Of a stretch of 64,000 nt of DNA, positions 1 through 64,000 are shown one piece after another. The position numbers were made by a program, and so were the translations under genes. The notes beneath the pieces are model-generated. The model did no database searches and was not told the DNA's origin. It saw nothing but the letters and a program-made list of their open reading frames with translations. The stretch comes from a virus: the IMG/VR virus record IMGVR_UViG_3300019776_000324, positions 64,001-128,000 of that record. One strand, given 5' to 3'. Position 1 is the stretch's first letter, and the number at the start of each line of letters is the position of its first letter.

Positions 1-1362
1 ACGATTTAGTGCAGTACTTTTAAGAATACTGTTGTATTGAGTGAATGGGAAGTTTGTGTAGTCTTCGCCGTTGACCATACGATTTTGTGTGTAGTACTGC
101 GCTGGTGCTCGCTGTTTAATTTCGTTAATAGTTTCACGAGCTTGAGCGTTTGTTACTGGAGTTGTAATACCACAAGTAAATGTAATTGTTTCAATTTGTC
201 CTGTGCGGCTTACATAGCTAATAGGTACCTGAACACTTTGCATCTCTTCAGGATTGATAATGTAAGTTAGACCATTGCTTGCACGAACATAGGTACGGAA
301 TGTGCCTACTGGTATGGTACTAAAAATACCATCGCCAAAGTTTAATGTAATTTGATCGTTGGTTCTACTGCTGATACTGTAGATATCTCTTGTACCAGGA
401 GTCAACTGTTCAGCAGCGGCTGTAAACACACTTTGAACTTTTTGCCAGTAGTTGGAAATATTTCCTACATCGTCTAGCTGATATAACCATACATCAGTAT
501 TGTTAATGCCTTCGATGTTAATACCTACGGCGCGATTACTAATTCGCTCTGGCAAATTAAAATCTTGATTTTGTAATACACCTTGCTTGAACAAGAAGAA
601 GAATCCTGTGTTAGCACTGGCATAACCTTGTTGATCGTTACGGAACAAAACATTAAATTGTCCATTAGGCAACGGTGCTGGTTCGTAAACATAATTTTGA
701 CCTACTGAAGTCGCGTTGACAACTTCAAACGGCATGTTTACTGTGTCTACAGTAGCAGTGTAAGGAATAATTGGAAGGAAGCCTGGCACTAAGTTAATAG
801 TATATTCCTGTGTGTCTACTCCAAGGATAACTTGATCATTTGCAGGTTGTCCAAATTTTTGTGTGTTAACTAAACTAGCATTGATAATGGTAGTGAACTG
901 TTCTTGCCAATCAAGATTGGTTGGATCGGCCCAGTTAACTGTCAAGTTAGAAAGATTAATGCCGTTGTAGTCTACTAGATTTTCTGTAGTCGAAACAGAA
1001 AATACTTTAAGATAACCGCTGGATTCAGTGTTACGCTTGGGAGTGTAACTTACTAAATTAGCAAGTTTAACCACAGAATCACGGCGCTCTGCTGTGTCTA
1101 AATAATTTTCACGAGTGTTTAAATCTGTACGGAAGGCCAATGATTGGCCCATAAATGCCATGACATCTAGTAAAGCAATAAACTCACTAGATTCAATGTA
1201 ATCGTTAAATGTTTCTGGATAATACAAGCGTAAGTAGTCTACAAAACTCTTGCGCAAGGTTTCAAAATCATAGCTTTGAAAGTCTGCTTCGCGATAGGTT
1301 TGATAGATTCTTTTCCAATCTTCGACGCCAAATATCGCTGTTTGTCTTGTAGTTGTGGCCAT
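1..1362 (-). CDS. 6: Baseplate wedge protein gp6-like (partial, left edge)
   Basis: The frame opens at ATG 1362 and is still open at base 1, giving 454 codons; T4 gp6 is 660 aa, so roughly the C-terminal third is missing. Visible landmarks are SSEFIALLDVMAFMGQSLAF near residue 55 and RAPAQYYTQNRMVNGEDY near residue 430, both typical of gp6 in T4-like phages. gp6 dimers connect baseplate wedges into the inner ring. The start is preceded by a GGAA Shine-Dalgarno-like sequence and, 19 nt upstream, by a late-promoter-like AATAAATA. It follows gp25 in the same direction, as in T4-like baseplate clusters. The assignment rests on recognisable motifs rather than an alignment. Confidence 0.9.
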   Translation of the reverse strand, partial: MATTTRQTAIFGVEDWKRIYQTYREADFQSYDFETLRKSFVDYLRLYYPETFNDYIESSEFIALLDVMAFMGQSLAFRTDLNTRENYLDTAERRDSVVKLANLVSYTPKRNTESSGYLKVFSVSTTENLVDYNGINLSNLTVNWADPTNLDWQEQFTTIINASLVNTQKFGQPANDQVILGVDTQEYTINLVPGFLPIIPYTATVDTVNMPFEVVNATSVGQNYVYEPAPLPNGQFNVLFRNDQQGYASANTGFFFLFKQGVLQNQDFNLPERISNRAVGINIEGINNTDVWLYQLDDVGNISNYWQKVQSVFTAAAEQLTPGTRDIYSISSRTNDQITLNFGDGIFSTIPVGTFRTYVRASNGLTYIINPEEMQSVQVPISYVSRTGQIETITFTCGITTPVTNAQARETINEIKQRAPAQYYTQNRMVNGEDYTNFPFTQYNSILKSTALNR

Positions 1363-1381
1363 AGTTATTCCAATGTTAATG

Positions 1382-1389
1382 TATTTATT
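1382..1389 (-). promoter_or_regulatory. Late-promoter-like element upstream of gp6
   Basis: Read on the minus strand this is AATAAATA, differing at one position from the T4 late consensus TATAAATA. It lies in the short gap between gp25 and gp6, 19 nt before the gp6 start, so the predicted leader still contains the Shine-Dalgarno-like GGAA. Function is inferred from position and from the recurrence of the motif in this window. Confidence 0.5.
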
Positions 1390-1408
1390 ATGTTAATAAA
1401 CTGGGTAG

Positions 1409-1783
1409 TTAAACATAGGTAGCACGACGCTGTTGTTGGTCAAAAAAGATACTCAACAACTGTGCATTTGTGCTTGGAACTACAGCTACGCCTAGTTGAA
1501 TTAATAGGCCGTTTTCTTGAGGAAATAGTTGCATGCCGCTGATATACACTCTAGGATCACCGGCGCAAACTCTTTGTATTTCTTGAGTAATAAGTGCGTG
1601 AGTGTCAGCTGTCTGGTTTTCAAACAAGAAATTCCAGATAACTGTTCCATATCCAGGGCGGCCAACTAGCTCACCTTGGCGAATGTTAAATGCGTTTAGT
1701 AGGTCAATTTTAATTAAATCAAAGTCTACACTAGTAAACTTCTTATTTTGACCAATAGTGTTAAATCCAATGAATGTAGGCAT
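1409..1783 (-). CDS. 25: Baseplate wedge protein gp25-like (GPW/gp25 family)
   Basis: A 124-aa protein (T4 gp25 is 132 aa) with the family hallmark RPGYGTVIWNFLFE near residues 42-55, followed by an alpha/beta region with ITQEIQRVCAGDPRV. gp25 is the conserved wedge core protein that binds the end of the sheath and helps trigger contraction. It sits between an unassigned structural gene and gp6, the usual wedge neighbourhood. No Shine-Dalgarno is present; a GTAAATA element ends 4 nt before the ATG, so the transcript from it may start at or near the start codon. Confidence 0.92.
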   Translation of the reverse strand: MPTFIGFNTIGQNKKFTSVDFDLIKIDLLNAFNIRQGELVGRPGYGTVIWNFLFENQTADTHALITQEIQRVCAGDPRVYISGMQLFPQENGLLIQLGVAVVPSTNAQLLSIFFDQQQRRATYV

Positions 1784-1787
1784 ACTG

Positions 1788-1794
1788 TATTTAC
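1788..1794 (-). promoter_or_regulatory. Late-promoter-like GTAAATA directly before gp25
   Basis: On the minus strand GTAAATA is followed by only 4 nt and then the gp25 ATG. In T4 late promoters transcription starts about 5-6 nt after the element, so a transcript from here would be leaderless. One of several such arrangements in the window. Confidence 0.45.
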
Positions 1795-1814
1795 TCTATA
1801 ATAAAAACTCAAGA

Positions 1815-3572
1815 TTATCCAAAAATATTTGCTGCACTGCCTAGTAGCTGACTGCCTTGTGTTCTTAATCCTTGTAAAAAGTTCTGTGCAGCAGTGATAT
1901 CGGCAGAGGCATTTAAAGATGCAGATCCAGGTGCAATATAATCAAATTGTGGCACTGGGATTTTAGAACTACCTAAAATTCGAGTAAATGCTGTGTTAAC
2001 AACTGAACGACTTACAGTATTTGTGAATCCGGCAGCGACTTTTGTAGCACTAACTAGACTGTCACCACCACCGCCAAATAATCCACCCAAACTACCAAGA
2101 CTACCAAGTCCGCCAAAATTTGCCAAACTTGAAAAATTACCTAGACTAGCCAAATTGCTCAAGCCTGGTATTGCAGAAGTTAAACTACTCAAACTGCCTA
2201 GGTTACTTAAATTACCTAGGTTACCTAGACTACTAAGTCCAGGAAGTCCGGCGGTTAAACTGCTCAAACTTGGCAAACTACTTAAATTAAAATTGCCAAG
2301 ATTTGATAAGCTAGTCAATGGATTAGAAAAAGTACTAGCAAATTGTGAAGCTTTACCTAGCACATCAAGATTTTGAATATTTGCAGCCAGGCCAGCCAAG
2401 TTTGGCGGAAGTAAACTGGTTAAGTTGCCGGGCAACGAACCCAAGTTTAAATTTGTTAATTTAGTTATGTCTCCCAAGCCAACTGACTTGGCCCAGCTGG
2501 TTGCAAGGTTAGTTCCAAATTTACTAGCATTAGCTACCAATGCGCCTATGTCGCCAGTGATTGTATTTTTCAACGCACTTGTTATGGCAGGACTAAGATT
2601 TGTTAAATTTGATGCGCCGGTTGCCAACGATCCAGGGTTAGTAAGCGGAGTTGATAATAAATTAGCCAACGGAGTGTTTGCTGCCGATAATCCAGAAGTT
2701 GTTGGAACTGAAATGGCTATTCCTGTGGCTGCACTCACAGCTGATATTGTTTGCAATCCGCTTTGTGTGTAAACATACCCTCGCATTGCGCTGGCTGGTT
2801 GAGTTGCTGGCGGAGTGATTACTCCAGTGGCTGTTAAACTTTCGTAACCATTTCGCATCAATGTTAATTGTGCAGAGTTTTGGTCAGACAATGAAATTAA
2901 AAATTCATCTAGACTATAAATTCCATTGAGCCCTGTCCAAATGCCAGGACTATTCATAGTGCTTACAAAGTCATTAGGATCTATAGCAATAAATCTAAGG
3001 TAAGTTCCGGGCTTAACATAACCAGCTTGTTCAAGTTGCTCGCAGAATAATCCGTAGATACCGATACCAGTTATTTGATTTACAATTGTCTGATTTGCTG
3101 TTGTTGTATTAATTGTAGGAGTAATAATTCCTTGATTTTGTCTTTGCTGACTAGTAAAGTTAGCAACCTGTGCCATGAGTCCTTGCACCTGACTAACATT
3201 GAGTGGCCCTATTTCAGTTGGCGCGAATGTGTTATCGGCATTAATATTAACAAAATCTGCCTGTGTAATTGGATTCTCTAACGGAACATTGATTAGATTT
3301 GGAATACTGCCGCTAATTGTTGGTATGCCGCTGGTAATCGATAATACTACTATATCGTCTACTCCAGCTGTTCCTCGCTCTAATCGACTAAGAGCAAACT
3401 TCACTGCTGCAGAGGGTGCTCCTCCTATACTTTGACCAGGAGCAAACCCTACTAGAGTTCCGCTGGCAACTTGACTATAAAAAATATAATCAGCTTCGGC
3501 CTGGGTAGTTCCTTCTGGAGCTTCTAGGGTAAAGGTTGCGCCCGACGGTAAGGTATATTTAAATTGACTCAT
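1815..3572 (-). CDS. Baseplate-associated structural protein, Leu/Ser/Asn/Gly-repeat C-terminal half
   Basis: A 585-aa protein lying between gp5 and gp25. The N-terminal 55 residues (PSGATFTLEAPEGTTQAEAD and FAPGQSIGG) look like a small folded domain. Residues about 270-500 are a low-complexity series of Leu-Ser-Asn-Gly units (LSNLGNLSNLGS-like), suggestive of a solenoid or extended structure. The C-terminus is ordinary. The start ATG overlaps the gp5 stop by 4 nt, so translation is probably coupled. I do not recognise a T4 counterpart. Position inside the baseplate operon argues for a virion role, perhaps linking hub and wedge, but that is inference. Confidence 0.7.
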   Translation of the reverse strand: MSQFKYTLPSGATFTLEAPEGTTQAEADYIFYSQVASGTLVGFAPGQSIGGAPSAAVKFALSRLERGTAGVDDIVVLSITSGIPTISGSIPNLINVPLENPITQADFVNINADNTFAPTEIGPLNVSQVQGLMAQVANFTSQQRQNQGIITPTINTTTANQTIVNQITGIGIYGLFCEQLEQAGYVKPGTYLRFIAIDPNDFVSTMNSPGIWTGLNGIYSLDEFLISLSDQNSAQLTLMRNGYESLTATGVITPPATQPASAMRGYVYTQSGLQTISAVSAATGIAISVPTTSGLSAANTPLANLLSTPLTNPGSLATGASNLTNLSPAITSALKNTITGDIGALVANASKFGTNLATSWAKSVGLGDITKLTNLNLGSLPGNLTSLLPPNLAGLAANIQNLDVLGKASQFASTFSNPLTSLSNLGNFNLSSLPSLSSLTAGLPGLSSLGNLGNLSNLGSLSSLTSAIPGLSNLASLGNFSSLANFGGLGSLGSLGGLFGGGGDSLVSATKVAAGFTNTVSRSVVNTAFTRILGSSKIPVPQFDYIAPGSASLNASADITAAQNFLQGLRTQGSQLLGSAANIFG

Positions 3573-5092
3573 GATGTTTTAGTAATAGTTACCCCAGCTG
3601 GAATTGCTGGAGCATCTGGTGGTAAGCCACCAGCGCCATCTTCCAATGATACAACCGCTTCTACACCTTGATTATGGTACGGGTATGGTTCGTGTGTAGG
3701 CGCTCGTGTGCAAATACTTTCTGTGCCAGTAGGAGAAACAATCCAACCAGAACTAGCGTTAAATTCTGTATTGGGTTGCAGATACTTGGTTAATCCTTTT
3801 GGCGCCGACACCGGTGATCCGCCACCGCTATTAAGCAACAACACAGTACCGCTTAAACTAAGAGATGCCTTGGCGGCCCAACTGCCCATTTGACTATCTA
3901 ATGCTAAACTGCCTGTGGACTTAATGCCCATACTGCCTTGACTGAACAAAGTCATTTTTCCTTTGTTAGCAATATTTAAATCGCCTTCACTTTGTATAGC
4001 TGTAGATTTTTTACCTTTGAGATTTAACTCTCCTCCAGCATACATGTTGATATCTTTGTCAGCATGTAAATTAATAGTACCTTCGCTGCGCAAGTTTACG
4101 CTGTTAGTAGTATATACATCTAAGGTGCCTTCCTGGCCAAGTTCAATCCAGGCTTGCCCGTTTGCATGACAAATATAAAAACAATTACCATCATCACTCA
4201 TGGTAATTTGATGGCCTTTGCTAGTACGAATACGAATTAAATTATCATTGCCGTTAAGATCTCCATCATCCATAACAAAAGTATGCCCACCTCTGCGACC
4301 AATTACCTTTGCAGCAGCAGCTGGTTTATTTGCTAGATCGTTAGGATTGATACTGGCATCGCCAGCAGTTCCTCCGCCAATGCCGCCGGCATAAATTGCT
4401 CGACCCGGAGTGCTTATTCCATAACAACCACTAGGACTTTCTCGTTGACTGCTAGATGCAATAGTTCCGCGGATAGGATCGTTTAATAATCCTTGTTGAA
4501 ATAAAATGCCAGCCACATAACTATGCACTGGTTTTTTCTGATCAAAATATTTTGGATTATCTGCAATTGCATTGTTAGATGGATTGATTTCTGTTACAGG
4601 CAATCTTGTTGCGTTGTTAAAGTACGAAGCTTGATTGCTATTTTGTGTTTGTGCTTCAGATTTATCCACAGCTCCGATTGCTGGAATCATGTGTATGATT
4701 CCTTGATCCGGTATGCACCCAGTATAGTATCCTTGATTTGGATCTCCGCCTACAAAGAAACACAACACCTGTACACCAATATCTGGAGGGGTAAACCACA
4801 TGCCATAACTTTGAGGATTACCTTGTATAAATGATCCTGTTCCTGCACTGCCGCCAGTTGGCGTGCTGCCATAAAATGGTGGGCAATAGTTTACTGTGCG
4901 CCACAGAGTTTGATCGCTAGGATTTGTGCCTCCAAACAATTCAATGTACACTTGTAATCGTCCTGATCTTGTAGGATCAGTATTACTCATTACTCGACCA
5001 ATAAACGGGCCCATTTCCGTTGGCATTCCGCCACGGTCCATTTGGTAATTTTTTGGTTGCCCTTTATTACGATTTAGATTCTCACCTGCCAT
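3569..5092 (-). CDS. 5: Baseplate hub/spike protein gp5-like, lacking the lysozyme domain
   Basis: A 507-aa protein. Residues about 28-120 form the gp5/VgrG OB-fold (PFIGRVMSNTDPTRSGRLQV, WRTVNYCPPFYGSTP). From about residue 290 a region rich in short beta repeats (IRIRTSKGHQITMSDDG, NLRSEGTINLHADKDINMYA) matches the triple-stranded beta-helix needle. T4 gp5 is 575 aa with a lysozyme domain between these parts. Here no lysozyme-like segment with catalytic Glu-Asp-Thr is evident, only a linker of about 150 aa. The protein should form the cell-puncturing spike at the tail tip. Wall degradation is possibly supplied by the domain on the protein at 20140-22197. Confidence 0.88.
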   Translation of the reverse strand: MAGENLNRNKGQPKNYQMDRGGMPTEMGPFIGRVMSNTDPTRSGRLQVYIELFGGTNPSDQTLWRTVNYCPPFYGSTPTGGSAGTGSFIQGNPQSYGMWFTPPDIGVQVLCFFVGGDPNQGYYTGCIPDQGIIHMIPAIGAVDKSEAQTQNSNQASYFNNATRLPVTEINPSNNAIADNPKYFDQKKPVHSYVAGILFQQGLLNDPIRGTIASSSQRESPSGCYGISTPGRAIYAGGIGGGTAGDASINPNDLANKPAAAAKVIGRRGGHTFVMDDGDLNGNDNLIRIRTSKGHQITMSDDGNCFYICHANGQAWIELGQEGTLDVYTTNSVNLRSEGTINLHADKDINMYAGGELNLKGKKSTAIQSEGDLNIANKGKMTLFSQGSMGIKSTGSLALDSQMGSWAAKASLSLSGTVLLLNSGGGSPVSAPKGLTKYLQPNTEFNASSGWIVSPTGTESICTRAPTHEPYPYHNQGVEAVVSLEDGAGGLPPDAPAIPAGVTITKTS

Positions 5093-5094
5093 TA

Positions 5095-6699
5095 TTAATC
5101 ATCCCTTGCTATAATTTGTGGAGTTGACTGTTCGCCGTATATTACTTCCTCGCCTGCGGAAAGAGTAGAAAATACATCTATGTCGCCAGACGATGTAGGA
5201 TCTTCAGGCGGTGGTGATGATTGCGGATTTCCAGTTTCTGATATTATTTCTTCACCCGGTGATAATGTTGATTCAACATCAACTACTACTTCTTCTCCAG
5301 GTGACAATGTCGATTGTACATCTATGTCACTGCCCGATGTACCAGATATACGAGTATTGGTTGCAGTGTTTTGTGTTGGTTGTCTTCCGTTGCTGTTACT
5401 TGTTGGTGTAGTTGCAATGTCAGTTATTAATGATCCAACTAATTCCTGTGTAAATTTTCCTTTGCTGAACATATTCTTACAACTTTTTGCTCGGAAAGCA
5501 AAAGTTTCTTGCGGAGCTCCATTGGAGTTAACATTCATGATACCTGTATTAAAGTTGTAATCAGTTGGTCTGCTAAAGCTAACAGTGAATACTACTTCTT
5601 GACTGTCGTAGTTTATACCGCCATCTGAATTAAACGGTTTAAAATCAAATGTCTGTGCGTTTACTCCAAATGATGCTTCACCTTGTTGCATCCACGCTGG
5701 ATCTCCAACAATGTTCATTTTTACTTCAGTAAAGTCAGACACGCTGTATAAAAAACTTGTTGCACTGTCAGCTGGTTCATTTACATAGTTTGCTTGACCT
5801 TGTCCGCGCACTTCACTGGTAGCCATGTAAGTTTTTTTAAACTGATTAATGCCCTTGGGTGGCGCCACTGCTAACGAACTTGGGTTGCCTGTTAATGTTA
5901 CATAGTATGCATGATTATAATCTTGTTCATAGGACAAAATCTGTGTGTTTAGTCCAGTAAACCAATAGTTAAATGCCTTGTGTGCGCCACGATAGGTGCT
6001 GTCTGGAAAGTATGGGCTAGACATCTGATTGATTGCATATGGACTAATAGTAAAAATCATTCGATACGCATGATCTCTTCTAACCAGGTCATACTTTAAC
6101 TGTTGTGCTGATAGGTTAATCTTGTACCATGCAGCTACTCCGCTGGTGCCAGCAGTTTTATTTTTTGTTTGTTTGCCATCTTCGTCAAAATTAACTTTTT
6201 GTTGACTAGTAATATAGCTACTACTGCGCATGACTTGATCAATTAATTGAACAATCTGTGTTCCAGCTAATACCTGCCAGTTTTGACTTTTGGTGTTTAC
6301 TGAGTCTCGATTTGAGTCAACTACATCCTGAGCAGTTTTAATATTTTTACCAGCTGTGTTTCTGTAAACCAAATCTGGTTGAACCACAGACGAATCACCA
6401 ATGCTTGCAGGAGCAAAATTAATTACATATTCATCTGCTACATATCCTACAAATTGTTTTTCTAATTTTTTCTGATGTTGATTCAACGCTTCGCATAAAC
6501 CTGTGAATATGTTATTTGATCCAGTTGACGGTGCCGAAGTAGCAATAGGAGGCGGATTATTTGTTGTCGGCGGTGCCATTGGACTTTGTCTAACAGCCAA
6601 CGGTGGTGTAGTTTCGCCTGTAATTGGACTAGTTGATGCAACTCTATTTTGAGCATAAGGATCAAAATAAGTGCCGTCGGGTCTTCTAAGTAATGGCAT
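5095..6699 (-). CDS. Baseplate structural protein, unassigned (hub candidate)
   Basis: A 534-aa protein between the gp53-like/406-aa pair and gp5. It contains aromatic-rich segments such as YWFTGLNTQILSYEQDYNHA around residue 240. Its C-terminal about 90 residues are an acidic linker with three copies of a LSxGEEV motif (STLSPGEEVVVDVESTLSPG). I chose ATG 6699 over ATG 6711: GGAG lies 6 nt before 6699, while 6711 has no room for a ribosome site. The chosen start also overlaps the upstream stop as TAATG. Position and size make it a candidate for a hub protein such as gp27, but no diagnostic motif was seen. Confidence 0.65.
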   Translation of the reverse strand: MPLLRRPDGTYFDPYAQNRVASTSPITGETTPPLAVRQSPMAPPTTNNPPPIATSAPSTGSNNIFTGLCEALNQHQKKLEKQFVGYVADEYVINFAPASIGDSSVVQPDLVYRNTAGKNIKTAQDVVDSNRDSVNTKSQNWQVLAGTQIVQLIDQVMRSSSYITSQQKVNFDEDGKQTKNKTAGTSGVAAWYKINLSAQQLKYDLVRRDHAYRMIFTISPYAINQMSSPYFPDSTYRGAHKAFNYWFTGLNTQILSYEQDYNHAYYVTLTGNPSSLAVAPPKGINQFKKTYMATSEVRGQGQANYVNEPADSATSFLYSVSDFTEVKMNIVGDPAWMQQGEASFGVNAQTFDFKPFNSDGGINYDSQEVVFTVSFSRPTDYNFNTGIMNVNSNGAPQETFAFRAKSCKNMFSKGKFTQELVGSLITDIATTPTSNSNGRQPTQNTATNTRISGTSGSDIDVQSTLSPGEEVVVDVESTLSPGEEIISETGNPQSSPPPEDPTSSGDIDVFSTLSAGEEVIYGEQSTPQIIARDD

Positions 6700-7919
6700 T
6701 AAATGCTCCATCCTGAGTTAGGGTCGTAGCCTGGTGCAAATCCAGTGCCATCATTGAACAAGTCTGCTGTATCAGGTGAATCCGCTTGTATTGGCCACGG
6801 CGCATCTACTCTAGCACCAAAGTCAGTAATATTTGCGCCAACAGCAGCAGGAGTACTTCCTGTTTTAGGAATACCTTGTAAAATTTGTGAGACTGTTTGT
6901 CCCGACAATTGAAAGGCAAAAGGAATAGTTCCTCGAGACTGACTTCCGGCTGTTGAATATGGTATAGACGAAGCAACAACATTATATTCAATGGCATTTG
7001 CTACTGTACGAAAAGTTATGTTTTGTATAATAAATGGATAATATTTTTTAATCACAGCCTGCGGGTTTGTATTGCTTAGTTGTCCGTTGCTACTGTATTG
7101 CCCTGTAGCCGGTGCCACTAAAGTGCCATTGCTATCATATCCGTAAAATTCAATTGTCAGACAATACTGGGCAGCGCCATAGTTGGGTATTCCATTGGTT
7201 TGATTGGACGCAGGAGTACCGGCTGCTGCAAATTGTGAGGCTGATCCAGTAGCAGTTGCTACGCTAGCTGACGAAGAGTTTTTATATGCTGCAACTACAG
7301 CTTTATATAAGTTTTGAATTAGAGTAATACCATTAGGTTCAACTACTTTAAACTTTATTTCCATTCCGTTGGTACTCATGTTAGTACCTTTGCCCATTAA
7401 AAATGTTTCTATTTCAAGATCATCAAGATAGTAATCATCTGGGAAAAATTGATTTCTTTGAGCTGTAGGTGCTCCGCCGCTTTGCATGAGCAAACTCCAA
7501 CTACCGGCGTTAAAGTTTGGAGTCGATAACTGATTATATTGTTCTGGTGTTAGCAAGTACCAGCTGATACCATAGGTATAACTGGCATACTGATCCAGTA
7601 CATTAGGTTGCGAAACAATTTGTTGACCAGCAAAAGTCTGACTAAGTGTCTGTTGTGTTGAATTGCTGGATACTCCTGGGTTATCATCGGCTCCGCGAGT
7701 GTCGTAACCATTGCTACTAGTACCTGCTCCAACTCCAGCTGATGTGGGTGCCACACCGCTACCTTCTTGAATATCCTGTGTGACATATTGATCGTCGGAC
7801 GCTGGTGTAGATTGACTCTGGCTAACAGTTACAGTTGGAGAAGTATCTGCTCCATTTTCTGGAATTGGGTCGCCTGGCTGCCAATCCGGAGGCAGGAATA
7901 TGGTTTCTACGCCTGCCAT
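6699..7919 (-). CDS. Baseplate structural protein, unassigned (possible gp27-type hub)
   Basis: A 406-aa protein. The first 90 residues are a Ser/Thr/Asp/Gln-rich tail without clear fold. From about residue 105 there is a folded part with YASYTYGISWYLLTPEQYNQ and YYLDDLEIETFLMGKGTNMS, and a beta-rich C-terminal half. Its length is close to T4 gp27 (391 aa) and it is encoded next to the gp5-like spike, so hub identity is plausible. I cannot confirm it from sequence. It is co-transcribed with its neighbours (1 nt from the gp53-like stop, TAATG overlap downstream). Confidence 0.65.
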   Translation of the reverse strand: MAGVETIFLPPDWQPGDPIPENGADTSPTVTVSQSQSTPASDDQYVTQDIQEGSGVAPTSAGVGAGTSSNGYDTRGADDNPGVSSNSTQQTLSQTFAGQQIVSQPNVLDQYASYTYGISWYLLTPEQYNQLSTPNFNAGSWSLLMQSGGAPTAQRNQFFPDDYYLDDLEIETFLMGKGTNMSTNGMEIKFKVVEPNGITLIQNLYKAVVAAYKNSSSASVATATGSASQFAAAGTPASNQTNGIPNYGAAQYCLTIEFYGYDSNGTLVAPATGQYSSNGQLSNTNPQAVIKKYYPFIIQNITFRTVANAIEYNVVASSIPYSTAGSQSRGTIPFAFQLSGQTVSQILQGIPKTGSTPAAVGANITDFGARVDAPWPIQADSPDTADLFNDGTGFAPGYDPNSGWSI

Positions 7920-7920
7920 G

Positions 7921-8223
7921 TTAGAATCCTAGTACAGATTTTAGTGTATTGATTTTAGGCAAATATATTACAGTGCCGGCAGAAAAATCAGTTGGCGGAG
8001 CAGTTAATGTATTTGGATTGCGTTGGTAAAACACCCACCATAATCCAGCATCACCGTACAAGTCAAATGCTAGCAGGTCTGGGCGATATTGGAAAGTTGT
8101 ATTGATAGTAAACAAAATATCATCAGATGCTTTGGGTATAGGACGATTAACCATAGTATCTAAAAAGAATTGACTGTAGCCTGTTTGAAAGTATGGACTT
8201 GTTGCGCTGTATTGACCGGCCAT
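7921..8223 (-). CDS. 53: Baseplate wedge protein gp53-like (LysM-type fold)
   Basis: A 100-aa protein containing YRPDLLAFDLYGDAGLWWVF (residues about 48-67), which parallels the T4 gp53 segment RPEELANAIYGNPQLYWVL. It ends with a typical LysM-like close (FSAGTVIYLPKIN). T4 gp53 is 196 aa, so this is a reduced form. gp53 joins neighbouring wedges in the baseplate. The start overlaps the stop of the gp48-like gene as TAATG, indicating translational coupling. Confidence 0.75.
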   Translation of the reverse strand: MAGQYSATSPYFQTGYSQFFLDTMVNRPIPKASDDILFTINTTFQYRPDLLAFDLYGDAGLWWVFYQRNPNTLTAPPTDFSAGTVIYLPKINTLKSVLGF

Positions 8224-9317
8224 TACCAGAACCCTCCTTTAAGTAAGTTACCGTTGCCAAAATTCTTCAGACTGAATTGTTTACTAATCTGACTGCGGCT
8301 TTGCACTGGCAACAATGTAATTACCATGTCCATCTTAGTAGGCACATAAGTTGGATTGCTTAATAAACTTTGCAGTGGAGCTGGTAAAGCATTTTGAGCT
8401 CCAGGTGGCAGGAACGCATTGGCCAATCTTGATACTGTTGGCGATATAGAATTCACTGTGGTAGAAAATAAATTTTGCAATGGTTGTAAATTTAATCCAA
8501 GATTGTTGGGAGTACCTGAGCTGATATAATCAACATCAGCTGGTAAAGTATAATTGAAACTAGTAACCAAGCATGGATGATTATTAAACTGATAGTCGCC
8601 TAATCCAGACAAATATGTTAAGGGTGGCGGACTGCCTCTCTGTGCATCTTGACCGTAAAACATTTTAGTTACACTACGGAAAAAATGTATAACTGCTAAA
8701 ACATAAGCAGCATCACTGGTGCTTTGTGCTGTAAATGTTGCAGTTAATGTAACTGCATCGGTATAACTGTTTTGATAAAAATATCCACGATAGTTACTGT
8801 GTGTTAAATCATAGTTACTATAGTTGGCTTTGTATGATGTACTAATTGCCGGAGTATATGGAAACACAACTCCGTTGGTAACCTTGAGTGGTTGTAGTAA
8901 TCCAGCGTCTGCTGCATTATACAAATAAGTTGCACCGGGTGCTAGTCTAAGAGTTACACGCCAATCACTGTTAGTTGGAAACTGTGCTAGATCACTTTTG
9001 GTTTGTTGAGTTTGTGCTTGTCCAACTAGTGCTCCAATCTGTCCAGCTGAAATTTGTGCGCGATTTTCATTTTCAAACAAGAATGCATCCGAAATTGTTC
9101 CGCCTTCGCCAGCATCAACTCCATTGGCTGCTGCTAATGCATCTAGTTCAGCAGCAGAATACTTGACATCCGATGCAGGAACCGCAGTATCCTCACCTGC
9201 GCTTACATCTGGATCTACTGCTGGATCTACATCCGCAGGTGCTGTATCGATTTCATTATCGGGTACCTGTGTGAATTCTTCAAATTCGTAACCAGCTGTA
9301 TCGTTAACATCTGCCAT
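8223..9317 (-). CDS. 48: Tail-tube-associated baseplate protein, gp48-like
   Basis: A 364-aa protein, the same length as T4 gp48. The first 60 residues are acidic (Asp/Glu/Ala-rich). Residues about 190-240 read TLTATFTAQSTSDAAYVLAV, then IHFFRSVTKMFYGQD, paralleling the gp48 segment with LTPRSTEDLMAIINIYQYF. A Pro-Cys-containing strand pair (NNHPCLVTSFNYTLP) and a C-terminal MVITLLPVQSRSQ follow, as in gp48. gp48 caps the baseplate and starts tube polymerisation. This is the first gene of the leftward baseplate operon, with AGGAAA 9 nt upstream and a late-type GTAAATA 18-24 nt upstream. Confidence 0.7.
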   Translation of the reverse strand: MADVNDTAGYEFEEFTQVPDNEIDTAPADVDPAVDPDVSAGEDTAVPASDVKYSAAELDALAAANGVDAGEGGTISDAFLFENENRAQISAGQIGALVGQAQTQQTKSDLAQFPTNSDWRVTLRLAPGATYLYNAADAGLLQPLKVTNGVVFPYTPAISTSYKANYSNYDLTHSNYRGYFYQNSYTDAVTLTATFTAQSTSDAAYVLAVIHFFRSVTKMFYGQDAQRGSPPPLTYLSGLGDYQFNNHPCLVTSFNYTLPADVDYISSGTPNNLGLNLQPLQNLFSTTVNSISPTVSRLANAFLPPGAQNALPAPLQSLLSNPTYVPTKMDMVITLLPVQSRSQISKQFSLKNFGNGNLLKGGFW

Positions 9318-9335
9318 GATTATTTTCCTATCAAG

Positions 9336-9342
9336 TATTTAC
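9336..9342 (-). promoter_or_regulatory. Late-promoter-like GTAAATA driving the baseplate operon
   Basis: On the minus strand GGTAAATACTTGATAGGAAA precedes the gp48-like start. The TAAATA core matches the T4 late element and leaves an 18-nt stretch containing the ribosome site AGGAAA. It lies back-to-back with the sigma70-type promoter at 9378-9405 that serves gp55. Confidence 0.6.
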
Positions 9343-9377
9343 CGCAAAAATAAACTACCCAGATTATCATGTAAAGG

Positions 9378-9405
9378 TTGACAACTGGTTGACCTGTGTT
9401 ATAAT
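9378..9405 (+). promoter_or_regulatory. Consensus sigma70-type promoter for gp55
   Basis: TTGACA at 9378-9383 and TATAAT at 9400-9405 are both perfect consensus hexamers, separated by 16 bp. Transcription should begin near 9412, leaving a leader of about 19 nt with AGGAG at 9418-9422 before the TTG start at 9431. A host-sigma-dependent promoter fits early or middle expression of the late sigma factor. Confidence 0.85.
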
Positions 9406-9430
9406 AAGTACATTACTAGGAGATTTGCCA

Positions 9431-10342
9431 TTGGCCACAACATTTGCACCTAAAGTGGTAGTACCTAAAAACTACCTCAATAACAGAGATATCTTAAAAC
9501 AAATACATCTAAGCAAGAACACATATTGTACCTATTTAGATCCAGTTAACGATCACCAATACGATATTATTTTGCCTACTGTGGAGAAAATTAACCAGCG
9601 CACTATTGCTGAAGCTAGACGCAACAAAGCCGATAGACTCAAACGCGAAGGTGTTATTGTAGATCCTAAAAAGATTGCCAATACCGATTTAGTGTTTCGT
9701 ATTACTTGCTGGGAACACATACCAATGGCGCCTAAAAAAGTGCCAAAAACCACAGCTAAAAAGAAAAAAATTGAAGATATATTTGAGCTAGAACTTGAAG
9801 CAGAAGATCCACTAGCAGAGTTATTGGATATTCCTGTGTTGGATGAAAAGCATGTACGCTTGAACTTTCCTCCGTTTTATCACTATCGTTTAGACGAGAA
9901 TAAAGTGCCATTTTTAGTAGGCAAGAGTCACTGGAAAGGCGACTTAGAGCACGGTGAATTCAGCAAGGATCACGGTCAAACTACACGCACCTTAGCTACC
10001 ATGTACATGAAGCTGTGTGAACGCTATGCTACTCGCAGTAACTGGAGAGGATACACTTACAATGAAGAAATGCGTGGACAAGCTCTACTACAACTTAGCC
10101 AAATTGGTCTCCAGTTTGATGAATCAAAGTCTCAAAACCCATTTGCTTATTACACTGCCGCTATCACTAATAGTTTTACTCGTATTCTTAACTTAGAGAA
10201 AAAGAATCAAAACATTCGTGACGATATGCTAGAGCAAGCTGGATTGAATCCTTCATGGACTAGACAAAATGCCGGCAAGAAAGATCCTAATTTTGGATCT
10301 GTTGTTACTATCACAGCAGGCGAAGACTACGAAGCTCAATGA
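9431..10342 (+). CDS. 55: Late-transcription sigma factor gp55, N-terminally extended
   Basis: A 303-aa protein. Residues about 200-280 match the T4 gp55 core: NWRGYTYNEEMRGQALLQLS, FDESKSQNPFAYYTAAITNS, FTRILNLEKKNQ (T4: NFSGYTQSWKQEMIADGIE and so on). gp55 directs host RNA polymerase to late promoters. T4 gp55 is only 185 aa; here about 150 extra N-terminal residues precede the core, including a segment with RRNKADRLKREGV and a Lys-rich linker. I chose TTG 9431 because AGGAG lies 8 nt upstream; an in-frame TTG at 9389 sits inside the promoter. The stop overlaps the next start (ATGA). Confidence 0.85.
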   Translation: MATTFAPKVVVPKNYLNNRDILKQIHLSKNTYCTYLDPVNDHQYDIILPTVEKINQRTIAEARRNKADRLKREGVIVDPKKIANTDLVFRITCWEHIPMAPKKVPKTTAKKKKIEDIFELELEAEDPLAELLDIPVLDEKHVRLNFPPFYHYRLDENKVPFLVGKSHWKGDLEHGEFSKDHGQTTRTLATMYMKLCERYATRSNWRGYTYNEEMRGQALLQLSQIGLQFDESKSQNPFAYYTAAITNSFTRILNLEKKNQNIRDDMLEQAGLNPSWTRQNAGKKDPNFGSVVTITAGEDYEAQ

Positions 10343-11484
10343 GTAAAACAGAAGTGTATTGCACTGCTCCTTGGAACGGATTAACCATCCGCGAAGATGG
10401 GCATGTGCGAACTTGCTGTGTAGGTTCAACCTCGTTGGGTAACTTAAACGAACAAACAATTGAATCTATTGAGTCTGGCCCAGTGCTAGCGGAACTACGG
10501 CAAGCAATGTTAAACTCTGAGCCGCATAGTACAAACTGCCAGGCCTGTATATCACACGAAGCTCATTCAGGGCTTGCATCGCTTCGGCAACACTATCTTC
10601 GTTATTATCCAAATACCGAACAATTAAAATTGCAATTTGTAGACATCAGATGGAATAATATTTGTAACCTGGGCTGTATGTATTGCGATTCAACTTTTAG
10701 TAGCACTTGGGCAACTCGAATGCCTGTTGCACAAAAAAATGTTCCAGTAAAGGTATATCAGGATGAATTGCTAGATTGGATACTTGATCGTTCTGCTGAT
10801 GTCAAGGAAATTATGTTAGTGGGTGGCGAACCCATGTTAATGAAACAAAATTATACTTTGTTGGCCAAATTGCCCTTGGATTCAAAAATTAGTATTATAA
10901 CCAACCTAAGCTACGATTTAGAAAATTTGCCTTGTTTGGATGATCTACTTAAACGGCCCAGAAACAATATCATTTGGAATATCAGTTTAGAAAACACTGA
11001 ACAACAATTTGAGTATGTTAGATCTGGTGCACAATGGTCGCAACTTGAAAAGAATTTAAAATATGTGTCTGACAGATGGCCGGTTACTATCAATGCTGTA
11101 TATTCGGTGTTTAGTGCGTTTACTCTAGTTGATACAGTTAAAGTTGCGCATCGTCTTGGTGTACAAAAGATGAATCTTGTACCTATTAATAAAAACACAT
11201 CTATGGACATGTACAACATGCCATTGGAAATAAAGAAAATAGCACTTGAACAACTGACCGAAGCGCAGGACTGGCATCAGAATCAGTTACACCCCGAGGA
11301 TCGATTTTTATATCCGCTTGTTGGGTTTGATGATTTGAAGAACATGTTGCAGGTTAGTCCAAAAAATCCTGTCACTTGGGCCAAATTCTATGACGGCGTT
11401 GAAAATTACGATAAATGGAGCCAAATTAAATTTCAAAATTTATGGCCAGAAGTATTTGAATTAATGAAAAAGTATTTGAAGTAA
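10339..11484 (+). CDS. Radical SAM protein 1 (N-terminal twitch/SPASM type)
   Basis: A 381-aa protein. Residues 7-75 form an N-terminal twitch-like region (CTAPWNGLTIREDGHVRTCC, then CQAC) that would hold an auxiliary Fe-S cluster. The radical SAM core begins near residue 105 with CNLGCMYC (CX3CX2C, binding the 4Fe-4S cluster and SAM), followed by GGEPM near residue 160. This is the architecture of twitch-domain radical SAM proteins. The substrate is unknown. The ATG overlaps the gp55 stop, so it shares the gp55 promoter. I infer an enzymatic modification role but not its target. Confidence 0.85.
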   Translation: MSKTEVYCTAPWNGLTIREDGHVRTCCVGSTSLGNLNEQTIESIESGPVLAELRQAMLNSEPHSTNCQACISHEAHSGLASLRQHYLRYYPNTEQLKLQFVDIRWNNICNLGCMYCDSTFSSTWATRMPVAQKNVPVKVYQDELLDWILDRSADVKEIMLVGGEPMLMKQNYTLLAKLPLDSKISIITNLSYDLENLPCLDDLLKRPRNNIIWNISLENTEQQFEYVRSGAQWSQLEKNLKYVSDRWPVTINAVYSVFSAFTLVDTVKVAHRLGVQKMNLVPINKNTSMDMYNMPLEIKKIALEQLTEAQDWHQNQLHPEDRFLYPLVGFDDLKNMLQVSPKNPVTWAKFYDGVENYDKWSQIKFQNLWPEVFELMKKYLK

Positions 11485-11490
11485 CATCTC

Positions 11491-11519
11491 TTGCATTTGC
11501 GTTAACAATCGTTTACAAT
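11491..11519 (+). promoter_or_regulatory. Sigma70-type promoter before gp47, start codon near +1
   Basis: TTGCAT (11491-11496), a 17-bp spacer and TACAAT (11514-11519). The gp47 ATG at 11528 begins 8 nt after the -10 element, and no Shine-Dalgarno lies between. The transcript would therefore be leaderless or have only one or two leading bases. Confidence 0.65.
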
Positions 11520-11527
11520 ACACAATT

Positions 11528-12544
11528 ATGACAAATCTATTCCGCAAAACGGCCGTATGTACTGATATCCATTTTGGATTGAAATCAAACAGCCTAGTAC
11601 ACAATCAAGACTGTTCGGACTTTATCGACTGGTTTATTGCCACAGCCAAAGAACAAGGCTGTGAAACTGGCATGTTCCTAGGTGATTGGCATCACCATCG
11701 TGCCAGCATTAACTTGCAAACTCTGCACTTCAGTTTAAAAAGTTTACAGAAACTAAGTGCTGCATTTGATAATTTCTATTTTATTCCAGGAAATCATGAC
11801 TTGTACTACAGAGACAAGCGTGACATCCACGGTGCAGAATGGGCACAACACTTGCCTAATATACATGTCATCAATGATTGGTTCAGTGAAGGCGGAGTAA
11901 CTATTGCCCCATGGCTGGTAGGTGACGATCATAAAAAGATACAAAAACTAAACAGTCAGTATGTGTTTGGACACTTTGAACTGCCACACTTTAAAATGAA
12001 CGCCATGGTAGAGATGCCAGATCACGGTGAGATACATGTGGATCACTTTAGTGGTGTAGGCGAAGTATATTCTGGACACTTCCATTTACGACAAAACAAA
12101 CGCAACATCAACTATATTGGCAACTGCTTTCCGCATAACTTTGCTGACGCAGGTGACAGTAGTCGCGGCATGATGGTCCTAGAGTGGGGCAAGCCAGCAG
12201 AATATCACGCATGGCCAGGACAACCCTTGTATCGTGTGCTTAAACTGAGTCAGGTGATTGACAATGCTCCAAACATGTTGGCCAAGAATATGCATGTCAG
12301 AGTAGAACTAGACATTGATATCAGTTACGAAGAAGCTAACTTTATCAAAGAAACATTTGTTAAAGACTACAACTTAAGAGAAATGGCCTTGCTACCAGTT
12401 AAGAGCACCGCAGTCGATTTGGATCTCGCTCCGGGCGAAATCAAGTTTGAAAGCGTAGATCAAATTGTTACAGACCAAATTACTAATATCGAAAGTGAGT
12501 TTTACGATCCTAAGCTACTGTTAAAAATATATCAAAATCTATAA
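11528..12544 (+). CDS. 47: Recombination endonuclease subunit gp47 (SbcD/Mre11 type)
   Basis: A 338-aa calcineurin-like phosphoesterase (T4 gp47 is 339 aa). Metal-binding motifs are in order: DIHFG (residues 13-17), GDWHHH (about 56), GNHD (about 87) and GHFHLRQ (about 182). With gp46 it forms the Mre11-Rad50-like nuclease that resects DNA ends for recombination-dependent replication and host DNA degradation. It is followed by a radical SAM gene that overlaps its stop (TAATG), separating it from gp46, whereas in T4 only small genes lie between 47 and 46. Confidence 0.93.
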   Translation: MTNLFRKTAVCTDIHFGLKSNSLVHNQDCSDFIDWFIATAKEQGCETGMFLGDWHHHRASINLQTLHFSLKSLQKLSAAFDNFYFIPGNHDLYYRDKRDIHGAEWAQHLPNIHVINDWFSEGGVTIAPWLVGDDHKKIQKLNSQYVFGHFELPHFKMNAMVEMPDHGEIHVDHFSGVGEVYSGHFHLRQNKRNINYIGNCFPHNFADAGDSSRGMMVLEWGKPAEYHAWPGQPLYRVLKLSQVIDNAPNMLAKNMHVRVELDIDISYEEANFIKETFVKDYNLREMALLPVKSTAVDLDLAPGEIKFESVDQIVTDQITNIESEFYDPKLLLKIYQNL

Positions 12545-14118
12545 TGATAGAAGATATCCTGTCAGACTTACAACAAAGATATGATTGCTCTAGTCCTATC
12601 TATTTGTCTGATTTTTTTCAGCCAGGCGGTGATCAACGACTTTACAATAAGTTAAAGGGATTGTATCAGCCGGCGTACGATAATCGATATCGAATAATAG
12701 TCGTACAAGATTGTGCTGACATACATGATTACAAGGATTTGCCTGGAAGAGCTATTGTTGCTCTTCAAAAATATGCCAGCCAAATTGATATTTCTAATTT
12801 TTTTATTTTGTTACTAACCAGTAACAATATGGAATCTGAATTGGAAACAGCCAGAACTCTGTATTCATCTGATGAGTGTGCTATACGCACAGAATTGATT
12901 GATAATTTACCCTTGGTGGAGTTGCCTACAGATGCACAAGATACATTCTGTGTGCTTCCGTGGATGCACTTGTATATTGGGCCCGATGGTAATATTTTAC
13001 CATGCTGTGTTGCTGATCAAAAATTTCCAATTGGCAACATAAAGGATCAGTCTATCACCGATATAGTGACTTCTGATAAATTTAATCGCATTAGATCTAA
13101 TATGATCCAGGGCTTGCGCAGTAAAGAATGCTCGTATTGTTATGACCAAGAAGATTCTAAAATAACAAGCCTGCGCTCACAGCATAATAAAAAATATCCT
13201 TCTATTTCTGCCAAGTCAGTCAAGCATGACGGAACCATTGATCAATTTGAGCCAATTGATCTTGACATACGATTGAACAACATTTGTAATCTTAAATGTC
13301 GCATGTGTAGTGGATATTTTAGTAGTGCTATTGCACAAGAAGAAGCAGAATTGTTCGGCAATACTGATTCTGTTAATGCTTCTTTACGATTACAACAAAG
13401 AAAATCCAAATTTTCTGAAATAGTAGAGTATCTGCCGTCTACTGAAAAAATTTACTTTGCCGGGGGCGAGCCCTTGCTAGCCAGTGAACACTACGAAATT
13501 CTAAAATATCTAATTGACTGCGGTAATACTGATTTGGAAATTGCTTACAATACCAATTTTACTACATTACAATATCGCGATATTAGTGTGCTAGATTTAT
13601 GGAAACACTTTTCCAATGTTACTGTTGGTGCTAGCCTTGATGCCTGTGGCCCGGTTGCTGAGTATGTACGACACGGTACTAATTGGGCAACTATAGAATC
13701 AAATTTAAAATTATTAAAAACTCAATGCCCAACTGTAAATTTTAGAGTAGCATCAACTATAGGATTATTAAATGTCCAAAGTCTGATTGAGTTACAACAA
13801 ACCTGGCACACTAATCAACTGCTTGATATTTCAAAATTTTCAATGACTACCATGATCGAACCTGCGCACTTGACAGTTCGAGTTTTACCCACGCATCATA
13901 AACAACGGCTGGAGGCACTAATTACTGCTCATATCAAATGGTGCCAGAGTAATTCTGCCATTAGTCTTGCAAATCAATGGCAAGACCTGTTAAACTACAT
14001 GTGGTCCGAAGATCACAGTCACTATTTAGATGACTTTAAACGATTGACCATATCACTAGATGCTCATAGAAAAGAGTCTCTGTTGATTGCAGTACCCGAA
14101 CTTAGCGACTTATTATGA
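12544..14118 (+). CDS. Radical SAM protein 2 (twitch type, with extra N-terminal domain)
   Basis: A 524-aa protein. Residues 1-130 are an unrecognised domain. Residues about 135-200 are a twitch region (FCVLPWMHLYIGPDG, then LPCC and CSYC). The radical SAM core starts near 245 with CNLKCRMC, followed by GGEPLL near 308. It shares its architecture with the 10339-11484 protein but is longer. It begins inside the gp47 stop and its own stop overlaps the gp46 start (ATGA), so it is expressed in fixed linkage with both nuclease subunits. Function unknown; the linkage could mean joint regulation only. Confidence 0.85.
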   Translation: MIEDILSDLQQRYDCSSPIYLSDFFQPGGDQRLYNKLKGLYQPAYDNRYRIIVVQDCADIHDYKDLPGRAIVALQKYASQIDISNFFILLLTSNNMESELETARTLYSSDECAIRTELIDNLPLVELPTDAQDTFCVLPWMHLYIGPDGNILPCCVADQKFPIGNIKDQSITDIVTSDKFNRIRSNMIQGLRSKECSYCYDQEDSKITSLRSQHNKKYPSISAKSVKHDGTIDQFEPIDLDIRLNNICNLKCRMCSGYFSSAIAQEEAELFGNTDSVNASLRLQQRKSKFSEIVEYLPSTEKIYFAGGEPLLASEHYEILKYLIDCGNTDLEIAYNTNFTTLQYRDISVLDLWKHFSNVTVGASLDACGPVAEYVRHGTNWATIESNLKLLKTQCPTVNFRVASTIGLLNVQSLIELQQTWHTNQLLDISKFSMTTMIEPAHLTVRVLPTHHKQRLEALITAHIKWCQSNSAISLANQWQDLLNYMWSEDHSHYLDDFKRLTISLDAHRKESLLIAVPELSDLL

Positions 14119-15878
14119 TACAAATTAAAAATTTAACTGTTCGTAACTTTATGAGTGTAGGTAACGCTACACAAGCTGTGGACTTTGATCGTAACGATCT
14201 TACACTGGTACTAGGCGAGAACTTGGACTTAGGCGGTGACGGAAGTCGTAACGGAACAGGTAAAACTACAATTATCAATGCTCTTAGTTACGCCTTGTAC
14301 GGACAAGCATTAAGTAATATTCGCAAAGACAATCTAGTTAACAAGACCAACGGCAAAGGCATGTTGGTAAGTTTGGATTTTGTTGTTGGCAATCAAGAAT
14401 ATAAGATTGAGCGTGGTCGCAAGCCCAATGTACTTAGGTTCTATGTCAACAACAAAGAACAAGAAATTACAGATGATGCACAAGGCGATTCAAGAGAAAC
14501 ACAAGAAGCTATTGAACATACCCTAGGGCTTAGTCATGACATGTTCAAGCATATCCTAGCACTCAATACTTACACAGAACCGTTTTTAAGTTTAAAAGCC
14601 AACGATCAGCGTACAATTATTGAGCAGTTGTTAGGTATTACCATGCTGTCAGAACGGGCAGACAAGATCAAAGAGCTTAATAAATCTACTAAAGATGGAA
14701 TAACACAAGAAGAGTTTCGTATTCGTGCTGTGCAAGAAGCTAACAAGCGCATTGAAGAACAAATTACGGCACTCAAGCGTAGACAAACAATGTGGACCGA
14801 CAAGCATGAGCAAGATATCAAGGAACTTGAGAAGGCCTTATCGTCGTTACAGAATATACAGATTGAAGACGAGATTAGAGCGCACAAAGATCATAAGGAA
14901 TGGGATCAAAAGCGCAAGGACATCAATGAACTTTCGTCGCAGATCAGCAGAACGAAACTGGACATCAGCCGGGAGGAAAAGCTGGTTGCCAAACTATCTA
15001 AAGAACTCGAGACGCTTTCAAAACACGAATGTCATACATGCGGTCAGTCCTTTCACGACAGTAAGCACCAACAAGTTTTGGAAGCGAAACAGAAGGATCT
15101 GGCAGTGGCAAGAGAAAACTGCCAAGCTCATAGCACCCTGTTATCAGAACTACAGGTTGCCCACGACTCCCTGGGCCCGTTAGGAAAACCTCCTACCATG
15201 TTCTACGACAAAGAAGAAGATGCAATACATCATCAGGCTACTTTAACCAACTTAGAAAAACAAATTGCTGAAAAATCCACAGAGGTAGACCCTTATGGAG
15301 AGCAAATTGAAGAAATGCAACAGCAAGCCCTACAGGAGGTAACATATGACACACTTAATGAACTTACTCGCTTACAAGAACATCAAGAGTTCTTGCTCAA
15401 ACTACTCACAAGCAAAGACTCGTTTATCCGTAAAAAAATTATTGAACAAAATCTTAGCTATCTAAATGCTAGACTAACACACTACTTAGATCGTGTGGGC
15501 TTGCCGCATACTGTGGTATTCCAAAACGATCTGACTGTCAGCATCGAAGAGCTAGGTCGTGAGCTGGACTTTGATAACTTATCTAGAGGTGAACGCAATC
15601 GTTTGATCTTGAGTATGAGCTGGGCATTCCGTGATGTGTTTGAAAGCCTGTATCAGCCTATTAACTTGTTGTTTATAGATGAAATGATTGACAACGGATT
15701 GGATACACAAGGTGTTGAAAGCAGTCTAGCATTACTAAAACAAATGAGCCGTGAACGACACAAGAGTATTTGGCTAGTAAGTCACAGAGATGAACTTGCT
15801 GGTCGTGTAGAGAACATACTCAAAGTTGTTAAGGAAAACGGCTTTACAAGTTACAACACGGATGTAGAAATAGCGTGA
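14115..15878 (+). CDS. 46: Recombination endonuclease subunit gp46 (SbcC/Rad50 type)
   Basis: A 587-aa SMC-like ATPase (T4 gp46 is 560 aa). The Walker A motif is GSRNGTGKTT (43-52). A coiled coil of about 100 residues on each side flanks a zinc hook CHTC (about 306-309). The ABC signature LSRGERNRL (about 488) and Walker B LLFIDEMID (about 517) follow. It provides ATP-driven DNA tethering for the gp47 nuclease. It overlaps the upstream radical SAM gene by 4 nt, and its stop overlaps the GTG start of the next radical SAM gene. Confidence 0.95.
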   Translation: MIQIKNLTVRNFMSVGNATQAVDFDRNDLTLVLGENLDLGGDGSRNGTGKTTIINALSYALYGQALSNIRKDNLVNKTNGKGMLVSLDFVVGNQEYKIERGRKPNVLRFYVNNKEQEITDDAQGDSRETQEAIEHTLGLSHDMFKHILALNTYTEPFLSLKANDQRTIIEQLLGITMLSERADKIKELNKSTKDGITQEEFRIRAVQEANKRIEEQITALKRRQTMWTDKHEQDIKELEKALSSLQNIQIEDEIRAHKDHKEWDQKRKDINELSSQISRTKLDISREEKLVAKLSKELETLSKHECHTCGQSFHDSKHQQVLEAKQKDLAVARENCQAHSTLLSELQVAHDSLGPLGKPPTMFYDKEEDAIHHQATLTNLEKQIAEKSTEVDPYGEQIEEMQQQALQEVTYDTLNELTRLQEHQEFLLKLLTSKDSFIRKKIIEQNLSYLNARLTHYLDRVGLPHTVVFQNDLTVSIEELGRELDFDNLSRGERNRLILSMSWAFRDVFESLYQPINLLFIDEMIDNGLDTQGVESSLALLKQMSRERHKSIWLVSHRDELAGRVENILKVVKENGFTSYNTDVEIA

Positions 15879-16888
15879 CATTAGCAACCTGGCACTTCCA
15901 TATTGAGATATCAAGCAAGTGTACCTTGCGTTGTCCTCGGTGCGCACGACAAGAAGTGCCAGACAGTTTGATCAATACCGAATTAGATTTAGAGTTTTTC
16001 AAACGCAACTTTACTGAAAAATTTATTTTGGATAATGTTGAGAAGATCACATTCTGCGGCGATGACGGTGATCCTATCTATGCACACGATCTTATTCCTG
16101 TAATTGATTATATCAAACGCATTAAGCCTGTACAAATTGTTATTATTACCAACGGTTCACACAAAAAGCCAGAATGGTGGCGTGGACTTGGTAGTGTATT
16201 AACTTCTCAAGATACTGTACATTTTAGTATAGATGGCTGGGATAACGAATCCAACAATCTGTATAGGGTCAACAGTGATTTTAACAGCATACTCGAAGGT
16301 GTAGCCAATCTGCGTTCAACTAGTAGTTGCAGAACAGTTTGGGCTGCTATTGCATTCAAGTTTAACGAAGATCATATCACCAACATAGTATCTATGGCGC
16401 AAAGCTACGGGTTTGATGCTGTACAGTTTACAAAGAGTACTAAGTTTGGTAGTGTATATCCAAGTTATGGCAACGATGATCCGCTTGAACCTAGTAGAAA
16501 GTTTGTTAGCAGCTCGCATAGATTTGAAAGAGATGTTATACTGTTAAGCTCGCGTGGGTTACATCCATCTGTAGATGTAAAGAATATTGAACTGTATAAA
16601 TCAGTTAAAGAAGTAAATGGCGTTAAACCGCTATGTGAGATTGGAAACAAAGGACTGTATATTGATGCTCGCGGTAGATTGTTTCCGTGTTGCTGGGTAG
16701 CTAATCGTTACGCACACAATACAGAATGGCAACAGCTTGCTAATCAATTTGACCTCAATCAAAGAACATTAACAGATGTATTAGTAGATCCGTTTTGGAC
16801 AACAGAATTTAAAACATTTAAGTGGCAAGAGTGTCAAAACAAGTGTAATGCCAAGAAAGTGGACGAAAAATATGCAACTCAGTGGTGA
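15875..16888 (+). CDS. Radical SAM protein 3 with C-terminal SPASM-like cysteines
   Basis: A 337-aa protein starting at GTG (GTGA overlap with the gp46 stop). The radical SAM motif CTLRCPRC is at residues 16-23, with a GDDGDP segment near 63 in place of the usual GGEP. The C-terminal region has CEIGNKGLYIDARGRLFPCC and CQNKC, resembling a SPASM or twitch auxiliary-cluster domain. The order of domains is the reverse of radical SAM proteins 1 and 2, so it is a different subfamily. Substrate unknown. It is the last tightly coupled gene of the gp47-gp46 operon. Confidence 0.85.
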   Translation: MTLATWHFHIEISSKCTLRCPRCARQEVPDSLINTELDLEFFKRNFTEKFILDNVEKITFCGDDGDPIYAHDLIPVIDYIKRIKPVQIVIITNGSHKKPEWWRGLGSVLTSQDTVHFSIDGWDNESNNLYRVNSDFNSILEGVANLRSTSSCRTVWAAIAFKFNEDHITNIVSMAQSYGFDAVQFTKSTKFGSVYPSYGNDDPLEPSRKFVSSSHRFERDVILLSSRGLHPSVDVKNIELYKSVKEVNGVKPLCEIGNKGLYIDARGRLFPCCWVANRYAHNTEWQQLANQFDLNQRTLTDVLVDPFWTTEFKTFKWQECQNKCNAKKVDEKYATQW

Positions 16889-16906
16889 GATGATAACTAT
16901 AAGTCC

Positions 16907-17335
16907 ATGGTATGGCTGTATGAAAACACTCAAATTGAAACTTTACCCGAAGATTGTGTCGGCTTTGTTTATTTGATCACAAATAACATCTCTGGCAGAA
17001 AGTATATTGGAAAGAAATTAGCAAAATTTAGTAAGACAACATACAAAGTAGTAAAATTAAAGAACGGCAACAAGAAGCGCAAGAAAATTAAAAGTAAAAT
17101 AGATTCAGACTGGCAGCTATACTATGGAAGCAACGATCAACTCAACAAAGACATTGCAGAGCTAGGCTCAGACAACTTCACAAGAGAAATATTATTTTAT
17201 TGTAAATCAAAAGCAGAATGCAGTTATGTAGAAGCTAGAGAACAATTTAATCATAGAGTATTAGAATCAGATGACTATTACAATGGGCAGATAGTTTGCC
17301 GCATACACGGTAGTCACATAAAAAACAAAATTTAG
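16907..17335 (+). CDS. GIY-YIG-like small nuclease (putative)
   Basis: A 142-aa basic protein. The segment GFVYLITNNISGRKYIGKKL (19-38) is a GIY-YIG-type first motif with VYL and KYIGKK. Asp-Trp-Xn-Tyr-Tyr-Gly-Ser (WQLYYGSND) and a later Glu (YVEAREQF) fit the family's second half. Such proteins are either homing endonucleases or nicking enzymes. It is not inside another gene and starts 18 nt after radical SAM 3 without a clear Shine-Dalgarno. The metal-binding Glu is tentatively E108 in ECSYVEAREQF, not verified. It is followed by the gene-free region. Confidence 0.7.
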   Translation: MVWLYENTQIETLPEDCVGFVYLITNNISGRKYIGKKLAKFSKTTYKVVKLKNGNKKRKKIKSKIDSDWQLYYGSNDQLNKDIAELGSDNFTREILFYCKSKAECSYVEAREQFNHRVLESDDYYNGQIVCRIHGSHIKNKI

Positions 17336-17620
17336 ATAGGCAGCTTTACTGACTCTGTGGTAAGTGTATATGGCTTACCCCCATCGAAGAACGGTGTGAT
17401 ACCCGGTCTGGAAAACTTTGGGCGTCAAAGGCAATTGCTAACTTAAGGCAACAAATGGTTTGAGCTCTGTAGAAAAAGATACAACTCATGCTTATAGGAC
17501 TTGGATTTATTATCGGGTCACTAGGGTTCCGTTGATTTGTGAAGCTAGAGTAAGGGGTACCGGTCAACCGCCTCTGCGTAGGAAACTACAATCTCTTTAT
17601 AATAAATGACTGCTGTCACT

Positions 17621-17679
17621 CGGATAATGTGAAAAGAAGTCAATTCACCGTGGCACGGTGAATTGTGACCACATAATCT
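17621..17679. repeat. Long nested hairpin
   Basis: The core is a perfect 11-bp stem, CAATTCACCGT (17641-17651) and ACGGTGAATTG (17655-17665), with a GGC loop. Outside it, CGGATAATGTG (17621-17631) pairs with CACATAATCTG (17669-17679) with one G-U pair and one mismatch. It is not followed by a T-run, so it looks like an RNA or DNA structural element rather than a simple terminator. Confidence 0.6.
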
Positions 17680-17747
17680 GGATAATGCTAAAGAAAAGCA
17701 ATTATGTTCTAATTAAAACATTATGTCTGAGCTTTAGCGAAAGACAT

Positions 17748-17766
17748 AGATTAGCGTAGCTAATCT
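17748..17766. terminator. Hairpin near the end of the minus-strand gene cluster
   Basis: AGATTAGC (17748-17755), loop GTA, GCTAATCT (17759-17766) is a perfect 8-bp stem located 12 nt past the stop of the gene at 17778-18113. Only a short T-run follows on either strand, so terminator strength is uncertain. Confidence 0.4.
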
Positions 17767-17777
17767 TTCAATGACAC

Positions 17778-18113
17778 TCAGAATGTATCAGGCCAATCAC
17801 GAAACAGTGCATGTTGTATGTCTCCAGCAACAAACTGATTAAATGATTTATGTTTCACTTCGAGTTCTCCTTCTAATGGAGCAACACGACGGAAAGCACT
17901 ATCCATCTGTGCCATGTCTTTGAATTCCATAAGTATCATCCATTCAGGCATGTCAGCGATACTACGAAAACCCATCTTGCAACGAGTAATTCTGTATGAT
18001 TCCATTTTGCCTTCGCTGATCAAATGATCAAAGAAACTGCGCATGCCATTGGTCCATTCCAGATCAGAAATGTCGCCTTCTTTGTTTGCCCAGATTGTGT
18101 ATAAGTCTGCCAT
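17778..18113 (-). CDS. Conserved small protein, unknown (possible ferredoxin-like fold)
   Basis: A 111-aa protein with no membrane segment. The pattern LYTIWANKEGDISDLEW, then YRITRCKMGF, WMILMEFKD and a C-terminal FRDWPDTF suggests a compact alpha/beta (dimeric barrel-like) fold. I assign no function. It is the last gene of the minus-strand set led by gp26, 1 nt after its upstream neighbour's stop, so it is probably co-transcribed. No catalytic residues are evident. Confidence 0.7.
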   Translation of the reverse strand: MADLYTIWANKEGDISDLEWTNGMRSFFDHLISEGKMESYRITRCKMGFRSIADMPEWMILMEFKDMAQMDSAFRRVAPLEGELEVKHKSFNQFVAGDIQHALFRDWPDTF

Positions 18114-18114
18114 G

Positions 18115-18546
18115 TTATATAGGTCCTAAGAGTTCAAAGCCCGTGATGCCTTGTTTGTATAAGTGTGCTTGATCTAAGTACAAATACTTAAATCCTCTTT
18201 CACGGTAGATAGCACATTCGGTTTTTAAACTTTCTATGCCCAGTCTCAGCTTGGGCTTTTTATAGTTCCAAGCAAACTGAGCACACAAAGCATTCTCATT
18301 GTCGTATCGTTTAATAAGACTAAACGCTACAAGTAAATCATTGTCGTAATAGCCAATTACATCAGTGTCAGGGTCTGTGTACTGACTGTCAAAGATTGGC
18401 ATAACACTGGCAAAGTGTTTGTAGATACAGTAGGTTCTGTAGATATCATTGAGTACAGCAATATCTGGATCTTTGATGTACGCCCAAGCTACACTGACTT
18501 GATCAGTATTCTTGGCAAGATCTATTCTGGCAAATTGATAAGTCAT
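18115..18546 (-). CDS. Conserved protein with acetyltransferase-like features (tentative)
   Basis: A 143-aa protein. The middle DVIGYYDNDLLVAFSLIKRY followed by LRLGIESLKTECAIYRERGF and YLYLDQ resembles the strand-helix order of GNAT-fold proteins, in particular the arginyl/leucyl-tRNA-protein transferase type. No clear acetyl-CoA loop (R/Q-x-x-G-x-A) is visible, so the call is weak. It overlaps the upstream 168-aa gene by 4 nt. Confidence 0.6.
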   Translation of the reverse strand: MTYQFARIDLAKNTDQVSVAWAYIKDPDIAVLNDIYRTYCIYKHFASVMPIFDSQYTDPDTDVIGYYDNDLLVAFSLIKRYDNENALCAQFAWNYKKPKLRLGIESLKTECAIYRERGFKYLYLDQAHLYKQGITGFELLGPI

Positions 18547-19049
18547 TTGCGTGGATCCTGTCTGTGCTGAAATAGTGCCTCAAGATACTCTTCTGGCCAT
18601 GTATCGTAAAAGCCTTTGTCTGCCATGATCTTGGCCTTGGCATTCAAGTCACTAAGACTTTGTACCAGAGCCAATGCATAAGTGCCTTGATTCATTGAAA
18701 CACCGTTGACAATCTCAGGATCGCCGGGATGATCTTCTAAGGCTAATATATCATTGCGTAGTAACCACGATCCATTGGCTAACTTTAGTTTGTAGCTGAA
18801 TTCGTTATAATCAAACTCTTTAGGGTCGTAGGCTAAAACAACAACGCTTTTGCCACCCAGTCCGTGAACAGCAATATCTACCAAGTCGTAATATGGATCT
18901 CGGCCAATGCGAACTTCAAAATCTTTTTCTAGTCTAGCCTTGCGAGCATACGGACAAGGAGGCCAGCCACCTAGGGCAGGATTCTTGACTTCTACAAAGT
19001 CTACAATCCATTTTTCTATATCAGTTTGTACAGTTGCTAGGTCTAACAT
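18543..19049 (-). CDS. Conserved hypothetical protein
   Basis: A 168-aa soluble protein with a distinctive Trp-Pro-Pro-Cys segment (NPALGGWPPCPYARKARLEK, residues about 23-42) and a following DIAVHGLGGKSVVVLAY. The Cys in a Pro-rich loop could be functional, but I do not recognise the family. The start overlaps the stop of the small gene upstream by one base. It is transcribed with gp26. Confidence 0.65.
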   Translation of the reverse strand: MLDLATVQTDIEKWIVDFVEVKNPALGGWPPCPYARKARLEKDFEVRIGRDPYYDLVDIAVHGLGGKSVVVLAYDPKEFDYNEFSYKLKLANGSWLLRNDILALEDHPGDPEIVNGVSMNQGTYALALVQSLSDLNAKAKIMADKGFYDTWPEEYLEALFQHRQDPRK

Positions 19050-19261
19050 TAGAAGAAGGGTAATCCGGTTTTCTTGGTTGTTTCTAAATTTTCTTTGATT
19101 AGTTCACTGATACCAGTGCGTTCGCTGACACTGAGTTGTAGTGCTTGGTCGTAGCTAACACCACCTCTCATGTACCACGCAATTTTAATAGCCTCTTGCC
19201 TTATACTAACAGTTTCCTCGTCCATCTTGTCAACTATGTTAGCAATCTGGTCAGAGTCCAA
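19049..19261 (-). CDS. Small baseplate-operon protein in the gp51 position
   Basis: A 70-aa protein from TTG 19261, which lies 2 nt after the gp26 stop. It contains MDEETVSIRQEAIKIAWYMR and ends in ENLETTKKTGLPFF. The longer frame from 19339 overlaps gp26 by 76 nt and its first residues are not conserved-looking. ATG 19225 (58 aa) is the alternative. In T4 gene 51 (hub assembly catalyst, 249 aa) follows gene 26. The position matches but the length does not, so identity is not claimed. Confidence 0.6.
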   Translation of the reverse strand: MDSDQIANIVDKMDEETVSIRQEAIKIAWYMRGGVSYDQALQLSVSERTGISELIKENLETTKKTGLPFF

Positions 19262-19263
19262 GA

Positions 19264-20097
19264 CTAAGAGGCGGGTCCGAAAAAACTGGACATGTCCAAG
19301 GTAATGATCTGCTCGTATTCGTGCTGGCAAGCAGGACACTGAATCTTAAGCGGTTGCATTTCACTTTGTTCACGCAGTTTGATAACATGATCTCTAATTT
19401 GGTCAAACAGTTTGCGGTCGCAATTTTTTAAGAAGTCGTTAATATATTCAAATTCACTAACCAACGCCTGCGGAGTTTTGATAGCACTAATGCTTAATGC
19501 TAAGGATTGTACAGTAATATCGGTTAATTTTTTAAATGCCGCAGTTAACGCAGTCATTTTGTCAGCTTCGGAAACTGTAGCATCAGGAATAACTTGTAAC
19601 AGTTTTTGTTGCTCAAACTGTAGCTGATTGTTATCGTTCAAGTGTTTGTAGTTCAGTGGACGGAAATAAATTTCTAAATCACCATGACGAACACTGGCGC
19701 TATAATCAGCACCTCTTAGGGTGTCTAGCACTGATCTAAGATCTAACTTGCGCTCACTGGTATCGCTACATTTTGGACAATTACTCATAAACTCCATGTC
19801 ATGCCCGTAACTAGCAATTCTAATAGCTATTAAAATAGTATCTAAATCGATACTAGGAACTACCCAAGCATCTCTGATTGCAGGAACACAGCTTTGGATT
19901 ACATTAACTGTGGCTTGCCCATTAAACAGTGCGTCTGGAGTTCTATAAGTAATCTCATCAATTGCAGTCATTGGGTAAACTGGAAGTTCGCCGTTTGCAG
20001 GCATAGCTAATGTACCGTTAGGGTAATTTTGGCCCTGACTGGGTAATTTGATGTAGATGCTGGGTTGTCTAAAGTACTGACTTAAAGGATTGGTCAT
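19264..20097 (-). CDS. 26: Baseplate hub protein gp26-like (T4_baseplate family)
   Basis: A 277-aa protein (T4 gp26 is 208 aa) with the family N-terminus YIKLPSQGQNYPNG, then TAIDEITYRTPDALFNGQAT and VIQSCVPAIRDAW. Two CxxC pairs, CPKC near residue 100 and CPAC near 255, could form a zinc ribbon. gp26 is a hub assembly component. The gene is divergent from the tape-measure-like gene, with GGTGA as ribosome site and a CATAAGTA late-like element about 25 nt upstream. Confidence 0.85.
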   Translation of the reverse strand: MTNPLSQYFRQPSIYIKLPSQGQNYPNGTLAMPANGELPVYPMTAIDEITYRTPDALFNGQATVNVIQSCVPAIRDAWVVPSIDLDTILIAIRIASYGHDMEFMSNCPKCSDTSERKLDLRSVLDTLRGADYSASVRHGDLEIYFRPLNYKHLNDNNQLQFEQQKLLQVIPDATVSEADKMTALTAAFKKLTDITVQSLALSISAIKTPQALVSEFEYINDFLKNCDRKLFDQIRDHVIKLREQSEMQPLKIQCPACQHEYEQIITLDMSSFFGPAS

Positions 20098-20105
20098 TTT
20101 TTCAC

Positions 20106-20129
20106 CATAAATATTGTTTACTACTTATG
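20106..20129. promoter_or_regulatory. Back-to-back late-promoter-like elements
   Basis: CATAAATA at 20106-20113 points right, toward the tape-measure-like gene. CATAAGTA on the minus strand (20122-20129) points left, toward gp26. Together they make an inverted repeat CCATAA/TTATGG in a 42-bp intergenic gap. The right-facing element matches the recurring motif well; the left-facing one has one substitution. Confidence 0.5.
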
Positions 20130-20139
20130 GCGCATATAC

Positions 20140-22197
20140 ATGGATGAAAATGATTTAAAAGCTGTTTCGGAGGCAATGAACGAACTCAGAGAATCTGGGA
20201 CTCTCAGCGCCGATACTCTGAACAAATTAAGCGATTCGACAAAAAAATCATCTGAAGCACAGAAAAAATTTGCAAACGATCTAGCCCAATATGGTCGCCA
20301 AGTGTCGGGTGCCCTGTCTGGTCTAGCATCTGGTGGTGGATCATTTAAAAGTTTAGCTGGTGCCATTGATGTTACTGCTACTGCAATTTCTAAAGTAGCT
20401 GGTCAATTTGGAATAGTTGGCAAAATTCTTGGAGGTCTTGCTACCGGTCTTGGGGAAGCTGCTAAAGTTGCATTAAACACATTAGACGATGTTTCTAAGA
20501 ACTATGAAGCATTAGGTGATGCTAGTGCCGGAGCAGCAGACGGCATTGATGGATTGTACCGACAATTTAACCAGCTGGGCAATTACAGCTTACCTGCATT
20601 TACTAAAGCAGTTAAAGGAAATACACTAGGCCTGGCCGCACTTCAAGGAACAGCTGCACAAGGTGCAGAGGAATTAAGTAAAGTTTCTGGAGTTCTAACA
20701 ACAGGAAACATGGCTGGCAGATTCCTTAAGTTAGGAATAAGTTTAGATTCAGTCGGCGACGCTACAACTGAATACTTGGCAACTAGCGCACGATACGGAA
20801 TACTTCAAGGTGCAACCACAGAGGAATTAACTAAAAAAACTCAAAACTATATTGAAGAAGTAGATAAGATTGCTCGATTAACCGGCCAAACTCGTGAAGC
20901 ACAGGCCAAAGAAGCTCAAAAAAGTTTAGTTGATGCTCGTTTCCGTGCCAAGCTGGCAGACATGCAATCCAGTGGCCAAGGAGCAGCAGCCGAGGAATTA
21001 AGAAAATATGTTGAAGGCCTAGGTGGTGCCGCTGGAGACGCGGCTCGTGCATTGGTTACAGGCATTCCGTTAACTAAAGAAGCCGCGGCAGCTAACTTGT
21101 TTGCTAACGATGCTATTAGACAAAATACATTAGCTGTACAAGAAGGTAGAAAAGCAACAGAAGCAATTGTAAACACTCAGGATGCGTTAAGAGATGGTAC
21201 TGTTAGATTTGGTAAACAAATCATGTATGCTGGAGACCAGTTTGGTGGTATAGCTGTACAAGCATACGATACCAGAGCTATTCTTGAGTCTGAAGGAAAG
21301 ACTCGCGAAGAACGATTATCTGATGTAGAGCAAGCGCAAAATAAACAAGCAACGGCATCAGGAAAGTTAACAGAAAATATTACAGACGCTCAATTAGCTG
21401 CTGCTAACACCAGTAAAAATTTACAAAGTCTGTCATTTAGTTTTGCATCACTAGCAAGTGGCCCAATAAAATCATTTGCAGAGCAGTTAGAAAAAGCCAC
21501 CGGTGTTATAAACAAGATTGCTGGAGTAGGCGGTACTGCAACAACCCCGTCAGGAGTAAATCGTGGCCTGCCTGGTGGCGCTGCAATAAGTGGTAATAAA
21601 TCAGTTACCATTGGCGATCAAGTACGAAGCGGCGGTGACAGAAACTGGCGTAACAACAATCCTGGAAACATTGAATACGGACCATTTGCACAGAGTATGG
21701 GTGCCATTGGTAGCGATGGCAGATTTGCTATATTCCCTACTGAAGAAATGGGTCGCAAGGCCGCTGACACTTTACTAAAAGGCAAAGCCTACGCTAACTT
21801 ATCAGCAGCTCAAGCAATTAATAAATGGGCTCCATCTAACGAAAACGATCCAAAGGCCTACGCAGCAAGCATAGCCAAACAAACCGGCTTAGACATGAGC
21901 AAGCGTTATAGTGATATGTCGCCTGCAGAACAATCTAAATTCTTAGATGCAATGAACAAAGTTGAAGGCGGCCGTGCTGGTACAATTAGTGGACCAAATG
22001 GCGGATACAAGTCAGCTGACATTCCAACTGCATCATCAGCTGGAGCCGAAACAACAGCAAAGAGTAACTCAGCTGCACCTGCACAACAGGCCAGCGACGA
22101 GTTCAAAACTCAAACTCAATTGTTAAAAGAACAAAACGATCTGCTACGACAAAACAATGCGCAGAACGCTAAATTAATACAGCAAGGCAAGGCGTAA
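20140..22197 (+). CDS. Probable tail tape measure (gp29-like) with C-terminal muralytic domain
   Basis: A 685-aa protein. Residues 1-480 are Ala/Gly/Ser/Lys-rich and helical, with a hydrophobic stretch (FGIVGKILGGLATGLGEAAK, about 88-107), as in tape-measure proteins. Residues about 500-615 form a separate domain beginning NNPGNIEYG, with SDGRFAIFPTEEMGRKAA and INKWAPSNENDPKAY, typical of phage peptidoglycan-hydrolase domains. The tail (about 635-685) is a Gln/Asn-rich helix. T4 gp29 is 590 aa without such a domain. Its location between gp26 and gp20 and the absence of any other tape-measure candidate support the call. Confidence 0.7.
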   Translation: MDENDLKAVSEAMNELRESGTLSADTLNKLSDSTKKSSEAQKKFANDLAQYGRQVSGALSGLASGGGSFKSLAGAIDVTATAISKVAGQFGIVGKILGGLATGLGEAAKVALNTLDDVSKNYEALGDASAGAADGIDGLYRQFNQLGNYSLPAFTKAVKGNTLGLAALQGTAAQGAEELSKVSGVLTTGNMAGRFLKLGISLDSVGDATTEYLATSARYGILQGATTEELTKKTQNYIEEVDKIARLTGQTREAQAKEAQKSLVDARFRAKLADMQSSGQGAAAEELRKYVEGLGGAAGDAARALVTGIPLTKEAAAANLFANDAIRQNTLAVQEGRKATEAIVNTQDALRDGTVRFGKQIMYAGDQFGGIAVQAYDTRAILESEGKTREERLSDVEQAQNKQATASGKLTENITDAQLAAANTSKNLQSLSFSFASLASGPIKSFAEQLEKATGVINKIAGVGGTATTPSGVNRGLPGGAAISGNKSVTIGDQVRSGGDRNWRNNNPGNIEYGPFAQSMGAIGSDGRFAIFPTEEMGRKAADTLLKGKAYANLSAAQAINKWAPSNENDPKAYAASIAKQTGLDMSKRYSDMSPAEQSKFLDAMNKVEGGRAGTISGPNGGYKSADIPTASSAGAETTAKSNSAAPAQQASDEFKTQTQLLKEQNDLLRQNNAQNAKLIQQGKA

Positions 22198-22204
22198 CTA
22201 AATA
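22198..22204 (+). promoter_or_regulatory. Late-promoter-like CTAAATA before gp20
   Basis: CTAAATA overlaps the stop of the preceding gene (TAA 22195-22197 is adjacent) and ends 7 nt before the gp20 ATG. No Shine-Dalgarno lies between, so a transcript from here would have a leader of at most about two bases. Confidence 0.5.
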
Positions 22205-22211
22205 TACAACC

Positions 22212-24041
22212 ATGGCAGATAACGATAATAACCGTAAACGCGGTTGGAAAAAGTATTTTAAAGTCGCTAATACAGGCGGACAACTAAGTCCAATTAGTGG
22301 ACAAAATCAATTTGGCTTACCAAATTACGATCGCCAACAAGGCGGTGATTTTACAGGTGGCACGCCAAACGACTTTGCGTTCCGTAACTATGCTAGCCGT
22401 TTGCCAGAAGTTTATAGCGGACATCCTAATCGTATTGAGCGTTACAACCAATATGAAAACATGGACTGCGACTCAGAAGTTAATGCTTGCTTGGATATTA
22501 TCAGCGAGTTTAGTACACAAATCAACGATGATAATCTAACACCGTTTGATATTAACTTTACTGACAAACCCACAGACCACGAAACTGAAATTATCAAAAA
22601 GCAGTTACAGCAGTGGACCAAACTAAACAAATTAGATCAGCGTATTTTTAAATTATTCCGCAATGTAATCAAGTACGGCGATCAAGTATTCCTGCGTGAT
22701 CCAGAAACATTTGAAATGTACTGGGTTGACATGGTCAAAGTTGCCCGTGTTATTGTTAACGAATCAGAAGGCAAACGCCCTGAGCAATACATTATCCGCG
22801 ACATCAATCCTAACTTCCAAAACATGAGTGTGGCTAGTAAAACTACCCAGGACTATTATGTAAGCCGTGCTACTGGAAGCGTTGGACAGAACAACTACAC
22901 AGCACCTAACGGTGGTGGCTATGGTGGTGCAGGTGGCGGAACAGGCAACAGCCGTTTCACACAGGCCATGAACGAAAGCTGTATTGATGCTCGTCATATT
23001 GTGCATTTGACACTAAACGAAGGCTTGGATTACTTCTGGCCATTTGGACAAAGTATTCTAGAAAACATTTTCAAAGTTTACAAACAAAAAGAATTGTTAG
23101 AAGATTCTGTATTGATCTATCGTGTACAACGAGCTCCAGAGCGTCGTGTGTTTAAGATTGATGTGGGCAACATGCCAAGTCATATGGCCATGCAGTTTGT
23201 TGAGCGTGTCAAAAACGAAATGCACCAACGCCGTATTCCTACTACCACAGGCGGCGGTGCCAACATGATGGATAGCAGTTATAATCCATTAAGTATTAAC
23301 GAAGATTACTTCTTTCCACAAACAGCTGAAGGCCGCGGTAGTAGCGTTGATGTGCTTAGAGGCGGTGAAAACCTAGGCGAAATTGACGATTTAAAATACT
23401 TTAATAACAAAATGGCCCGCGGTTTGCGTGTGCCAAGTAGTTACTTGCCAACAGGTCCAGACGATAGCAACCTAGCTATGAACGACGGACGAGTAGGCAC
23501 AGCATTGATCCAAGAATACCGTTTTAACCAGTACTGCGAACGCTTACAAGCGTTGATTATGCAGAAGCTAGACGATGAATTTAAGATGTTTATGCGTTGG
23601 AGAGGCTTTAATATTGACTCAGGATTGTTCAATATTAGCTTGTGTGCTCCGCAAAACTTTGCCAGCTATCGTCAAGCAGAAATGGACAAAGACCGCATTG
23701 GGTCATACATGCAATTAGAACAGTTGCCTTATATGAGTAAGCGATTCATGATGAAGCGTTACTTGGGCTTAACTGAAGAAGAGATCCTTGAGAACGAAGT
23801 TGCCTGGCGTGAAGAGCGTGAGGAACCAGAACTTGAAACTACACAAGGACAAGATTTGCGTTCAATCGGTATTACACCTGCTGGTCTTGACAGCGATATT
23901 CAAACTGGAGAAGAGCTTGCATCTGCTGAAATTATGGGAGATCAAGCAGGCATTCCTCCAATTCCTAGCGTAGCAGCTCAAGGTGCTCCGCAAGGCCAAG
24001 GCGCTCCTAGTGCAGGTGCTCCTGGTGTGCCAGGTGTATAA
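22212..24041 (+). CDS. 20: Portal vertex protein gp20
   Basis: A 609-aa portal (T4 gp20 is 524 aa). It has characteristic segments SRLPEVYSGHPNRIERYNQY, ENMDCDSEVNACLDIISEF, KYFNNKMARGLRVPSSYLP and GRVGTALIQEYRFNQYCERL. A Gly-rich insertion (YGGAGGGTG, about 235-245) and an Ala/Gly/Pro-rich C-terminal tail account for the extra length. The dodecameric portal sits at one capsid vertex, nucleates head assembly and is the DNA channel. The stop codon lies inside a TATAAATA element serving the next gene. Confidence 0.97.
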   Translation: MADNDNNRKRGWKKYFKVANTGGQLSPISGQNQFGLPNYDRQQGGDFTGGTPNDFAFRNYASRLPEVYSGHPNRIERYNQYENMDCDSEVNACLDIISEFSTQINDDNLTPFDINFTDKPTDHETEIIKKQLQQWTKLNKLDQRIFKLFRNVIKYGDQVFLRDPETFEMYWVDMVKVARVIVNESEGKRPEQYIIRDINPNFQNMSVASKTTQDYYVSRATGSVGQNNYTAPNGGGYGGAGGGTGNSRFTQAMNESCIDARHIVHLTLNEGLDYFWPFGQSILENIFKVYKQKELLEDSVLIYRVQRAPERRVFKIDVGNMPSHMAMQFVERVKNEMHQRRIPTTTGGGANMMDSSYNPLSINEDYFFPQTAEGRGSSVDVLRGGENLGEIDDLKYFNNKMARGLRVPSSYLPTGPDDSNLAMNDGRVGTALIQEYRFNQYCERLQALIMQKLDDEFKMFMRWRGFNIDSGLFNISLCAPQNFASYRQAEMDKDRIGSYMQLEQLPYMSKRFMMKRYLGLTEEEILENEVAWREEREEPELETTQGQDLRSIGITPAGLDSDIQTGEELASAEIMGDQAGIPPIPSVAAQGAPQGQGAPSAGAPGVPGV

Positions 24042-24044
24042 ATA
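24037..24044 (+). promoter_or_regulatory. Perfect T4-type late promoter TATAAATA overlapping the gp20 stop
   Basis: The exact T4 late consensus TATAAATA includes the gp20 stop codon (TAA 24039-24041). Five bases later comes ATG 24050, which is where transcription should begin, so the following gene would be read from a leaderless mRNA. Confidence 0.65.
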
Positions 24045-24049
24045 CTAGT

Positions 24050-24271
24050 ATGATCCTCAGCGAAATCTATAATCGTAGCCCTGAAGCTTATCAAGATGTA
24101 AGTCAAGATAACAGTCAGCCTACGCTTAATGACACAAGAAAAACTCGTTTAACTCTGCGTCAATTAAACAAATTGCGCCAGATGAACGATGTTCGTACCT
24201 ACGAATATAAAGAAAAACTTAAACTAGTTAAAAAGCAATACGCACCTCCTCCTGCTGCTCCAGCAATGTAA
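24050..24271 (+). CDS. Small basic head-region protein between gp20 and the scaffold genes
   Basis: A 73-aa Lys/Arg/Leu-rich protein (LTLRQLNKLRQMNDVR, then YEYKEKLKLVKKQY) ending in a Pro/Ala tail. Short basic proteins at this position are common in T4-like aquatic phages; a scaffold or core role is plausible but not shown. No Shine-Dalgarno. The stop codon region (TAA at 24269-24271) merges with the terminator that follows. Confidence 0.65.
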   Translation: MILSEIYNRSPEAYQDVSQDNSQPTLNDTRKTRLTLRQLNKLRQMNDVRTYEYKEKLKLVKKQYAPPPAAPAM

Positions 24272-24294
24272 TATAGACCTTAGTCTATATTTTT
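24271..24294 (+). terminator. Rho-independent terminator after the gp20 unit
   Basis: ATATAGAC (24271-24278), loop CTTA, GTCTATAT (24283-24290), then TTTT. This is an AT-rich perfect 8-bp stem directly at the end of the 73-aa gene, separating it from the capsid-assembly unit. Confidence 0.65.
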
Positions 24295-24348
24295 CATTCA
24301 AAAACACCCAGTTTTCTGCCTCAAAAGTACCGAGTTTATAGATAATAT

Positions 24349-24355
24349 GTAAATA
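24349..24355 (+). promoter_or_regulatory. Late-promoter-like GTAAATA for the capsid-assembly unit
   Basis: GTAAATA lies 30 nt before the ATG of the acidic scaffold gene, with AAGGAG at 24375-24380 between them. Together with the terminator just upstream this marks a separate transcription unit covering the acidic protein, gp21, gp22 and gp23. Confidence 0.5.
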
Positions 24356-24385
24356 TATCTACGAGCCATACCTTAAGGAGAAATT

Positions 24386-25201
24386 ATGACATCGAAATTT
24401 GAACAGTTGATCGAATATGTGATCAATGATGAAGAAGCAAAAGCTCAAGAGCTTTTCCACGACATCGTGGTAGAAAAATCTCGTGAAATCTACGAGAATT
24501 TAATGAACGAAGAAGAAGCCGAAGAAGAGTTAGACGAAGCAGCCGAAGAAGAGTCTGAAGAAGAATTAGACGAAGACTTTGGTGGCGATGCTAGCGACGA
24601 CTTAATCGACGACGTTGAAGCTGAAGAACAAGGCATGCAAGAAGCTGAAGAAGCTGATGCAGAATTTGACGACGAAGCTGAAGAAGACGGTGAAGAATTA
24701 ACTCATGACATCGAAGCTGGTCACGACGAAGGCGATATCGAAGATCGCGTTGTTGACTTGGAAGACAAGTTAGACGAATTAATGGCCGAGTTTGAGTCAT
24801 TGATGGGTGCTGAACAAGCTGAACACGGTGACGAAGTTGCTGATATCGACGGCGGTGACGCTTTAGAAATGGACGACACAGATACCGAAGAGTTCATGCC
24901 AGAAATGATGGAAGAAGGCATTGAGTTAACTAAAGTTGCTGCTGTACAACACGGCGACAACGGTGCTAATGCAAAAAGCCCTGTAACATTTAACTCAGGC
25001 GCAACAGGCATGGCAGGCAGTCCAGTTAAAGCAACCGGTACAGAAGCTAAAGGCCGTCCAGCTCCAACAGCTGGTAATGTGTCTAGCGACAAGTTCCAAA
25101 ACACACCGGCAAGTGGAAGCAAGAAATTGTCTTCTGCACCAAAGCCAGTGACAGCCCAAGCAGCTGGTGTTAATACAAAAACACCATTTCCAAAAGGCTA
25201 A
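24386..25201 (+). CDS. Highly acidic prohead core protein (gp67/gp68-position)
   Basis: A 271-aa protein in which residues 35-165 are dominated by Glu and Asp (EEEAEEELDEAAEEESEEE and similar), followed by a Ser/Thr/Gly/Pro/Lys tail ending KTPFPKG. A strong AAGGAG precedes the start. It is located between the portal and the protease gp21, where T4 has the core genes 67 and 68. A scaffold or core role, with possible cleavage by gp21, is inferred from location and composition. No sequence motif proves it. Confidence 0.7.
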   Translation: MTSKFEQLIEYVINDEEAKAQELFHDIVVEKSREIYENLMNEEEAEEELDEAAEEESEEELDEDFGGDASDDLIDDVEAEEQGMQEAEEADAEFDDEAEEDGEELTHDIEAGHDEGDIEDRVVDLEDKLDELMAEFESLMGAEQAEHGDEVADIDGGDALEMDDTDTEEFMPEMMEEGIELTKVAAVQHGDNGANAKSPVTFNSGATGMAGSPVKATGTEAKGRPAPTAGNVSSDKFQNTPASGSKKLSSAPKPVTAQAAGVNTKTPFPKG

Positions 25202-25210
25202 TTTAGAGAT

Positions 25211-25861
25211 ATGGCTCGATATCTACAAGAACATCTAAGCTTCACTCAAGCACAGGCGCAAGTCTTGCTTGAGGAAGCCGCTGATGGCTCTGGTCAGAAA
25301 ACCATGAAGTTAAAAGGTATCTGCATCGAGGGCGGCGTTCGTAACGCCAATGAGCGAGTATATCCTGTTAGTGAAATTGCCAATGCAGTAGACACCATCA
25401 ATGAACAAATTAAAACTGGTCATTCAGTACTGGGCGAAGTTGATCACCCAGATGATTTAAAAATTAATTTGGATCGTGTAAGCCACATGATTGAAAAAAT
25501 GTGGATGGATGGCCCTGCTGGAATGGGCACATTAAAGATACTACCTACACCGATGGGCGAACTAGTGAAAACTATGTTGCAATCTGGTGTTAAATTAGGG
25601 GTTTCAAGTCGTGGATCAGGAAATGTCGACGATAGAACCGGACATGTCAGTGACTTTGAAATAGTTACTGTAGATGTGGTTGCTCAGCCAAGTGCTCCAA
25701 ATGCATATCCAACAGCAATTTATGAAGGTCTCTTAAATCATAGAGGCGGTCAAAAATTGTTAGATATGTTCAAAGACCCAGCGCAGAGCAGCAAAGCACA
25801 GAGATTTGTAAAAAGCGAAGTGATTCGTTTGATACAAGGTCTCAAGATTGAAGGGAAATAA
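25211..25861 (+). CDS. 21: Prohead core scaffold protease gp21
   Basis: A 216-aa protease (T4 gp21 is 212 aa). The catalytic histidine is in GEVDHPD (H79) and the serine in GVSSRGSG (S132/S133), followed by DFEIVTVDVVAQPSAP, all typical of the family. It cleaves scaffold and head proteins after (L/I)-x-E motifs during prohead maturation. It is embedded in the head operon; its stop codon lies immediately before the gp22 start. Confidence 0.95.
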   Translation: MARYLQEHLSFTQAQAQVLLEEAADGSGQKTMKLKGICIEGGVRNANERVYPVSEIANAVDTINEQIKTGHSVLGEVDHPDDLKINLDRVSHMIEKMWMDGPAGMGTLKILPTPMGELVKTMLQSGVKLGVSSRGSGNVDDRTGHVSDFEIVTVDVVAQPSAPNAYPTAIYEGLLNHRGGQKLLDMFKDPAQSSKAQRFVKSEVIRLIQGLKIEGK

Positions 25862-25862
25862 T

Positions 25863-26963
25863 ATGCTAGATGCTATTAAACCGTTACTAGATAGCGAACT
25901 TATTAACGAAGAAGCTCAACAGCAGATCTCCGAAGCATGGGAATCAAAGTTGAACGAAGCTCGTGAACAAGTCCGTGCAGAACTCCGCGAAGAGTTTGCA
26001 CAACGCTATGAGCATGATAAACAAGTGATGGTGGAAGCCCTAGATCGTATGGTAACAGATGGTCTTACCGCAGAGATCCAAGCAGTTGCAGCTGAAAAAG
26101 CTCAATTAGCTGAAGATCGTGTTAAGTTCCAAGGCAAGATGAAAGAGTCAGCTACAAAGTTCAACAACTTTATGGTTACTAAACTTGCTGAAGAAATTGG
26201 CGAATTGCGTAAAGATCGCAAAATGCACAGTGAAGGTATTTCAAAGCTAGAAGGCTTTGTAGTACATGCACTTGCTCGTGAGATTCAAGAATTTGCACAA
26301 GACAAACAAGATGTTGTTGAAACTAAAGTTCGTTTGGTGCGTGAAGCTCGCGCTCAGTTAGAAACACTCAAAGCTAAGTTCGTAACAGAATCTGCTAAGA
26401 AATTGTCTAACTCTGTTAGCACACATCTAAAGGGTGAACTAGGCCAGTTGAAAGAAGACATTAAAGTTGCTCGTGAGAACAATTTTGGTCGTCGTATTTT
26501 TGAAGCGTATGCAAGTGAATTTGGTGCAACTCATTTAAATGAGAAGCAAGAAGTTCGTAAGTTGCATGATACAATCGCTGCCAAAGATGCTAAACTGTCT
26601 GAAGCCATCAAATTCGCCGAGAAAGCAAAAGTTCTCGTAGAATCCAAAGAACGCGAAATGCGTATCCTTAAAGAATCTAATCAGCGTGAAGCTGCGTTAG
26701 AGGAATTGCTTGCTCCTTTAAACAAGGAAAAAGCAGAAGTGATGCGTAATTTGCTCGAAAGCGTACAGACAGCTCGTTTGTCTAATGCTTTTGAAAAGTA
26801 TCTACCAGCAGTTTTGGAAGATCGTTCTGCAAAAGCCCCAAAGGTGATTGTAGAATCATTATCCGAAGCAACTGGCGATAAATCTGCCCGCAGTCCAGAT
26901 GCAGATCAAATTGCTGAAAACCAAAGCAATGTGATCGATCTAAAGCGTTTGGCAGGGCTGTAA
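25863..26963 (+). CDS. 22: Major prohead scaffold protein gp22
   Basis: A 366-aa Glu/Lys/Ala-rich, almost wholly helical protein (T4 gp22 is 269 aa) with the gp22-type N-terminus MLDAIKPLLDSELINEEAQQ and long coiled coils. ATG 25863 was chosen because GAAGGGA lies about 8 nt upstream; an in-frame TTG at 25848 lacks one. It contains several potential gp21 cleavage sites, for example after QQQISE. It forms the internal core around which gp23 assembles and is then degraded. Confidence 0.92.
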   Translation: MLDAIKPLLDSELINEEAQQQISEAWESKLNEAREQVRAELREEFAQRYEHDKQVMVEALDRMVTDGLTAEIQAVAAEKAQLAEDRVKFQGKMKESATKFNNFMVTKLAEEIGELRKDRKMHSEGISKLEGFVVHALAREIQEFAQDKQDVVETKVRLVREARAQLETLKAKFVTESAKKLSNSVSTHLKGELGQLKEDIKVARENNFGRRIFEAYASEFGATHLNEKQEVRKLHDTIAAKDAKLSEAIKFAEKAKVLVESKEREMRILKESNQREAALEELLAPLNKEKAEVMRNLLESVQTARLSNAFEKYLPAVLEDRSAKAPKVIVESLSEATGDKSARSPDADQIAENQSNVIDLKRLAGL

Positions 26964-26989
26964 AAAGATATAATTAAAAGGAGACTTAA

Positions 26990-28186
26990 ATGTCACAAGA
27001 ATTATTAGAAGGTCGTTGGACCGAAACTAAAGATGCATTGCTAGAAGGCCTACAAGGTTCAAAGCGTACATCGATGTCAGTAATCCTCGAAAACACAAAG
27101 AAGTATTTGAAAGAGAACGCAAGTTCTGGTTCAACTGCATCTGGTAACATCGCTACATTAAACCGTGTGATTCTTCCAGTTATCCGTCGTGTTATGCCAA
27201 CTGTTATTGCTAACGAGTTGGTTGGTGTTCAGCCTATGACTGGCCCAGTTGGTCAAATCCATACTTTGCGTGTTCGTTACGCACAGTCATTGAATGATCA
27301 ATCTGCTGCTGCAACTTCTGTTGCTGCTGGTTCAGAAGCATTGAGCCCATTCAATATTGCAACTGCATATTCCACAGTACCACAAAATACTACTACAGCT
27401 ACTGGCTATACTGGTAACAATACTGCTACTATGGAAGGTACAGGCGGTAAGCAAATTTCCGTACAGATCTTGAAACAAGCTGTTGAAGCTAAGACACGCA
27501 AGTTACAAGCTCGTTGGACATTTGAATCTGCTCAAGATGCACAAGCTATGCACGGTATCGATGTAGAAGCTGAAATCATGGCTGCTCTTGCACAAGAGAT
27601 CACAGCTGAGATCGATCAAGAGATCCTCTTGAGCTTGTCTACATTGGCTGCTACTGAGTACACATACAACCAAGCTACTGTATCTGGTACTGCTACATTC
27701 GTTGGTGACGAACACGCTGCTTTAGCTGTTCTTATCAACCGTGTTGCTAACTTGATCGCTCAGCGTACACGTCGTGGCGCTGGTAACTGGGCTGTTGTTT
27801 CTCCAGCTTCATTGACAGTATTGCAATCTGCAACAACTTCAGCTTTTGCTCGCACAACAGAAGGCACTTTCGAAGCACCTACAAACACTAAGTTTGTTGG
27901 TACATTGAACGGCGCAATGCGTGTGTTTGTAAACAGCTACGCTCAAGATACAGCGTCTGTATTGGTTGGTTACAAAGGTACATCAGAAGCTGATGCTCCT
28001 GCGTTCTATTGCCCATACATTCCTTTGATGAGCTCAGGCGTTGTATTAGATCCATCAACTTTCGAACCAGTAGTGTCATTCATGACACGCTACGGTTTCG
28101 TAGAGTTAACCAACACAGCATCAAGCTTCGGTAACGCAGCTGACTATGTTGGCGAGATCGCAGTACAAAACTTGTCATTCTCTTAA
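26990..28186 (+). CDS. 23: Major capsid protein gp23
   Basis: A 398-aa protein with gp23 landmarks: LNRVILPVIRRVMPTVIANE, VGVQPMTGPVGQIHTLRVRY, KQAVEAKTRKLQARWTFESA and GYKGTSEADAPAFYCPYIPL. It is shorter than T4 gp23 (521 aa), mainly through a reduced insertion domain. AAGGAG lies 7 nt upstream. An LKE sequence at residues 40-42 is a candidate for gp21 cleavage of the N-terminal piece. It is the last gene of the head unit and is followed by the strongest terminator in the window, consistent with high expression. No gp24 copy was seen. Confidence 0.97.
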   Translation: MSQELLEGRWTETKDALLEGLQGSKRTSMSVILENTKKYLKENASSGSTASGNIATLNRVILPVIRRVMPTVIANELVGVQPMTGPVGQIHTLRVRYAQSLNDQSAAATSVAAGSEALSPFNIATAYSTVPQNTTTATGYTGNNTATMEGTGGKQISVQILKQAVEAKTRKLQARWTFESAQDAQAMHGIDVEAEIMAALAQEITAEIDQEILLSLSTLAATEYTYNQATVSGTATFVGDEHAALAVLINRVANLIAQRTRRGAGNWAVVSPASLTVLQSATTSAFARTTEGTFEAPTNTKFVGTLNGAMRVFVNSYAQDTASVLVGYKGTSEADAPAFYCPYIPLMSSGVVLDPSTFEPVVSFMTRYGFVELTNTASSFGNAADYVGEIAVQNLSFS

Positions 28187-28230
28187 TCCGAGAAGAAAAG
28201 AATCATCCTACCCTTTGGGATGGGAAGAGC

Positions 28231-28256
28231 AAAAAAGCACCGCAAGGTGCTTTTTT
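28231..28256. terminator. Strong bidirectional terminator after gp23
   Basis: AAAAAAGCACC (28231-28241), loop GCAA, GGTGCTTTTTT (28246-28256) is a perfect 11-bp stem with A-run and T-run on opposite sides. It can stop transcription of gp23 from the left and of the minus-strand glycosyltransferase gene from the right. A weaker stem (CATCC/GGATG) lies just upstream at 28204-28221. Confidence 0.9.
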
Positions 28257-28273
28257 GTTGACTACATTTTTGT

Positions 28274-29422
28274 TTAAATTTTATACCAGCTTAGATATTT
28301 GTGTACCTTTTCGGTTACACTTGCCCAATCGTCCATTTTGGGTTGGCGGAACAATCTAGCAGTAGTGTACCAAGGGCTTGAATCGCGATCAAGTAACCAG
28401 CGCCAATCTAATCCATATTGATTTAGCATGACCCAGACTGGACGACCTAATGCGCCAGCTAAGTGCGCTACAGCGGTATCTACACTTAAAACAACATCCA
28501 AGTGATGCAATAATCCAGCAGTGTCTGAAAAATCTTTTATACTGCCAGGATAGGCTTTTACACCTGCAGAAACTAAAGTAGCTTCCTCTTCTGCAGTACA
28601 ATCAGTTTGCAAATTAATCCACTCATAGTCAGGATTGCGTTTGATCAACTTTAACATGGTTTCAAATGGCATGGCCTTGTGCAAGTTAATCCAAGTATCT
28701 CTACGACCAGACCAACAAAATCCTACACGCAATCTTTTTTTAGGACCTAGTGTTTCTTGCCACCGTTTAATTTTTCCAGGATCGGCTTCAATGTAATATT
28801 GTACATGACTAAGGTTATCCAGTGTGCAACCAATGATTCCTGGAATACTCATAATTGGAGTCCAGTAATCAAAAGGTGGTATATTATTACCGTCAATTGA
28901 AATATGTGAAATAGCTTTCAATGATCTAAACAATGGTTCTAGACTAGGGTTAACATTTAAAACTACCCGAGCACCTCTAGAAGTAAGGTCTCCAATGAAT
29001 CGTACAAACTGTATGTTGTCGCCATGCCCTTGTTCAGCAATGACCAAGATAGTTTTATCCTTGAGATCCTCGCCGGACCAGCGCGGCTGTGAAAAATTAG
29101 GTAATGCTCCTGCTAAGTGTTCATAATTCCAGCGAGTTTCGTATTGCCGCCAGCCTAATTCATAATTTCCACTTAACAGATAAGCCACAGCAAGATTGAA
29201 GTTAGCAGTAGCATTGGTTGGGTCAAGTGTAAGAGCTCTTTGCAAAAACGGAATAGCACCTGCTGGCTCGCCGCACTCGCGCAGGACATTACCATAGTTG
29301 TTAAATGCGCCAGGATGCTGGCGGTCTTGAATCATTGCTTGTGCGTAGTAGGCTAGTGCGCCTTCGGGATTGCGATCGGCACGACATTGATTGCCGTGTG
29401 CTATTAATAATTCTGTATCCAT
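28274..29422 (-). CDS. TPR repeat-glycosyltransferase (GT9-like) fusion, accessory gene
   Basis: A 382-aa protein. Residues about 10-100 hold TPR repeats (PGAFNNYGNVLRECGEPAGA, ANFNLAVAYLLSGNYELGW). Residues about 118-370 form a glycosyltransferase-like domain (ILVIAEQGHGDNIQFVRF, VLSVDTAVAHLAGALGRPVW) of the heptosyltransferase/GT9 type. TPR-glycosyltransferase fusions occur in bacteria and large aquatic phages. Sugar transfer to virion or host surface components is inferred. It is a single gene on the opposite strand inserted after gp23. I chose ATG 29422, 5 nt past a TTAAATA element, over ATG 29428, which lies on that element. Confidence 0.82.
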   Translation of the reverse strand: MDTELLIAHGNQCRADRNPEGALAYYAQAMIQDRQHPGAFNNYGNVLRECGEPAGAIPFLQRALTLDPTNATANFNLAVAYLLSGNYELGWRQYETRWNYEHLAGALPNFSQPRWSGEDLKDKTILVIAEQGHGDNIQFVRFIGDLTSRGARVVLNVNPSLEPLFRSLKAISHISIDGNNIPPFDYWTPIMSIPGIIGCTLDNLSHVQYYIEADPGKIKRWQETLGPKKRLRVGFCWSGRRDTWINLHKAMPFETMLKLIKRNPDYEWINLQTDCTAEEEATLVSAGVKAYPGSIKDFSDTAGLLHHLDVVLSVDTAVAHLAGALGRPVWVMLNQYGLDWRWLLDRDSSPWYTTARLFRQPKMDDWASVTEKVHKYLSWYKI

Positions 29423-29427
29423 GATCA

Positions 29428-29434
29428 TATTTAA
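29428..29434 (-). promoter_or_regulatory. Late-promoter-like TTAAATA before the glycosyltransferase
   Basis: On the minus strand TTAAATA is followed by TGATC and then ATG 29422. The 5-nt gap is the distance expected between a T4-type late element and the transcription start, predicting a leaderless mRNA. It suggests the gene is expressed late with the virion proteins. Confidence 0.45.
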
Positions 29435-29467
29435 TTACAAGCTAACCGCCCAAAATATTTGTGTAAC

Positions 29468-29475
29468 CATAAATA
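29468..29475 (+). promoter_or_regulatory. Late promoter CATAAATA with long structured leader
   Basis: CATAAATA lies 91 nt before the start of the 283-aa gene. The leader contains ACGC/GCGT (about 29483-29497) and GCAGG/CCTGC (about 29501-29521) stems and ends with AAGGAG about 8 nt before ATG 29567. A long hairpin-bearing leader is unlike the very short leaders elsewhere and may raise mRNA stability. Confidence 0.55.
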
Positions 29476-29566
29476 CTTGTCAACGCAATAAGGCGTTTTA
29501 TGCAGGTATTAAACCCCCTGCGTAGCGGCTAAAACCCGCATAGGACTTCTTTAAGGAGAAAACAAA

Positions 29567-30418
29567 ATGGGTCGTCCACTTAAAATTCAAAAATATTCTG
29601 CGATGTCTGGTATCTTTTATGATAACAACAATCAAGGAACAACAGCTCAAGCTGTAGCAATCGATCAGGGATATCCTCCGTTTGCAGCTCCAACTTCATT
29701 GGATACACCAACAGTAGTACTACCACAACCAGTAACAACTCCAGTTCCGTTTACTGGCGTAGTTGGCGGCCTTCGTGGCGGTGCTGTAAGCGCAACATAT
29801 CCAGTTGTTGAGTGCCAAGTTAATATCGCTAAACCAGATGGTACTGGCTTTGGTGTACACAACGGCGCAATCATCCGTCAAAAAGGTGCTCGCAAGTTTA
29901 TGGTAGTTGACTATACAAGTATTGCTGACGAAGCAATTATTCTTGGCGCAACTTACATGATTGCTAGTTTAGGTAGTACTAATTGGCAGTTATTTGGTGC
30001 TCCTGCTGGTGCAGCAGTTGGTACAATTTTTACTGCTACAGCCGCTGGCTCTAACTCAGGTAACGGAACTGCTTATGCAGTTGGTACTTGTGTATTAGTT
30101 AATGATGGCAGTCCAACAGTTGGTAATATGAGTGTCACTATGGCAGTTGGTGGTGATAGTACTGCTGTTTATATCAGTAAGTTAACTAACAAGTTCGTAC
30201 AAGACTTCAATGGTGGTGAAACAGGCGGCAACGCTAACACCGGTGATGTTTGGGCCGAGACTGATGTTATTGACAACATTGAGTATGCAGCTAACTTCTT
30301 TACAGACGAAAGCACATTTGCTAAATCAGGCGCTGAAGTTGACACATGGGTTGGCACACAACAACCTGGTAGCAACGGTACTCTTGAATTGGCACAAGTT
30401 GAGAAGTATACTTCTTAA
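29567..30418 (+). CDS. Virion structural protein (possible capsid decoration)
   Basis: A 283-aa Gly/Thr/Ala/Val-rich beta protein starting MGRPLKIQKYSAM. N-termini of the type MGRPL-K-x-Y recur in small structural proteins of T4-like aquatic phages, which suggests a head-associated role. No enzymatic motif is present. It has a strong ribosome site and its own promoter and terminator, consistent with abundant expression. The assignment to the head rather than the tail is inference. Confidence 0.65.
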   Translation: MGRPLKIQKYSAMSGIFYDNNNQGTTAQAVAIDQGYPPFAAPTSLDTPTVVLPQPVTTPVPFTGVVGGLRGGAVSATYPVVECQVNIAKPDGTGFGVHNGAIIRQKGARKFMVVDYTSIADEAIILGATYMIASLGSTNWQLFGAPAGAAVGTIFTATAAGSNSGNGTAYAVGTCVLVNDGSPTVGNMSVTMAVGGDSTAVYISKLTNKFVQDFNGGETGGNANTGDVWAETDVIDNIEYAANFFTDESTFAKSGAEVDTWVGTQQPGSNGTLELAQVEKYTS

Positions 30419-30436
30419 TCTTAGTTGCACTCAAAC

Positions 30437-30466
30437 AATCCCCACTAAGTACTGTGGGGATTTTTT
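30437..30466 (+). terminator. Terminator whose 3' arm doubles as ribosome site of the next gene
   Basis: AATCCCCAC (30437-30445), 8-nt loop, GTGGGGATT (30454-30462), then TTTT up to 30466. ATG 30467 follows immediately. The GGGGA of the 3' arm lies 7 nt before this ATG and is its only Shine-Dalgarno candidate, so hairpin formation would both terminate transcription and hide the ribosome site. Confidence 0.8.
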
Positions 30467-31054
30467 ATGACTAGAGCATTCGTAATAGGCAACGGAATCA
30501 GCAGACAGGAAGTTGATTTACATCAACTGCGACCGCTTGGCACTATCTACGGATGTAATGCACTTTACAGAGAATTTGTACCTGAGGTGTTAGTGGCCAC
30601 AGATAAACCTATTGCTGCACAAATACAGCACAGTGGTTACCCATTGACAAATAAGTTTTACACCAGAAGACCAGAATCAAATACAGGAGCACTACAACTT
30701 CCGCCTGAATACTTTGGATACAGTTCTGGACCAAATGCCTGCGGTCTAGCAGCCCAGACCGGTCATACACAAATCTATTTGCTAGGATTTGATATGGGAC
30801 CAACTGTAGATCAGCGATTTAACAACATTTATGCTGGAACAGAATTTTACAAAACACCAGATTCAAAACCCACTTACACTGGAAATTGGGTTAAACAAAT
30901 AACAAAAATTACAAAAGATTACCCTAATACAAATTTTATTCGAGTATGCGGACCCACAACTGCCAGGATAGCCGAGCTAGAATCGGTTAAAAACCTGGAA
31001 CATCAAGACTTATCAACCTTCTTAGACCGCATAAATAACAAAAAGGATCTATAG
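30467..31054 (+). CDS. DUF115/MptE-like accessory protein
   Basis: A 195-aa protein with a Rossmann-like start (AFVIGNGISRQEVDLHQLRP), YGCNALYREFVPEVLVATDK and a second nucleotide-binding-like stretch (GHTQIYLLGFDMGP). The pattern resembles the 6-hydroxymethylpterin pyrophosphokinase MptE/DUF115 group, some members of which act in sugar modification. Function here is unknown. It stands between two structural genes. Its start is at the edge of a terminator, so most read-through would be limited. Confidence 0.6.
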   Translation: MTRAFVIGNGISRQEVDLHQLRPLGTIYGCNALYREFVPEVLVATDKPIAAQIQHSGYPLTNKFYTRRPESNTGALQLPPEYFGYSSGPNACGLAAQTGHTQIYLLGFDMGPTVDQRFNNIYAGTEFYKTPDSKPTYTGNWVKQITKITKDYPNTNFIRVCGPTTARIAELESVKNLEHQDLSTFLDRINNKKDL

Positions 31055-31675
31055 ATGTCTACATACAAGAATACCAGTGGCGATTTAACTCTAACCGGCG
31101 ACAGCGGAAATGCCACCCTTACGATTAACTATGCTAATACTGTGTTTAACGGTAGTTTTACCTATACAGGTAACTTGACCACAGTTGATGATTTTATTGT
31201 TGTGGCAGCTAACAATACTGGCACTGTACAAGACATGGGCTTGCTAGTGGGCATTAATGTTACAACTGATACCTATGCTGGATTTAGATTTGACACAGTA
31301 GCAAACACCTGGCAGGTTAGTTCTAGTGTATATGGCAACGGCGCACCACGAACAGCATACGCTAACATTGGTGGTATAGCACTTGGGTCAAACACACAGG
31401 TGCAATACAACAATAACGGTTCTCTTGCTGGCAGTTCAGGATTTACATTTAATCAAACTTCTAATGCAGTAGCAATAGGCGGAGCACTAACAGTTCGCGG
31501 AGTTGAGGTATTAAGTAATGTTGGGACCGCACCAGTTGCAGTAGCTAATTCAGTATCAATCTATAACAATGCACCTGGAACCGGACAGACAGGTTTGTAT
31601 GTAACTGGCAACACTATTGCCACCGACGAAGTCATTAGTGCGACCCGTGCAAAACTTTACAGTATTATATTTTAA
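31055..31675 (+). CDS. Fibre-type structural protein
   Basis: A 206-aa beta-rich, Asn/Thr/Gly-rich protein. Its middle (NTQVQYNNNGSLAGSSGFTF, about residues 112-131) is the same module as in the 2063-aa fibre (ANTQVQYNNSGNLAASSAF), a common fibre motif. It starts directly after the preceding stop. It is probably part of the tail fibre or collar apparatus; no enzymatic motif was seen. Confidence 0.65.
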   Translation: MSTYKNTSGDLTLTGDSGNATLTINYANTVFNGSFTYTGNLTTVDDFIVVAANNTGTVQDMGLLVGINVTTDTYAGFRFDTVANTWQVSSSVYGNGAPRTAYANIGGIALGSNTQVQYNNNGSLAGSSGFTFNQTSNAVAIGGALTVRGVEVLSNVGTAPVAVANSVSIYNNAPGTGQTGLYVTGNTIATDEVISATRAKLYSIIF

Positions 31676-31684
31676 GGAACAAAT

Positions 31685-31996
31685 ATGGCAATTTCAACAG
31701 TAAGCGTTACAACCGTAGGTAACACCGTTTATACTAGTACTGGCAATACAGCCATTACTTGGCTCAGTCTGAACAACTGGGGCCCATCAAATGTAACAGC
31801 AAATGTTTTTGCAGTGCCTAACGGCAATGCCGCAGGAACAACCAATCAGGTTGCGTATGCGTTGTTATTACAAAGTGGTGATACATATCAAATTTATGTT
31901 GGTAATGAAAAATTACTATTAAGCAACGGCGACTTCATTAAAGTTAACGCCACAGCAAACACTGTCAGCGCAGTGACTTCTTATACTTCGGTGTAA
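31685..31996 (+). CDS. Small virion structural protein
   Basis: A 103-aa protein of Thr/Val/Asn-rich beta strands, with AAGGAAC as ribosome site. It resembles the 111-aa protein at 33899-34234 in size, composition and the final strand pattern (GDFIKVNATANTVSAV versus GDSFQVSASANASAQL), so the two may be paralogous head or fibre-associated units. The stop overlaps the next start as TAATG. Confidence 0.55.
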   Translation: MAISTVSVTTVGNTVYTSTGNTAITWLSLNNWGPSNVTANVFAVPNGNAAGTTNQVAYALLLQSGDTYQIYVGNEKLLLSNGDFIKVNATANTVSAVTSYTSV

Positions 31997-32394
31997 TGGG
32001 TTACTTCTTAAAAAATCGTCAGTTACAGTCTGGCAGTAGTGGTGTGGTCTTGCCCACAGGCGGATCGGCTACTCGACCAGACAATGCAGCCTTTGGTATG
32101 ATTCGATATAATACCGATACTGGTTTCTGTGAATTTTTTAATGGATCGTTGTGGCAAAACATGGGTGTTGGTGGCGCAGTTAATTATGTAGTCGATGACT
32201 TCACCGGAAACGGATCACAAACAGTATTCACAATGAGTATTGCCGAAAGCTCCGCCGAACAAATTATTGTATTTGTAGGATCGATATATCAAATTCCAGT
32301 AATCAATTACACAGTTGATGGCGGATACGATATTACCTTTATGAGCGCACCTCCGATTGGTGTTCCAATCAACGTTATACATACCAGTAACTAA
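31996..32394 (+). CDS. Fibre-type structural protein with the shared C-terminal beta module
   Basis: A 132-aa protein. Its N-terminal part (ATRPDNAAFGMIRYNTDTG, CEFFNGSLWQNMG) matches the fibre-tip motif seen in the 246-aa and 2063-aa proteins. Its C-terminal 65 residues (DDFTGNGSQTVFTMS to PPIGVPINVIH) are the same module that ends the 246-aa protein. It was probably generated by duplication of fibre modules. Confidence 0.65.
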   Translation: MGYFLKNRQLQSGSSGVVLPTGGSATRPDNAAFGMIRYNTDTGFCEFFNGSLWQNMGVGGAVNYVVDDFTGNGSQTVFTMSIAESSAEQIIVFVGSIYQIPVINYTVDGGYDITFMSAPPIGVPINVIHTSN

Positions 32395-32416
32395 CCAAGG
32401 TATCTAGGAATAATTT

Positions 32417-33871
32417 ATGGCAATCAGTAAAATAGCAGGGCAAATGCTTCAAAGCACTCTTGCAAGAGATGGCAATAACCTCGCGTTCACTGATACTGCA
32501 AATACAACTCCAACTCTTTATTTAGATATTGCCAATACTCGTGTCGGCATCAACACAAACAATCCCAGTGTAGCATTAGAAGTTATTGGCAATATCAAAG
32601 CTAATAATCTTTTCAGCACAAACACAGCATCAATCACAGGCAATGTGATTGTTGGCAATTTGAGTACTGCTGGCAATGTTACGGCTGCTAACTTTTATGG
32701 CAACATCAGTAACACAGCCAATGTTGTAACTAGTGCTAAAATTTTATATGTGGCAACAAACGGCAATGATTCAAATACTGGATCAATTACTGCACCGTAC
32801 TTGACAATCAAGGCCGCAATGGCCGCTGCCACTGCAGGTACTTCTGTGCATGTTGCTCCCGGCACATATACCGAAGTATGCCCAATTACCATTCCTGCTA
32901 ATGTTTCGTTAATGGGCGACAATCTACGCAATGTTGTTATTCAGCCAACTGTGTCGACTGCAGATATGTTTTATGTCGGTGGCGGCAGCTATGTATGGGG
33001 TATAACAATCAAAGGTTACACTGGTAACGGATTCAGTTATGATCCTAGCACAGTAACTACTGCTTTTGTTAGCCCGTACATTCAAAATTTAACATCCAGC
33101 ACTACAACTGGTACTGCTGTTTATATTGACGGTGATAAGTGTACAGGAACCAAAGCTATGATTGTTGGTTTTTTTACAATCATTAACCAAGGCGGCAAGG
33201 GTATACATCTTTTAAATTCTGCATACAGTCAGTTGGTCAACATTTATACTATTGCTTGTGATATTGGTATTCAAGTTGAGTCCGGCGGATTCTGTACACT
33301 CAACGGTAGTGATTGCTCCATTGGCAATTATGGATTGGTTGCTGATGGCTATGGACCATTACAAACCTCCGGAAACATTATAAGTCAGTCGCAAGGAACA
33401 TTTGTAATTGGTACTTTGACAGGCGGACAACCACATGTTAATACTGTTATGGTTATTGCTGGAGATCCTTCATATTACACCATTGACACAATTTTGCCAA
33501 ATGTTCCAGCTGTTGGTAATAGCACAGTGGTAGTTCAAGAAATTTATACAGGCAACGCTGCACCCGGTACCGGCGTAAGTTTTTACACTCGTAGCAGTAT
33601 TATTGCCAGCGCCCATACATTTGAATATGTTGGAGCAGGAACTAATCCAGCTACAGCACTACCGCAATATGGCGGAATACCAATTGAAGCCAACGAAGTT
33701 GTAGCAACCAACGGTGGTGTCGTAACTTATACTGCTACTGATCAAAAAGGTAATTTTAAAGTGGGCGAACAATTTATTGTTAATCAAGCAACAGCAACCA
33801 TCACTGGTGATGCGTTTTATAAGAGTTTGTTTGCTCAAATGACGCCATACATTTTGGCCCTTAGCACATAA
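32417..33871 (+). CDS. Tailspike/fibre-like protein with right-handed beta-helix
   Basis: A 484-aa protein. The first about 100 residues are Asn/Gly/Thr fibre repeats (RVGINTNNPSVALEV, ITGNVIVGNLSTAGNV). Residues about 110-330 look like a pectate-lyase/DUF1565-type beta-helix: YVATNGNDSNTGSITAPYLT, VHVAPGTYTEVCPITIPANV, then turn-rich stretches (GKGIHLLNSAYSQLVNIYTI). Such helices in phage fibres bind or cut surface polysaccharide; no active site could be identified. It lies in the fibre cluster. Confidence 0.75.
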   Translation: MAISKIAGQMLQSTLARDGNNLAFTDTANTTPTLYLDIANTRVGINTNNPSVALEVIGNIKANNLFSTNTASITGNVIVGNLSTAGNVTAANFYGNISNTANVVTSAKILYVATNGNDSNTGSITAPYLTIKAAMAAATAGTSVHVAPGTYTEVCPITIPANVSLMGDNLRNVVIQPTVSTADMFYVGGGSYVWGITIKGYTGNGFSYDPSTVTTAFVSPYIQNLTSSTTTGTAVYIDGDKCTGTKAMIVGFFTIINQGGKGIHLLNSAYSQLVNIYTIACDIGIQVESGGFCTLNGSDCSIGNYGLVADGYGPLQTSGNIISQSQGTFVIGTLTGGQPHVNTVMVIAGDPSYYTIDTILPNVPAVGNSTVVVQEIYTGNAAPGTGVSFYTRSSIIASAHTFEYVGAGTNPATALPQYGGIPIEANEVVATNGGVVTYTATDQKGNFKVGEQFIVNQATATITGDAFYKSLFAQMTPYILALST

Positions 33872-33898
33872 ACATAAGTAATACACAAGGAAAAAAAC

Positions 33899-34234
33899 AT
33901 GTCAGGCGCATTAAACGTATTTAAAACAGTAACAGCAAATGTAACCACTACTCCTACTAGTGTGTATAGTACTCCTATTGGGTATTCATCAGTTGTACTA
34001 ATGGCGCAGATCAGTAATATTGATGTGGCAAATACTATACAGGTAAGTGGTAGTTTGGTAAGATCCGGCAACACCACAGCATTTGTAAAAAATGCCAGTA
34101 TTCCAACCACTGATGCAATTAGCCTTATTACTGGACGACTGATCATGAACTACGGTGATAGTTTTCAAGTAAGCGCCAGTGCTAATGCCAGCGCACAGTT
34201 AACTTTGAGTTTGTTAGAAACATTGACAGGATAA
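33899..34234 (+). CDS. Small virion structural protein
   Basis: A 111-aa Thr/Ser/Val-rich protein (SGALNVFKTVTANVTTTPTS, MAQISNIDVANTIQVSGSL), predicted all-beta. AAGGAA lies 8 nt upstream. It resembles small cyanophage structural proteins placed next to fibre genes and may be a paralogue of the 103-aa protein at 31685. Function unknown. Confidence 0.6.
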   Translation: MSGALNVFKTVTANVTTTPTSVYSTPIGYSSVVLMAQISNIDVANTIQVSGSLVRSGNTTAFVKNASIPTTDAISLITGRLIMNYGDSFQVSASANASAQLTLSLLETLTG

Positions 34235-34235
34235 C

Positions 34236-34976
34236 ATGGGCGTAAACACCACAAACCTTCTTAGTGGTCGTGCGCAGTTAGTTCCGTATGCTAATCTTAC
34301 TGCCGACAGATATCAGTTTTTAAATTTAAATCAAGCTGAGCCAAGTCTTGGCGCAGGTACTACGGGCAATATACTAACTCTAGGCACCAGTAATTCAAGA
34401 GTTTGGACAAATATTTTAAGTGTGGCATCTGTATCAGCCACGGGCAATGTCACTGGAAATTATATTCTAGGCAACGGTAGCTTCCTTACCGGAGTAGTTA
34501 CTAGTGTGGCCAACATTACTAATGGTACTAGTAATGTTAACATTGCCACAGCCAATGGCAACATTACCATGTCAGTTAATGGCACAAGCAACATAGTTAT
34601 AATCAGCAATATTGCACAATTTACAGGCAATGCAGGAGTTGTAATACCTTATGGAAATACAGCCCAGCGTCCTAGTCCAGCATTAACTGGCACTATACGA
34701 GTCAACACAGAGCTAGCCCAAATTGAGGGATACGACGGCACTGCTTGGGTAGCTGGCGCTACCCTGTCTATTACCAATCAAACATTGAACGGCGATGGAT
34801 CAAACACAACATTTACACTGGATAGATCAACTACTACTGCGGCTGCGCTAGTCATGTTAAACGGTGTTGTGCAGGTACCCGGAGTTGCATATAATGTGAG
34901 TCCTAACCCTAGTACTAATTTAGTGTTTACAGAAGCTCCTGCTGTGTCAGACAGAATAGACATTAGATTCCTATAA
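34236..34976 (+). CDS. Fibre-type structural protein
   Basis: A 246-aa protein that looks like a shortened version of the 2063-aa fibre. It carries SATGNVTGNYILGNGSFLTG, TSNVNIATANGNITMSVNGT, then RPSPALTGTIRVNTELAQIE and YDGTAWVAG. The C-terminal module is NGDGSNTTFTLDRSTTTAAA to VSDRIDIRFL. No catalytic residues were noticed. It begins 1 nt after the preceding stop. Confidence 0.7.
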   Translation: MGVNTTNLLSGRAQLVPYANLTADRYQFLNLNQAEPSLGAGTTGNILTLGTSNSRVWTNILSVASVSATGNVTGNYILGNGSFLTGVVTSVANITNGTSNVNIATANGNITMSVNGTSNIVIISNIAQFTGNAGVVIPYGNTAQRPSPALTGTIRVNTELAQIEGYDGTAWVAGATLSITNQTLNGDGSNTTFTLDRSTTTAAALVMLNGVVQVPGVAYNVSPNPSTNLVFTEAPAVSDRIDIRFL

Positions 34977-35009
34977 TATTACTTGCAGTTTAAGAAACTT
35001 TTGGGTTAC

Positions 35010-35043
35010 GATAAATAAGTCATAGCCCTGGATTACCACGGCT
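35010..35043 (+). promoter_or_regulatory. Late promoter GATAAATA plus leader hairpin of the large fibre gene
   Basis: GATAAATA at 35010-35017 is followed by a stem AGCC-TGG/CCA-GGCT (35024-35043, loop ATTA, one C-C mismatch). CCGGAG is 7 nt before ATG 35070, so the leader is about 50 nt. Confidence 0.55.
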
Positions 35044-35069
35044 TTAAGACCCATTAACCGGAGAATATA

Positions 35070-38000
35070 ATGGCCGTAACAAGAATTAATAATAACCAGA
35101 TAACTGATGCATCAGCAGGAAATGCCTATGTTGGTGTAAATGCTGCGGTAAAATTACAGAATTATACAATTACTTCTCAGAAAATTGCAAATAATTTAAA
35201 CTATGGGTCCGATTTAACAATTGCAGGAAATTTAACAGTTAACGGTACAACCACAACAGTTGATACAGTTAATGTGCTAGTTAAAGATCCATTAATTACA
35301 TTAGCTGATGGCCAAACATCTGGCACACCAACACTTGATATCGGTACTATCGGCCTCCGCGGTAGTCAACTATCAGCAGTTATGGCTTGGAAAGAAAGCC
35401 AATTAGAATTCGTTACAGCACTCAGTAACACAACTGTTTCAAACACAACATTTAATATTAGTAGCTACGCCAATCTCCATACTGGTAACTTTATTGTGCA
35501 AGGCACAACCAGTTTAGTTGGAAACATGATTGGAGCAGTTAATGCCACAGGAACAATCACAGGTGGAAACCTAGCTACCCCTGGTACAGTAAGTTCTGGT
35601 GGCAACATCACAGGCGGCAATTTATTAACAGGTGGACTAGTAAGTTCAACTGGTACAATCACTGGTGGCAATTTGGCCACAGGTGGCACTGTAAGTGCTA
35701 CAGGTAACATTACCACTGCTGGATTCTTTGTTGGAACTTTTGCTGGTAGTATCAGTGGCAACGTTACAGCAGCAGGTGCAAATACTCAAGTACAATACAA
35801 CAACAGCGGCAACTTGGCTGCTTCGTCTGCATTTACTTTCAATTCAGCAACCAATGTATTAAGTTTAACAGGCAATGTCCAAGGTGGAAACTTATTAACA
35901 GGTGGACTAGTAAGTTCAACTGGCACAATCACTGGTGGCAATTTGGCCACAGGTGGAACAGCAAGTGCAACAGGAACAATCACTGGTGGCAATTTGGCCA
36001 CAGGTGGAACAGCAAGTGCAACAGGAAATATCACCGGCGGCAACTTGTTAACAGGTGGATTAATATCAGCAACTAGCAATGTTACTTCGGCAGCAAATAT
36101 ATCAGGTGGAAACTTATTAACAGGTGGACTAGTAAGTTCAACTGGCACAATCACTGGTGGCAATTTGGCCACTGGCGGCACAATTAGTTCCACTGGTAAC
36201 ATTACAGGTGGTAACATTTCAGCAACAAACCACACAGGTACAGCAGTTAGCGTAACAGGTGGCGTAACAGCCGCAAGTGTTAGTGGTGGTGTTATTACTG
36301 GAACAAGTACAAGTGTCACTGGCACACAAACTGCCGCTTCAACAGTAGGTGGCGTAATTACTGGAACAAGTACAAGTGTCACTGGCACACAAACTGCCGC
36401 TTCAACAGTTGGTGGAGTAATTACCGGCTCAAGCACAAGTGTTAGTGGTACACAAACTGCTGCAAGTACAGTAGGTGGAGTAATTACTGGATCAAGTTCT
36501 AGTGTTACTGGAAATGTCACTGGTGGCAATGTTAATACAGCAGGCAACATTAGTGCTACAGCTAATATTACAGCTAGTTATTATTTTGGTAACGGTAGTC
36601 AATTAACTGGCGTTACAGCTAGTACTTCTGGTTTCCCGGTCACAGCTGGCACTTCAAATATTGCCGCTGCAACCAACGGCAGCATTGGTATTACTGTAGC
36701 TGGAACAAGTAATGTATTAACCGTTGCTAGTACAGGAACAGTTACAACTGGCACAGCAAGCGTCACTGGTAATATTACGGGTGGTAATATTTCAGCAACA
36801 AATCATACAGGTACCAATGTAAGTGTAACTGGTACACAGACTGCTGCAAGTACAGTAGGTGGTGTAATTACTGGTTCAAGTGTATCAGTAACAGGAAATA
36901 TCACCGGCGGCAACTTAAATTCTGCACAAGTGTACAATGCCACTGCAATGACTATTACTACTAGTGCTGGTAACATTAATCTTAGCCCAGCAGGTAATCT
37001 TGTACTAAACAGCGATTACATTAATAATGTGTTGGATCCAGTTCAACCACAAGATGTGGCAACCAAGGCCTATGTTGACAACTTTGCTACAACCGGCATC
37101 GCGTTCCACACACCAGTTGTTGCTGCTACAACAACCACATTGGCTTCGGCCACGGGTGGTACAATTACTTACACTCAACCCAACGGTGTAGCCAACGGTA
37201 TTGGTGCGTTGTTAACAACAACCGGATCATTTAACTTAATTGATACTGCCAATGTGCAAACAGTTGGCACTCGTATTCTTGTTAAGAACGAAGGCAATGC
37301 TGTGTTCAACGGTATATACACCTGGGCCAATGCTACAAACATTGTTCGTTCAACAGATGCTGACACCTATGGTCCAGACAGTACAACAGACTTGAGTGTA
37401 AACGATTACTTCTTTGTATCCAGCGGTAATGTCAACAGTGGTAGTGCGTATATTGTAAATGCTCCTACAGGCACAATCACATTTGGTACAAGCAACATTA
37501 CATTTGCTCAGTTTAGTCAAGCTCAAACTTACACAGCCAATACACAAGCTGGTTTAAGTTTAACAGGTACTGTATTCAGTGCCAAGATAGATAACAACAC
37601 TACAGCATTTGACGGTAACGGTAATATTATTGTTAAAGCTGGCGCAAATTTAACCACACCTAACATTGGTGCAGCCACTGGTACTAGTCTTAGTGTTACA
37701 GGTACAGTAACAGCTGCTAGTACAGTAGGTGGTGTAATTACAGGTTCAAGTTCTAGTGTTACTGGAAATATAACTGGTGGTAATATTGCTACTGGTGGAA
37801 CAATTAGCGCAACTGGCAACATCACTTCTTCTGGTAATGTTTCAGCTGCTACCCATATTGGTACCGCAGTTAGTGTCACTGGTGGTGTAACAGCCTCATC
37901 AGTTGCAGGCGGTGTTATTACAGGAACAAGTACAAGCGTTACCGGTTCACAAACAGCCGCTAGTACTGTGGGTGGTGTAATCACTGGTAGTTCTGTTTCA

Positions 38001-41000
38001 GTAAGCGGCGGCGTAACAGCCGCGTCGGTAGCTGGCGGAGTTATTACTGGTACAAGTACAAGTGTTACAGGTTCACAAACTGCTGCAAGTACAGTAGGTG
38101 GAGTTATCACTGGATCAAGTTCTAGTGTAACTGGTACACAAACTGCTGCAAGTACTGTAGGTGGAGTAATTACAGGTTCAAGTTCTAGCGTATCTGGTGC
38201 AGTAACAGGTGGCAGTATTGCTACAGGCGGAACAATTAGTGCTACTGGTAACATTACCGGTGGTAATGTATCAGCTACTACTTACACAGGTACCAATGTT
38301 TCGGTAACAGGTACTGTAACAGCTGCTTCAACAGTAGGTGGTGTAATTACTGGCACATCAGCATCAGTAAGTGGCGGAGTAACTGCTGCATCAGTAGCTG
38401 GTGGCGTAATCACAGGAACCAGTACAAGTGTATCTGGTACACAAACCGCAGCAAGTACTGTTGGTGGTGTAATTACAGGATCAAGCGTGTCGGTAAGTGG
38501 TGGCGTAACTGCTGCATCAGTTGCTGGCGGTGTTATTACCGGTACAAGTTCTAGTGTATCTGGTGCAGTCACTGGCGGCAGTTTAGCTACTGGTGGAACT
38601 ATTAGCGGCACCGGCAATATCACAGGCGGTAATATATTAACAGGCGGACTGATTTCAGCTGCTGGAAATATTATAGCTAACCCAAGTAGTTTCTTTATTG
38701 GTAATGGTAGTCAGTTAACAGGTGTTGCGGCATCCAGCGCAGGATTCCCAGTTTCAGCAGGCACAACAAACATTTCTGCTGCAACCAACGGTAATATTGG
38801 ATTTACAATTGGCGGTACAAGTAACGTAGTAACCATGGCAACAACTGGCGAATATGTAACTGGTGTGGTAAGTGCCAGCGGCAACATCACAGGTGGCAAT
38901 GTCTTAACAGGTGGATTAATATCAGCTACAGGCAATATCAACGGCGGTAATGTTCAAGGTGGCAACATTGTATTAACTGGCAACAGTATCAATGAAGCAG
39001 CCGCTGGCGGAACTATTACTATCAATGGTAATAATTCTAACACAAACTTTGCTGTCAACGGCGATGTTGGTTCTAATGTGTTCTTTGTAAATGCAACAAC
39101 AGAAACAGCTAGTTTTGGTAACGCTACTCAAACAACCAATGCCGTTGTTGCATTTAACGCAACCAACTCAATTAAACTACCGGTAGGTAACATTGGTCAA
39201 CGCCCTGCAACTGGCGTTACTGGTATGGTGCGTTTCAACACAACCAATAACAACTTAGAAGTATATGACAACAGTCAATGGTCAGCAGTTGGTGTTCCTA
39301 GCTTTACGATCATTGCTGATCAACAGTTTAACGGCGACGGAACCACAGTTGCATTTACATTAAATTCAACACAAACAACTAACAGTTGTATTGTAAGTAT
39401 CAACGGTATTGTTCAGATTCCAACTATTGCATATAGTGTAGCTGGTACAAATCCAACTTGTGTGCTTACATTTACAGAAGCTCCGTCTGCTGGTGATATC
39501 ATTGATGTTCGCGAACTTACAACTACTACCACAGTTACAAGTATTAGTAATGCTAGTGGTAACGCTGTAGTAGCAGTAAGTGATACAGCACCATTGGTCA
39601 ATGTCACAGGCGACCTAAGCGTTACTGGAACTATTTTAGGCGGCAACATTAACAGCACCGCTATCACTAACGGAACAAGTAATGTGTCAGTTGCTAGTTC
39701 TGGTGGCAATGTACGATTTAATATTGGTGGCACAAGTAATGTGATGGTTGTTGGCACAGGTAACTTAGTAACAATCAATGGCGATTTAACTGTAACCGGC
39801 AATGCTACATTGAGTGGAAACATTTTAGGTGATCGCATACAAAACGGTACAACAAGTTTTGATATTCAAACACCGAGCGGTAATGCCAATATTACGATTG
39901 GCGCCACAAGCAACACAGCGGTCTTCAGCACAACAGCATTGACTTTAGCAACTAACTTATTGCCAGCTGCTAATATTACCTATGATTTAGGTAGCACAAC
40001 ACAGCGTTGGAAAGATTTATGGTTAAGCAACAGCACTATCTACATGGGCAATGCTCAAATTAGTGCCAATGCAACATCGTTGATCTTTACAAACCCACAA
40101 GGTGGTCAAACTGTATTAGCAGGCGCTACTGCAAGTATAACTGGCGCATCAGTGAGTGTAACAGGAAATGTCACTGGTGGTAATGTCAACACAGGCGGTA
40201 TTGTTAGTTCCACTGGCAATATCTACATGGGATCTGCTGCCAATTTACAAATTGGTATGTTCAATTCCAACATACACTTCCAGCATAATACTGCGTCTGG
40301 TAACATTACCTTATTGACAAACTTTGGTGGTGCAGGTGTAGTTGAAGTATTCAAAGTACTTGGTCAAGGAACACAAGGTATATTTGCCAACGGTACTGCA
40401 AGTGTTAGTGGTAACATCACTGGTGGTAATGTCAACACAACTTCAGTAAGTGCAAGTGGCACAGTAACAGCTGCTTCAACTGTAGGCGGTGTAATTACTG
40501 GCTCAAGTGTAAGTGTATCTGGTGGTATAACTGGTTCTGGTATAACAGGTTCAAGTGTTGCAGGCGGAGTAATTACAGGTTCAAGCACAAGTGTTACTGG
40601 AACAACAACAGCCGCCAGTGTGGTAGGTGGTGTTATTACTGGTAGTTCTGTTTCAGTAAGTGGCGGTGTAACTGCTGTATCGGTAGTAGGTGGAGTTATT
40701 ACTGGATCAAGCACAAGTGTTAGTGGTACAACAACAGCAGCCAATTTTACTACTGCTGGCGTACTTACAGTAAACTCAGGTGCAGCTGCTACAGCAATTG
40801 TTAACGGTGCAACAACAGGTGTAGGTAATATTGGCTCAAGCACAACTACATTTAATACCGTGTTTGCTAAAGCAACTACAGCACAATACGCTGACTTGGC
40901 AGAGAAATACACAGCTGACGCAAGTTATGTTCCTGGAACTGTGTTGGTATTTGGTGGCAATCAAGAAGTTACTGTAAATGCTGTAGATTCAGATCACCGA

Positions 41001-41261
41001 GTAGCTGGTGTAGTTTCTACCAATCCTGGTTTTGTAATGAATGAAGGATTAGACAGTGAATTTGCTGTAGCTATTGCACTTACAGGTCGTGTACCATGTT
41101 TTGTTATTGGACCAGTACGCAAGGGTGACTTAATGGTTGCGGCAGGACTAGGTCGTGCTAGAGCAGAAGCTAATCCTAAGCCAGGTACAATAATTGGTAA
41201 AGCACTAGAAGATTTTGATGGTGCCGAAGGTACAATAGAAGTGGTAGTTGGACGCTTCTAA
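35070..41261 (+). CDS. Giant repeat-built tail fibre/adhesin with C-terminal G2-type domain
   Basis: A 2063-aa protein. The N-terminus (1-150) is a fibre attachment-type region (SDLTIAGNLTVNGTTTTVDT). Two repeat families follow: about 17-aa GGNLxTGGxxSxTGxIT units (residues about 165-390) and 21-aa VGGVITGxSxSVxGxQTAAST units (about 390-500, 870-1190, 1790-1900). A module at about 720-830 (GTRILVKNEGNAVFNGIYTW) recurs at the N-terminus of the 1144-aa protein. A beta module (NGDGTTVAFTLNSTQTTNSC) lies near 1420. The last about 130 residues (AQYADLAEKYTADASYVPGT to TIEVVVGRF) resemble the Peptidase_G2/chaperone tail domain that self-processes fibres. The likely role is receptor binding. Confidence 0.85.
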   Translation: MAVTRINNNQITDASAGNAYVGVNAAVKLQNYTITSQKIANNLNYGSDLTIAGNLTVNGTTTTVDTVNVLVKDPLITLADGQTSGTPTLDIGTIGLRGSQLSAVMAWKESQLEFVTALSNTTVSNTTFNISSYANLHTGNFIVQGTTSLVGNMIGAVNATGTITGGNLATPGTVSSGGNITGGNLLTGGLVSSTGTITGGNLATGGTVSATGNITTAGFFVGTFAGSISGNVTAAGANTQVQYNNSGNLAASSAFTFNSATNVLSLTGNVQGGNLLTGGLVSSTGTITGGNLATGGTASATGTITGGNLATGGTASATGNITGGNLLTGGLISATSNVTSAANISGGNLLTGGLVSSTGTITGGNLATGGTISSTGNITGGNISATNHTGTAVSVTGGVTAASVSGGVITGTSTSVTGTQTAASTVGGVITGTSTSVTGTQTAASTVGGVITGSSTSVSGTQTAASTVGGVITGSSSSVTGNVTGGNVNTAGNISATANITASYYFGNGSQLTGVTASTSGFPVTAGTSNIAAATNGSIGITVAGTSNVLTVASTGTVTTGTASVTGNITGGNISATNHTGTNVSVTGTQTAASTVGGVITGSSVSVTGNITGGNLNSAQVYNATAMTITTSAGNINLSPAGNLVLNSDYINNVLDPVQPQDVATKAYVDNFATTGIAFHTPVVAATTTTLASATGGTITYTQPNGVANGIGALLTTTGSFNLIDTANVQTVGTRILVKNEGNAVFNGIYTWANATNIVRSTDADTYGPDSTTDLSVNDYFFVSSGNVNSGSAYIVNAPTGTITFGTSNITFAQFSQAQTYTANTQAGLSLTGTVFSAKIDNNTTAFDGNGNIIVKAGANLTTPNIGAATGTSLSVTGTVTAASTVGGVITGSSSSVTGNITGGNIATGGTISATGNITSSGNVSAATHIGTAVSVTGGVTASSVAGGVITGTSTSVTGSQTAASTVGGVITGSSVSVSGGVTAASVAGGVITGTSTSVTGSQTAASTVGGVITGSSSSVTGTQTAASTVGGVITGSSSSVSGAVTGGSIATGGTISATGNITGGNVSATTYTGTNVSVTGTVTAASTVGGVITGTSASVSGGVTAASVAGGVITGTSTSVSGTQTAASTVGGVITGSSVSVSGGVTAASVAGGVITGTSSSVSGAVTGGSLATGGTISGTGNITGGNILTGGLISAAGNIIANPSSFFIGNGSQLTGVAASSAGFPVSAGTTNISAATNGNIGFTIGGTSNVVTMATTGEYVTGVVSASGNITGGNVLTGGLISATGNINGGNVQGGNIVLTGNSINEAAAGGTITINGNNSNTNFAVNGDVGSNVFFVNATTETASFGNATQTTNAVVAFNATNSIKLPVGNIGQRPATGVTGMVRFNTTNNNLEVYDNSQWSAVGVPSFTIIADQQFNGDGTTVAFTLNSTQTTNSCIVSINGIVQIPTIAYSVAGTNPTCVLTFTEAPSAGDIIDVRELTTTTTVTSISNASGNAVVAVSDTAPLVNVTGDLSVTGTILGGNINSTAITNGTSNVSVASSGGNVRFNIGGTSNVMVVGTGNLVTINGDLTVTGNATLSGNILGDRIQNGTTSFDIQTPSGNANITIGATSNTAVFSTTALTLATNLLPAANITYDLGSTTQRWKDLWLSNSTIYMGNAQISANATSLIFTNPQGGQTVLAGATASITGASVSVTGNVTGGNVNTGGIVSSTGNIYMGSAANLQIGMFNSNIHFQHNTASGNITLLTNFGGAGVVEVFKVLGQGTQGIFANGTASVSGNITGGNVNTTSVSASGTVTAASTVGGVITGSSVSVSGGITGSGITGSSVAGGVITGSSTSVTGTTTAASVVGGVITGSSVSVSGGVTAVSVVGGVITGSSTSVSGTTTAANFTTAGVLTVNSGAAATAIVNGATTGVGNIGSSTTTFNTVFAKATTAQYADLAEKYTADASYVPGTVLVFGGNQEVTVNAVDSDHRVAGVVSTNPGFVMNEGLDSEFAVAIALTGRVPCFVIGPVRKGDLMVAAGLGRARAEANPKPGTIIGKALEDFDGAEGTIEVVVGRF
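35560..36560 (+). repeat. 51-bp and 63-bp tandem repeat arrays (2063-aa fibre, first block)
   Basis: Units of 51 bp (17 aa, GGNLATGGTASATGTIT type) and 63 bp (21 aa, VGGVITG type). For example 36300-36345 recurs identically 63 bp later. Further arrays of the 63-bp family lie at about 37690-38680 and 40450-40750 in the same gene. Confidence 0.9.
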
Positions 41262-41306
41262 ACAGGAAACTGTTAAAATAGGACTCTTTATGGGTCCTAT
41301 TTTTTT
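41261..41306 (+). terminator. Terminator after the 2063-aa fibre gene
   Basis: A small GNRA hairpin AACAG-GAAA-CTGTT (41261-41274) directly follows the stop codon. Then AAAATAGGAC (41275-41284), 9-nt loop, GTCCTATTTT (41294-41303) with a T-run to 41306. The second stem is a perfect 10-bp rho-independent terminator. Confidence 0.85.
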
Positions 41307-41308
41307 GA

Positions 41309-41315
41309 CTAAATA
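41309..41315 (+). promoter_or_regulatory. Late-promoter-like CTAAATA for the 1144-aa fibre
   Basis: CTAAATA begins 3 nt after the terminator T-run and ends 21 nt before ATG 41337, so the second fibre gene has its own transcription unit. Confidence 0.5.
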
Positions 41316-41336
41316 TGTGATATTATTGGATAAACA

Positions 41337-44300
41337 ATGGCACTAACCAGACCTCGCGCTGCGCAAATTTACGATATAGATTACAAACAGGCTACGCGAG
41401 TAGTTACGATTTCCAACATCACTTTAGCAGGCAGTGCCCCTAGTAGTGTCGACGGGGTGAGTTTAAGTCTTAACGATCGTATTTTGGTAACAGGGCAAAG
41501 CACAGCCAGTCAAAACGGTATCTATTATGTGACCACAGTCGGAACAGGATCAAACGGAACCTGGGCTCGCAGTCAAGATACAAACTCCACAGGAGAATTG
41601 TTAGGCGGTACAATTGTCATGGTTACTGAGGGTACAGTGTATGCTGATACTCAATGGAAATTAACCACAAACGATCCAATTACAATTGGATCAACTGCAT
41701 TAACATTTGTACAAAACTATTCAGCAAATTCGATTAGTGCTGGCACAAGCAATGTTTCAGTAACATCAAATGCTAATGTAACAATCAGTTCGGCTGGCAC
41801 ACCAAATGTGTTAACTGTTAGTTCAACTGGCGTAGTGGTATCTGGAACTGCTAGTGCTACAGGTAACATTACTGGAAATTATTTCTTTGGAAATGGTAGT
41901 CAGTTAACTGGAATAGCACCAAGCTCAACCTACAGTAACTCAAATGTAAGTGCATTTTTAGCAACCTTTGGTAGCAACACAATATCTACCACTGGAACTG
42001 TAACCGCAGGCAATATAACTGGCGGCAATCTACTAACAAGTGGGTTGATTAGTGCCACGGGTAATATCAGCACAGCTGCTCAATTAGTATCAACTGTAGC
42101 CACAGGTACAGCACCCTTTGTTATCAGTTCGACTACTAAAGTTTCTGGATTAAATGTAGAACAGGTTGACGGATTTGATGCTAGCCAATCAGCAGTTGCC
42201 AACACCATAGTGGTACGAGATGCTGGTGGTAATATCAACACCGCTGTATTATCAGCAAGTGGTAATGTCACCGGCGGCAATATTGTAGCTACCACAGCAT
42301 TGACCAATGGCAACATTACAATTACAGGTGCTAACATTGTTAGTACAGGTACAACAATATACATTGATCCAAACGGTACAGGCGGCACAGATGGTAATGT
42401 AATTATTACAGGTAACCTAAGTGTCACCGGCAATGCAACCTATATCAACAGTAACAACATTACCACAAATGACTTGACCATTAACATGGCCAACAACGCG
42501 GCCACTGCCGCTGCTGCCAACGGTGGCGGTATTGAAGTTGGACCAGTGGGTGCACCATATGTTACTTTAACCTACAACAGCACATCTAATATTTGGGTAG
42601 CAAGCAACGGGTTGAATGTACAAGGAATTTTAAGTGCTAGTGGTAACATTACCGGTGGCAATATTTCGGCAACAAATCATACAGGCACCAATGTAAGTGT
42701 CACTGGTACAGTAACAGCTGCAAGTACAGTAGGTGGCGTAATTACTGGCTCAAGTTCTAGTGTTACTGGCACACAGACAGCTGCCTCAACTGTAGGTGGT
42801 GTAATTACTGGCACATCTACATCAGTAAGTGGCGCAGTAACGGCTGGCAGTATAGCCACAAGCGGAACAATTAGTACCACTGGTAATATATACACCGGTA
42901 ATATTTTAACTAACGGCTACTATTATGCCAATGGTGTAGCATTCACAGGCAGTGGTGGCGGCGGTGGCACCCCCGGTGGCGCAAATACCTACATTCAATT
43001 TAATGATGGCGGAGCATTTAACGGCACCGCCGGACTAACTTTTGACAAGACTACAAATGCCGTAGTAGCAACCGGTAATGTTACTGGCGGAAATATCATT
43101 GCTTCAAACGATGTATATGCTGGTCCTGGTGCAACTACAGCAGGATTTACTACAGCTCCGGTATTTGTAGGTCGAGACACTGCTGGAACTTATGTACAAT
43201 CTGCTCTTCAAAATGCGTCTGGTAACGGATCTGCAGACTTTACAGCCTATGCCAACAACGGTACAGAGGCAGCGGGATGGGTTGACATAGGATTTACTGG
43301 AAACACATTCAACGATGGCAACTATACAGTAACTGGTGCCAATGACGGATATTTAATTTCTCAAGGTAATGCCAGCTTTGGCGGTAACTTGGTTATTGCT
43401 ACAGGCGCTATTGGTACTACTAAAGATATTGTATTTGCTACTGGCGGATTCTTAACAGGAAATATCAAAGCCAGATTGTTCAATTCAACTGGTCAATTCA
43501 GTGTGACCGGTAACATCAATGGCGGCAACCTTACAACCACAGGAAAATTACTAGCGGGCACAGCAAATATTACCCCAGCCTCTCAAGGATTTGGTACAGG
43601 TCTTAATGTAACCAGTGGAGATATTACTGTTTTCCGTGGGGATGCCTCTGGCGCCATTTATGTTGGAAATTCTCAAGCTACTTACATATATTATGATGGC
43701 ACAAGTTGGAGTATAGCAGGCGGCACGGGTGTAGCTGTTAGCAATTTAACCACTACTGGAACTGTGAGTGCCACTGGTAACATCACTGGTGGTAACTTAA
43801 GAACCGCTGGACAAGTAAGTGCTACCGGTAACATTACTAGTGCTGCTAATATAGCAGGCGCCAATGCCAACATCACTACACAAATTAATACCACCAGCGT
43901 AAGCGCCAGTGGTAATATTAGAACTGCTGGAACTATTAGTGCTACTTCTTCAGTTACTGCTGCCTCAACAGTAGGTGGCGTAATTACCGGCTCAAGTGTA
44001 AGTGTCACTGGTGCACAGACAGCTGCTTCAACAGTTGGTGGAGTAATTACCGGCTCAAGTGTAAGTGTCACTGGTGCACAGACAGCTGCTTCAACAGTTG
44101 GTGGAGTAATTACTGGAACAAGTGTATCAGTTAGTGGGTCAGTTACTGGAGGAGCACACAACGGTACCAGTGTATCAGTAAGTGGTGGTGTAACTGCCGC
44201 TAGTGTTAGTGGTGGAGTAATTACCGGAACAAGTGTATCAGTCAGTGGTAACGTAACAGCTGGCGGGCATGTTGGAACTGTTTACACCAACAGTATTATT

Positions 44301-44771
44301 AACACTGGTGCCAACGCAACAGGTAATATTGGTAGCGCAACACTATATTTTAATACGGCATTTATCAAAGCAACATCAGCACAGTACGCTGACTTGGCCG
44401 AGATGTATACCGCTGATGATAACTATGTTCCGGGTACTGTAGTTGAGTTTGGTGGCGATCAAGAAGTTACAATTAGTAGTTCAAATCATTGCACACAAGT
44501 AGCTGGTATTATTTCAACTAATCCAAGTTACTTGATGAACAGCGCACAAGAAGGTGAACATGTGTTGCCAGTTGCGCTAACTGGTCGAGTTCCTTGTCAA
44601 GTAGTTGGAACTATACGCAAAGGTGATCGATTAGTGTCAAGCGATTTACCTGGTGTTGCTATGGCATTAGATATGAAACACTACGAGCCGGGCTGTATCA
44701 TTGGCAAAGCATTGGAAAATTACAATTCTATTGCCACTGGAGTAATTGAAGTAGCAGTCGGACGATTCTAA
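41337..44771 (+). CDS. Second large repeat-built fibre, paralogue of the 2063-aa fibre
   Basis: A 1144-aa protein. Residues 1-130 are the NDRILVTGQSTASQNGIYYV module found internally in the larger fibre. The middle holds fibre repeats and the 21-aa VGGVITG repeats (about 455-510 and 875-975). The last about 130 residues (AQYADLAEMYTADDNYVPGT to IEVAVGRF) are clearly homologous to the end of the 2063-aa protein. The two may be alternative or co-assembling fibres. The stop overlaps the start of the next gene as TAATG. Confidence 0.83.
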   Translation: MALTRPRAAQIYDIDYKQATRVVTISNITLAGSAPSSVDGVSLSLNDRILVTGQSTASQNGIYYVTTVGTGSNGTWARSQDTNSTGELLGGTIVMVTEGTVYADTQWKLTTNDPITIGSTALTFVQNYSANSISAGTSNVSVTSNANVTISSAGTPNVLTVSSTGVVVSGTASATGNITGNYFFGNGSQLTGIAPSSTYSNSNVSAFLATFGSNTISTTGTVTAGNITGGNLLTSGLISATGNISTAAQLVSTVATGTAPFVISSTTKVSGLNVEQVDGFDASQSAVANTIVVRDAGGNINTAVLSASGNVTGGNIVATTALTNGNITITGANIVSTGTTIYIDPNGTGGTDGNVIITGNLSVTGNATYINSNNITTNDLTINMANNAATAAAANGGGIEVGPVGAPYVTLTYNSTSNIWVASNGLNVQGILSASGNITGGNISATNHTGTNVSVTGTVTAASTVGGVITGSSSSVTGTQTAASTVGGVITGTSTSVSGAVTAGSIATSGTISTTGNIYTGNILTNGYYYANGVAFTGSGGGGGTPGGANTYIQFNDGGAFNGTAGLTFDKTTNAVVATGNVTGGNIIASNDVYAGPGATTAGFTTAPVFVGRDTAGTYVQSALQNASGNGSADFTAYANNGTEAAGWVDIGFTGNTFNDGNYTVTGANDGYLISQGNASFGGNLVIATGAIGTTKDIVFATGGFLTGNIKARLFNSTGQFSVTGNINGGNLTTTGKLLAGTANITPASQGFGTGLNVTSGDITVFRGDASGAIYVGNSQATYIYYDGTSWSIAGGTGVAVSNLTTTGTVSATGNITGGNLRTAGQVSATGNITSAANIAGANANITTQINTTSVSASGNIRTAGTISATSSVTAASTVGGVITGSSVSVTGAQTAASTVGGVITGSSVSVTGAQTAASTVGGVITGTSVSVSGSVTGGAHNGTSVSVSGGVTAASVSGGVITGTSVSVSGNVTAGGHVGTVYTNSIINTGANATGNIGSATLYFNTAFIKATSAQYADLAEMYTADDNYVPGTVVEFGGDQEVTISSSNHCTQVAGIISTNPSYLMNSAQEGEHVLPVALTGRVPCQVVGTIRKGDRLVSSDLPGVAMALDMKHYEPGCIIGKALENYNSIATGVIEVAVGRF
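43981..44106 (+). repeat. Perfect 63-bp tandem duplication
   Basis: Bases 43981-44043 and 44044-44106 are identical over all 63 positions and encode one 21-aa VGGVITG unit each. Perfect identity indicates a recent duplication or ongoing homogenisation. Confidence 0.92.
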
Positions 44772-45433
44772 TGCAAGCGAGGTATAGATCAGACTATCCA
44801 GGAGAATTTGTTGTACTCGAAAGTCGTTGGGCCGGCAACAAAAAAGAAGAAACCAGAGAATGGGTAGCCAATCCAATTGAGAATCAACATATCTCAGGCC
44901 GCGCTGCATGTATAGCCAGCAACAACAATCGAGAACGATTTGATTACACTATACTGCAAAGACATCGCGGCGGCCTACTTGGAAGTAAAAAATTACAAAC
45001 CTACGGAACAGGCACAATTGCAGGTGACATGCGTTTAGATTTTACTGTGGAAACTGATACTGCAAGACTAGCACAACTAAAAGAATCTAAATATTCTGAA
45101 AATAACATTGTATATACAACGCCAAGGAATTGTATTGCCAATCCAGGAGAATTTTATCTAATACCTCAAAATCCCAGAGTACTTGATGTTTCTCAAATTA
45201 TCTATTTGGCTGCATTTGATGGCCACCAAGAAATATTCATGCTAGGATACAACAACGAAACTCCAGTAGACCACCCAACTTGGCAAGATCAGATCAGGAT
45301 GATTATGGATGCATATCCAGGAGTATTATTTTATTTTGTAGGCGAACCAACAAATATGTTTGATGTTTGGTTAGACGCCGATAATGCTAGAACTTTGACC
45401 TATAGAGATTTTATAGGTTATTGTGATGTCTAA
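44771..45433 (+). CDS. Accessory protein downstream of the fibre (distant similarity to the 30467 gene)
   Basis: A 220-aa soluble protein. RAACIASNNNRERFDYTILQ and IIYLAAFDGHQEIFMLGYNN recall the nucleotide-binding-like strands of the DUF115-like protein at 30467-31054 (QIYLLGFDMG), though overall similarity is low. It is translationally coupled to the 1144-aa fibre, so it may assist in fibre assembly or modification; this is inference. It ends back-to-back with the Nudix gene on the other strand with no gap. Confidence 0.55.
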   Translation: MQARYRSDYPGEFVVLESRWAGNKKEETREWVANPIENQHISGRAACIASNNNRERFDYTILQRHRGGLLGSKKLQTYGTGTIAGDMRLDFTVETDTARLAQLKESKYSENNIVYTTPRNCIANPGEFYLIPQNPRVLDVSQIIYLAAFDGHQEIFMLGYNNETPVDHPTWQDQIRMIMDAYPGVLFYFVGEPTNMFDVWLDADNARTLTYRDFIGYCDV

Positions 45434-45868
45434 TTAGCCAGCAACTAACTTTTCAATAGTTTGAATTTTATCTCGAACAGCATCAAAATTTACAGTACTC
45501 CATAAACCCGGATGCATTGGCCTTGGCCAAACACCAGTATTGATCCATGCCCAACCGTTGTGTTCTTCATTTAATTTGGGAACGAACTCTGTAGCTACAC
45601 TGCAAAAGAATGTGTGATATTCAAACCCAGAGTCAGATGTGGTAAATTTTTCCAAGGGTACCAGTTTTAAATAATCGGGCATATATCCTAATTCTTCAGA
45701 ACACTCGCGTTGTATGCCGTCAATTAAGGTTTCGCCAGACTCAATTTTACCACCAGGCAATCCCCAGCAGTTTGGATTCTTTGGATCATTGCGCATGAGA
45801 TAAAGATATCGTTGCGTATCTATACTATAGAACCAAACACCAACAGCAGTTATAATACTAGACTCCAT
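45434..45868 (-). CDS. Nudix hydrolase
   Basis: A 144-aa protein with a complete Nudix box: G40-X5-E46-X7-R54-E55-X2-E58-E59-X-G61 in GGKIESGETLIDGIQRECSE. It also has the flanking WGLPGG strand. It hydrolyses nucleoside-diphosphate-linked substrates; mRNA decapping or dNTP-pool cleaning are known phage Nudix roles, but the substrate is not predictable here. The start lies within the end of the gp15-like gene (19-nt overlap), so it is expressed as the third gene of the gp14-gp15 unit. Confidence 0.9.
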   Translation of the reverse strand: MESSIITAVGVWFYSIDTQRYLYLMRNDPKNPNCWGLPGGKIESGETLIDGIQRECSEELGYMPDYLKLVPLEKFTTSDSGFEYHTFFCSVATEFVPKLNEEHNGWAWINTGVWPRPMHPGLWSTVNFDAVRDKIQTIEKLVAG

Positions 45869-47265
45869 TGGCCTCCTGGATACAGTCCTTGATAACTCTT
45901 AACCCATGCACGACCGGTCCAACGATATTGCAATTCTGTTGTTAAGTTTGTTACATATTGCATGTTATCCGGACTGCTGGTACTGTCAAATGCTACAAAC
46001 CAATAAGATCCATTGTATTCTACGATATCATTGGCATTGGCTATCAACGGTTGAAGACCAGTACCTTCCCAGGCATCTGGATTGGTTGTGCCAGGGTTAG
46101 ACCAAGATCCAGTGGCCTGTGTAAGCAAATATCTTTGACCAGCTGCTGGCGCCGCTAGCCCATTGTTAGGACCGCTTACCAATGGATTAATAACCGCATT
46201 GATAGGAGACAGTGTATTTGGTGGCACAGTTCCAGCATTTATAGTAAACAATAAGAATCGATCGTCAGTTGGATCATAGGCTACTGTACCAGTAACATCA
46301 GTTCCGTCAGGTTGCTCAAGAGAAATATAACTGATTCCAGGTCTGAGTGTGCCATACATGTTGACAACATTATGCCATAACAAATTACTTGCAGGACTAT
46401 CTGCTGGAGTTAAACTAGTGTTGGGTTGATCAACTACCTGCTCTACCCTAAGAGCTTGTAACTTGTTGTCAATCAATAATACTTGGTAACCAAATGGTGT
46501 AAATTTTTGTCTAGTTCCTAACAATAAATCACTATCAGCTAATGCATTTACCAGATCGCCTTGTGCATCATATACACTGGCAATAATGCGCTCAATAACA
46601 CCCAGCTTCTTGACCTTGGCAGGAGGAGTAATCCACATAGGCAAAGTAAAAGTTAGTGTAGCAACATCAATTGGGTTTTCAGTACCGATTGGGATAACAC
46701 GACTTGTCCATTTAACATCTTTGAGATACAACACAGTTAAACTGGTCCAGTCAATATAGTTGTCAGTGCTTTGTATTTCTAGACTAGGATTGAATAGTGT
46801 AAGAATTTGTTCCAACAACTGCATCTTTTGATTGGTGTTGCTGGTCCAAATGTCTAAGTTAATAGTCATCTCATACGGAACAGGCATTAACCTCTCAATA
46901 GTAAATGCGTTACCTTGTGTAGTTTCGTAAGTGTCAGTGTCAGAATCGTAAGTGCGTTGTCGAACTTGAATGTTACTAATAAAGTTTGGTTCTTGAATTC
47001 TTGGTCTATCGTATTTTAAATCAGTGATATAAAAAGTCATCAATGGTGTACTAGGCATATTACTTGCCGAGTTATTTTGCAAGATAGTCTGCGCTTGTCG
47101 ACTTGAATCACCGTAACGAACAGGAACTCGAATCAAAGTATCTACAGTAGATCCCGGACCTTGCCCTGCTTCGTTAGTACCATACTCAACATCAAAGTTA
47201 CTAAAGATTCTAGCAAACTGTAGTAAGAATCGTCGAAGTTGTTCGTCATAAAAATATTGAGCCAT
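45850..47265 (-). CDS. 15: Tail completion/sheath stabiliser gp15-like, with C-terminal extension
   Basis: A 471-aa protein. Residues 1-250 follow the gp15 plan: YFYDEQLRRFLLQFARIFSN, LMTFYITDLKYDRPRIQE, FTIERLMPVPYEMTINLDIW and a closing TLTFTLPMWITPP. T4 gp15 is 272 aa. The additional about 200 residues include VEYNGSYWFVAF and YRWTGRAWVKSYQGLY, aromatic segments resembling carbohydrate-binding or fibre-tip modules. gp15 terminates the tail tube and sheath and binds the neck. The start overlaps the gp14 stop (TAATG). Confidence 0.75.
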   Translation of the reverse strand: MAQYFYDEQLRRFLLQFARIFSNFDVEYGTNEAGQGPGSTVDTLIRVPVRYGDSSRQAQTILQNNSASNMPSTPLMTFYITDLKYDRPRIQEPNFISNIQVRQRTYDSDTDTYETTQGNAFTIERLMPVPYEMTINLDIWTSNTNQKMQLLEQILTLFNPSLEIQSTDNYIDWTSLTVLYLKDVKWTSRVIPIGTENPIDVATLTFTLPMWITPPAKVKKLGVIERIIASVYDAQGDLVNALADSDLLLGTRQKFTPFGYQVLLIDNKLQALRVEQVVDQPNTSLTPADSPASNLLWHNVVNMYGTLRPGISYISLEQPDGTDVTGTVAYDPTDDRFLLFTINAGTVPPNTLSPINAVINPLVSGPNNGLAAPAAGQRYLLTQATGSWSNPGTTNPDAWEGTGLQPLIANANDIVEYNGSYWFVAFDSTSSPDNMQYVTNLTTELQYRWTGRAWVKSYQGLYPGGQWSLVL

Positions 47266-48614
47266 TATCGTCCTGGTGGTCTTGGATGAGGCGGAAGATT
47301 ACCACCTTGGTCACCGTTATCTGGTTTAATTTCTAAAATTTCACTGAGACTCTGACGACTTGGAATATTACCAACATCAGTAGTAGGCACAGTGTAAGTG
47401 TTATTTACAAAGCTGGCTCGCTGAGTCAACGCATCTGCTGCGTAGTCAAGATCAGTGCGAACATTATCGCTGATAGCTAGCCATGCTCTTCCGCTGTAAC
47501 GGAATAAACGATTAGGAAAATAGTCTAAACGCAAACAATAATCGCCTGCTACCGGAGTTGGAGGAAACTGTACACCTGGTGTAACAGGTAACCCATTGGG
47601 AGCAGTAGTTGATCCTGTTAAGTATCCGCGAACATAGCCAAATCCGTTTGGAGTAATACCTTCTCCAGTTTGGGTGCCGTCAACAGTAGGTGCCGTTTCG
47701 TCAGCAGTTAATCCAGCACCGCCTGGTTGCCCACTTGGTGTAGTTGGCAGTATGTAAAATTTAACATTATCGTAACCACTTACAGGAACATCTTGATAGG
47801 CTTGGGTTAAGATAGCATCATTAATTTGTAAGTCCTTGGGACGAGTACTTTGCTTGTCGCCAACTGTATCAGGATCTGTAATAACTTCCCAATAATCAGT
47901 ATTGGTAATTTCGGTACCAGGCGGCACAGGTTGCTTGGCTTGGTAATAAGTACCGCCGTTGTTTACAATTTCGTTAGTTGGGTAATAGTTACCCGGATCC
48001 CAGATATTTTCAGGCATGAATGGTTGATTAATAATCTGACTGTATTCCTGCGCATTAACCAAGGGCGTTGCTTTGATACGCCACAGGTGCGGCAACCAAG
48101 TAACACTGAATCCTTCTTGTGCAAAGTTAGCATCTTGAATAACATAGTAGCGTGGTAGTGCCTTGACAAGAGCAGTATCCAAGGGATTGTAATCTTTTAA
48201 GTTTGGTAGTTCAATAACATCACCGGTCATTAACTTACGACCAAAGGTGTCAATCATGTTGTTGTAGTGGAATGTAATAAACAGTGTATCGTTGTTTAAA
48301 AACAAACCAAATTGTGTTAGATCAAAGTCTACATCCTGCTGGCGATAAACACCACGCATGATAAAAATGTCTGGATCGTAAACACGATCGCGGTTTTCCA
48401 ACAATAGTAAATCTTCAATGAACAAGGGGTTGGTACTATCGTAATTAGGAATAGTAGCGTCATTGTTACCGTTGTCTGTACCTGCGCCTTGCGGACCCAA
48501 ATATTTGTGGACATAGATGTCAAGCCCGCCAACTGTGTACATTTCTGAAATTGTGCGGTCTAAAAATTGATAATCGTTGGTTCGATTTGGGCGGTATAGC
48601 GATAAGCGTGGCAT
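47265..48614 (-). CDS. 14: Neck protein gp14-like, with chitin-binding-like insert
   Basis: A 449-aa protein (T4 gp14 is 256 aa). Residues about 10-180 parallel gp14 in order: YQFLDRTISEMYTVGGLDIY, RDRVYDPDIFIMRGVYRQQD, LTQFGLFLNNDTLFITF, GRKLMTGDVIELPNLKDY. Residues about 205-250 (ENIWDPGNYYPTNEIVNNGG, TYYQAKQ, DYWEVI) look like a CBM5/12-type carbohydrate-binding module. The C-terminus has RYSGRAWLAISD, similar to the gp15-like protein. ATG 48614 lies 7 nt past a CTAAATA element and ATG 48620 only 1 nt past it, so 48614 is preferred. Confidence 0.72.
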   Translation of the reverse strand: MPRLSLYRPNRTNDYQFLDRTISEMYTVGGLDIYVHKYLGPQGAGTDNGNNDATIPNYDSTNPLFIEDLLLLENRDRVYDPDIFIMRGVYRQQDVDFDLTQFGLFLNNDTLFITFHYNNMIDTFGRKLMTGDVIELPNLKDYNPLDTALVKALPRYYVIQDANFAQEGFSVTWLPHLWRIKATPLVNAQEYSQIINQPFMPENIWDPGNYYPTNEIVNNGGTYYQAKQPVPPGTEITNTDYWEVITDPDTVGDKQSTRPKDLQINDAILTQAYQDVPVSGYDNVKFYILPTTPSGQPGGAGLTADETAPTVDGTQTGEGITPNGFGYVRGYLTGSTTAPNGLPVTPGVQFPPTPVAGDYCLRLDYFPNRLFRYSGRAWLAISDNVRTDLDYAADALTQRASFVNNTYTVPTTDVGNIPSRQSLSEILEIKPDNGDQGGNLPPHPRPPGR

Positions 48615-48621
48615 AGTCATG

Positions 48622-48628
48622 TATTTAG
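48622..48628 (-). promoter_or_regulatory. Late-promoter-like CTAAATA for the gp14-gp15-Nudix unit
   Basis: On the minus strand CTAAATA is followed by 7 nt and then ATG 48614; no Shine-Dalgarno intervenes. It lies 8 bp from the -35 element of the divergent sigma70-type promoter. Confidence 0.55.
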
Positions 48629-48636
48629 CGGTTAGA

Positions 48637-48665
48637 TTGACTATAAAATCAAAAGCTGGTATAAT
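48637..48665 (+). promoter_or_regulatory. Sigma70-type promoter, start codon at +1
   Basis: TTGACT (48637-48642), 17-bp spacer, TATAAT (48660-48665). ATG 48672 begins exactly 6 nt after the -10 element, the usual distance to the transcription start, so the mRNA is predicted to be leaderless. Confidence 0.8.
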
Positions 48666-48671
48666 TACAAA

Positions 48672-48923
48672 ATGGACGAGTTATTTCAACGCTTAGATCG
48701 TGCAGAAAAAGCTATTGCTACTGTTAAACACAAAGTAGCTCGCAGAGATCTATTAAAAATGGTAAAAACCATTGATGTTGCCATTGTGGCTGCAGATATG
48801 GAAAGTGTAGAATGCCGTAGGGTGCATAAAGAAACACCCAAGTATAGAGAGTTAGTAAAAAAAACTGAAGATCTAATAACTAATTTGGAACAACATATTA
48901 CCTTTGCCAATCTACTAGGTTGA
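48672..48923 (+). CDS. Small helical protein, unknown
   Basis: An 83-aa protein predicted to be two or three helices (FQRLDRAEKAIATVKHKVAR, LVKKTEDLITNLEQHITFA), charged and without membrane segments. It has its own strong early-type promoter. Its stop codon overlaps the -35 box of the next promoter. Small early helical proteins of this kind in T4-like phages often act on host factors, but nothing specific is visible. Confidence 0.65.
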   Translation: MDELFQRLDRAEKAIATVKHKVARRDLLKMVKTIDVAIVAADMESVECRRVHKETPKYRELVKKTEDLITNLEQHITFANLLG

Positions 48924-48947
48924 CATTACAAAAATTTAATATACAAT
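48920..48947 (+). promoter_or_regulatory. Sigma70-type promoter, start codon at +1
   Basis: A perfect TTGACA (48920-48925), 16-bp spacer, TACAAT (48942-48947). ATG 48954 begins 6 nt after the -10 element with no ribosome site between, again predicting a leaderless transcript. Confidence 0.78.
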
Positions 48948-48953
48948 AAGACT

Positions 48954-50099
48954 ATGGCTAAATCAAACGAAATTAAAAGACTGAACCCTAAGGGTGCTGA
49001 AACCAAATATGTTGGCTTTGAACCTGAGTGGAAATTCCAACCCACAGAAGAAAATCGTGTTAGCAGTCTTGCTAATGCATTTCAATGGTACAACTATCAC
49101 TATGGCAAAAAAGATGCCAAAGAAATGTTGTGCCATTATCTAGAACACAATGGCCGTAAAGTGGATGCCAAGACCATGCGTGGTATTCCAGACAGTCAAA
49201 TTCGTGTGACGCCAGCTTGGGTTTGTCGTATGACATTGATTGGACTAGTGCTCAATGAACACGAGCAGAGCATCATTGACGAACAAATTAGTGCCATGCT
49301 TAAAGTCAAGCAAGAAAAGAAAAAAGAACAGTCCGAAGTTGATGCCGACAATGCTGTGGCAAAATTAACAATTCAAGATCACCTGCGTGAAAAGATCAGT
49401 GAATGTTGTGGCGAACTAGAAGGCATGTTTGATGATTTTGTTGTAGCTGGCGCTAAAATGTCAGCAGACTTTAAGCCTATTGCACTCATGCGCGGCATGA
49501 ATATCAGTCCCAACATGATTGGCACAGTATCTAAAGTTTGGGAATTGCGCCTGGAAGAATTCAATGAAGTATTAACTGGCGAAGATGATCAACTAGTAGA
49601 AGGGTATAGCCACCTCTCTAAGAATCAATTAAAGCAGTGCGTTAAGTTTTGCGAAACAGTAATTAACGATTGCAACAGCTATGTTCAGCTCAAGAAAGTA
49701 GAGCGCAAACCTCGTGCTAAGAAAGCAGTAAGCCCAGAAAAACTCACACGCAAATTCAAGTTCTTGAAAGAGTTTGATGAACTTAAACTTAAATCCGAAC
49801 CAGTTACCAAGCTAGTTAATGCATCAGAGGCTTGGCTTTATGACACAGCCAAGCGTAAACTAATACATGTCATGGCAGATAGTCATATTGGAACATTCAC
49901 AGTCAAGGGCAGTGCTATTGTAGGATTTGATGCACAAACAACAGTACAAAAAACCCTACGCAAGCCAGCAGAATCGATTAAAGCAGTTACAGGTGGAGGC
50001 AAGCCAGCGGCTCGTAAAGCATTTGCTGAAATCAAAGCTACGGAAACCAAGTACAACGGGCGAGGCAACGAAAACTTAATCATACTATGGGCTTGGTAA
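48954..50099 (+). CDS. Early-type protein, unknown
   Basis: A 381-aa protein. It has N-terminal WYNYHYGKKDAKEMLCHYLE, a central helical region with Lys/Glu-rich stretches (LKVKQEKKKEQSEVDADN) and a C-terminal basic segment (VERKPRAKKAVSPEKLTRKF). The end (LIHVMADSHIGTFTVKGSAI) contains an isolated DSH, but the surrounding metallophosphatase motifs are absent. The basic linkers hint at nucleic-acid contact. I do not recognise the family. It is driven by its own promoter and followed 11 nt later by radical SAM 4. Confidence 0.65.
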   Translation: MAKSNEIKRLNPKGAETKYVGFEPEWKFQPTEENRVSSLANAFQWYNYHYGKKDAKEMLCHYLEHNGRKVDAKTMRGIPDSQIRVTPAWVCRMTLIGLVLNEHEQSIIDEQISAMLKVKQEKKKEQSEVDADNAVAKLTIQDHLREKISECCGELEGMFDDFVVAGAKMSADFKPIALMRGMNISPNMIGTVSKVWELRLEEFNEVLTGEDDQLVEGYSHLSKNQLKQCVKFCETVINDCNSYVQLKKVERKPRAKKAVSPEKLTRKFKFLKEFDELKLKSEPVTKLVNASEAWLYDTAKRKLIHVMADSHIGTFTVKGSAIVGFDAQTTVQKTLRKPAESIKAVTGGGKPAARKAFAEIKATETKYNGRGNENLIILWAW

Positions 50100-50110
50100 C
50101 TAAGTAGTTG

Positions 50111-50992
50111 ATGTACCAAATTCCTACCAAAGTAGATTTTTATATAACCAATGTTTGTAATCTAACCTGCCAAAATTGTAATAGATTTAATAATTTTAAT
50201 TTTAAAGGCTGGCAGGATTGGAAAGAATATGAGCCCATTTATGAACAATGGGGACAACTAGTTGGGCTCCGTGCTATTACAATCATGGGCGGAGAGCCGT
50301 TTCTTAACCCTACTCTCAAAGAATGGATCTCTGGGTTAAATCGTATATTTGGCATAGAAGTACAAGTGCTAACCAACGGCACTAGATTCCTACAAACTCC
50401 TGGAGTGTACGATAGTATGCTTTGGAAAAACCCTACCAATCAAATGCAAAATCACATAGGAGTTAGTTTACATACTCCAGAGGATTTTGAACAAATTAGA
50501 TCAGACATACACGAGTTCCTTCAAGGTACTGTAACAGAATACAGCAAGGATGAAAATCCCTGGGGAGCTGATTGGCAATTTCAAGATAGCAATGGTGTAA
50601 TGATCAATGTTTATACTGTGGATGAATTTTTTGATTCAGCAGTAACATCCAACAACGGTGTATATACCCTACACAATAACGATCCAGAACAAGCTCACAA
50701 TAATTGCGCTTTTGTAAAATGGAAAAGTTATCATTTTATTCGTGGAAAATTTTACAAGTGCGGCCCTAGTGCGTTACTACCGGAGTTTGACACCCAATAT
50801 CAACTAGATATTTCAGACGAAGATCGAAAGATACTGCACTCGTACCAGCCATTATCTGTGGACAATTTTAGCGAATACCACGAAGAATTTTTTGCTAATC
50901 TGGATAATCCTATTGCACAATGTAAGTTTTGTTCAGTAAACACAAGCAAAGCAAAAATCTATCCTATCAGGAAAGGTTCTAAATCTAACTAA
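50111..50992 (+). CDS. Radical SAM protein 4
   Basis: A 293-aa protein. The cluster motif CNLTCQNC is at residues 16-23, the same position as in radical SAM 3, followed by MGGEPF near residue 58. C-terminal cysteines (NNCAFVKWKSYHF, FYKCGP, CKFC) could bind an auxiliary cluster. I start at ATG 50111; an in-frame TTG at 50108 directly precedes it. It is probably co-transcribed with the 381-aa gene. Substrate unknown. It is the fourth radical SAM gene in the window, about 33 kb from the other three. Confidence 0.83.
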   Translation: MYQIPTKVDFYITNVCNLTCQNCNRFNNFNFKGWQDWKEYEPIYEQWGQLVGLRAITIMGGEPFLNPTLKEWISGLNRIFGIEVQVLTNGTRFLQTPGVYDSMLWKNPTNQMQNHIGVSLHTPEDFEQIRSDIHEFLQGTVTEYSKDENPWGADWQFQDSNGVMINVYTVDEFFDSAVTSNNGVYTLHNNDPEQAHNNCAFVKWKSYHFIRGKFYKCGPSALLPEFDTQYQLDISDEDRKILHSYQPLSVDNFSEYHEEFFANLDNPIAQCKFCSVNTSKAKIYPIRKGSKSN

Positions 50993-50995
50993 ATA
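50989..50995 (+). promoter_or_regulatory. Late-promoter-like CTAAATA before gp13
   Basis: CTAAATA overlaps the stop codon of radical SAM 4 (TAA 50990-50992) and lies 21 nt before the gp13-like start. AAGGA at 51005-51009 serves as ribosome site, giving gp13 late expression inside a run of early-type genes. Confidence 0.55.
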
Positions 50996-51016
50996 TTAGA
51001 TCGCAAGGAACACTAT

Positions 51017-51787
51017 ATGGGCATTGAACAACAAAACAGCTTAGACTCACTAAAACAGAATTTATTTGAATATGTTCGCTATCAACTAGGCGATCAAATC
51101 ATTGATCTTGAATTAGATGCTGAACACTTTGAAACTGCTTACCGCGGTACAATTGGGACCTATCGTCAGCGAGCACAAAACGCTTACGAAGAAAGTTATA
51201 CTTTCATGGAGTTGGTTACCAATGTTAACATCTATGAATTACCTCAAGAAGTTCAATCAGTGCGTCAAATTTTCCGTAGAACTTTTGGCGATAGCACAGG
51301 TCCATTTGCTAGTAACTTTGACCCATTCAGTCAAGCAAGTTTAAATGTCTACTTGATGAACTTTAATGTGGCAGGTGGTCTTGCTACTTACGATTTCTAT
51401 TCACAATATGTAGAGCTCGCAGGCCGTATGTTTGGCGCCTACATGAACTACACATTCAATCCTGTAACTAAAAAGCTACAACTAATCCGTGACCCAAAAG
51501 GCACTGGCGAAAATGTCCTGCTTTGGACCTACAACTTTAAACCAGAATTCAACATGCTGAGCGATCCATTGATTGCACAGTGGATTCGTAATTATATGGT
51601 TGGCAACTGCAAACTTATAATCGGTGAAGCCCGTGAAAAGTTTGGTACAATTGCTGGCCCACAAGGTGGCGGCACTCTAAACGGCACAGCAATGAAGTCT
51701 GAAGGCATGGCAATCATGCAACAGGGCATTGAAGATCTTAAGAACTATGTAGATGGTTCACAGCCGTTGACCTGGGTAATTGGTTAA
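51017..51787 (+). CDS. 13: Neck/head completion protein gp13-like
   Basis: A 256-aa protein (T4 gp13 is 309 aa) with YRQRAQNAYEESYTFMELV, YELPQEVQSVRQIFRRTFGD and FDPFSQASLNVYLMNFNV, the pattern of gp13 in aquatic T4-like phages. The C-terminal half is helical with PLIAQWIRNYMVGNCKLIIG. gp13 with gp14 closes the packaged head and joins the tail. Here it lies apart from gp14, which is on the opposite strand 2.4 kb away. Confidence 0.75.
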   Translation: MGIEQQNSLDSLKQNLFEYVRYQLGDQIIDLELDAEHFETAYRGTIGTYRQRAQNAYEESYTFMELVTNVNIYELPQEVQSVRQIFRRTFGDSTGPFASNFDPFSQASLNVYLMNFNVAGGLATYDFYSQYVELAGRMFGAYMNYTFNPVTKKLQLIRDPKGTGENVLLWTYNFKPEFNMLSDPLIAQWIRNYMVGNCKLIIGEAREKFGTIAGPQGGGTLNGTAMKSEGMAIMQQGIEDLKNYVDGSQPLTWVIG

Positions 51788-51794
51788 CGCACAC

Positions 51795-51823
51795 TAGACT
51801 TTTATCTTTTTCCATGCTATACT
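51795..51823 (+). promoter_or_regulatory. Sigma70-type promoter, start codon at +1
   Basis: TAGACT (51795-51800), 17-bp spacer, TATACT (51818-51823). ATG 51830 begins 6 nt after the -10 element, as for the promoters at 48637 and 48920; a leaderless mRNA is predicted. Confidence 0.65.
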
Positions 51824-51829
51824 TACAGC

Positions 51830-52351
51830 ATGGACTTAATGATCGATCTTGAAGGTTTGGGCACTGGCCCTGATACAACTATTCTAACCATTGCCGCACA
51901 GGCATTTGATCCATTTGGTGAACTAGATTTCAAGCAACAGTATTATGCTAGAGTCACTTTAGAAAGCCAAGAAAATCGTAGTATTCAACAAGGCACCATT
52001 GACTGGTGGGCTACTCAACCTGCTGCTGCTAGAGACGAAGCATTTAACGAAGAAGGCCGCATACCGTTGGATCAAGCCCTAGACGAACTAGGCAAGTTGA
52101 TCTGGCACAGCAAACGCATCTGGGCACAAGGTCCGACCTACGACATGAACATATTAGAGCATGCATATAAGAGTTACGGAAAACCTATTCCTTGGCAATT
52201 TTATGCTGTTCGTGATAGTCGTACCGTGTTTAGCTTGTGGCCCGGCTTGCCAAAACCCCCTACAAGTCACCATGCGTTAGAAGACTGTCGTAGACAGATT
52301 GGCCTGTTGCAAACAACTTTAAAACATTTCAACATCAGGGAATTAGGGTGA
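51830..52351 (+). CDS. dexA: DexA-like 3'-5' exonuclease
   Basis: A 173-aa DEDDh-type exonuclease. The first motif is DLEGLG (D6, E8), the second a DMN in WAQGPTYDMNILEHAY (about 103), the third HHALEDC (about 145-151). T4 DexA is 227 aa. The family (also called Rv2179c-like) degrades single-stranded nucleic acid ends. It is first in a three-gene unit with the SGNH-like gene (GTGA overlap) and the dNMP kinase (ATGA overlap). Confidence 0.87.
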   Translation: MDLMIDLEGLGTGPDTTILTIAAQAFDPFGELDFKQQYYARVTLESQENRSIQQGTIDWWATQPAAARDEAFNEEGRIPLDQALDELGKLIWHSKRIWAQGPTYDMNILEHAYKSYGKPIPWQFYAVRDSRTVFSLWPGLPKPPTSHHALEDCRRQIGLLQTTLKHFNIRELG

Positions 52352-53094
52352 TTGTTTACAGCAACTCCTGTAGCTTTGGTGCGACTACGACTTATCCAGT
52401 GTATTCAGAATGGGTCGCTAAACATTTTGATTGCGAGTTAGTAAACAAAGGCAAGCCAAGCGCATGTAATCGCCGCATCATACGAACTAGCGTACGAGAT
52501 CTACTAGAACTAAAAAAACAGCATAGTGACATTGTTTGTCTGATTGGGTTGACTTTTATTACTCGTACCGAATTATGGCAACCAAACATTCCAGCCGATT
52601 CCAATGATGGAAATTTTCACAGCATTACTGTTGATTTTAAAAAATTAAACTGGGCCCAGGGTATAGCCAACGCGGTAGTTCCAAACATACATCAGTATGC
52701 TAACGATGATGTGCAAGAATACTACAAACAGTGGCTATTGCACATGAACAAAGAAGCAATCCTAACAGACTTGATTGCAGACATTATTATGTTTTTGAAT
52801 TTTTGTCAAGCTCAAAACATCAAACTATTGTTATGGAGTAACACACAGACTTGGCCAGCCAGCCCTGAAATAGCAGTTGATGATGTATTTTTTCAAACAT
52901 TTTATCAAACACTTATAAGCAGTTCGATGGTTATCAATCCTTGGCAATTCTCCTTTAGAGATTATGCATTACAACAAGGTTGCAGACCAATCGATGAAGA
53001 GCAGTACGGACTTGACGGACATCCTGGCGGTCAGGCTCATGAATTTTTTGCACAACATCTATTAAAATATATAAAAGAAAAGGAACTAGCATGA
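52348..53094 (+). CDS. SGNH-hydrolase-like protein
   Basis: A 248-aa protein starting at GTG. The N-terminus IVYSNSCSFGATTTYP is a block I Gly/Asn-Ser-type nucleophile segment, and the C-terminus LDGHPGGQAHEFFAQHL supplies the Asp-x-x-His of block V. Other SGNH blocks are weak. Related proteins are frequent in aquatic T4-like phages with unknown substrate; esterase activity on sugars or lipids is the family's usual role. It is translationally coupled between the exonuclease and the dNMP kinase. Confidence 0.65.
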   Translation: MIVYSNSCSFGATTTYPVYSEWVAKHFDCELVNKGKPSACNRRIIRTSVRDLLELKKQHSDIVCLIGLTFITRTELWQPNIPADSNDGNFHSITVDFKKLNWAQGIANAVVPNIHQYANDDVQEYYKQWLLHMNKEAILTDLIADIIMFLNFCQAQNIKLLLWSNTQTWPASPEIAVDDVFFQTFYQTLISSSMVINPWQFSFRDYALQQGCRPIDEEQYGLDGHPGGQAHEFFAQHLLKYIKEKELA

Positions 53095-53756
53095 TCATTG
53101 GAATTTGTGGATTAATCGGCAGCGGCAAAGACACTATAGCAGATTACTTACAAAATATTCACCAATTTCGAAGAGAAAGTTTTGCGCATACTCTTAAAGA
53201 TGCAGTAGCTCACATATTTGGTTGGGACCGCGAACTGATAGAAGGCCGCACTAGAGAAAGCAGAGAGTGGCGAGAACAAGTTGATCCATGGTGGGCAGAA
53301 CGCTTGGGCATGCCCGATTTAACTCCCAGATATGTGTTACAAGTATGGGGCACAGAAGTTGCTCGCCGAAGTTTTCACGATGATATTTGGATTGCCAGTT
53401 TAGAAAACAAACTGCGCAAAACTACAGATGATGTTGTTATTAGCGATTGTCGTTTTCCTAACGAAATCCGTGCTATTAAACAAGCCGGCGGCATTGTTAT
53501 CCGTGTTGTGCGTGGCCCAGAGCCTGTGTGGTATGAGCTTGCTGAAACTGTAAACCGTGGCCCTGGAAAAAATATTGAATGGCGCTTGAGTAAAAATCAG
53601 CTAGAAACATATGGTATTCATGCTAGCGAAACTGGCTGGATTGGCACTGAGTTTGATGCAGTTATTGACAACAATGCTGATGGATTAGATAACCTGTACC
53701 GCCAAGTTAAAGATCTGGTTCAAGGTCTCCAGGACGCCAAAGCTGATCACTCTTAG
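53091..53756 (+). CDS. 1: Deoxynucleoside monophosphate kinase (gp1-like)
   Basis: A 221-aa kinase (T4 gp1 is 241 aa). The P-loop is GLIGSGKDT at residues 7-15. YVLQVWGTEVARRSFHDDIW and VISDCRFPNEIRAIKQAGG correspond to the substrate-binding and Walker B-like regions of the family. It phosphorylates dNMPs for phage DNA synthesis. Its last 50 nt overlap the end of the convergent HNH-like gene. Confidence 0.92.
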   Translation: MIIGICGLIGSGKDTIADYLQNIHQFRRESFAHTLKDAVAHIFGWDRELIEGRTRESREWREQVDPWWAERLGMPDLTPRYVLQVWGTEVARRSFHDDIWIASLENKLRKTTDDVVISDCRFPNEIRAIKQAGGIVIRVVRGPEPVWYELAETVNRGPGKNIEWRLSKNQLETYGIHASETGWIGTEFDAVIDNNADGLDNLYRQVKDLVQGLQDAKADHS

Positions 53757-54051
53757 CAATTTCCACTACACAGTTTTGACAAACTGTTTTTAAGTTTCTA
53801 AGCCCAGTGTTGTGTAAATTACCATCAACATGATACACTAGTAATTGTGCTGAAAATTTAGCTCTAAACCCACATCGATCACATGTGGGTTTTTTCTTAT
53901 ATCCAGAGGTTTTCCATCTAGGCTCAGCTGGCTTGATACGGCGCCCACGACGAATACAATATTCACACAATCTGCGATATTGAATTGAGTCTTCTCGGTG
54001 GTATGCTACTGCTCTTGGCCGTTGATTACAGGCTAAACATATAGGTCTCAT
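53707..54051 (-). CDS. HNH-like zinc protein
   Basis: A 114-aa basic protein with four CxxC pairs (CLAC 5-8, CEYC about 29-32, CDRC about 57-60, CQNC about 91-94). A late YHVDGNLHNTGLRNLKTVC carries the H-D-G and N of an HNH core. It is therefore an HNH endonuclease or a related zinc-binding protein. The C-terminus overlaps the convergent dNMP kinase by 50 nt. A CTAAATA element ends 5 nt before the ATG, with no ribosome site, predicting a leaderless late mRNA. Confidence 0.72.
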   Translation of the reverse strand: MRPICLACNQRPRAVAYHREDSIQYRRLCEYCIRRGRRIKPAEPRWKTSGYKKKPTCDRCGFRAKFSAQLLVYHVDGNLHNTGLRNLKTVCQNCVVEIAKSDQLWRPGDLEPDL

Positions 54052-54056
54052 GCAAA

Positions 54057-54063
54057 TATTTAG
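54057..54063 (-). promoter_or_regulatory. Late-promoter-like CTAAATA before the HNH-like gene
   Basis: On the minus strand CTAAATA, then TTTGC, then ATG 54051. The 5-nt gap equals the T4 late element-to-start distance. Confidence 0.5.
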
Positions 54064-54114
54064 TAAAAAACCTACTAAGTAGGGGTGCGATCTACCGTTC
54101 TTTTTATCATAACC

Positions 54115-54122
54115 GATAAATA
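54115..54122 (+). promoter_or_regulatory. Late promoter GATAAATA for gp18
   Basis: GATAAATA lies 26 nt before ATG 54149, with AAGGA between. It is divergent from the HNH-gene element; between them is a small palindrome CCTACT-A-AGTAGG (about 54071-54083). Confidence 0.6.
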
Positions 54123-54148
54123 TCTTTATTAATAAAAAGGAATTTGTT

Positions 54149-57100
54149 ATGGCCTTACTATCCCCAGGTGTACAAGTCAGTGTAATTGACCAAAGTAATT
54201 ATACTCCAGCTCCAGCGAGCTCGGTACCATTTATTTTATTGGCTACAGCCTCTAATAAAGTTTCTGGCGCAGGTACTGGAATTGCTCCAGGCACGCTAGA
54301 TGCTAATGCTAATAAAGTATTTTTAATGACAAGCCAAAGAGATTTACTCTCTACATATGGCGTGCCATTCTTTTACAATACTACAGCTGGTACTCCGATC
54401 AACGGATACGAACTTAACGAATACGGTTTATTAGCCGCTTATTCAGCACTTGGTGTAAGTAACCAGTGTTATGTACAGCGAGTTGATATCGATTTGGCTG
54501 CACTTACAGCTAGTTTAACTCGCCCAACTGGTAACCCTGCTAACGGTACTTACTGGTTAGATACAACAAGTACAACATGGGGTGTTAATCAGTGGAATCA
54601 AACAACTGGTGCCTTTACAAACCAAACACCATTGGTAATTAACACCACAGCAGATTTAGAACCTAGTTCAACAGTACCATTGCAAACCATTGGTAGTATT
54701 GGCAATTATGCTGTAGTAACAACAGATACACACTTGCCAATGTACTACAAGCGTGGCGGTCCTACTGACTCTCAAGCTCCAAACTGGGATCAAGACAGCT
54801 TCACAGCTAGCGATCTTTACAATACTTGGGTATTAGTTGGCAGCAACGAATGGAAAACTTCATGGCCTACAATTCAAGGCACAAGCGCACCTACTAGTTT
54901 AGTAGCTGGCAACACCATTGACATTAACGGAACTACCATTACAGTTCCTAACAGTCCAAATAACACAGTTACAGGATTAGTAGGGTTAATTAACTCAACT
55001 GGTATCAATGGTGTATATGCCGCTAATATCAGCGGAAAATTATTCTTGTATGCCGATAAGACTGCTACCAATGACGGAAGCACTGAAGGCACAGGCGTTA
55101 TTGCAATTAATAACTTGTCTGGTACAGCATTGTCTGTATTGGGTATAACATCTGGCAACTATGCTGCTCCAGCTTACACAGTAGGAACTAACTATCAAGC
55201 ACCAAGATGGCGCACTACTGATACACAACCAGAACCAACTGGCAGTGTATTCCAGCAAACTAATGCAGTTAATCAAGGTACGAATATTGTTATTAAAAAA
55301 TACAATTCTACTCTTGGAACATTTGTTGCACAAAATTGCCCGGTATTTGTTAGCGATACTCAAGCTGATTACGATTTGGATCCAACAGGCGGCGGCCAAA
55401 ATATTCCAGCTGGAACTACCTATGCCCGTAGTGAACCAACAAATAATGGTCAAGCAGGATATGAAATTTTCCAACGATATGCAACTGGCCCAACTGTAGT
55501 TACTGGTAGTTATACAGATCCATCATTTACTGCCAATGACACCTTTACTATTCAGGCCACAGCTCCTGGATCTCCAATTGCGTTAGTATATACAGCTACC
55601 ATGCTTGGAACAACCGCAGCAGACTATGTTGCAGCAGTTTCAGCTGCAAATGTACCGTATGTTTCGGCTAGTATTAACAGCTCTGGCGCTATTGTTTACA
55701 CACATTCAGCAGGTGGTGATATCTACTTAACTGATACTAGCGGTACACCAACCGGTGATGCTGGCTTTACAGACGAAACTTTATTCTGCCGTCCAAGATA
55801 TCAAAATGGCGTAGTTACTGGACTAATTTTAGCTAACTGGGTTGATGCTCCGTTGTTTACATACACACCAAGCGACACAGCACCAGACCAAGATCCAGCA
55901 AGCGGAACATACTGGTACTATAGTGACGCTACTGTAGCTGACATCATGATTCAGAATAATGGCGTATGGTTTGGTTATCAACAAGTTACTAACGATGTTC
56001 GTGGTTACAACTTGAGTCAAACAAATGCTACTGGCCCTATTTTTAGTGCAACAGCACCAACAACACAAACCAACACAGCACAAAGCCCGTTAGTTTACGG
56101 CGATTTATGGATTGACACTAGTGATCTAGAAAATTATCCACAGTTGTATCGTTGGGAAAATGTCAGCGGACAAAATCAATGGGTAGCTATCAACAATACC
56201 GATCATACTACAAGTAATGGTATTATATTTGAAGATGCTCGTTGGGCACCAAACGGTACTACTAACCCAGTAAGTGGTGCATTGCCAACAATTACTAGTT
56301 TACTAACAAGCAACTATGTAGATTTAGATGCACCAAACCCACAACTATATCCACAAGGAACATTGTTATGGAACACTCGCCGCAGCGGCTTTAATGTTAA
56401 GCAATTTGAATTTAACTATTTTAATGCTACTAACTTCCCTGATTCAGAGTTACCAGAACAGACAAGTACTTGGGTAACTGCTAGTGCTAATCGTGTTGAC
56501 GGTAGTCCTAACATGGGTCGCCAAGCACAACGATCTATTATTGTAGCGGCTCTAAGAGCTGGTATTGATAGTAACACACAGATTCGTGAAAATCAAGCAC
56601 AGTTCAACTTGTTGGCTTGCCCACAATATCCAGAGCTAGCACCTAACATGATTGTGCTTAACAACGATCGTGGAGACACAGGATTTAGCGTGGTTGATAC
56701 ACCGTTGCGTTTATCACCTGATGAGATTGTTACTTGGGCTACTAATAATAATGGACTAGGACTTCCTTCAGGGGACGGCAATCTTGCCAGCGGTGATGCA
56801 TATTCTGCTGCATTCTACCCAAGCTGTACTACTACAGATTTAAGTGGTAATGTTGTTGTGACTGCACCAAGTCACATGATGATTCGTACAATTATTCGTA
56901 GCGACTCAGTAAGTTATCCATGGTTTGCTCCAGCTGGCTTACGCCGCGGTGTTGTGGATAATGCTACACAAATTGGTTATGTTAACGCTGTTAACGGAAC
57001 ATTTGTACCACTAGGTGTAAATCAAGGCTTGCGTGATACATTGTACAGCAATGATGTAAACCCAATTACATTTATTCCAGGTACAGGTATTACTAACTTT

Positions 57101-57463
57101 GGTAACCACACACTACAAGGTGCAAGTACAGCACTAGATCGTATTAATGTGGCTCGTTTGGTAGCATACTTGCGTGGTCGTTTAGAAATCATTGGTAATC
57201 AGTACTTGTTTGAACCAAATGATTCAATTACTCGTCAGTCTATTGTTAATCAGATCACAAGTTTAATGACTGATTTAGTAGCCAAGCGCGGTATCTATGA
57301 CTACTTGGTTGTTTGTGATCTTACAAATAATACACCAGCTACTATCGATGCTAACGAATTATTTGTTGATATTGCAATTGAGCCAGTTAAAGCAATTGAG
57401 TTCATCTACATACCAATGCGTATACAGAACACAGGAACTATTGCATCACAGCAAGCAGCGTAA
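54149..57463 (+). CDS. 18: Tail sheath protein gp18, greatly enlarged
   Basis: A 1104-aa protein (T4 gp18 is 659 aa). The N-terminus LLSPGVQVSVIDQSNYTPAP and the C-terminal half (DLDAPNPQLYPQGTLLWNTR, VARLVAYLRGRLEIIGNQYL, DIAIEPVKAIEFIYIPMRIQ) are typical sheath sequence. Between residues about 125 and 720 lie inserted domains: aromatic modules (GTYWLDTTSTTWGVNQWNQ, LYRWENVSGQNQWVAINN) and two similar beta domains (TIDINGTTITVPNSPNNTVT; FTIQATAPGSPIALVYTAT). These should project from the sheath surface. The sheath contracts to drive the tube through the envelope. Confidence 0.95.
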   Translation: MALLSPGVQVSVIDQSNYTPAPASSVPFILLATASNKVSGAGTGIAPGTLDANANKVFLMTSQRDLLSTYGVPFFYNTTAGTPINGYELNEYGLLAAYSALGVSNQCYVQRVDIDLAALTASLTRPTGNPANGTYWLDTTSTTWGVNQWNQTTGAFTNQTPLVINTTADLEPSSTVPLQTIGSIGNYAVVTTDTHLPMYYKRGGPTDSQAPNWDQDSFTASDLYNTWVLVGSNEWKTSWPTIQGTSAPTSLVAGNTIDINGTTITVPNSPNNTVTGLVGLINSTGINGVYAANISGKLFLYADKTATNDGSTEGTGVIAINNLSGTALSVLGITSGNYAAPAYTVGTNYQAPRWRTTDTQPEPTGSVFQQTNAVNQGTNIVIKKYNSTLGTFVAQNCPVFVSDTQADYDLDPTGGGQNIPAGTTYARSEPTNNGQAGYEIFQRYATGPTVVTGSYTDPSFTANDTFTIQATAPGSPIALVYTATMLGTTAADYVAAVSAANVPYVSASINSSGAIVYTHSAGGDIYLTDTSGTPTGDAGFTDETLFCRPRYQNGVVTGLILANWVDAPLFTYTPSDTAPDQDPASGTYWYYSDATVADIMIQNNGVWFGYQQVTNDVRGYNLSQTNATGPIFSATAPTTQTNTAQSPLVYGDLWIDTSDLENYPQLYRWENVSGQNQWVAINNTDHTTSNGIIFEDARWAPNGTTNPVSGALPTITSLLTSNYVDLDAPNPQLYPQGTLLWNTRRSGFNVKQFEFNYFNATNFPDSELPEQTSTWVTASANRVDGSPNMGRQAQRSIIVAALRAGIDSNTQIRENQAQFNLLACPQYPELAPNMIVLNNDRGDTGFSVVDTPLRLSPDEIVTWATNNNGLGLPSGDGNLASGDAYSAAFYPSCTTTDLSGNVVVTAPSHMMIRTIIRSDSVSYPWFAPAGLRRGVVDNATQIGYVNAVNGTFVPLGVNQGLRDTLYSNDVNPITFIPGTGITNFGNHTLQGASTALDRINVARLVAYLRGRLEIIGNQYLFEPNDSITRQSIVNQITSLMTDLVAKRGIYDYLVVCDLTNNTPATIDANELFVDIAIEPVKAIEFIYIPMRIQNTGTIASQQAA

Positions 57464-57469
57464 TTGACA

Positions 57470-57496
57470 GCCGAGCAGACCAAAAATTTGCTCGGC
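57470..57496 (+). terminator. Hairpin between gp18 and gp19
   Basis: GCCGAGCA (57470-57477), 11-nt loop, TGCTCGGC (57489-57496), a perfect 8-bp stem just after the gp18 stop. No T-run follows, so it may act as an mRNA 3' stabiliser or partial terminator. Confidence 0.55.
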
Positions 57497-57504
57497 ACAA
57501 ATAC

Positions 57505-57512
57505 CATAAATA
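57505..57512 (+). promoter_or_regulatory. Late promoter CATAAATA for gp19
   Basis: CATAAATA lies 23 nt before the gp19 ATG, with AGGAG about 10 nt before the start. Separate transcription of the tube gene fits its need for high expression. Confidence 0.6.
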
Positions 57513-57535
57513 AAGTATATTAGGAGATTAAACAA

Positions 57536-58159
57536 ATGGCAACAGCCTCATTAACAAAACTGACCGTACCGTTGGCTAACGATCAAAGCAACCCAACACA
57601 GGGTCTGCTGATGCCAAAGTTACAGTACCGCTTTCGCGTTACTTTTTTAGGTTTGGGTATTTCTCAACCTACAACAGAATTAACCAAGCAAGTAATGGAC
57701 TTTAACCGTCCACAGGTTACTTTTGAAAATATTGATCTTCCTATCTACAACAGTACAATTCGTTTAGCTGGTAAACACAGCTGGCAAGATATTAGCTGTA
57801 AAGTTCGTGATGATGCTGGCGGCAATGTAAGTCGTTTAGTTGGCGAACAATTACAGAAACAATTAGACTTTATGGAACAGTCAAGTGCTGCTTCTGGTAT
57901 TGACTATAAATTTACCACAGTGTTTGAAGTTCTTGACGGTGGTAACGGTGCCAATGCTCCTGTTGCATTAGAAACTTGGACAATTTATGGTTGCTATTTG
58001 CGTGATGTAAACTACGATGCTGCTAGTTATGCAAGTAACGAAGTAATGACAGTTACAATGAGTATTCGTTACGATAACGCACTACAAACAACTGACGGAG
58101 CCGATGTTGGTGTTGGCGCTACAATTCCATTAACAGTTAATAATGTAGCTACAGGCTAA
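57536..58159 (+). CDS. 19: Tail tube protein gp19
   Basis: A 207-aa protein (T4 gp19 is 163 aa) with LMPKLQYRFRVTFLGLGI, DFNRPQVTFENIDLPIYNST, GKHSWQDISCKVRDDAGG and YLRDVNYDAASYASNEVMT, all characteristic of the family. It polymerises as stacked hexamers inside the sheath. It is downstream of gp18 as in T4, with its own late-type promoter. Confidence 0.95.
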   Translation: MATASLTKLTVPLANDQSNPTQGLLMPKLQYRFRVTFLGLGISQPTTELTKQVMDFNRPQVTFENIDLPIYNSTIRLAGKHSWQDISCKVRDDAGGNVSRLVGEQLQKQLDFMEQSSAASGIDYKFTTVFEVLDGGNGANAPVALETWTIYGCYLRDVNYDAASYASNEVMTVTMSIRYDNALQTTDGADVGVGATIPLTVNNVATG

Positions 58160-58167
58160 TACAGCCT

Positions 58168-59379
58168 ATGACACTGCAAGCCTTTCCTCCCGGCGAAGGA
58201 TTACGAGATTATACACACGCTTCTAAGACCTTTAGAAGCAACAACTATAATCTCGCCCCGCGAAATAAATTTTTATTTTATGTTTATTTTAATGTAAACT
58301 TAAACATACCGGCTCTGGCAAACTTATTTTCTGGTGGTAAATTATCTACTCTAGGACTGCTGGTTAAAACAGCACAACTACCTAGCTACGAAATTGATAC
58401 TACAACAATGAATCAATACAATCGTAAGCGATTGGTTCAAACCAAGATTAATTATAATCCAGCACAAATTGTATTCAATGACGATACCAGCGACCTAGTT
58501 CGTAACATGTGGTATCAATACTACCAATACTATTACAGCGATCCTACTTACAAATATGGTAATGTGCCTAATCAAAATGGCGCACTTGGGGTACTGAGTA
58601 GCCCGGTACCAATTATTGGAACAGGATACAATACCAACGATGTGTACAGTCCTAACCGTCAATGGGAACATTGGGGTCTTAGTGGCCAAGGATATAACAA
58701 TCCAACGCTTAACAGTTTATCAAGTTCTTTGCTAACTGGTCCTGCTAGCGGACAATTGCCATTCTTCAATGACATTACTATCTACGGCATGAGTCAAAAA
58801 ACTTTTGCTCAGTATACTATGATCAATCCGTTGATCACCAGCTGGCAACACGACACTTATGATTACAGCCAAGGTAATCAAGTTATGACAAATGTCATGA
58901 CTATCAAATATGAAGCAGTAAAATACTACTCTGGCAACATTGGCGGAGACACTCCAAGCGAAGCAGTACCAGGATTTGCAGATCCATCACATTACGACAC
59001 TACAAAGAGTCCAATTGCAGCTCCTGGCAGTACTTACATACCTCAAACAAATGTGCAAGACTTACAAGCATTAAACACTGGACAAAATACACTGCAAAAT
59101 GTTTTAGGAGCAGTAGGACAAGGTTTAGTTCCAACTGCTGCAGGATTCCTAGGATCAGCATTGGCTGGCCCAGCCGACAGCTTATCACAGAGAATGTTAT
59201 CTGCCTTTGCTCCTAACCTAGCTGGCGGAACACCCGAGGCATCTGGCCAGGCAGCTACATCCAGTGCTCCAACATCGCGAGGTGGATTCTTTTTCCCAAC
59301 ACCACCAGTTATTACAGCTAGCTATAATCCAGATGGCACAGTTAATGCCAATGATGCTAATTCGTATGGAGAAGGATAA
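58168..59379 (+). CDS. 54: Tube-fold baseplate protein, gp54-like
   Basis: A 403-aa protein. The N-terminal half (NLAPRNKFLFYVYFNVNLNI, LLVKTAQLPSYEIDTTTMNQ, YNRKRLVQTKINYNPAQIVF) has the strand order of the tube fold shared by gp19, gp48 and gp54. A second part (PFFNDITIYGMSQKTFAQYT, NQVMTNVMTIKYEAVKYYSG) closes it. The last about 130 residues are a Gly/Ser/Pro/Ala-rich tail. It most resembles gp54, which starts the tube on the baseplate. A gp19 paralogue is the alternative. Confidence 0.65.
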   Translation: MTLQAFPPGEGLRDYTHASKTFRSNNYNLAPRNKFLFYVYFNVNLNIPALANLFSGGKLSTLGLLVKTAQLPSYEIDTTTMNQYNRKRLVQTKINYNPAQIVFNDDTSDLVRNMWYQYYQYYYSDPTYKYGNVPNQNGALGVLSSPVPIIGTGYNTNDVYSPNRQWEHWGLSGQGYNNPTLNSLSSSLLTGPASGQLPFFNDITIYGMSQKTFAQYTMINPLITSWQHDTYDYSQGNQVMTNVMTIKYEAVKYYSGNIGGDTPSEAVPGFADPSHYDTTKSPIAAPGSTYIPQTNVQDLQALNTGQNTLQNVLGAVGQGLVPTAAGFLGSALAGPADSLSQRMLSAFAPNLAGGTPEASGQAATSSAPTSRGGFFFPTPPVITASYNPDGTVNANDANSYGEG

Positions 59380-59738
59380 TGAGTTCAGTTAATGTAGCAA
59401 ATCCAAGCACGGATCTAACAGTTAGAATTTTTGATCAATTTTACAAGTATCAACAAAATGTTGATGCAGTTGAATATGATGCGGTGCTTAGTTATTTTAA
59501 ATCTATTTTTAAAAACAAGTCAGCAGCTGAAAATTTTACAGTATCAGTTTTCAGAATAGCTTTCCTATCAAAGATTCCGGTCATGGATCTGTTGCAACAG
59601 TTTCAAGGTCAAAGTGCTCCACAAATTACAGCCACTCTGGCATACTATTTAAATGGTATTCGTAGTCCGAGTACTTTGCTAGGATTAAATGTTCCAACAC
59701 AACCTAACTACTATGTAGCTAGGAACATCAAGGCCTAA
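59379..59738 (+). CDS. Conserved small virion-associated protein
   Basis: A 119-aa helical protein: VEYDAVLSYFKSIFKNKSAA, FTVSVFRIAFLSKIPVMDLL and ATLAYYLNGIRSPSTLLGLN. Similar small genes accompany tube genes in aquatic T4-like phages. The start overlaps the gp54-like stop by one base. Role unknown; a tail completion or assembly factor is plausible from position. Confidence 0.65.
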   Translation: MSSVNVANPSTDLTVRIFDQFYKYQQNVDAVEYDAVLSYFKSIFKNKSAAENFTVSVFRIAFLSKIPVMDLLQQFQGQSAPQITATLAYYLNGIRSPSTLLGLNVPTQPNYYVARNIKA

Positions 59739-59740
59739 TC

Positions 59741-60178
59741 GTGGCTAAATTTGCACAAGGCGCTTACACAGTAAAAAATGCAGCCAAATATGTAGGTCGT
59801 GGCGCTCCCCGTTATCGCAGTAGTTGGGAGTGGGCTTTTATGAATTTCTGTGACACCAACGAAAACATTGTGCAGTGGGCTAGCGAACCTGTGCGTATTC
59901 CTTATCGTCACCCTCTTACTGGCAAACACACTACCTATGTTCCTGATTTTATTGTAACTTATCGCGGACCCAACAATACAACTCGTGCAGAATTAATCGA
60001 AATCAAACCCAAAAGTCAAAGCATTATTGAAGATAAAATGAAGTCTAGAGATCGTGCTATTGTAGCAATTAACTACGCCAAGTGGGATGCTGCTCAAAAA
60101 TGGGCCAAAGCAAACGGGCTACACTTTAGAATTATCACCGAAGATCAAATCTTCCATCAAGGCGGCAAGAAAAAGTAG
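59741..60178 (+). CDS. 4: Head completion protein gp4-like (nuclease fold)
   Basis: A 145-aa protein from GTG 59741 (T4 gp4 is 150 aa). It has YRSSWEWAFMNFCDTNENIV, then YVPDFIVTY and LIEIKPKS, a PD-(D/E)XK/TnsA-like nuclease signature with the D, E and K in place. gp4 is added to filled heads before tail joining. It follows the 119-aa gene by 2 nt. Confidence 0.88.
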   Translation: MAKFAQGAYTVKNAAKYVGRGAPRYRSSWEWAFMNFCDTNENIVQWASEPVRIPYRHPLTGKHTTYVPDFIVTYRGPNNTTRAELIEIKPKSQSIIEDKMKSRDRAIVAINYAKWDAAQKWAKANGLHFRIITEDQIFHQGGKKK

Positions 60179-60193
60179 TCAATCCAAATGCCG

Positions 60194-60200
60194 CTAAATA
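60194..60200 (+). promoter_or_regulatory. Late-promoter-like CTAAATA directly before gp16
   Basis: CTAAATA ends 4 nt before ATG 60205 and there is no Shine-Dalgarno in the gap, so a transcript initiated here would be leaderless. Confidence 0.45.
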
Positions 60201-60204
60201 TGGT

Positions 60205-60708
60205 ATGACAAAAAAATTAGAAGAAATTTTTGGTTTTAACGAGTTAGAAACAGAAGACACTGTGTCCGATGATGCTCCTAAAACCACGGAAGAAACTAAA
60301 ACAGCCATAGTAGAAATTGATGCTACTATTGATAAAATTGATGCAGCTCTACCAGCTATCCGTGACTTAGATGCTAGTGATAACGAGCTAGACGAAATAG
60401 CCGAAATGGCCAAAGAAAGCTACCAAAATTTATCAGATCTAGGATTCAATGTTGATAGTCGTTATGCTAGCGAGTTATTTGCTGTAGCAAGCACCATGCT
60501 TGGACATGCACTAACAGCCAAGACTACTAAACTAAACAAAAAATTAAAAATGCTTGATCTACAAATGAAAAAACTTAAATTGGATCAAGATGCGGCAAAA
60601 AATGCTCCAGAAGAGCCTCCTGTAGGCGAAGGACGAGTATTAAACACTATGAATCGCAATGAATTACTAGAACGCTTAATTGGGTCAAGAGACCAAAAAA
60701 ACAATTAA
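60205..60708 (+). CDS. 16: Small terminase subunit gp16
   Basis: A 167-aa protein (T4 gp16 is 164 aa). Acidic N-terminal region, then a helical core with FAVASTMLGHALTAKTTKLN and KKLKMLDLQMKKLKLD, the recognised T4-like small terminase segment. It regulates the large terminase gp17 during packaging. gp17 is not in the window and may lie beyond the right edge. The gene is followed by putative internal head proteins rather than gp17. Confidence 0.88.
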   Translation: MTKKLEEIFGFNELETEDTVSDDAPKTTEETKTAIVEIDATIDKIDAALPAIRDLDASDNELDEIAEMAKESYQNLSDLGFNVDSRYASELFAVASTMLGHALTAKTTKLNKKLKMLDLQMKKLKLDQDAAKNAPEEPPVGEGRVLNTMNRNELLERLIGSRDQKNN

Positions 60709-60709
60709 G

Positions 60710-60717
60710 CATAAATA
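60710..60717 (+). promoter_or_regulatory. Late promoter CATAAATA for the internal head protein genes
   Basis: CATAAATA lies 17 nt before ATG 60735, with AGGGA as ribosome site. It begins 1 nt after the gp16 stop. Confidence 0.55.
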
Positions 60718-60734
60718 TGATATAGGGAATTAAC

Positions 60735-61343
60735 ATGAAAAATTTTAAAGACTACCTCACCGAATCCGAGCGCACTTACAACTACAGAATTAAACTTGTA
60801 GGTGACATACCTTCTACTCTTATTAAAGATTTAGAAGGTAAACTAAAGCAATTTGACATTGTCAAGATTTCTGCTCCAAAGACTACACCAGTTCAAACTA
60901 ATCCTGCAGATTTTCCTGCATTTTCAAATGAGCGTGTAACACATGTGGATGTAGAATTCCGCTATCCAGCAATTGAACCACAAATTCAACAAATTGTACA
61001 ATTGTTAGGAGTTGATCCTAATTGTGTGCGTATGTTGACAACACCATACGAAGAAGGTATGAATGTTGAGCGTGACAAGATTGAAGATCAAAACAAAGAT
61101 TTGTTAGCTGATACAGATTACCCTGCACCAGATGCAGAACAAAAAGCTCTCAGCAAAGACTACTCAGCTGATCCATATCAGCATGCTGTATTGAAAAATG
61201 CTTACAAGAGTGACTTTACTGTAGCTGGTGGAAAGACACCTGCTGCACAAACAACAAACGATTTGCCAATGGGTAATACTAGTCCAATGACAAAGATGAC
61301 CCGCAAACCAAAACCAGCTACTGGTGCAAACCCAAAAGGATAA
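60735..61343 (+). CDS. Putative internal head protein with capsid-targeting-like N-terminus
   Basis: A 202-aa protein. The N-terminus MKNFKDYLTE-S resembles the T4 capsid-targeting sequence MKTYQEFIAE-A, with an (L/I)-x-E gp21 cleavage site. Residues 15-100 form an alpha/beta domain (YNYRIKLVGDIPSTLIKDLE, VTHVDVEFRYPAIEPQIQQI). The rest is a Lys/Pro/Thr-rich tail. It was probably packaged in the prohead and processed by gp21; this is inference from the N-terminus and from the neighbours, which show the same feature. Confidence 0.65.
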   Translation: MKNFKDYLTESERTYNYRIKLVGDIPSTLIKDLEGKLKQFDIVKISAPKTTPVQTNPADFPAFSNERVTHVDVEFRYPAIEPQIQQIVQLLGVDPNCVRMLTTPYEEGMNVERDKIEDQNKDLLADTDYPAPDAEQKALSKDYSADPYQHAVLKNAYKSDFTVAGGKTPAAQTTNDLPMGNTSPMTKMTRKPKPATGANPKG

Positions 61344-61347
61344 CAAA

Positions 61348-63405
61348 ATGAGTTTTTTTTACGACCTAAACAAAAGATTAGCCGCATTGGCTAGCAAGCA
61401 AGATCAGCAACTTACTGAAAGTAAGGCCGCTGTTGAAGAAAGCAAGTTCAGTAAACTTGCTAAAGAGATTGGTAAAAATCCAAAGGTTAAAAATCCTGCA
61501 GCAGTTGCAGCCACAATTGGTCGTGAAAAGGATGGTCAAAAGGCCATGACTGCCAAGGCAGTTGCTGGTAAGAAAAAAGCCAATGAAGAAGAATTAGATG
61601 AAGCTGGTTACTCTGCTAAAGCTGGCCGTGCTGGTAAAGACTTAGGCAAGCCAGGCAAGAACTTTGCTAAGATTGCCAAAGGTGCTGCTGAGCGTTATGG
61701 CTCTAAAGAAGCTGGCGAGCGAGTTGCAGGCGCAGTACTAAATAAACTCCGTCATCCAAAAGAAGACATTGCCGATGAAGGCAACGCATTCACAGGCCAA
61801 TTAGCTAAGACACCAAAAGGTGGCAAGTTCAAAGTAGGCAACAAAGAATTTACAGATACAAGTAGTATTGAAGAAAGTGCATGCCCAACATGCGACTGTG
61901 CTCCATGCAAGTGCAACGAAGGTAATGCATTTACCGGCGCATTGGCCAAGACACCAAAGGGTGGCAAGTTCAAAGTAGGCAACAAAGAATTTACAGACAA
62001 CAGCGACCTTGAAGAAGGCTATGCTGAAATGGATGCATGGTTAAAGAGCCGCGAAAAAGAAAAAGGCACTGGCAAGTTCGATGTTAAAGACACAGGCTAT
62101 TCTAAGCGTTATACTCGTAAAGAAGAGCCAGAAGCATCTGATGACGAAGTTAGCACAGAACCTAAGCGTCGTGGTCGTCCAAAGGGTGCACCAAAAGGTC
62201 CAGAGCGTGTAACAGCCAAGAGCTACAAATATAAAGCAGGTCGTCCTGCTAAGACCAACGAAGGCGATGTTACTATTACTGATCGTGGTGAGTACGATGA
62301 CGAAGCGGGGATGGCAAAGGACTCTTTACATACTATCATGCGCCATGCTAAAGAACTTGAAAATGCTTTACACAGCAACGAGAACTTGCCTGAGTGGGTA
62401 CAAGAAAAAATTGGACAGATCAAAGGTATGATGTCCAGCGTTACTGATTACATTATCAGCACACACGAGCGTGGCATTGAACAAGCCACAGGTAAAGAAA
62501 GTATCACTATGCCTGTAGCTGAAAAAGCTGTAAGCAAAGCTCAACAAAAATTTATGGGCATGGTTCATGCCGCACAAAAAGGTGAAAAGCCAGCTAGTAA
62601 AGAAGTTGCTAAGGTAGCTAAAGAAATGCCTAAGAAGGCAGCTAAAGACTTTGCTAGTACTAAGCACAAAGGTTTGCCAGCTCATGTAGAAGAAGAATCT
62701 ACTGAGAAGGAAGATACTAAAGCTGAAAAAGCTGGTAAAAAAGTAGCCAAAGATATTGAACACGACGAAGGTCACAAAGCCAAAGGCGATAACAAAGCTG
62801 AAAAAGCTGGTAAGAAAGTTACCAAAGACATTGAGTACGATGACAAAAAAGACAAAGAAGAAAAAGTTGACGAAACAACAGTTGCTGGATCAGTAGCAAC
62901 AGCAACTACCAGTGGTAAGTCTAACAAGGGTGGCATGCAGTTTGGCAAAGGTGTTTACGAAAGTTTAGACCGTCAGTTTAAACAAGCATTAACAGAAAGT
63001 ATTTCCGTTGAATCGACAATGGGCGAATGCGGTGAAGGCGAAATGTCTCCAAGCATCACTATTACTGCTGATGGCGAAGAAGCTGCTAAGTTAATGATGT
63101 TGTTAAAGTTAGCCGGACTTGAAGGTCAATCTCCTGCAACATGCCCAACATGCGGCAGCGCACCTTGTGCTTGTGCTGAAGTAGTCGATGAGAACAGTCC
63201 AAATTGGCCAACCAACACTGAAGTTGGCGGCAAGAATGATCCGACTCTATCAACTTATGCAGGTGGCCTGAACAAACCTAAGTCAACAGGACAAACAACA
63301 ACTCCAACATTAGGAAGCGCAGATGTTCGTCGCCAAGTAAGTATGGAAGAGTCAGTTAAACTTGAGCGTAGCTTGTTCAATACTTGGAAAAATTATAAAG
63401 GTTAA
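61348..63405 (+). CDS. Lys-rich internal head protein with AT-hook and Cys clusters
   Basis: A 685-aa protein with alternating Lys/Ala and Glu-rich stretches. It has a possible gp21 site near the N-terminus (QDQQLTE-S), a 26-aa direct repeat (GNAFTGxLAKTPKGGKFKVG), an AT-hook-like KRRGRPKGAPKGP (near 280), and two Cys clusters, CPTCDCAPCKC (near 180) and CPTCGSAPCAC (near 595). An ordered segment HSNENLPEWVQEKIGQIKG is near 350. ATG 61348 was chosen for AAAGGA upstream; GTG 61324 lies in the previous gene. The composition suggests a DNA-binding core protein packaged with the genome. Confidence 0.65.
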   Translation: MSFFYDLNKRLAALASKQDQQLTESKAAVEESKFSKLAKEIGKNPKVKNPAAVAATIGREKDGQKAMTAKAVAGKKKANEEELDEAGYSAKAGRAGKDLGKPGKNFAKIAKGAAERYGSKEAGERVAGAVLNKLRHPKEDIADEGNAFTGQLAKTPKGGKFKVGNKEFTDTSSIEESACPTCDCAPCKCNEGNAFTGALAKTPKGGKFKVGNKEFTDNSDLEEGYAEMDAWLKSREKEKGTGKFDVKDTGYSKRYTRKEEPEASDDEVSTEPKRRGRPKGAPKGPERVTAKSYKYKAGRPAKTNEGDVTITDRGEYDDEAGMAKDSLHTIMRHAKELENALHSNENLPEWVQEKIGQIKGMMSSVTDYIISTHERGIEQATGKESITMPVAEKAVSKAQQKFMGMVHAAQKGEKPASKEVAKVAKEMPKKAAKDFASTKHKGLPAHVEEESTEKEDTKAEKAGKKVAKDIEHDEGHKAKGDNKAEKAGKKVTKDIEYDDKKDKEEKVDETTVAGSVATATTSGKSNKGGMQFGKGVYESLDRQFKQALTESISVESTMGECGEGEMSPSITITADGEEAAKLMMLLKLAGLEGQSPATCPTCGSAPCACAEVVDENSPNWPTNTEVGGKNDPTLSTYAGGLNKPKSTGQTTTPTLGSADVRRQVSMEESVKLERSLFNTWKNYKG
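61780..61998 (+). repeat. 78-bp imperfect direct repeat in the internal head protein
   Basis: 61780-61857 and 61921-61998 encode nearly identical 26-aa segments (GNAFTGQLAKTPKGGKFKVG and GNAFTGALAKTPKGGKFKVG). They are separated by 63 bp encoding an acidic linker and the first Cys cluster. Confidence 0.9.
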
Positions 63406-63410
63406 TTAAA

Positions 63411-63893
63411 ATGAGTCAAGCCAATGTCTACACCTCAGTTGCAAATGCAGTATGGTATACTGATAAGTGCGAAATTGTTACAGGTAGTACTGCTGTAACC
63501 TACAACATCTATGTTATGCAAGCCGGTAATCCTACTGTAGGCATTTTAGGTTCAGTATCTAGTGCTAGTAATGTAATGATTTCAACCAATGCTAGTCAAG
63601 AGTTAATTGGCGCAACATTTGCCACAGGTACTGGTGTTGCCAATACAGTTACAGTGATCAGTGCAGTTAACGGACAAAGTCTTGTTATGAGTGCTAATGC
63701 AACTGCAAATAGTACAGGCCCATATACTTTAACCACAGGCAATCAAGGCAATTTATACAGTGCCGCACCACAAGTGGCAGTAAATAGTCGCCAACAAATT
63801 TATGTTGGTGCTGGTAACAAGCTAACAATTACAGGTAGCAGTTTTACCGCCAGAGAACTCGGAACAGCTAGCTCGGCCACAGCAGGACATTAA
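63411..63893 (+). CDS. Virion structural protein, unknown
   Basis: A 160-aa Val/Thr/Ser/Asn-rich beta protein (YTSVANAVWYTDKCEIVTGS, VAVNSRQQIYVGAGNKLTIT) starting 5 nt after the previous stop. It resembles small head-associated or decoration proteins in composition and has no enzymatic motif. No diagnostic relative was recognised. Confidence 0.6.
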   Translation: MSQANVYTSVANAVWYTDKCEIVTGSTAVTYNIYVMQAGNPTVGILGSVSSASNVMISTNASQELIGATFATGTGVANTVTVISAVNGQSLVMSANATANSTGPYTLTTGNQGNLYSAAPQVAVNSRQQIYVGAGNKLTITGSSFTARELGTASSATAGH

Positions 63894-63895
63894 TT

Positions 63896-64000
63896 GTGCG
63901 AGCTCGTGAGTTTATTGCCGAAGGTACTAGAGGCGGATCCAGATCCTCCGCTTCCCATGAGTTTGAACGAGCACATCCAGGACTACTAACTCCAGGCGGC
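63896..64000 (+). CDS. Partial gene at right edge, capsid-targeting-like N-terminus
   Basis: From GTG 63896, 2 nt after the preceding stop, 35 codons are open to the edge. The N-terminus MRAREFIAE-G closely resembles the T4 capsid-targeting and cleavage sequence MKTYQEFIAE-A. It is followed by a basic Ser/Arg stretch and HEFERAHPGLL. It is presumably another processed head protein. The remainder is outside the window, so the call depends on the N-terminus alone. Confidence 0.5.
   Translation, partial: MRAREFIAEGTRGGSRSSASHEFERAHPGLLTPGG

Follow-up and report, generated by a model that had tools for sequence, protein, structure and literature searches.

Genes and promoters in the window

The 64,000-nucleotide stretch analysed here (hereafter the window) corresponds to positions 64001-128000 of a 344,244-base IMG/VR virus record. 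The record represents a T4-like jumbo phage encoding a gp55 homologue, a gp47-like nuclease, and portal, major capsid and sheath proteins. In the window, the genes for an 83-aa protein, a 381-aa protein (ORF381), a DexA-like exonuclease and the gp47-like nuclease are each preceded by a sigma70-type promoter terminating a few nucleotides before the start codon (Table 1). As a previous sequence-only reading of this DNA had described, the -10 hexamers of the first three promoters are located exactly 6 nt before ATG, at the very positions given in that reading and with the -35 hexamers at distances of 17, 16 and 17 bp, and the -10 hexamer of the gp47-like gene is located 8 nt before ATG. No Shine-Dalgarno (SD) sequence was found upstream of the four genes, again as claimed, and the SD position is filled by the -10 hexamer. 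In the case of ORF381, the TGA stop codon of the upstream gene is contained in the -35 hexamer. The same reading had set these genes against that for the gp55 homologue, which indeed bears a strong promoter and then AGGAG, albeit its probable start, as placed by the gene caller, is TTG 9425, 19 nt from the -10 hexamer. Other genes in the window carry the hexamer TAAATA 4-7 nt before ATG.

Table 1. Promoter elements adjoining start codons, and the gene for the gp55 homologue, in the window. Distances in nt are those from the -10 hexamer or the TAAATA box to ATG.
Element	Position	Strand	Gene
TTGACT (48637-48642)-17-TATAAT (48660-48665), 6 nt, ATG 48672	48637..48674	+	83-aa gene, 48672-48923
TTGACA (48920-48925)-16-TACAAT (48942-48947), 6 nt, ATG 48954	48920..48956	+	381-aa gene, phrog_11903, 48954-50099
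TAGACT (51795-51800)-17-TATACT (51818-51823), 6 nt, ATG 51830	51795..51832	+	DexA-like exonuclease, phrog_255, 51830-52351
TTGCAT (11491-11496)-17-TACAAT (11514-11519), 8 nt, ATG 11528	11491..11530	+	gp47-like nuclease, phrog_100, 11528-12544
Leadered: promoter, then AGGAG	9389..10342	+	late sigma factor gp55 homologue, phrog_12791, phrog_234
TAAATA (22199-22204), 7 nt, ATG	22199..22214	+	portal protein, phrog_213, 22212-24041
TAAATA (24039-24044), 5 nt, ATG	24039..24052	+	73-aa gene, 24050-24271; box overlaps portal stop codon
TAAATA (60195-60200), 4 nt, ATG	60195..60207	+	167-aa gene, 60205-60708
TAAATA (48622-48627), 7 nt, ATG 48614	48612..48627	-	virion structural protein, phrog_11591
TAAATA (1788-1793), 4 nt, ATG	1781..1793	-	gp25-like baseplate wedge protein, 1409-1783
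TAAATA (54057-54062), 5 nt, ATG	54049..54062	-	small HNH-endonuclease-like gene, 53707-54051
TAAATA (29428-29433), 5 nt, ATG 29422	29420..29433	-	382-aa gene

Excess of sigma70-type promoters close to start codons

We compared the 344-kb record (G000) with three relatives (G001, G002 and G006). Genes were called without SD or promoter information, and sigma70-type promoters were scored by E. coli-like matrices. Among the 386 starts in G000, strong promoters (score of at least 9) cluster at 6 nt (8 genes), 5 nt (2) and 7 nt (1) between the -10 hexamer and ATG. The only other prominent peak, at 28-30 nt, corresponds to a leadered class, in which SD sequences are strong and the leader is conserved, and almost nothing was found at 8-16 nt. 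A strict IUPAC search for one exact promoter layout yielded almost no matches, because the spacers vary. Some high-scoring matches at 5-8 nt were discarded as they lie inside other genes (among them a site in groEL and a GTG within a long reverse gene), and a TTG candidate (L014:16836) was rejected as it probably has a leader and an ATG further inside.

The sequence-only reading had regarded an identical spacing in independent genes as unlikely to be chance. The spacing is not strictly identical, ranging from 5 to 8 nt with a mode of 6 here and 6-7 in the relatives, but chance is ruled out by promoter-first counts and by the control genomes. When promoter sites were taken before and without gene calls, ATG occurred exactly 6 nt from the -10 hexamer in 11 of the 80 sites that passed the strictest threshold in 344 kb, other distances averaging about 2, and 8 of these 11 ATGs begin ORFs of 50 codons or more. 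We also avoided gene-caller bias by counting any ATG that opens an ORF of at least 50 or 60 codons. At equal promoter density, 13 such ORFs in G000 start at 5-7 nt against 2.7 expected (Poisson P = 6e-6), and the distance statistics over the relatives, a check proposed along with the original claim, gave the same peak in G001 (P = 2e-7), G002 (P = 2e-6) and G006 (P = 0.01, weak when taken alone).

The sigma70-type candidates amount to 16, and for 13 of them one relative or more shares the layout. They comprise the genes for a primase, a UvsW-like helicase, the gp47-like nuclease, the DexA-like exonuclease, a UvdE endonuclease and a phosphoribosyltransferase, as well as several unknowns; those of known function belong to DNA metabolism. 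The sequence-only reading had called the mRNAs early; such functions are compatible with early as well as middle timing, and a similar layout recurs at the late-type TAAATA promoters described below.

The 5-7 nt peak was absent in T4, Cr30, Atu_ph07, PA5oct, Vibrio 2.275.O and phiM12, and in two bacterial genomes, one of Polynucleobacter and one of Methylophilus, of which 400 kb each was analysed; this control set is a handful of genomes, some of them covered in part. A simple copy of a host habit was rejected on the two bacterial genomes, which are an indirect control because the host is guessed from GroEL alone: the phage GroEL matches best that of Polynucleobacter (80%) and then those of other Burkholderiales, which suggests a host in Polynucleobacter or elsewhere in Burkholderiales.

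A late-type class with TAAATA near the start codon

In G000, TAAATA is located 4-7 nt before the ATG of 31 ORFs, including late structural genes, against 5.6 expected (P = 9e-14), and a near TAAATA excess was found also in G001, G002 and G006. In an unbiased test of hexamers 4-8 nt before ATG, TAAATA was the sole non-SD hexamer in the top 10-11 of G000, G001 and G002; in G006 it ranked second, and two overlapping shifts of it also appeared. In each of the four genomes it thus headed the hexamers unrelated to SD. TAAATA was not in the top 14 hexamers of T4, Atu_ph07, PA5oct, Vibrio 2.275.O or phiM12, and no near TAAATA peak was detected in the latter four or in Cr30. With both near peaks missing in the six phages compared, a general trait of T4-like phages is ruled out.

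T4 late promoters have the sequence TATAAATA and are gp55-dependent. Consistent with promoters of this type, the TAAATA core precedes the portal, gp25-like and virion protein genes in a genome encoding a gp55 homologue, which is expected to be the factor that would read the boxes. Nevertheless, the box in T4 peaks ~28 nt before ATG and the sequences preceding T4 starts are dominated by SD hexamers, whereas many boxes here are 4-7 nt from ATG without SD, and the T4 arrangement of a leader with SD does not apply to about 31 near-box ORFs. A second group, with the box 17-26 nt before ATG, is leadered.

Conservation of the box-to-start distance

We collected the upstream regions of homologues in viral contigs; the homologue counts below are not equal to independent events, because the regions were deduplicated solely by exact sequence. 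In dozens to about 100 contigs, the -10 hexamer stays 5-8 nt from ATG, while the spacer and flanks change. For the 83-aa gene, the layout was found in 79 of 83 distinct upstreams (SD motif in 4 of the 79). Close homologues of ORF381 have 6 or 7 nt in 43 of 46 cases, with a -35/-10 spacer alternating between 16 and 17 bp, and the conserved element is therefore the distance from the -10 hexamer to ATG. In one ORF381 homologue (L064), the ATG is 27 nt from the -10 hexamer, yet an in-frame ATG occurs at exactly 6 nt. The exonuclease keeps the layout in 76 of 92 upstreams (SD in 0 of the 76), nearly all at 5-6 nt once listed rows at 8-9 nt were corrected by a 3-nt offset. As for the primase, the distance is 5-6 nt in 54 of 61 homologues, some of which start with GTG, and 44 of 63 gp47 homologues are at 5 (1), 6 (12), 7 (22) or 8 nt (9).

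The late-type distances are conserved as well. TAAATA is found at exactly 7 nt in 44/44 distinct upstreams of the phrog_11591 structural gene, and at 4 (46) or 5 nt (11) in 57/58 homologues of the gp25-like gene. The 73-aa gene has the layout in 57/58 homologues, 8 of which carry an SD motif, and the 167-aa, HNH-endonuclease-like and 382-aa genes keep it in 19/20, 63/72 and 3/3, respectively. Portal homologues have 6-7 nt in 33 of 49 cases, and most of the others bear TAAATA at 17-26 nt; SD was found in 17 of the 18 homologues without the near-box layout. In the wider ORF381 set, the layout is present in 59 of 104 upstreams, and 36 of the remaining 45 carry SD. The layout is thus not obligatory, as the portal, ORF381 and gp47 families switch to leadered SD forms elsewhere. 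Six primase homologues and several uvsW and gp47 homologues have neither the layout nor SD.

Start positions and alternatives to leaderless mRNAs

In G000, an SD sequence of at least 4 nt is present in 1 of the 11 sigma70-type genes at 5-8 nt, as opposed to 35 of the 45 at 15-60 nt. Among homologues of both classes, the motif was found in 20 of 760 upstreams with the leaderless layout against 182 of 184 leadered controls. Of 27 candidate genes, 24 have a pyrimidine at -1 of ATG (against a background of 52%, P = 6e-5), and a pyrimidine before a purine start site is the usual initiator context.

It might be argued that genuine promoters here precede misannotated ATGs, and that translation starts further downstream, behind ordinary leaders. 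Misannotation of such starts has been reported for Deinococcus (PMC12340547), and we noticed two late genes with two in-frame ATGs 1 and 7 nt past the box (48620/48614 in the window and 6255/6261 in L006), in which the first ATG is probably not the start. In homologues of the phrog_11591 gene, the ATG at 1 nt is often missing and the second retained; the start therefore moves from 48620 to 48614, which is probably the genuine one as judged from this comparison. Misannotation is nevertheless very improbable for the candidates as a whole, as (i) only 1 of the 27 genes tested has, within 40 codons, a further in-frame start that carries SD, (ii) the box-to-ATG distance is kept in relatives, while a non-functional ATG would drift, and (iii) the reading starts of most homologues align from residue 1 or 2.

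Equally improbable in our judgement is that compact packing alone has brought promoters to the starts, the genes being translated by read-through or re-initiation and the spacing being meaningless. The gaps are short (8-57 nt in most of the window cases), and a same-strand gene precedes 36 of the 48 candidate genes. Packing would however spread the distances rather than produce peaks at 5-7 and 4-7 nt with almost none at 8-16 nt, and no such peak is present in T4 and other T4-like phages that are likewise compact. Moreover, SD is lost precisely where the box is near, and the layout occurs also in the 12 of 48 candidates that are divergently arranged. The least probable alternative, that preceding TAA stop codons account for the TAAATA near ATG and only the sigma70 class is real, applies literally to some cases (24039-24041) but conflicts with the hexamer counts (78 for TAAATA against 12.2, with little or no enrichment of other TAANNN save the SD-like TAAGG/TAAAGG and, weakly, TAAGTA and TAATAA), with several divergent genes that have no upstream stop, with the distance conserved in 44/44 and 57/58 homologues and with the comparator phages, in which near TAAATA was not seen.

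A proposed mechanism

The layout is in excess over chance, conserved, absent from the comparator phages and nearly exclusive of SD. It is highly probable, on sequence comparison, that two promoter classes in this T4-like jumbo phage clade give leaderless or near-leaderless mRNAs translated by 5'-AUG recognition. The prediction of the sequence-only reading, that leaderless translation is a regular strategy, thus finds support in the genome-wide peak, the conservation, the near-absence of SD, the pyrimidine at -1 and the scarcity of SD-bearing internal starts. From the layout we infer the exact 5' ends, the initiation mode, the timing and an insulation benefit, as follows. In the first class, host RNA polymerase with a sigma70-type factor would read TTGACA-N16/18-TATAAT, 5-8 nt from ATG; in the second, RNA polymerase with the phage gp55-type late factor would read TAAATA, 4-7 nt from ATG. 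Transcription in both classes would begin at the start codon or within about 3 nt of it, spacings of 4-8 nt being compatible with leaders of 0-3 nt as well as none. The resulting mRNAs starting with 5'-AUG would then be initiated without SD pairing, in a 70S or IF2-dependent manner. With the box at the SD position, read-through transcripts would support little translation of such a gene, and efficient translation would require transcripts from its own promoter, which may separate the temporal gene classes of a compact genome. We suggest this insulation benefit because the box occupies the SD position and because three quarters of the candidates (36/48) lie behind a same-strand gene.

Comparison with known systems

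Leaderless genes are known whose start is preceded, at ~12 bp, by a -10-like TANNNT (Zheng et al. 2011, PMC3160421; Deinococcus-Thermus, PMC12340547), and in Deinococcus, -10 boxes adjoining ORFs have been experimentally confirmed to drive leaderless expression (PMC12340547). The phage genes resemble these in having a -10 box a few nucleotides before the start and no SD. They differ in that the former are host genes, mostly of Actinobacteria and Deinococcota and often without a -35, whereas we deal with a phage clade with good -35 hexamers and a second, late-sigma class. According to a review of Sevostyanova et al. 2007 (PMC3594737), most middle and late mRNAs of the Thermus phage phiYS40, a lytic myovirus, are leaderless. 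The parallel lies in a whole temporal class being reported as leaderless, but leaderless genes abound in the host group of phiYS40 itself (Zheng et al., PMC3160421). The phages of our clade, in contrast, are T4-like with a gp55 homologue and both sigma70-type and late promoters, and their host would, to judge from GroEL, be a betaproteobacterium, a group in which leaderless genes are uncommon.

At the promoter of phage lambda cI, the transcription start site is the AUG. The cI transcript, named as a leaderless mRNA (PMC9031893), represents a single gene, as opposed to the genome-wide class conserved over a clade described here. Leaderless mRNAs are bound at the 5' AUG by 70S ribosomes (PMC9031893). 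T4 reaches a similar end to insulation by hiding the ribosome-binding sites of some genes in hairpins (PMC2988022). Leaderless mRNAs in general and one phage with leaderless middle and late mRNAs (phiYS40) are thus already known; we found no prior report of the leaderless layout in T4-like phages in the open-access literature.

Leaderless mRNAs are commonly regarded as rare oddities of Gram-negative bacteria. If our reading is correct, a widespread freshwater phage clade would offer a natural test bed for the ribosome choice of 5'-AUG messages, with leaderless use covering both replication and virion genes. It would also explain the misplacement of starts by SD-based gene callers, as at 48620, and suggest that temporal gene classes can be insulated without RNA hairpins. 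The conserved box-to-ATG spacing could help annotate starts in uncultured phages.

It is tempting, albeit rather unlikely, to view the two classes as one leaderless programme, in which a promoter box in place of the SD ties early/middle and late translation each to their promoters, leaving read-through mRNAs untranslated, and host ribosomes are shifted to 5'-AUG, perhaps via phage bS21. A role of phage bS21 in redirecting initiation has been suggested (PMC7162821, PMC9723584). Our search for a phage-encoded IF3 found none; a gene for the ribosomal protein bS21 is present at 183631-183789 of the record, and 3 of the 4 clade members examined have one. Further families with the leaderless layout were seen in the relatives, outside the designed sampling.

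Box-to-ATG spacing and dual ATGs

In the genome of this record, the late box TAAATA stands 4, 5 or 7 nt before the ATG in ten cases each, and at 6 nt in a single case. The 6-nt spacing is similarly scarce in the clade relative G002, and the scarcity is weaker in the relatives G001 and G006. The scarcity at 6 nt may stem from start-site choice. Two genes carry dual in-frame ATGs; their true start is probably not the first ATG, and annotation programs are expected to call the wrong start. Within the window, two opposed predicted leaderless promoters share a divergent intergenic region of 57 nt.

A separate, leadered family of strong promoters (TTGACC-N17-TATAAT) has a conserved leader, in which TATAGT lies a short way downstream, AAGGAG usually precedes the ATG and the ATG is found at 28-31 nt. 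The genes behind these promoters, which are for the most part small, are possibly immediate-early.

Features in the window and in other stretches of the record (L numbers)
Feature	Location	Strand	Remarks
Late TAAATA promoter	window 48614-48672 region	-	serves virion protein gene
Sigma70-type promoter	window 48614-48672 region	+	serves 83-aa gene
Dual in-frame ATGs	window 48620 and 48614	-	ctaaatacATGACTATG
Dual in-frame ATGs	L006 6255 and 6261	+	ctaaatacATGACTATG
Leadered TTGACC-N17-TATAAT promoters	L002 3723-15584; L008 8110-8505; L010 3286-16176; L011 3079-13936
28 tRNA genes (cluster)	L016 4354-15019
Additional tRNA-Pro call	L002:521		outside the L016 cluster
tmRNA-like gene	L015 17249-17631		ARAGORN call; unusual tag, 28 residues
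Radical-SAM-domain gene	window 50108-50992
Second gene, putatively similar	window 15875-16888
Ribosomal protein bS21, phage-encoded	L008 17611-17832		record position about 183631

Other genes

The tmRNA-like call may be a false positive. The radical-SAM gene and the second gene, which appear to be alike at the N-terminus, both lie inside the structural/replication region. The bS21 gene is flanked upstream by the apparent end of a ClpX gene and downstream by groEL (L008:18582).
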